This document shows positions 1 to 23,792 of a stretch of 23,792 bases of DNA, piece by piece (within the stretch, counting starts at the first letter, position 1; each line of letters opens with the position of its first letter). This stretch comes from Streptomyces roseochromogenus subsp. oscitans DS 12.976. GTDB taxonomy: Bacteria; Actinomycetota; Actinomycetes; Streptomycetales; Streptomycetaceae. Below the pieces are notes generated by a model that made no database searches, was not told where the DNA came from, and was given only the letters and a program-made list of their open reading frames with translations. The translations under genes were made by a program, and so were the position numbers. The stretch is taken from NCBI RefSeq assembly GCF_000497445.1, contig NZ_CM002285.1, positions 7,282,353 through 7,306,144 on the forward strand. Direction: 5' to 3'.

Positions 1-1
1 G

Positions 2-316
2 GCCACCGCGCAGGGCTTCTGGCAACCCGAACAGGCCGATCTGGTACGGGAGTACGTGGCGCGCTTCTACCCGGACGCCGTGGCCCTCTCGGCCCGGCGC
101 GGCCCCGCCATAGCGGTCGCCGCCGGCCGCTGGGCCTTCCCGGCCCACGCCGTCGACACCGAGAACCTGCGGCTCGGCGAGGCCTGTCTGCGCGACGCCG
201 ACCCCACCCCGGCCCTGCGCCGTACCCTCGCCGACCGCCTCGATGACCTGGCCCGGGCCCTGCGGGTGCGCGGAGAGCAGGGGGAACCGGCGGAACAGGG
301 GGCGCGAGCGGAGTAG
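2..316 (+). CDS. pepN: Aminopeptidase N, C-terminal fragment (5' end outside window)
   Basis: The frame is open from the first bases and stops with TAG at 314-316, giving the last 104 residues. Motifs such as GFWQPEQADLV, ARRGPAIAVAAGRWAFPA and TPALRRTLADRLDDLARALR match my memory of the C-terminal helical (ERAP1-C-like) domain of streptomycete M1-family aminopeptidase N. The zinc-binding HExxH catalytic part lies upstream of the window. The GTG at 56 is internal, not the start, because the homologous sequence continues upstream of it. This is a housekeeping peptidase and marks ordinary chromosome left of the biosynthetic cluster. The identification rests on remembered family sequence, not on a search. 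Confidence 0.8.
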   Translation, partial: ATAQGFWQPEQADLVREYVARFYPDAVALSARRGPAIAVAAGRWAFPAHAVDTENLRLGEACLRDADPTPALRRTLADRLDDLARALRVRGEQGEPAEQGARAE

Positions 317-359
317 GTCCGGTGGCATAGGGCGCGGCTGGCCTCCGGAGGCACCTTCC

Positions 360-434
360 GTGATCGTGGTGACCGGTGCGACCGGCAATGCCGGCCGTGC
401 CCTTGCCGGCCGTCTCCTCGCCACCGGCCGGCCC
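360..434 (+). pseudogene. Truncated 5' end of an NAD(P)-binding NmrA-like gene
   Basis: A GTG at 360 follows a good ribosome binding site (GGAGG, about 346-350). It begins a peptide with the N-terminal Rossmann signature VVTGATGNAGRALAGRLL, typical of NmrA-like or atypical SDR proteins. After about 25 residues (ATGRP, near 434) the frame stays open but no longer resembles the family: it becomes rich in Arg, Ser and Cys with poor codon structure. A family member would be about 280 residues, so over 90% is missing. The break falls just before the end of the minus-strand operon. I read it as a chromosomal gene cut when the cluster arrived or rearranged. The right-hand limit is approximate. Confidence 0.6.
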
Positions 435-456
435 TCACTCCACCTGAAGCGGGGCT

Positions 457-496
457 TGTGCCGAAACGCTGCACGGAATCCTGGGGCGTCGGCACA
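457..496 (-). terminator. Candidate hairpin terminator of the minus-strand operon
   Basis: Perfect 8-bp arms TGTGCCGA (457-464) and TCGGCACA (489-496) enclose a second 3-bp stem (467-469 with 486-488). The hairpin starts about 60 bp beyond the stop of the last operon gene (557). There is no clear U-tract, which is common for Streptomyces terminators. It could also stop plus-strand transcription coming from pepN and the truncated gene. Confidence 0.4.
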
Positions 497-556
497 TGCC
501 ACGAGGAGTGCTGCGGTCAGAGCATGGTCCCTCCAGCAGTCCGGGTCGTCGACGGG

Positions 557-1387
557 TCAGCGTGCGGAGAAGCCGCCATCCACAGTGATCACAGCCCCGG
601 TCACTTGTCGGCTCTCGTCCGAGGCCAGCCAGAGTGCAGAGCCGGCGACGTCTTCGGGTTCGACAAGAGCGTTCATGGGCTGGTCTCGCATGAAGATCTG
701 TTCGTGCTCGTCGACGGGCACGTCCAGGGACCGGGCGATCTCGGCAAGCATGCGTCCTTCGACATGGGGGGCGTCGCGGACGGAGCCTGGGCACAGGGCG
801 TTGACGCGGACCTTGTGGGGTCCGTAGTCCAGGGCGGCCGCTTTGGTGAGACCGACGAGTCCGTGCTTGGCGGCGACGTATCCGGCGAAGTGGCGGTAGC
901 CGACCAGGCCGGCGGTTGAGGCGATGTTGATGATGCTGCCCGTCCTCCGCCGGGCCATGAGTCCGCCGACGCAGCGGATCAGCCGCCAGGCTCCGGAGAG
1001 GTCGACATCGAGCATGAGCTGCCATTCGTCCTCCTCGATCTCGTGCGCGGCCTTGCCCGACGGCGCGGCGATGCCGGCGTTGTTGACGAGGACGTCGAGG
1101 TGCCCGAACCGCGCCGCCGCGCTGTCCACCGCATCCTGGACTTGGTCGAGGTGCCGTATGTCTGTGTGGTGGACGAGTACCGCGGCGCCTTCCTTGCGGC
1201 ACAGGTCTGCCGTGTGTTCGAGCTGGCTGGCCGACCCCAGGGGATACGGCACGCCGGGCAGGCTCTCGGCCACGTCGAGGAGGGCGAGGTCGGCGCCTTC
1301 CCGTGCGAAGGCAACGGCTGTTGCCCTGCCGAGACCTCGGGCGGCGCCGGTGATCAGAGCGGTCTTGCCGTTGAGTCGGCCGGTCAT
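557..1387 (-). CDS. SDR-family oxidoreductase, mycofactocin-coupled-like
   Basis: A 276-residue classical short-chain dehydrogenase/reductase: cofactor motif TGAARGLG (13-20), NNAG near 100, catalytic Ser157, Tyr170 and Lys174 (YVAAK), and a C-terminal ITVDGGFSAR. A stretch after strand 2 reads PGVPYPLGSASQLEHTAD. It resembles the PYPLATPEDLAETV insertion of SDRs that use tightly bound NAD with mycofactocin as electron acceptor (TIGR03971-like, from memory). It probably oxidises or reduces a hydroxyl/keto group on a precursor or on the peptide; the substrate cannot be read from sequence. The ATG at 1387 overlaps the thioesterase stop as ATGA, so translation is coupled. It is the last gene of the operon. 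Confidence 0.85.
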   Translation of the reverse strand: MTGRLNGKTALITGAARGLGRATAVAFAREGADLALLDVAESLPGVPYPLGSASQLEHTADLCRKEGAAVLVHHTDIRHLDQVQDAVDSAAARFGHLDVLVNNAGIAAPSGKAAHEIEEDEWQLMLDVDLSGAWRLIRCVGGLMARRRTGSIINIASTAGLVGYRHFAGYVAAKHGLVGLTKAAALDYGPHKVRVNALCPGSVRDAPHVEGRMLAEIARSLDVPVDEHEQIFMRDQPMNALVEPEDVAGSALWLASDESRQVTGAVITVDGGFSAR

Positions 1388-2109
1388 CGCGGGGCTGCTC
1401 CGAGGTCATGTGCGTCCAGCTGGGCGGCGATGAGGCGGAGAACGCCGGGGCCCTGGTCGGTGAGGTACATGTGTCCGCCGGGGAGTTCGGCGGTGGTGAA
1501 GGCGGCGGTGGTGGCGTCGGCCCACTGAGCCGTCTGGGCTGCGTCCACGAGTTCGTCGTCGGTTCCCCGCAGGGCTGTGATCGGTGCCTTCAGGGGTGCG
1601 TCGGTGGAGGGCCGGTAGTTCTCGTGCATCTCGACGTCGGCCCGCAGGACGGGCAGGAGGAGTTCGAGCATCTCGGGGTTCTGCATCGCCTCGTGGGCGT
1701 AGCCGGCGAAGCCGCGGACGCGGGTGAGGAACTCTTCGTCGCTCAGTCCGGTGGCCCTGTTGGTGCGTGGTTTCCAGGGTCCGGCTGAGCCGCTGACGAC
1801 CAGGCGTTCCAGAGGGACCCGTCCTCGGTCGGCGATCCGGTGAGCGAGTTCGTAGGCGAGGACCGCGCCGAGGCTGTGGCCGAAGACGACGGCGCGTTCG
1901 GCGGTCTCCACCTCGGCCGCCACCCGGTCCCAGGCCTCGTCGATGGCGGCGGAGGCGTCAGTGACGGGGTCGTCGAGGAAGCGCTCTTCGCGGCCCGGTA
2001 GTTGGACGGCAGTGATGCGGATGCCGTCTGGTGCGTCCTTCTGCCACTTCTTGAAGAAGGAGGCGCCTGCTCCGGCGAAGGGCAGACAGATCAGTGCGGT
2101 CGGCTGCAT
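1384..2109 (-). CDS. Type II thioesterase (NRPS editing, alpha/beta hydrolase)
   Basis: A 241-residue alpha/beta hydrolase of normal type II thioesterase length. N-terminal CLPFAGAGASFFKKW is the family's oxyanion-region signature. The nucleophile is Ser79 in GHSLG, the acid is probably an Asp in GTDDELV (about 185), and His213 lies in PGGHMYL. Such enzymes hydrolyse wrong or stalled acyl groups from carrier-protein phosphopantetheine arms; some shuttle aminoacyl groups between carrier proteins (SyrC-like role). The start is ATG 2109, preceded by GAAAGGG. The frame stays open far upstream, but that sequence overlaps the P450 gene and is not thioesterase-like. It lies 50 bp after the P450 stop and overlaps the SDR by 4 bp. 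Confidence 0.93.
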   Translation of the reverse strand: MQPTALICLPFAGAGASFFKKWQKDAPDGIRITAVQLPGREERFLDDPVTDASAAIDEAWDRVAAEVETAERAVVFGHSLGAVLAYELAHRIADRGRVPLERLVVSGSAGPWKPRTNRATGLSDEEFLTRVRGFAGYAHEAMQNPEMLELLLPVLRADVEMHENYRPSTDAPLKAPITALRGTDDELVDAAQTAQWADATTAAFTTAELPGGHMYLTDQGPGVLRLIAAQLDAHDLGAAPR

Positions 2110-2159
2110 ACGGCGCACCCTTTCATTCGGGCTGTTCGACGGTAGGAAGACAGGGGGTG

Positions 2160-3305
2160 TCAGCGCTGCGGCAGCGCTGCCGCAGCGGGCGCTTGCAGGT
2201 CGAGGACGAGGCGGTCGAAGCCGCGGAAGGTCTTGTTCACGCGCCAGTTCACCTCGCTGACCGTGGCGTTGGGGAAGCGGCGGGCGAACAGGGTGAGGAG
2301 TCTGGCCACGGTCAGCCGGGCGAGCGGAGCCCCGACGCAGTAGTGCATGCCGAATCCGAAGGCGATGTGGTCGGACCGGTTCTGGTCGGTGCCCTGTTCG
2401 AGCGGCGTTGAAGGGGTGGAGTGGTCGAAGAGGTCCCGGCCGGTGAGGGAGACGAGGACGACGTCGTCCTTGGCGATGGCGTGGCCGGACAGGGTCGTGT
2501 CCTGTGTGGCGAGGCGGGCAACGTGTCCGAGCGGGGCATACAGCTCCAGGACGCGTTCGACGACGGCCTTGGCGGGTTCGTCGTCGGTGGCGGCCGCGAT
2601 GGTGTGGGTCAGGTTGTTGCCGAGCATGTGCCAGAGGGCGAGCCCGATCATGCCGGCGGTGGTTTCCAGGCCGCCGAACATCACCATGGACGAGGTCGCG
2701 AGCCGGTCCCACTCGCTGCCCTGGGCCTTGTTCCAGATGGACTCGCCGTCTTCGGCGGGCGCGTTCGTGATGAAGTCGGCCATCTCGCGCAGGGCGGCTT
2801 GGGCGGCACGCGCGTAGTCGGGTCGGTACGAGACGGCGAGGAAGTCGGCAAGGGGCCGAGCCCAGGTGTGGAGGAGGTCTCCCTGGTCGGCGGGGAGTCC
2901 CAGCAGCAGGGCGATGGTGCGCGCGGAGATGTTGTCCGCGAGGTCCGGCATGGCGTCGTGCCGCGAGGAGCGACCGAACTTGTCCAGTTCCTCTTCGAGG
3001 ATGACATGGATGGTCTCCTCGAGCCGGCGGATGCGCCGGGGGGAGAACATCGGCTGGATGGCACGCCGGGCCTCGGTGTGTTTCTCGCCGTCGAGGAGGA
3101 CGAACCAACGGCGCATGGTCTCGATGAGGTGGGCGCACTCCCCGTGCATGTCCGCGGGAAGGTAGCTGAGGTTGACGGCGTCCAGGGTCTCGGACGACAG
3201 GTGCGGGTCCTGGAGCGCAGCCTGTACCTGGTCCCGGCCCCAGACGACCCAGCAGCCGAGGTCCTCGTAGTAGCGGACCGATGAGGTCGCTTCTTCGGTG
3301 GTCAC
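2160..3305 (-). CDS. Cytochrome P450 with altered ExxR motif
   Basis: 381 residues, a soluble bacterial class I P450 needing ferredoxin partners that are not in this window. The heme-thiolate loop is FGFGMHYCVGAPLAR with Cys323 as ligand. The I-helix oxygen-activation motif is GGLETTAG (about 211-218), and the C-helix has HTEARRAIQ. In the K helix the expected ExxR is absent: VVERVLEL at 248-255 puts Arg251 and Glu254 where Glu and Arg normally sit. The usual FxPxR meander is also unrecognisable. GTG 3305 overlaps the exporter stop as GTGA. By context it oxidises a carrier-bound amino acid or the released peptide; this is inferred. Confidence 0.92.
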   Translation of the reverse strand: MTTEEATSSVRYYEDLGCWVVWGRDQVQAALQDPHLSSETLDAVNLSYLPADMHGECAHLIETMRRWFVLLDGEKHTEARRAIQPMFSPRRIRRLEETIHVILEEELDKFGRSSRHDAMPDLADNISARTIALLLGLPADQGDLLHTWARPLADFLAVSYRPDYARAAQAALREMADFITNAPAEDGESIWNKAQGSEWDRLATSSMVMFGGLETTAGMIGLALWHMLGNNLTHTIAAATDDEPAKAVVERVLELYAPLGHVARLATQDTTLSGHAIAKDDVVLVSLTGRDLFDHSTPSTPLEQGTDQNRSDHIAFGFGMHYCVGAPLARLTVARLLTLFARRFPNATVSEVNWRVNKTFRGFDRLVLDLQAPAAAALPQR

Positions 3306-4636
3306 GCGGGTTCCTTCTCCTGGCTGTCGGTGTCGGTGTCGGTGTCGGGCTCGGGCCGTGATGTGGTGGGCAGGTCTCGCTGGGAGCGCATGGGGCCGAG
3401 GGCGAGGACCAACCCGCAGGGGGCGAGAACGGCGGTCATGATCCACATGGCGGGCCGGGGGCCGAGTGCGTCGCCCAGGAAGCCGCCGATCAGTGCGCCG
3501 AGCGGGATGGTGCTGTGGTTGAGGACCATCGTGGTGGCAACGACACGGCCGAGGATGCGCGGTGGGCAGTAGGTCTGGCGGAAGGAGGCCAGGACGACGT
3601 TGCAGGTGACGATGCCGAAGCCGAGGACGAAGGTGCCGAGGGCGAAGAACGCCAGGCCTGCGCCTGATGTCGTGAGGGGGAGGAGCAGGGCGAAGGGCCC
3701 GGTGAGCAGCTGGGTGGCGAGCATGCCGCGGGCGGTGCCGAAGCGCCGCCCGACGGCGGGGGCGACGGAGGCTCCGGCGATGCCGCCGATGCTGCCGGCG
3801 GTGAGGAGCACGCCGACGGTCGCGGTGCTGACGCCGACGGTGCGTACGAGGAAGACGACTTGCACGGCCTGGTATCCCAGGAGCGCGAAGTTGACCAGCG
3901 CGCCATAGGTGACGATGGGGCGCAGGTAGCGGTCGCTGAACACGAAGCGCAGGCCTTCGGCGATCTGCCGGCTCAGGGGGATGGGTTGGTCGGGCTGTTC
4001 GGGCTTCGTCTCTCTGGCCTTGATACCGGCGAGGCAGAGTGCGGACAGGACGAAGGTGAGGGCGTCGAGGAGGAGGCCGGTGACGGCTCCGAAGACCTGG
4101 CTGATCAGACCGGCCAGACCTTTGCCGACCACGTCGGTGGCGGATTCGCTGGCGCTGATGCGGGCGTTGCCCTCCTGGAGGTCGGCCTCGGTGAGCACGG
4201 TCGGCAGGTAGCTGTGCACGGCGGTGCGGACGAAGACGGCTGCGATGCCGCAGATCAGCACCACAGCGAGGAGGTGGCTGAAGGTGAGCGCGTCGAGCCA
4301 GGCCGCGACCGGGACCGTGGCGTAGAGGACGGCGGAGAGGACGGCGCACGCGATGAGCAGGGGGCGGCGCCGCATCCGGTCCACCCAGGCTCCGGCGGGC
4401 AGTCCGACCAGGAGCCAGGGCAGCCAGACCGCGGCGCTGAGCACGCCCACCGCGGTGGCGCTGCTGCCGAGGGTGACGACGGCGATGAGGGGGACGGCCA
4501 CCGTGGTGACGCTGTTGCCGATGCCGCGTACGGTCTCGCCGATCCACAGCAGCCTGAAGTCCCGCTGGCCGAGGACCCCCCGTTTTCTGCGCGTGCCGGT
4601 GTCGTCGTCGGCGTCGTCGGCGTTCTTCGTCTCCAC
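3302..4636 (-). CDS. MFS transporter (EntS/MFS_3-like drug exporter)
   Basis: 444 residues with about 12 predicted membrane segments. The MFS motif A after TM2 reads GAWVDRMRRRPLL. TMs fall at roughly 30-55, 60-82, 90-112, 118-140, 165-200 (two), 240-265, 275-298, 305-325, 330-355, 365-390 and 395-415. Overall pattern resembles EntS-type proton-driven exporters that sit in peptide clusters and export product, probably giving self-protection. Both termini are acidic: an N-terminal DADDDTG and a C-terminal DTDTDTD encoded by a hexanucleotide repeat. GTG 4636 follows AGAAGG 15 bp after the preceding stop; the gene's TGA overlaps the P450 start. Confidence 0.9.
   Translation of the reverse strand: METKNADDADDDTGTRRKRGVLGQRDFRLLWIGETVRGIGNSVTTVAVPLIAVVTLGSSATAVGVLSAAVWLPWLLVGLPAGAWVDRMRRRPLLIACAVLSAVLYATVPVAAWLDALTFSHLLAVVLICGIAAVFVRTAVHSYLPTVLTEADLQEGNARISASESATDVVGKGLAGLISQVFGAVTGLLLDALTFVLSALCLAGIKARETKPEQPDQPIPLSRQIAEGLRFVFSDRYLRPIVTYGALVNFALLGYQAVQVVFLVRTVGVSTATVGVLLTAGSIGGIAGASVAPAVGRRFGTARGMLATQLLTGPFALLLPLTTSGAGLAFFALGTFVLGFGIVTCNVVLASFRQTYCPPRILGRVVATTMVLNHSTIPLGALIGGFLGDALGPRPAMWIMTAVLAPCGLVLALGPMRSQRDLPTTSRPEPDTDTDTDSQEKEPA
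3325..3348. repeat. Hexanucleotide tandem repeat in exporter 3' end
   Basis: Four perfect copies of TGTCGG (plus strand) encode the DTDTDTD run near the exporter's C-terminus. The unit is in frame, so copy-number change would only alter tail length. Confidence 0.9.
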
Positions 4637-4651
4637 GCTGATGACCTTCTG

Positions 4652-5710
4652 CTAGGGGCGGGTGACCGCGTCGGGGAAGGCGGGGTGCTCGTTGAGCCGG
4701 GACATGAGCGGGATGTCCCGGATGTCGTCGTGGGACAGGACCCACATGAGGAACCGCTCGATGCCCATGCCGAAACCGGAGGTGACCATGGGGAGGTCCT
4801 TGCGCATGCGGACGTACCAGGCGTACTCCTGCTCGTTGACGTCGTGCAGAGCCATCGACTTGCGCAGCAGTTCGATGTCCGAGTGGCGTTCGCCGCCTCC
4901 CACTGTCTCGCCGAGCCCGAAGAACAGGTCGGCGTTGCGGGCGGTGCGTCCGGCGTCGTCACCGAACGCCTGGTAGAAGGGCACGGACAGCAAGTCGAAG
5001 TGGTCGACCCAGACGAACTCGTCGACGCGCTGCATGAGCAATCGCTCGCCCTTGCGGGTGAGCGAGCGCCATGAACCCTCGTCGCGGACGCAGCCGTCCA
5101 CGTCACCCACGATCCGCACGGCCTGGTCGAAGGTGATGCGTTCGAAGGGGGCGCCTCGGGCGGCCATGCGCTCGACGTGGGCGGTGGTGCCCCGGAGCCG
5201 GGCGATGCGGTCGCCGTGTTCGTCCAGGACCGCGGTGGCGAGCGCCTTCACATAGCCGTCGACGTAGCTGATCATGTCGTCGAGGCTGCCGGGGACCTCG
5301 GCCTCGCTGTGCGTGTACTGGTTGAGGTGGGTCTCGTCGGGGGTCTCGCCGCGGTATGAGGGCAGGATGCTGTAGCAGCCGCCCGGCGAGAGCCGGCAGC
5401 CGTACTCCAGGGCGAACTGCATGCTGTCGGGCAGGAAGGTGTCCACGCCGAGGACGGTCACGGGCACGGGCTCGGAGTCGCTGCCGAAGGCGTTCGGGCA
5501 GGTCACGGTCCGGGTCGTGAGCGGGAAGGGCAGATTCTTCAGGCCTTTGGAGCGCGCGTAGTGTCCGGTGGTCCGCTCGACGACGTCGTAGAGGTCGGCG
5601 ACGAGGCCGTACCACGGTGAGCGCAGGACCGTGACGAAGGCGTCCGGGGCATTGCTGGAGTGGACGGCGGGGGGCTTCAGGAGGGTGAGGGACTGGGTCT
5701 GCTGCAACAT
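4652..5710 (-). CDS. AsnRS/AspRS-like class II aminoacyl-tRNA synthetase paralogue without anticodon domain
   Basis: 352 residues forming only a class II synthetase catalytic core. Motif 2 is CYSILPSYRGETPDETH, with Arg120 as the ATP-contacting Arg, followed by QYTHSEAE. Motif 3 is GFGMGIERFLMW, with Arg319, then IRDIPLMSR, closely like AsnRS/AspRS. The N-terminal OB-fold that reads the anticodon is missing, so it is unlikely to be a normal tRNA synthetase. Related stand-alone cores are known as archaeal-type asparagine synthetases (AsnRS paralogues); SerRS-like cores are known that load carrier proteins. Here it may make or activate Asn, Asp or a relative for the pathway. ATG 5710 has AGGAGAG upstream; the frame continues upstream into the oxidase gene without synthetase similarity. 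Confidence 0.8.
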   Translation of the reverse strand: MLQQTQSLTLLKPPAVHSSNAPDAFVTVLRSPWYGLVADLYDVVERTTGHYARSKGLKNLPFPLTTRTVTCPNAFGSDSEPVPVTVLGVDTFLPDSMQFALEYGCRLSPGGCYSILPSYRGETPDETHLNQYTHSEAEVPGSLDDMISYVDGYVKALATAVLDEHGDRIARLRGTTAHVERMAARGAPFERITFDQAVRIVGDVDGCVRDEGSWRSLTRKGERLLMQRVDEFVWVDHFDLLSVPFYQAFGDDAGRTARNADLFFGLGETVGGGERHSDIELLRKSMALHDVNEQEYAWYVRMRKDLPMVTSGFGMGIERFLMWVLSHDDIRDIPLMSRLNEHPAFPDAVTRP

Positions 5711-5739
5711 GTGGGGTCTCTCCTGGTGGAGCGTGGGCG

Positions 5740-7125
5740 TCAGGACGGCGTGGGCGGGATGTTCTGGTTGCGCCGGAAGGTGTTGGCGGGGTCGTATGCC
5801 TTCTTCACGGCGGCCAGGCGGGCATGGCGATGTGTGCCGTAGACCTCGAGGACTCGCCCGGGCGCCTCGTCGTGGAGGTAGTTGACGTAGGCGCCGCCGG
5901 TGCACATCGGCGCGAGGCGCTCGATGCTGCGCCGGGGCCAGGCGATGTTCGGCGTGTCCTGCTGCGGGTCCGTCCACTGGGACGAGGCGGTGAAGATGTA
6001 GGGCGCGCCGCGGCTCGGGAACGCCGAATCCTCTTCAGGGACGTGCTCGATGGCGCCGCGCAGGTACTCGAAGTCGATGGAGGACAGGGCGGAGGGGATC
6101 TCCTGTGCGGCGGCGATGAACGCGGCGGCCGTCTCGGGGGTGAGGTCGGTGGGGTAGCAGGATTTGGTGAAGTAGCGGTGGCCGGCGGGTTCGCCGTGGT
6201 CCCCCAGGCTCTGGAGCTCCGCGTACGGCATGCGTCGCACGAGGGTGGCGGCGGGGCCGGTGGTGTCGAAGAGCCGCGCGGTGTGGGCCGGTCCGTCGTC
6301 CGGGTCGCCGAACCAGGCGGCGGTGAGGAACAGGGCGGGCCGGCCATGGAGTTCGGCGGGGATCCAGTCCGCGGTGCCCGCGTGCTTGAGGGCTCCGACG
6401 GTGTGCAGGTCGTCGGGCTGGCTGGGGGCGAAGTCCCGGTAGGCGGCCAGCGCGTCCTGCGCAGCGGCCAGGGGGTAGACGCCGGTGTGGTAGTGGACGG
6501 GGCCGACTGGTCGCAGGCGGAGGGTGAAGCGGGTGACGATGCCGAAGTTGCCGCCGCCTCCGCGCAGAGCCCACAGCAGGTCGGCGTGGTCGTCCTCGGT
6601 GGCCTCGACGACCGAGCCGTCCGCCAGGACCACTTCGGCAGCCAGGAGGTGGTCGCAGGTCAGACCCCATTTGCGGGCGAGCCATCCGTAGCCGCCGCCG
6701 AGGGTGAGGCCGCCCAGGCCGGTGTGGGAGACCACGCCGGCCGGGCAGGCGAGATCGTGCGGTGTGGTGGCGGCGTCCAGATCGGCGAGCAGGCAGCCGC
6801 CGCCGGCCTGCGCGACGCGGGCGGCGTGGTCGACGGTGACGGTCCGCAGGGGTGACAGATCGATCATGAGGGTGCCGTCGGCGACGGCGGTGCCGGCGAC
6901 ATTGTGGCCGCCGCCCCTCACGGTGATCTCCAGGCCGGTGCGGGCGGCGTAGCGCAGAGCCTCGGAGACCTCCTCCGGGCTGCTGCACGGGGCGATGAAG
7001 GCGGGCCGGCGGTCGTGCATGCCGTTCCAGATGCGGCGGGCCGTGTCGTAGCCGGGCGCGCCTGGCCGGAGCCAGCGGCCGGGCACCTGAAGGTCGGGGC
7101 GGTCGTGGAGGGGCACGTGGGTCAC
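5740..7125 (-). CDS. FAD-dependent BBE-like oxidase
   Basis: 461 residues of the berberine-bridge-enzyme/6-hydroxy-D-nicotine oxidase family. The FAD (PCMH) domain carries [10 protein letters not shown], with His74 as the expected covalent FAD attachment, and [23 protein letters not shown]. The Cys that forms a second FAD bond in bicovalent members is not at its place (VVSHTG instead of a CPTVG-like motif), so single attachment is expected. The C-terminal BBE segment [15 protein letters not shown] is complete. Such enzymes use O2 to oxidise C-N or C-O bonds, or to desaturate or cyclise peptides. It probably tailors the NRPS product; the substrate is unknown. GTG 7125 overlaps the NRPS stop as GTGA. 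Confidence 0.93.
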
Positions 7126-10100
7126 TCGGTTCCTTGGATGAGGAGGGGCGCGAGAACGTCGGCCATGCGCTGGCGGGGCACTTCCGCCAGCACTTCTTCA
7201 TGGCTGCAGTCCAGGGGGTGCTCCTGGAGGCGTTCGACGTAGGGCTCCCAGGCAGAGGGGCGGGGGCCGTCGGGCGTGCGGCCCCGGGTGGCGGTGAAGT
7301 GGAGGACCGTGCCGTCGAACCGTTCGGGCGCGTACGCCGAGGTGAGCCGGCTGGCGTTGACGCCGACCTCCACCAGTCGAGTGAACCGCTCGTGGTCCAG
7401 AGGCACATGGGCCGCCGCTTCGGCGCGGAGCGCAGTCAGCAGCGACGCGAAGTCCCCGTCATGGCCGGCGGGGTCGTGCGGCCGCGCCACGAGGGTGGTG
7501 AGCAGGGCGAACTCGTCCCACTGCTCGGGGGTGGCCATGTCGGGGTACGGCCAGGTCGCTGGGGGATATGCGTCCACCAGCGCCAGCAGCTCCACCTCGG
7601 CTCCGGCCATGCGCAGCCGCGTGGCGACCGCGTGGGCGATGTTGCCGCCGAGAGACCAGCCGAGCAGCCGGTACGGGCCCTGGGGCTGGACCTGCTGGAT
7701 CTCCTGCACCATGAGGTCGGTGATCTCGCCGAAACCGGCGGGCCGTTCCGCCCCGTCCGCAAGGCCCGGCGCCTGGAGGCCGTACACCGGCACCTCGGCG
7801 GGGAGCAGACGGGCGAGAGCGAGGTAGCTCCAGGCAAGCCCGGTCGCGGGATGGACGCAGAAGAGCGGGGGGCGGCCGGTGGCCGGGCGCAGGGGCAGCA
7901 GGACGTCGAAGTCGCCGCCGCCGATGGTGCCTTCGAGCAGTCCGCGGGGTGTGGGTGTCTGGAACAGGCTCCTGACCGACACGTCGATGGCCAGGTCGGC
8001 CCGGATGCGGCTGGCCAGCCGCATGGCGAGCAGGGAGTGCCCGCCCAGGGCGAAGAAGTCGTCCTCGGCGTCCACGTCGGGCAGGCCGAGGACCTGGGCG
8101 AACAGCGCGCATACCCTCTCCTCGCGCGGGCTGCGCGCGGCCGCGGGGGCCGTTCGGGAGGGCAGCTCCGGTGCGGGCAGGGCCTTGCGGTCGAGCTTGC
8201 CGTTGACGGTCAGTGGCAACTCGTCCAGCAGGACCACGGCGGGGACCATGTACGCGGGCAGGGCGGCCGCCACCCGGCGGCGCAACGCGTCGGGCGAAAG
8301 GTCGTGTTCGCGGCCCCGGTCGGGGACGACGTAGGCCACCAGGCGTTTGTCGCCGGGCTGGTCCTCGCGCACGAGCACGGTGCTGTGCCCGACGGCATCG
8401 TCGGCGTCGATGACGGCCTGGACCTCGCCCGGCTCGACCCGGAAGCCGCGGATCTTCACCTGGTGGTCCACGCGGCCCACGAACTCCAGGACACCGTGAT
8501 GGTTCCAGCGTGCCAGGTCGCCCGTGCGGTACATCCGCTCGCCCGGGTCTCCGTAGGGGTCGGCGATGAACCGCTCAGCGGTCAGCCCGGGGTTGCGGGC
8601 GTAGCCACGGGCGAGGCCGGCCCCGGCCACGTAGAGCTCGCCGGTGACGCCGGCGGGCAGCAGGCGCAGGTGCTCGTCCAGCACATAGGCGCGGGTGTTG
8701 GCCAGCAGTGTGCCGATCGGGGCGCGCGAGCCGCCGGCCAGGGAGCCGGGTTCGATGACGGCGATCGACACGTCGTCGGAGCACTCGGCTGGGCCGTAGA
8801 CGTTGGCCAGGGGGATGCCTGGATGCCGCTTGTACCAGCGGGCGACGAGGTCGGGTGGCAGTTCCTCGCCATGGACGAGCATCCAGCGCAGCCCGGCGAG
8901 GAACTCGACGCTGGTGTCGTCGTCGTCCCACAGGTCGAGCACGGCCCGCAGGACGGCGGGCACGATCTGGAGCACCGTGACTCCGTGTGCGGCGACGGCG
9001 CGGGCCATGTCCAGGGGGTCGCGGGTGGTGTCGTCGTCGAAGACGTGGACGCGGCCGCCGGCCAAGAAGAGGGTGAGGGTCTGCCAGATGGAGACGTCGA
9101 AGGTCAGCGGGGCGTTGAAGGCGATGGTGTCGTGTTCGTCGAGTCCGTAGAGTGCGACGACTGCGCGCAGGTGGTTCGACAGGCCGCGGTGCGGCACCAG
9201 GACACCCTTGGGGCGGCCGGTGGAGCCGGAGGTGAACACGGAGTAGGCGATCGCCTCCGGCTCCACCGTGACCGGGGGTGGTGCGGTCGCCGTGTCGTCG
9301 ACGGGCACCAGCGTGACCGCGTGGTCGCCGCACGCGGCGACGATCTCGCCGGCCTGGCCGAGGAGATCGGGCGCGGCCAGCAGGAAGCGGACATCGGCGT
9401 CCCGCAGCATCCCGGCGGCCCGGGCGACCGGCGTTCCCGGGTCGAGCGGCATGTAGCCGCCGCCGGTCCCCAGCGCGCCGAGCGCGGCGGTCACGAACCA
9501 GGTGCTGCGCGCGGACAGCACGGCGACCAGGGTGTCCACCCCTGCCCCCGCGGCCGCGAGGGACCCGGCTACCGCTCCGGCGCGGTGGGCGACATCGGCA
9601 TACGTGAGGGTGCCGTGGACATCGGACAGGGCGGGTGCGCCAGGGCGGGTGGTGGCCAGGGTCCGCACGCGGCCGGGAAGGTCGATGGGCTGCTCCGGCG
9701 ACGGCAGGCCGTTCCAGTCGGCGAGCATCAGCTGCCTCTCGTCGTCGTCCAGGAGGTCGAAGGATCCGATGGGCCGGTCGGGGTCCGCGACAGCGTGCCG
9801 GAGGACCTTCACCAGGCGCCTGCTCATGGCGGCCACGGTCTTGTGGTCGAACAGTTCGGTGGCGTACTCGATCACCATGTGCAGGCCGGCGGGCCGGCCC
9901 TCGTGGTCGCGACGGTTCGCGAAGTCGATGGACAGGTCGAACTTCGCGGTATCGGTGGTGAGCGGAAGCAGCTCCGCCCTGGTGCCGGCGAAGCGTGGGG
10001 CGCCGTCGACGAAGCCGTCGTCGAGAGCGAGGAAGACCTGGAACAGCGGGTGCCAGGCCAGGGAGCGTTCGGGCCGGGTCTCCTCGACGATCCGGTCGAA

Positions 10101-13100
10101 GGGCACGTCCTGGTGCGCGAACGCCGCAAGGTCGGTGGCACGGACCCGGGCGAGCAGCTCGGCGAAGGTGGGATCGCCCGCCGTGCTCGTCCGCAGCACG
10201 AGCGTGTTCACGAAGAAGCCGACCAGATCGTCGAGTCCGGTCTCCGACCGTCCGGCGACCACGGTGCCCAAGGGGATGTCGTCGCCGGTGCCCGACCGCT
10301 TCAGCATGGTGGCGACCGCGCTCTGGAGCAGCATGAACAGCGTGGTGCCGGTGCGGCGCGCCAGATCAAGGACCTGCTGGTGCAGGTCGGCATCGAGCGT
10401 GAGCTCCACCGTGGCGCCCTGGTGGCCGGCCACGGCACGCCGCGGTCGGTCGAAGGGAAGGTCGAGCTGCTGCGGTGCTCCGTCGAGGGCCTCGCGCCAG
10501 AACGCGAGCTGTCCGGCCTGCACGCTGTGCGCGTCGCCGGCGTCCCCGAGCAGGGTGCGCTGCCACAGCGTGTAGTCGGCGTACTGCACCGGCAACGGCC
10601 GGAACGCGGGGGCGGCGCCGTTGCTGCGGCCCGCATAGGCCTCGGCCAGGTCGCTGAGCAGCGGACGCATGGACAGACCGTCACCGGCGATGTGGTGCAG
10701 CAGGACCAGCAGAACGTGCTCGTCGTCGCTCCCGGCGACCTTGAACAGGGTGCACCGCAGCGGAACGTCCGAGCCGATGTCGAAGATGTGCCGGGCGGCC
10801 CGGCCGATCTCGTCGTCCAGCGCGTCCCGGTCGACGACAGTGGTCGTGAGGACCGGCGGGGCGGCGTCCGGGGAGAGGATGACCTGATGTGCTTCGCCGC
10901 CGGACTCGGGGAACACCGTGCGGAGCGTCTCGTGACGGCGCATCACGTCGCCGAGCGCCTCACGCAGGGCTTCCGCGTCGATGGCGCCGTGCAGGCGGAG
11001 GGCGACCGGAATGTTGTAGGCGGGGCTCGGCCCGTCGATGCGGCTGATGAGCCACAGGCGCTGCTGGGCGAAGGACAGCGGTACCTGTTCGGGCCGTTCG
11101 TCCGCGGTCAGTTCAGGCCGGCGGTGCGCGGCACCGCTGCCGGCCGGCGTCAGCAGGCGATCCATTCCGGCGGGGCTGGGGGCACTGAAGAACGAACCGA
11201 GGTCGACATCGGTGTCGAGAGCCGTGCGGACGCGGCTGACAAGCCGCATGGCGAGCAGGGAGTGGCCGCCCAGGGCGAAGAAGTCGTCCTCGACGCCCAC
11301 GTGCGGCCTGCCGAGGACCTCGGCGAACAGCGAGCAAAGGATCTCCTGGCGTGGAGTGCGCCCCGGCGCCGACCCGGCTCCGGCCGTCCACTCGGGCTGC
11401 GGGAGCGCGTGGCGGTCCAGCTTCCCGTTCACCGTCAGGGGCAGCTCGTCCAGGACGACGACGGCGGGGAGCAGATAGGCGGGTAGCCGGTCCCGCAGGC
11501 GGTCGCCCAGCGCATCCGTGTCAGCTTGGGACGTGCCCTTGGCCGGAACGACGTAGGCCACCAGGCGTTTGTCGCCCGGCCGGTCCTCCCGGACGATGAC
11601 GGCAGCTCGCGCTACCGCCGCGTCGGCCTCGACGGCTGCCTGGACCTCGCCGGGTTCGACGCGGAACCCGCGGATCTTCACCTGTCCGTCGGCACGGCCG
11701 GCGAACTCCAGTTCGCCTTGGTTGTTCCAGCGGGCGAGGTCGCCGGTGCGGTACATCCGCGCGCCCGGCTCCCCGAACGGGTCGGCGACGAACCGCTCCG
11801 CCGTCAGCCCCGGGAGCCCGAGGTATCCGCGGGCCAGCCCGGCACCCGCCACGTACAGTTCCCCGATGGCGCCGAGCGGTACCGGCTGCAGCCTGGAGTC
11901 GAGGACGTAGGCCCGCATACCGTCGAGCGGGCTCCCGATGGGCAGCGCGTCGGGGACCGGCTCATCGATGTCCAGGATCCAGCGTGCGGCGAAGGTGGTG
12001 GTCTCGGTGGGGCCGTATCCGTTCACGAACCGCACGGCGGGGAAGCGCTCGCGGAGCTTGCGGACCGCTGCCGCGGACACGGCTTCGCCTCCTGCCCAGA
12101 TCTCCCGGAGCGTGCCGAGCGTGGCGGGAGCCTCGTCGGTGACGAGTGCGAAGAGCGCCGCGGTGAGCCACACCGCGCTCACCTGGCCGGACTCGATGGC
12201 CGCGGCGAGGGCGGCGACGTCCAGCTCACCGGGCGGGGCGATGACGCAGCAGCCGCCGTTCAGCAGCGGCGCCCACAGCTCGTAGGTCGAGGCGTCGAAC
12301 GCCTGTGAGGAATGGAGGAGCACTCTGCGGTGGGCCGGGCCGCGGAACTCGCTGTCGGTGGCGAGGGCGGTGATGTCGGCGTGGGTGACGGCCACGCCCT
12401 TGGGCACGCCCGTGGATCCGGAGGTGAACATCACATAGGCCAGGTGGTCGGCATCCGTCGTGCCCGGCAGCTGCGGCCCACCCGTATCGGCGGCGGGACC
12501 GGGGGCGACCACGACGCGCTCCATGCGGTGACCGAAGGCCATCGTGGACGAGGCGTCGTCCACGAGCAGGACCCGGGCCCGGGTGATCTCGGCGATCTCG
12601 CTCAGGCGGGCTGCCGGATAGCGGCGGTCCAGCGGGACGTAGGCGCCGCCCGCTTTGAGGACGGCCAGCAGGGCCACGATCAGCTCGGGGGAGCGCTCCA
12701 TGAGGACGGCCACCGGGGCTTCCGGCCCGACCCCCAGCCCCGCGAGGCGGCGGGCCAGCGCGGTGGAACGGGCGTCGAGCTCCGCGTATGTGATCTCCTG
12801 ACCGGCGCTGAACAGGGCCGGAGCATGAGGAGTGCGGGAGACCTGGGCGGCGAAGAGATCCGGAACCGTGGCGCGAGCACCGCCCTCGGCACCGGCACCG
12901 AGGGCGAGCGTGCGGGCCCGGTCCTCTGCGTCGACCAGATCGAGCTCCCCGATACGCCGGCCCGGGTCGGCGGTCGCCTCGTCGAGGACACGGAGGATCG
13001 TGTGGACGAGCCGCTGGGCGCTCTCGTGGTCGAACAGGTCCGTGGAGTACTCGAGGAAGCCCGCAAGCCCCTGCGGCCGGCCGTTCGCCGTGAGTTCCCG

Positions 13101-14585
13101 GACGTTGAGGACCAGGTCGAACTTGGCCACCTGGGTGGGCACGTCGAACAGGGCGGCGTGCGGCAGACCCGGCAGGTCGCCCAGGCCCACCGACTGGCCG
13201 ATGAAGGCGAGCGCCACCTGGATGAGGGGGTTCGCAGAGCGTGAACGCTCTGGGTTCACCTCTTCGACCACCTGGTCGAACAGGACATCCTGGTGCGCGT
13301 AGGCAGCCAGGTCCGTGGTGCGGACGCGGTCGAGGAGCTCCGCGAAGGTGGGATCGCCCGAGGTGTCGGTACGCAGCACCAACGTGTTGACGAAGAAGCC
13401 GACCAGGTCGTTCAGGGCGTCGTCGGAACGGCCGGCCACGGGTGAACCGATCGGGACGTCCTCGCCCGCCCCGTAGCGGGTGAGGACGGTGGCCAGCGCG
13501 GCCTGGAGGACCATGAAGAGCGTTGCCTGGTGCTCTTGGGCAACGGTGAGCAGCCGGGTGTGGAGATCGCTTTCAACGGCGAAGTCGATACCGGCGCCGT
13601 GGTGTGAGGGGACGGCGGGCCGCGGCCGGTCCAACGGCAGCGCGATCCGGTCGGGAAGGCCTGCGAGAGCGTCGCGCCAGAAGGCGAGCTGCTTGCGCAG
13701 GGCCCCGTCGTCGCCGGCGTCGTCGGACTGGGTGCGGTGCTGCCAGGTGCTGAACTGCGCGTAGGTGACCGGGAGCGGGGAGAACACCGGTGCCCGGCCG
13801 TCGAGTCGGGCGGCGTAGGCGCCTGCCAGGTCGCGCAGCAGTGGGCCTACGGACCAGCCGTCGGCGGCGATGTGATGGAACACCAGCACAAGGACGTGCT
13901 CCGGCTCTTCCTGGGCCGAGGTGTCCGTGAGAGTGAACAGCCAGGTCCGCAGCGGCACATCACGGGTGATGTCGATGGCCTCGCCGGTCGCCCCGAGCAT
14001 CGCCGCCGTCAGCTCGGCCGAGGGAACACGCCGGTGCTGGAGGGCGGGCGGTGCGTCGGCGGCCGGGCGGACGTGCTGGAACGGCACGCCCTCTTCCTGG
14101 GGGAACACGGTGCGCAGCGGTTCGTGGCGGGCCACGACGTCGCCGAGGGCAGCCCGCAAGGCCGCGGTGTCGACCGTGCCCTGCAGCCGCAGCCCGATCG
14201 GCATGTTGTAGCGGGGACTGGGGCCCTCGAGCTGAGCGAGGAACCACAGGCGCCGCTGCGCCGGTGACAGGGGGATCCGCTGCGGGACGACCGTGTCGGC
14301 CAGGGCCGGGACCTTCGGCGCGGGCGGGGCCGCGGCCTGGGCCAGGGCCCGGGCGACGCCGGCCGGTGTGGGAGCCTCGAAGAACTTGCGCAGGTGTATC
14401 CCGTGCCCCACGGTCTGCCGGATGCGGCTCATCAGCCGCATGGCGAGCAGCGAGTCGCCGCCGGCCTCGAAGAAGTTCTCGTCAACGGCGGTCTCCGGCC
14501 TACCCAGCACTTCGGCGAACAGCTTGCTGAGGGTCTCTTCCTGTGCGGTACGGGGCGCGGGGCCCATGGAGGGCGTGGAAGACAC
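7122..14585 (-). CDS. NRPS, T-C-A-T-C-A-T-TE (two full modules plus A-less carrier)
   Basis: 2487 residues. T1 has Ser45 in GGDSLL and no A domain before it. C1 (about 100-540) has HHIAADG at 237-243. A1 (about 575-1060) has core [10 protein letters not shown] near 720 and A10 Lys1055. T2 has Ser1109 (GGHSLL). C2 (about 1160-1600) has HHIAGDG at 1297-1303. A2 (about 1640-2135) has [10 protein letters not shown] at 1785 and Lys2130. T3 has Ser2184. TE has Ser2311 in GWSLGG and His2462 in DCSHEE. The residues I read at GrsA specificity positions give A1 DAYWWGGTFK (Val-like) and A2 DVWQLHVDDK (no match known to me). No epimerisation domain is present. It should receive the starter on T1, add two residues and release the peptide. 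GTG 14585 has AAGGGGAG upstream; ATG 14567 is a possible alternative. Confidence 0.97.
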
Positions 14586-14621
14586 GGGGCTCCCCTTCGT
14601 AGCGATGCGTTGGAGCAGGAG

Positions 14622-15869
14622 TCAGTGGAGGTCAGAGGTGAAGTGGGCCAGGGTGTCCCGGAAGGCGTCCCGCAGCTGGCGGGCGTCCTGCTCGGTGAAG
14701 GCGTCCGCCGACGCGCGCAGGGTTCCGCGGATGTTGCCGACGGTGCCCCAGCCGAACTCCCACAGGGCGGGGAAGTTGGCCCAGCGGGGCGGGACAGGCA
14801 CGTGCGTGGTGCGCAGGGCCGGCAAGCGCAGCCGGGGAACCACCACGTCGACGTTGACCAGGTGCAGGAACAACGGGGCCGCTCCGTGTGCCCCGTGCGC
14901 GGCCGCGGCGCGCAGGATGCGCGAGTAGGGGACGTCCTTGTGGTCGAGGGCGGCGTCGATCGCCTGGGCGTGCCGCTCGATGACCAGGGTGGGCGGCAGG
15001 TGGTCCGGCCACAGGGTGCGCACCGGGAGGGTGTTGAGCAGGGGGCCGATGGTGTTCTGCAGGTCCTGGCTGTCGCGGAGTGCGGTGGGCATGCCCACGA
15101 CGACGTCGTGGTCGGGCCCGCTCCCGGCGACGGCCGCGCTCACCACGGTGAACAGGACGACGGCGGGCGACACCTGACAGGACCGGGAGAGCCGGCGCAC
15201 GGCCCGGGTCTCGGCCGCGCCGAGCGGCAGGTCGTGAGCGAGGAAGGTGCCGCGTTCGGCTTCGCCTGGCGGGCTGGTGCGAGGCGCTGCGCCGGGGCGC
15301 ACACCATGGAGACGGTCCTTCCACCAGGCGGTGTCCACCGGGTGCGCGTCCTCGCGTTCGGCGTGGTCGAAGAAGTCCGGTGCCGTGCCGGTGAAATCGG
15401 GGCCGCCGATCTCCGCGGCGTACGCCTGGCCGAGGTCGTCGGCCAGGAGGGCGAGGGACCAGCTGTCGCCGGCCACATGGTGCACGGCGAGAGCCAGATG
15501 GTGGACGCCGTCTGACGGGTCGGAGACGAGGCGCGCCCTCACGGGGGGCTCGACGGTCAGGTCGAACGGTGTGTCCCACCAGTCGGTGAGCAGGGTCAGC
15601 ACGTCATCGGTGGCCGGCGCCGAGCAAGTACGGGTCAGGGCAGGCAGCGACGCGGACGGGCCCAGGGGGACGGCTGTGCCGTCCTGGAACGTCGCGGCAA
15701 GCACCGGGTGGCGTCGGATGACCCGGTGCAGTGCCCGCTCCAGCGCCGCCGCTTCGAGCGGGCCCACGATCCGGAAGCAGAGCGGCATCGTGTACATCGG
15801 CCGGTCCGCGAGCATTTCGTGGACCAGCATGGACTGCTGCATGTCCGACAGGGGACGGAAGGAATACAT
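14622..15869 (-). CDS. Stand-alone NRPS condensation protein
   Basis: 415 residues forming a single condensation domain with no A or T domain. The N-terminus RPLSDMQQSMLVHEML matches C1. The active site is HHVAGDSW at 130-137: both His and the Asp are kept, but the usual Gly after Asp is Ser. DLGQAYAAEIGGP and IGPLLNTLPVRT match later C motifs. A free C domain must meet donor and acceptor carriers on other proteins. Its place between the A-MT-T gene and the T1-initiated NRPS suggests that it joins the residue on that carrier to the residue on T1. ATG 15869 follows GAGGGG, 3 bp after the preceding stop. Confidence 0.92.
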   Translation of the reverse strand: MYSFRPLSDMQQSMLVHEMLADRPMYTMPLCFRIVGPLEAAALERALHRVIRRHPVLAATFQDGTAVPLGPSASLPALTRTCSAPATDDVLTLLTDWWDTPFDLTVEPPVRARLVSDPSDGVHHLALAVHHVAGDSWSLALLADDLGQAYAAEIGGPDFTGTAPDFFDHAEREDAHPVDTAWWKDRLHGVRPGAAPRTSPPGEAERGTFLAHDLPLGAAETRAVRRLSRSCQVSPAVVLFTVVSAAVAGSGPDHDVVVGMPTALRDSQDLQNTIGPLLNTLPVRTLWPDHLPPTLVIERHAQAIDAALDHKDVPYSRILRAAAAHGAHGAAPLFLHLVNVDVVVPRLRLPALRTTHVPVPPRWANFPALWEFGWGTVGNIRGTLRASADAFTEQDARQLRDAFRDTLAHFTSDLH

Positions 15870-15872
15870 GGC

Positions 15873-16283
15873 TCAGCCCCTCACAACAGGGGCGTTCCGG
15901 AGGACCTCGGCGAGCCATGCGGCGAAGGTCGGCGCCTTGAGGCAGGAGCTGGGGGTGGTCTCGGTGCCGACGATGCCCCGGGCCCGGGCGGTGACGCGCA
16001 GGGCGAGCAGTGAGTGCCCGCCCAGGCTGAGGAAGTCGTCGTCGTCCCCGACCGCGTCGACGGCGAGCACCTCGCGCCACAGGTCCCTGAGCTGTTCCTC
16101 GACGCCTGCGGTGGTGTCCGCCGCGGTGGGCGCGGGGATGGCGGGTGGGGGCGGCAGCTGCAGCTTGGCGACCTTGCCGTTGGGAAGCCGGGGCAGGTCT
16201 TCGACGAAGACCACCTGGGACGGCTGCATGGCGGAGGGCAGATGGGCTGCCGCGTGCTGGCGGATCTGACGGGCCGTCAGCAG
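15873..16283 (-). CDS. A-domain tail (A10) plus carrier protein, frame-shifted from upstream gene
   Basis: This frame resumes the upstream adenylation domain: LLTARQIRQHAAAHLP, VVFVEDLPRLPNGKVAKLQL (A10 with the catalytic Lys) and then a carrier domain with [15 protein letters not shown]. The frame is open upstream, but the family-like sequence begins only near 16283. No ATG, GTG or TTG fits before ATG 16229, which would omit the first part of the A subdomain. In an intact version this and the preceding gene would be one A-MT-T protein of about 890 residues. As given, either a base is missing from the sequence near the GC-rich CCCGG repeats, or the module is truly split or broken. The 5' limit is where similarity starts, not a proven start codon. 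Confidence 0.75.
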   Translation of the reverse strand: MLTARQIRQHAAAHLPSAMQPSQVVFVEDLPRLPNGKVAKLQLPPPPAIPAPTAADTTAGVEEQLRDLWREVLAVDAVGDDDDFLSLGGHSLLALRVTARARGIVGTETTPSSCLKAPTFAAWLAEVLRNAPVVRG

Positions 16284-18532
16284 GCCCGGCCGGGCCGGGC
16301 ATCGGATGCGGCCGGTACGGCAGTGCCCGCGCCTGTCTCGGTGGGCTCGCGGGTGGCGTACACGTAGGTGACATCGGCCGCGGTGTCGACGTTCCAGTCG
16401 TCGATCTCGTGCAGGCTGAAGCCGGCGTTCGTGAGGATCTTCCGGATCTCCGGGCCCACGGCGCTGGCGCGCTCGACCTCCAGGCACACCTGGCCCACCC
16501 GATGCCAGTGCTCGGGCCGCAGACCGCGCAGCACGTCAAGTTCGGCACCCTCGGTGTTGATCTTCAGAAGGTCGACGCGGTCGAGTGCGAAGCGGTCGAA
16601 GATGCTGGACAGGTCGGTGGTCGCGACCTGGTGCAGAGTTGCGGCCAGGCGGCGCTCGGTGTCCCGGCGCAGCTGGGCGAGTTCGGCCTCGTCCACTGTG
16701 CCGGTGTCGCCGGTGGCGGCCGCGGTGCTGCGGAAGTGCGACTCCACGAGATCCGCAGCCGCCTCCTCACGGTCCGTGCCCAGTCCGGAGAGGTAGCTGA
16801 GCTGAGGGAACGAGGTGAGGGTCGCAGTTCCGGAACGGTCGGTGACCGCCATGGGGACGACGTCGGCCGTCACCGCGTTCAGCTCCAGATTCGCCTGCAG
16901 GTAGGGCAGCGTGTCCGGGTTCGGCTCGACAGCGACGACGCGGACACCGTCGGCCTGGCGGGCTGCCCACAGGGAGAACAGGCCGATGTTGGCGCCGACA
17001 TCGACGATGACCGCGTCGGGGCCGATGCGCAGGCCGAAGCGGGCGTACTCGTCCTCTTCGAAGATCTGCCGGTACAGGAACAGCGCCTCGTCGGGCGACG
17101 GAGTGGCCACGGCCAGGCCGTTGGGCAGCTCGATACGGCTCAGGCCGCCGACGACGGGCGAGTGGGCGCGCCTGGCGGCGACGTAGGCGACGAGACGCAC
17201 GCCGTCGCTGCCGTCGGGGACGCCCACGACGGCGGCATCGTGCACCTTCGGGTGGTGGCGGAGGACCGTGCCGACCTCTTCGGGTTCCACTCGGACGCCG
17301 CGGACCTTGACCTGGTCGTCGATCCGGCCGCGGAACTCCAGGTAGCCGGCCTCGGCCTGCCTGATTCTGTCCCCGGTTCGGTACATCAGGGTGCCGTCGC
17401 AGGCGAACGGGTCGGGGCGGAAGCGCTCGGCGGTCAGGGCGTCGTCATCGAGGTAGCCCCCGCCCACGGCGATGCCGGAGATCCACAGTTCCCCGGTCTC
17501 ACCCGCGGGCACTGCTGTCAGGTCCTCGTCGAGGATGCGGCACACGACGTTGTCGATGGGCCGCCCGACCGGCGCGATGTCCCCGTCGAAGGGCTCACTG
17601 CAGTCCCAGTAGGTGGCGTTCACCGAGGTTTCGGTGGGGCCGTAGCCGTTGTACAGCTTGGCGGGCAGCAGATCGCGGAACCGCCGGACGAGCGTCATGT
17701 CGAGCGCTTCGCCGCCACAGAAGACGCGGCGCAGCGAGGTGCAGTAGGCGAGTTCGGCTTCGTCGACGACGTACCGGAGGACGGACGGGACGAAGTGGGC
17801 GGTGGTGACCTCGGCTTCCTGGATGAGGCGGACGATGCCGAGGCTGTCGAACTGCAGTCCCGGCGGGGCGATGACCAGGGTGCCACCGGCGATCAGCGGC
17901 GAGAAAATCTCGTGGATCGCCGCGTCGAAGGCGTGGGACGCCTTGTGCAGGACACGGTCGTCGTCCGCCAGGCGGTAGTGCCGGTGACCCCACTCCAGGC
18001 GGTTGCACAGCCCGGCGTGGTGGAGCCGGACGCCCTTCGGCCGGCCGGTGGAGCCGGAGGTGAACAGGATCATCGCCGTCTGCTCGCCCGCGGGGCGCTC
18101 GCGCCATGTGGCGGCGGCGAGGCTCTCCACATCCCCCTGGCGGCACCGGGTGTCCAGAGCCAGCCATGGCGCGGGGCCGAGCGCGGCGAGGTGGTTGTCC
18201 GCGTCGCAGAGGATCACTCGCGGTTCGGACACGGCGACCACCTGGAGCAGGCGGTCGCTGGGGAACTCGGGGTCCATGGGCACGGCGACGGCGCCGATGG
18301 TCATGACGGCGATGAGCGCGCTCACATAGCCGGCGGAACGCGGCAGGTAGAGGGCGACGTGATCGCCCGGTTCGACACCGGCGCTGCGCAGTTGCCGGGC
18401 GACTGCCGCGATCTGGTCCCACAGTTCGCGGTACGACAGCTCGCCGTCGGCGCTGAGGACGGCGGGAGTTCCCTCGGGTACGGCGTCGGGCGTGCACAGG
18501 AGGTCCGGGACGTAGGTCGGCTGCATCGTCAC
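16277..18532 (-). CDS. Adenylation domain interrupted by FkbM-family methyltransferase
   Basis: 751 residues. The A-domain core runs from about 10 to 420: [10 protein letters not shown] at 158-167, YGPTETS, MYRTGD, and A8 QVKVRGVRVEPEE around Lys409. Then comes an inserted methyltransferase (about 470-735) with DVGANIGLFSLWA from Asp511, VVAVEPNP, and KINTEGAELDVLRG near 657. These are FkbM-family SAM motifs, more often linked to O-methylation. The residues I read at specificity positions give DAHHFGGVN plus the A10 Lys in the next frame; I do not know this code. Insertion between A8 and A10 matches known interrupted A domains. The protein stops at 16277 before A10. GTG 18532 overlaps the preceding stop (GTGA) and has GAGAAG upstream; ATG 18526 is the alternative. 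Confidence 0.9.
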   Translation of the reverse strand: MTMQPTYVPDLLCTPDAVPEGTPAVLSADGELSYRELWDQIAAVARQLRSAGVEPGDHVALYLPRSAGYVSALIAVMTIGAVAVPMDPEFPSDRLLQVVAVSEPRVILCDADNHLAALGPAPWLALDTRCRQGDVESLAAATWRERPAGEQTAMILFTSGSTGRPKGVRLHHAGLCNRLEWGHRHYRLADDDRVLHKASHAFDAAIHEIFSPLIAGGTLVIAPPGLQFDSLGIVRLIQEAEVTTAHFVPSVLRYVVDEAELAYCTSLRRVFCGGEALDMTLVRRFRDLLPAKLYNGYGPTETSVNATYWDCSEPFDGDIAPVGRPIDNVVCRILDEDLTAVPAGETGELWISGIAVGGGYLDDDALTAERFRPDPFACDGTLMYRTGDRIRQAEAGYLEFRGRIDDQVKVRGVRVEPEEVGTVLRHHPKVHDAAVVGVPDGSDGVRLVAYVAARRAHSPVVGGLSRIELPNGLAVATPSPDEALFLYRQIFEEDEYARFGLRIGPDAVIVDVGANIGLFSLWAARQADGVRVVAVEPNPDTLPYLQANLELNAVTADVVPMAVTDRSGTATLTSFPQLSYLSGLGTDREEAAADLVESHFRSTAAATGDTGTVDEAELAQLRRDTERRLAATLHQVATTDLSSIFDRFALDRVDLLKINTEGAELDVLRGLRPEHWHRVGQVCLEVERASAVGPEIRKILTNAGFSLHEIDDWNVDTAADVTYVYATREPTETGAGTAVPAASDARPGRAC

Positions 18533-19575
18533 GCTCGCTTCTCTGCGACGGCGACGATCGCCATGCGCGGCACCTCGGCGAACCAGCGGCCGCCCGACTC
18601 GCGCAGGACCGGCCGCAGCGGGACCCCGGGCGGGGCATCGCGGAGTTCGGCCGCGTAGCACGAGTGATCGAAGATCTCTTCGACGAAGGCCCACGAGGCG
18701 GCGGTGTCACGGTGCGCGGAGAACACCTCCTGCACGCCGTACATGTCAGCAATGTACTGACACATACGGGCGCAGGCCGTCTCGCGGTCGTCTGCCTCGA
18801 CGATGAGTGGGTCGTAGACGTCCAGGACGACGGCCGTGACCGGCAACCCGGAGAAGAGTGCGGTCAGTTCGGCACGCGAGAAGTGCGCGTAGTCGTGGCC
18901 GGCCGCCGAGTACGGGTGGACGACCTCGGTGAAGAATCTGGCCATCGGGCTGGCCGTGTCGAAGTCATGGAGGACGACCCTCCCGCCGGGCTTGACCACA
19001 CGCACCGCTTCGCTCGCGGCTTGCGGGCGGTCAGCGGGGGCGATGTGGTGCGTGCCGTAGGCCAGGAGCGTGGCGTTGATCGAGGCGTCCCTGAGCAGGA
19101 GCGCGTCCGCGGACTGCCGCACTGCGGGCAGGCCCTGGGCGAGTGCCCGGGCCACCATCTCGCCGGAGATGTCGCCGGTGATGATCGAGAGCTTCGCCAG
19201 GCGACTGTCGGCGCGGTCGGCGACCGCGCGAGCGATGGTGCCGTCGCCTCCGAGAACGTCGAGGAGCGTCACGTCGCCGGGCGAGTCGGCAGGGGTGGCC
19301 AGTTGCAGCAGTTGCCGGGCCCCGGTCCAGCGCACGGAGGCGTCCCGCTGCGCCCGGCGGTAGGAGTCACCGCGGCCGGTCTCGTCGGAGTCGAACTCGT
19401 TCGTGACGGACACCAGCGCTGACAGCAGACGGGGCGACCATGCCCGCGTGGGGTCGATCAGGTCGTGCAGGCCCGGATGCTCCGCAGCCGCGTGGGACAA
19501 GTACTCGTCGAGCGAGACGGACGGCAAATACCCGGCGCCCGCGGGCACAGAGGTATCCGTAGAAGGATGTGACAC
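18529..19575 (-). CDS. Class I SAM-dependent methyltransferase
   Basis: 348 residues. SAM-binding motif I is LLDVLGGDGT (Asp106), followed by a second motif near GDISGEMVARA and VVKPGGRVVLHDFD. The N-terminal ~95 residues (GYLPSVSLDEYL, RAWSPRLL, GRGDSYRRAQRD) form an extra helical cap. From memory this layout resembles the alpha-keto-acid C-methyltransferases of the GlmT/DptI/LptI and MrsA type, which set up beta-methyl amino acids for peptide synthetases. I hold this loosely. A small-molecule methyltransferase acting on a precursor or product is the safe call. GTG 19575 follows GGGGGAG. It lies 97 bp after the MbtH gene and overlaps the A-MT gene by 4 bp. Confidence 0.85.
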   Translation of the reverse strand: MSHPSTDTSVPAGAGYLPSVSLDEYLSHAAAEHPGLHDLIDPTRAWSPRLLSALVSVTNEFDSDETGRGDSYRRAQRDASVRWTGARQLLQLATPADSPGDVTLLDVLGGDGTIARAVADRADSRLAKLSIITGDISGEMVARALAQGLPAVRQSADALLLRDASINATLLAYGTHHIAPADRPQAASEAVRVVKPGGRVVLHDFDTASPMARFFTEVVHPYSAAGHDYAHFSRAELTALFSGLPVTAVVLDVYDPLIVEADDRETACARMCQYIADMYGVQEVFSAHRDTAASWAFVEEIFDHSCYAAELRDAPPGVPLRPVLRESGGRWFAEVPRMAIVAVAEKRA

Positions 19576-19672
19576 TGGAACTGGCTCCCCCGCTTTTGGC
19601 TGCCAGGACTATGGATGAGCTGGCCGTGCACCGGGTCGCGTTTTGTGGCGCTCACACCGGCGTTGTGAGGCG

Positions 19673-19885
19673 TCAGCCGGACTGCGCTTCGATCAGCCTG
19701 GCCGGACGCATATCGGTCCAATGGGACTCGACGTAGTTCAGGCACTCCTGCCGGGCGCCGCTGCTCACTTCCGTCCATCCATCAGGAACGGGCGACTCGG
19801 CAGGCCAGAGTGAGTGCTGATTCTGGTCGTTGACAAGCACGAGGAATGTCCCCGACTGGCCGTCGTCAAACGGATTGGTGGACAC
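19673..19885 (-). CDS. MbtH-like protein (adenylation-domain chaperone)
   Basis: 70 residues, full length for the family. It starts NPFDD, then FLVLVNDQNQHSLWPA, VPDGWTEV and YVESHWTDMRPARL, with the conserved Trp residues in place. MbtH proteins bind and activate or solubilise A domains of many actinomycete NRPSs. As first gene of the operon it is placed to serve the A domains of both NRPS transcripts. GTG 19885 is preceded by GAGAAGGG at suitable spacing. The region between it and the next gene (19576-19672) shows no clear internal promoter. Confidence 0.96.
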   Translation of the reverse strand: MSTNPFDDGQSGTFLVLVNDQNQHSLWPAESPVPDGWTEVSSGARQECLNYVESHWTDMRPARLIEAQSG

Positions 19886-19984
19886 CGGGACCCTTCTCGC
19901 TCGACTACAGGATTCCCCAGGCGATAGAGCAATCGCGACACCAGGTCTGCGCCCGTGTTTGAACGTGACTCCATTTCACCCGAG

Positions 19985-20019
19985 CTGCACTTTGCAGACA
20001 TTAGATCCTGCACATTGCA
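19985..20019. repeat. Direct repeat of a TGCA-N3-TGCA palindrome (candidate operator)
   Basis: CTGCACTTTGCA (19985-19996) and CTGCACATTGCA (20008-20019) differ at one base, and their starts are 23 bp apart, about two helical turns. Each contains the inverted repeat TGCA-N3-TGCA. They flank and overlap the -10 and start region of the candidate operon promoter, where a dimeric regulator would bind. Confidence 0.55.
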
Positions 20020-20026
20020 ACGACAA
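19998..20026 (-). promoter_or_regulatory. Candidate promoter of the minus-strand operon
   Basis: On the minus strand, TTGTCG (20026-20021) and TAATGT (20003-19998) are 17 bp apart and fit an HrdB-type vegetative promoter reasonably. Transcription would begin near 19991, leaving a leader of about 105 bases before the mbtH GTG. Confidence 0.4.
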
Positions 20027-20119
20027 ACGATCAATGTGATACGGGTCACATCGAGTGCTCGGGTGGCTGGTTTCAGACTGTGCCCGCGTCATAGACCTGG
20101 TTTTCAGGCGCGTTCCGCC

Positions 20120-20148
20120 CTTCACTGAAGCCATTCAAGGGGGTTGAA
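20120..20148. repeat. Two short palindromes upstream of the plus-strand promoter
   Basis: CTTCA-C-TGAAG (20120-20130) is followed at once by TTCAA-GGGGG-TTGAA (20134-20148). They lie about 60-80 bp upstream of the TTGACA box and could bind an activator. The arms are only 5 bp, so chance is possible. Confidence 0.3.
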
Positions 20149-20203
20149 ATCGGACAGGCGTGACACGAGTCGCCGGCGGCCGAGCGTGACGCGAAATGTG
20201 CTA

Positions 20204-20232
20204 TTGACACTTCTGCGAGGTACGGAGATGAT
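20204..20232 (+). promoter_or_regulatory. Candidate promoter of the Thr-module gene
   Basis: A perfect TTGACA (20204-20209) lies 17 bp before GATGAT (20227-20232). A start near 20240 would leave a leader of about 125 bases to GTG 20366. Confidence 0.4.
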
Positions 20233-20365
20233 CGCCGGAGTTCTCTCTTCGAGGCCCTAGTGACGTGCCTATGGCCTGTCCGGACGGGGGCAGATCCGAA
20301 TAATTTGCAGAACCGTCAGAGTTACGTACCTGGTGAAATTCCGGCTTATCTCGGGGGATTCAGCC

Positions 20366-23302
20366 GTGCTCGCTGGCGCTACATCGCCGTTGCCCGCAAA
20401 CGAGAACGCAGCTCCCGCGCACTGCCACGCATGGCACGTTCGGCTGCCTGAGAGCGCGGATGTGCCCGGCATCGAGCAGTCGGCCAGTACGCTGATAGCC
20501 CGCATCGCGGAACTGCACAGTCCTGCACCTGCCACCACGCAAGGATTCTGGTGCGACGACGTACCGCATACGTCCGATTCCCCGGTCGCACGCCGCCGGC
20601 TGCACGCCGAACTGCACCGCGCCCTGGATCCGCACGCGCCTGAATGCCCGCCGGCCCGCGCGGTGCTGTTGCGATATGCCGACCAGGTCAGCGATCTGGT
20701 ACTCGTCAGTCACCGCGCCGTTCTTGACGCACCGTCGCTTCGGACGGCCGCGGAAGCCCTGGCATGCGGAAGCGACCCATCCGGCATCGCCACGGCTCAC
20801 CCCTCCTGGCCGGCAGCGGGCGAAGACGGCGACCGCGAGGACTTCCAGAACGCCGACTTCGGCACTGTCCCCGCCTGGGGTGCGCCGGATCCCCGCGGCA
20901 TCGTGCCGGCCGACCCGGCCGGCGGTACGCCCGGGGTTCGCCTCGACCACACGGTCGAGGACACACAGGCCGGGCTCCTGGTCGCGGCAGCGATCGTCCT
21001 CGGGCGTTACGAGGATCAGCACAGGCCAGTGGTCGCCGCACTTTCAGCGGATCCCGACCGGCCCGAAGGCGTCCTGGGGGCCTTCGAGTTCGGCGCTCTC
21101 TTTCCCGTCGACCTCACAGGCGAACGGCGTATCGGCGACCTGCTGGACCGGGCGCGACAGTTGCTCACCGATCCTGCCCTGCGCCACGACAGCGGTCAGG
21201 ACGGGGCTCCGGCCTCCCGAGCGTACGGGGGCGTGCTGGTGGGGGTCCTCCCGGAGGCCCCCGAGGGGTACCTGCCCTGCCAGACCGCGCCTTTTCCGCT
21301 CACCCTGGTTCCCCGACGCGATCCGGCCGGGACCCTGCGGCTCGAAACGCACCGTCAGCCGGACATCGTGGGCGAGACGGCTGCCCGGCGTTTCGCCGGC
21401 CAGGTCGCCCGCGTCCACGCCTGGATCTCCCGGCAGCCGGCAGACACCGTCCCGGACGACGCGGACCTCCTCGACACCCGGGAGCGGGAAGCCGTCGCCG
21501 AACTCGGCCGGGCACGAACCGAACTACGGTGGCAGCCCGACAGAATCGACGCCGTCTTCACCGAGCAGGCGACACGGACTCCCGAGGCGATCGCCGTCAC
21601 CCACGGCACGGACCGGCTCACCTACCACCAGCTCCACGCCCGGGCGACACAGCTGGCAGCCGGACTGCGAGCGCACGGCGTGGCACCCGGAGACCACGTC
21701 GGCATCTGTCTTGAGCGGTCAGCCGACTTTGTCGTCTGTCTCCTGGCCGTCCTGCTCGCCGACGCCGTTTACGTGCCCATGGACCCCGCCTACCCGGCCG
21801 CACGTCTCGCCCAGACCATCGAGGACGCCGGACTCGCCACCGTCATCACCGAGCTGACCGAGATCGCCGACGTATCGTCCAGCCTGCTGAGGCCCGACGC
21901 ACTTCATGCAGCCGGCGCCGCGGCTCCCGGCCTCCCGGCCCCGGAACGCGGCCCGGAATCACCGGCCTACATCATCTACACCTCAGGCTCCACCGGCCGG
22001 CCCAAGGGCGTCGTCGTACCGCACCGCAACGTCATCGCCCTCATGAACGCAACGCGGCCGGACTTCGCACTCACCGGCGACGACGTGTGGACGTTCTTCC
22101 ACTCGGGTGCCTTCGACTTCTCCGTCTGGGAGATCTGGGGAGCCCTGCTGACCGGAGCCCGCGTGGTCGTCGTGCCCTACTGGGACTCCCGCTCACCGGA
22201 GCAGTTCCACCGGCTCCTTGTGCGGGAGCAGGTGACCGTGCTGAGCCAGACTCCGTCCGCCTTCGCTCAACTGGCGGCCGCAGACAGGGAACAGAGCACG
22301 AAACTCCCGATGCGGCTGGTCATCTTCGGCGGCGAACCCCTGGACACCGGCAGTCTCCGCGGCTGGCTCGACCGCTACCCCGAGTCGCAGTGCCGGCTGG
22401 TCAACATGTTCGGCATCACCGAGACCACGGTCCATGTGACGGCACAGGCCATCCGCCGCGACGAAGTACTCAGCGGAACCAGATCAGTGGGCCGGCCCCT
22501 TCCCGGATGGCACGTGTACGTCCTCGACCAGCGCGGACGCATCCTGCCGCCCGGAGCACCCGGAGAGATCCACGTCGGAGGGGAAGGAGTAGCGCTCACG
22601 TACTGGAACCGGCCCGAGCTGACGGCCGAGCGTTTCGTCACCGACCCCTTCACCGAGGGCCGGATGTACCGCAGCGGTGACCGCGGTCGTCTCCTTCCCG
22701 ACGGGCGGCTGGAGCACCTGGGGCGTCTGGACAACCAGGTCAAGCTCCGCGGGTTCCGAATCGAGCTGGACGAGATCCGCAACGTCCTGCTGGAAGACCC
22801 CTGCGTCACCTCGTGCGCCGTGGTCCTCGGCGGTGACCCGGACGGCGGTGCCGCGCGCACACGCATCGACGCCTACGTGGTCCTGGCCTCGGATGCAGAC
22901 GGAGACACCGACCGTGTCCGGCAGCGTACATCCGGGCTTCTGCCCGCGTTCATGGTGCCCACTACCGTCACGGCACTCGGCTCGCTCCCCCTGACCGTCA
23001 ACGGCAAGCTCGACGCCCGCCGCCTCCCGCCCCCAGCGATAGAGACCCGCACGGTCACCGATGACAGGCAGGCATCCGGGCTGGCGGCCCGTCTGGCGGC
23101 CCTCTGGCAGGACATCCTGGGCGTCCCCGTCGGGCTCGACGAGAACTTCTTCGAACTGGGCGGCAATTCCCTGTCCGCAGTTCAGCTCGCCGCGGAGGCC
23201 CGTAAGCGAGACATTCCCGTTGTGCCGCTGCGCGCCCTCTACCGCAACCCGACGGTGCGTTCACTCACGGCCGCCCTCGACCAGAACAGCGCCACCAGCT
23301 GA
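20366..23302 (+). CDS. NRPS module, degenerate C-A-T, threonine-type A domain
   Basis: 978 residues. The first ~390 form a condensation-like domain in which HHxxxDG reads HRAVLDA (116-122): the catalytic second His is Arg. The C-terminal half (GAFEFGALFPVDLTGERRIGDLL) still aligns with C-domain structure. The A domain (about 400-890) has [10 protein letters not shown] at 539, FGITETT, MYRSGDRGR and A10 Lys881. Residues read at specificity positions give DFWSIGMVHK, close to the classic Thr code DFWNIGMVHK. The carrier has Ser935 in GGNSLSA. It probably charges Thr for transfer to another carrier. I chose GTG 20366 because GGGGGA lies 7 bp upstream; the in-frame GTG 20333 has no ribosome binding site. 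Confidence 0.94.
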   Translation: MLAGATSPLPANENAAPAHCHAWHVRLPESADVPGIEQSASTLIARIAELHSPAPATTQGFWCDDVPHTSDSPVARRRLHAELHRALDPHAPECPPARAVLLRYADQVSDLVLVSHRAVLDAPSLRTAAEALACGSDPSGIATAHPSWPAAGEDGDREDFQNADFGTVPAWGAPDPRGIVPADPAGGTPGVRLDHTVEDTQAGLLVAAAIVLGRYEDQHRPVVAALSADPDRPEGVLGAFEFGALFPVDLTGERRIGDLLDRARQLLTDPALRHDSGQDGAPASRAYGGVLVGVLPEAPEGYLPCQTAPFPLTLVPRRDPAGTLRLETHRQPDIVGETAARRFAGQVARVHAWISRQPADTVPDDADLLDTREREAVAELGRARTELRWQPDRIDAVFTEQATRTPEAIAVTHGTDRLTYHQLHARATQLAAGLRAHGVAPGDHVGICLERSADFVVCLLAVLLADAVYVPMDPAYPAARLAQTIEDAGLATVITELTEIADVSSSLLRPDALHAAGAAAPGLPAPERGPESPAYIIYTSGSTGRPKGVVVPHRNVIALMNATRPDFALTGDDVWTFFHSGAFDFSVWEIWGALLTGARVVVVPYWDSRSPEQFHRLLVREQVTVLSQTPSAFAQLAAADREQSTKLPMRLVIFGGEPLDTGSLRGWLDRYPESQCRLVNMFGITETTVHVTAQAIRRDEVLSGTRSVGRPLPGWHVYVLDQRGRILPPGAPGEIHVGGEGVALTYWNRPELTAERFVTDPFTEGRMYRSGDRGRLLPDGRLEHLGRLDNQVKLRGFRIELDEIRNVLLEDPCVTSCAVVLGGDPDGGAARTRIDAYVVLASDADGDTDRVRQRTSGLLPAFMVPTTVTALGSLPLTVNGKLDARRLPPPAIETRTVTDDRQASGLAARLAALWQDILGVPVGLDENFFELGGNSLSAVQLAAEARKRDIPVVPLRALYRNPTVRSLTAALDQNSATS

Positions 23303-23653
23303 CAGCCGCGCCATCGCACTGCGCGCCCCCGGGAGAGCGCCCCTCGCGGAGGCCGGGTACCGCCGTTTCTGTCTCCCGGCCGGGGAGATGCGTTCGTCTT
23401 ACGGCCCGGCCGCCCTGGCCCCCGGCGAGCCGCAGCACATCGTCCTCGGGGGCGGCAACCCGCGCGTCAACCGTCTGACCGGTGTCAGCGCCGCACAAGC
23501 GCCGTCCCAACGCGCTTTCCTCGCACGGCAGTACCCACTTTCGGGTGCTGATCGTTGGGCTTTTTGGACGCAGGGGCGTCTTTCCGTACAAGCTGGAAGT
23601 CCAGCCACAAGCCGGAAGCCATCCGGCGCCGGAAACTCTCCGAAGGCCAGGCC
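23303..23653 (+). other. 351-bp gap: coding-like but unassigned sequence and a structured leader
   Basis: From about 23320 to 23490 one plus-strand frame (…AGYRRFCLPAGEMRSS… HIVLGGGNPRVNRLTG) has the G/C-rich third positions of a real gene. It has no convincing start and matches no family I know, and codon bias fades by about 23510. It may be a gene remnant at the right edge of the cluster. The second half holds several hairpins, listed separately, and leads into the gene at 23654. Confidence 0.4.
23533..23627 (+). promoter_or_regulatory. Run of four short hairpins before the last gene (terminator or leader RNA)
   Basis: Stems in order: ACCC/GGGT (23533-23536 with 23543-23546); GACGC/GCGTC (23567-23571 with 23576-23580) followed by TTT; GCTGG/CCAGC (23592-23596 with 23601-23605); GCCGG/CCGGC (23611-23615 with 23623-23627). 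A T5 run at 23561-23565 follows the first stem, so the first part may terminate the NRPS transcript. The rest lies 25-60 bp before ATG 23654 and could be a regulatory leader. It fits no riboswitch consensus I know. Confidence 0.35.
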
Positions 23654-23689
23654 ATGAGCGGAGGAGAGCCCATGAGCGGAGGACAGCCG
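23654..23689 (+). repeat. 18-bp tandem repeat carrying start codon and RBS
   Basis: Two copies of an 18-bp unit (ATGAGCGGAGGA followed by GAGCCC or CAGCCG) are followed by a partial third copy ATGAGCGG. Each copy encodes MSGGxP in the same frame, and its GGAGGA is a ribosome binding site for the next ATG, so three successive starts (23654, 23672, 23690) are possible. Confidence 0.85.
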
Positions 23690-23792
23690 ATGAGCGGTGC
23701 CGGACCTCTGCGTACGCCGCCCCTCGCCTCAGGCCCGCACGGCCCGGCCGCCCTGCGCCCCCTCCTCGGTACGGTCCTGGACGCGCTCGCGG
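23654..23792 (+). CDS. 5' fragment of a gene, possibly a PLP-dependent decarboxylase
   Basis: The frame stays open to the window edge (46 residues). After the MSGGEPMSGGQP repeat it reads PLASGPHGPAALRPLLGTVLDALA. From memory this resembles the N-terminus of streptomycete pyridoxal-phosphate-dependent aspartate aminotransferase-family/amino-acid decarboxylase proteins. No catalytic motif is in the window, so the call is tentative. The ATG at 23690 also has an excellent RBS (GGAGGA) and may be the main start, with 23654 and 23672 as alternatives. It probably marks chromosome to the right of the cluster, but it could belong to the pathway. Confidence 0.4.
   Translation, partial: MSGGEPMSGGQPMSGAGPLRTPPLASGPHGPAALRPLLGTVLDALA

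Follow-up and report, generated by a model that had tools for sequence, protein, structure and literature searches.

An AsnRS-derived catalytic core in a Streptomyces NRPS operon and its association with a BBE-type oxidase and one adenylation-domain code

The protein of 352 aa encoded at 4652..5710 on the minus strand of the window, i.e., the whole stretch of 23,792 nucleotides of Streptomyces roseochromogenus subsp. oscitans DS 12.976 analysed here, is well supported as the catalytic core of an asparaginyl-tRNA synthetase (AsnRS) that has been recruited into secondary metabolism. Its gene recurs in related NRPS clusters in the company of a BBE-type FAD oxidase and of an adenylation (A) domain having the code DVWQLHVDD, an association that tentatively points to a role in the supply of a peptide building block.

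The operon and its genes

The operon, which is read from 19575 down to 557 on the minus strand, opens with a class I methyltransferase (18529..19575; Pfam Methyltransf_11) and continues with an A1 domain (code DAHHFGGVN) joined to an FkbM-type methyltransferase (16277..18532; identified by motif reading and purpose-built HMMs, the FkbM name being given by sequence reading), an A-domain tail with a T domain (15873..16229), a stand-alone condensation (C) domain of 415 aa (14622..15869; Pfam Condensation) and an NRPS of 2487 aa with the order T-C-A2-T-C-A3-T-TE (7122..14585), in which A2 has the code DAYWWGGTF and A3 (~8205..9716) the code DVWQLHVDD. The fusion of an A domain with an FkbM-type methyltransferase (18532-16277) recurs in S. 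lavendulae, ISL-1, G080 and G862.

Directly upstream of the focal gene lies the BBE-type FAD oxidase of 461 aa (5740..7125; Pfam FAD_binding_4 and BBE), and downstream of it follow an MFS exporter (3302..4636; Pfam MFS_1, TIGR00900 being below its cut-off), a cytochrome P450 (2160..3305; Pfam p450), a thioesterase that is of type II by size and place (1384..2109; Pfam Thioesterase) and an SDR oxidoreductase (557..1387; Pfam adh_short_C2, TIGR03971 being below its cut-off), all of them on the minus strand; the placement of the gene between an oxidase and an exporter within an operon, claimed in an earlier note on this DNA, is thus borne out. A divergent NRPS gene on the plus strand (20333..23302) consists of an N-terminal region without recognised domain, an A domain with the Thr-like code DFWSIGMVH and a T domain. 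The big NRPS begins with a T domain lacking an A domain of its own (14585-14300), located after the stand-alone C domain (15869-14622), for which, to judge by position, this A-less T would be the acceptor; the plus-strand A-T gene (20333-23302) may be its loader in trans.

Architecture and family scores of the focal protein

Pfam, the structure model and an alignment of 83 rows concur in indicating that the class II catalytic core is complete and that motifs 2 and 3 are kept, without loss of any motif residue, as the earlier note had maintained. The same note had described the protein as devoid of an anticodon-binding domain and, indeed, no N-terminal OB-fold domain of this kind is found in the structure model of the 352 aa, whose predicted residues 9-342 superpose on residues 109-434 of 1x54, the AsnRS of P. 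horikoshii. The score obtained with TIGR00457, the model of canonical AsnRS, is 116.4 bits and lies below the curated cut-off of 342.6. The highest family scores are those of the “asparagine synthetase A” models (PRK06462 / AS-AR type), the NCBIfam models of this name yielding 207.7, 170, 60.8 and 52.9 bits against cut-offs of 322, 389, 368 and 309, all of which are missed.

Active site and pocket

As read from the 83 aligned rows, R120 of motif 2, the AsnRS-type E136, E138, E268, R275 and R319 of motif 3 are invariant (83/83), H276 is found in 77 and D125, located in the motif 2 loop, in 81 of the rows; E136 and R275 have counterparts in AsnRS. At the positions occupied by Lys and Asp in the two AspRS-type proteins that the host genome encodes, the focal protein carries L101 and E136, AsnRS likewise lacking this Lys and this Asp, and its pocket is AsnRS-like rather than AspRS-like. 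The second, shorter AspRS-type host gene (G000:C1:5599292-5600575; L145) is matched by the AsnRS model over nearly its full length, with a score below cut-off. Signatures specific to the family are G76-S77-D78, D95-S96, Q98, D125, P-F-Y at 244-246, and G273 and R275 together with H276, and the motif 2 loop reads PDET in the focal protein as opposed to SRTRR in human AsnRS. By analogy with asparagine synthetases, the α-ammonium group of a flipped Asp could be bound by D78 and D95, two additional acidic residues.

Distribution and family tree

The focal gene is accessory in its genus, a relative at E ≤ 1e-30 being present in 20 of 392 genomes; at E ≤ 1e-60 the number of genomes having one is 4 of 394 for the class, 8 of 250 for the family of G612 and 10 of 297 for that of K. 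banguiense. In the host genome no AsnRS scores above the TIGR00457 cut-off. Two protein searches gave totals of 824 (E ≤ 1e-3) and of at least 1,470 (E ≤ 1e-20, among 7,997 candidates) and, since these totals may include canonical AsnRS, only the 239 distinct proteins listed (P0001-P0239) are counted as family. None of the 239 has an anticodon-binding domain among its precomputed Pfam domains, and a full-length AsnRS is thus not among the relatives listed; given also the missing anticodon domain and the retained motif residues, none of the three findings named in the earlier note as refuting its interpretation has turned up. Many close relatives bear the NCBI label “amino acid--tRNA ligase-related protein”. 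The intact core, the lack of an anticodon domain, the accessory character of the gene and its occurrence in NRPS clusters fit the proposal of the earlier note that an amino-acid-activating enzyme was here derived from translation.

In the family tree the focal group (24 rows) lies on one side of a branch with a support of 89/100, the other side comprising the 59 remaining rows and the outgroup. The loci compared are a sample of 80 kept out of 177 encoded relatives; gene calls in relatives are composition-based, and the denominators of the neighbour counts retain L062 and L077, in which the focal gene is unclustered. S. lavendulae CCM 3239 has the gene and its surroundings twice (L003, L004), near both ends of the chromosome record and in opposite orientation, and the second copy (L004) is excluded from these counts.

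Association with the BBE oxidase and the DVWQLHVDD adenylation domain

Sixteen loci of the focal clade are of NRPS type. The exact code DVWQLHVDD is present in 12 of them (the window, G080, S. lavendulae, ISL-1, G862, LS1784, A. wychmicini, G294, K. banguiense, A. pretoriensis, L012 and G612), sister codes (DVWEINADD, DIWEMTADD) occur in three others (K. aridum, L015 and L016), and at the NRPS-type locus of A. vancoresmycina no such A domain occurs within the ~80 kb read; over the whole clade, 12 of 20 loci carry the exact code. The code letters were assigned from motif alignments at what we take to be the GrsA positions, the tenth letter K being added by script rather than read. The DVWQLHVDD domains form a single clade with a support of 0.998 in a tree built without G862 and G612. 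A BBE gene directly precedes the focal gene in 15 of the 16 NRPS-type loci, the exception being G612 (L153/L154), which has both the focal gene and the DVWQLHVDD domain and no adjoining BBE gene.

The control consisted of a scan of 392 genus genomes for the motif AEC[ST]DDV, by which only A domains bearing it are detected. Thirteen matches were obtained: four are chance occurrences outside A domains (L138, L139, L141, L142), six belong to sister codes (DIWELTADD and alike) and three to the exact code, the genomes of the last three (G000, G080 and G294) being precisely those which, among the 392, have an NRPS-type focal locus. The clade has two more representatives in this sample, namely G030 and G157, which agree in hit positions and scores with the genomes of L009 and L011, both named Streptomyces and having ATP-grasp genes and no NRPS at the locus, and the next relatives among the sampled genus genomes, from G074 onward, belong to the wider family. 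G862 and G612, which were examined after the idea had been formed, both carry the code; since G862 shares the layout of the window and G612 belongs to the same genus as the genome of L012, they represent confirmations and not independent lineages.

Codes such as DIWELTADDK or DVWQLHVDDK were not found in the literature searched. Linear gramicidin synthetase A, which came up as the solved structure nearest to A3, was discarded because its score sums two A domains and is thus uninformative on specificity.

The YbaK branch and the wider family

Four members of the focal clade (L009, L011, L013 and L017) have an ATP-grasp gene nearby and no NRPS. Close relatives, including P0045 and P0046, that are 63-65% identical to the focal protein have a YbaK-type deacylase directly upstream, and the YbaK-type segments of the four loci are 63-100% identical to that of P0045, being fused in frame in L011 (547 aa) and L017 (545 aa) and apparently lying in another frame in L009 and L013. 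The presence beside the core of a YbaK-type deacylase, acting on aminoacyl-tRNA, makes a tRNA-linked role conceivable for this branch.

The 64 loci outside the focal clade (L019-L082), which make up the wider family, span Actinomycetota, Bacillota and candidate phyla. Their neighbours within the regions retrieved, clustered and named from one representative per cluster, include an S66 peptidase in 49/64 loci, the methyltransferases MTa and MTb in 26/64 and 17/64, respectively, and an ATP-grasp enzyme in 18/64. Furthermore, clusters of aminoacyl-tRNA synthetase (aaRS) type, assigned by Pfam as G/H/P/S/T or HisRS class II type, MetRS and LeuRS, are found in 19/64 loci, some of these genes being perhaps housekeeping; the finer names ProRS and GlyRS rest on reading, and AlaRSc (below cut-off) as well as c12 and c26 (no Pfam hit) are excluded from the count. 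None of the MTa, MTb and S66 cluster members occurs in the 15 focal-clade loci examined for neighbours. In Clostridia an amidohydrolase-family gene is found right after the focal homologue (L026 11009-12151; a cluster of 4 loci), and genes of amidohydrolase-like look, by reading only, precede the BBE gene in Kibdelosporangium.

The S66 family includes the microcin C immunity protein MccF, and that the S66 peptidase could be an immunity gene in the wider family is offered as an idea only. A more far-reaching proposition, which we consider rather unlikely to hold as a whole, is that the AsnRS-derived core is the hallmark of a large and little-described class of biosynthetic gene clusters, spread over Actinomycetota, Bacillota and candidate phyla, where it would make an amide-type warhead amino acid for NRPS or ATP-grasp peptides; the S66 peptidase and the spare aaRS would confer immunity, the products would carry aaRS inhibitors, and the clade of the window would be the branch that moved to NRPS, accompanied by a BBE oxidase and by an A domain dedicated to it.

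Possible function

The explanation that we favor, with a confidence somewhat short of even, is that the focal enzyme forms an amide and thereby contributes a building block. The carboxylate of an Asp/Asn-type amino acid, presumably free rather than part of a peptide, would be adenylated with ATP, and ammonia or an amine, as a small nitrogen nucleophile, would receive the activated amino acid. Acting with the BBE oxidase, the enzyme would in this way produce or finish a single non-proteinogenic residue, to be loaded into the peptide by the DVWQLHVDD domain. This explanation draws on the intact core, the AsnRS-like pocket, the asparagine synthetase A scores, the constancy of the BBE gene (15/16) and of the code (12/16) and the precedent of SlgZ discussed below. 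Further support is seen in the fact that the gene appears to follow a particular residue and not a particular arrangement of the NRPS, and the proximity of ATP-grasp genes instead of an NRPS in L009, L011, L013 and L017 is what would be expected if the enzyme supplied its unit to different peptide makers. On the other hand, the A domain was not found in the ~80 kb read of A. vancoresmycina, the four ATP-grasp loci show no NRPS, G612 has no BBE gene next to the focal gene, the scores stay below every asparagine synthetase A cut-off, the pocket is like that of an enzyme, AsnRS, whose substrate is Asn and not Asp, and related clusters could co-inherit the focal gene and the A domain in the absence of a direct chemical link.

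Instead of a free amino acid, the substrate could be a carboxylate of the carrier-bound or released peptide, amidated as a late tailoring step. This may hold for SlgZ, which would act with SlgM on the methylaspartate-derived part of streptolydigin, both proteins being assigned to tetramic acid biosynthesis in the accessible part of PMC5357945, and the frequency of MTa and MTb near members of the wider family would agree with it. However, these methyltransferases were not found in the focal-clade loci examined, and the tie to one A domain across differing NRPS architectures suits a building block better, so that late tailoring appears unlikely. Lower still is the probability that the protein is a tRNA-dependent enzyme, charging or using a tRNA and passing the amino acid on to the product, even though aaRS-like, tRNA-dependent enzymes of this kind (AcmF and SbzA) exist in natural product pathways according to the portion of the review PMC12945691 that was available, and a YbaK-type deacylase directly precedes the core in four members of the clade and is fused to it in two. 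Against this reading, the protein lacks an anticodon domain, and its motif 2 loop has PDET instead of the SRTRR of human AsnRS, with D125 nearly invariant.

A carrier-loading function like that of aa:carrier-protein ligases, directed at the A-less T with which the big NRPS begins, is suggested by the position of this T after the stand-alone C domain and by the occurrence of a T-C without A domain in 11 of the 16 NRPS-type loci (K. aridum being the least certain). Yet no A-less T is seen in the region read at K. banguiense, A. pretoriensis, L012 (contig end) and G612, A. vancoresmycina entering neither count, and 8 of the 11 T-C loci have a stand-alone A-T with the Thr-like code DFWS(I/V)GMVH, which could load in trans and is thus the more natural donor for the A-less T. 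These data make carrier loading about as improbable as the tRNA-dependent role and, of the three mechanisms offered by the earlier note, it is the one that is weakened, the asparagine-synthetase-like, amide-forming mechanism being the best supported. A role in self-protection, whereby the protein would bind or destroy the product or a toxic adenylate and so shield the host aaRS, might be read into the S66 peptidases and extra aaRS-type genes of the wider family, which could themselves be immunity genes; this function is rendered highly improbable by the lack of the S66 cluster in the focal-clade loci, the conserved active site and the fact that the gene tracks biosynthetic partners. Finally, homology and the names given by some sources would make the protein an ordinary second AsnRS, an identity that has hardly any probability left and was rejected in view of the missing anticodon domain, the accessory distribution, the location in an NRPS operon and the scan of the host genome, which detected no AsnRS above cut-off.

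Translation enzymes turned into small-molecule ligases are few and are valued as amide-forming tools, and a family that recurs with a single NRPS specificity code offers a direct route to the substrate of its enzyme. If the pattern of S66 peptidase and spare aaRS means that the products are directed against aaRS, the gene would also be a probe for antibiotics of this type.

Relation to known systems

The presence of an AsnRS-like protein in a peptide cluster is already known from SlgZ, the original paper on which is reportedly in J Bacteriol 2011; the earlier claim that such a use in a peptide pathway would be unusual is tempered by this precedent and by the many relatives. SlgZ of Streptomyces lydicus, described as asparaginyl-tRNA synthetase-like in the accessible part of PMC5357945, is stated there to take part with SlgM in tetramic acid biosynthesis, in the streptolydigin pathway. 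Compared by description, both genes lie inside an NRPS or NRPS/PKS cluster, but SlgZ is named together with the methyltransferase SlgM whereas the usual partner of the focal gene is the BBE oxidase. A class I methyltransferase does open the operon of the window, at a distance from the focal gene, and no counterpart of it was seen next to the focal genes of relatives such as G294. Glutamate mutase (PF06368), taken as a lead to a SlgZ-type cluster, is encoded in 22 of 51 genome entries (some duplicated) and, where both genes could be placed (L031 and L079 being unplaced), lies on another contig or hundreds of kb away from the focal homologue. The literature searched gave no other names for AsnRS-like proteins, and a match in PMC9321520 was discarded, being a reference on inhibitors of worm AsnRS and not on the AsnRS-like family considered here. 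In the available portion of the review PMC12945691, which does not contain the term AsnRS, the AlaRS-like AcmF and the IleRS-like SbzA are described as aminoacyl-tRNA-dependent enzymes of natural product clusters. They share with the focal protein the aaRS-like nature and the type of genomic setting, but are kin of other aaRSs and depend on aminoacyl-tRNA.

The aa:carrier-protein ligases are SerRS-like and consist of a class II aaRS core that is truncated and has no function on tRNA. The truncated class II core is common to them and to the focal protein, which belongs to another aaRS lineage and in 4 of 16 loci has no A-less carrier in sight. The archaeal asparagine synthetase A (AS-AR; PDB 3p8t, 3reu, 3rex, 3rl6) is likewise an AsnRS-like core without anticodon domain; the focal protein is 18% identical to it and differs by missing the curated cut-offs and by being encoded in an NRPS operon. 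With canonical AsnRS (P. horikoshii 1x54), the protein has in common the catalytic fold and catalytic residues, while it lacks the N-terminal anticodon domain and displays motifs of its own, namely GSD (76-78), DSMQF, GERH and VPFYQ.
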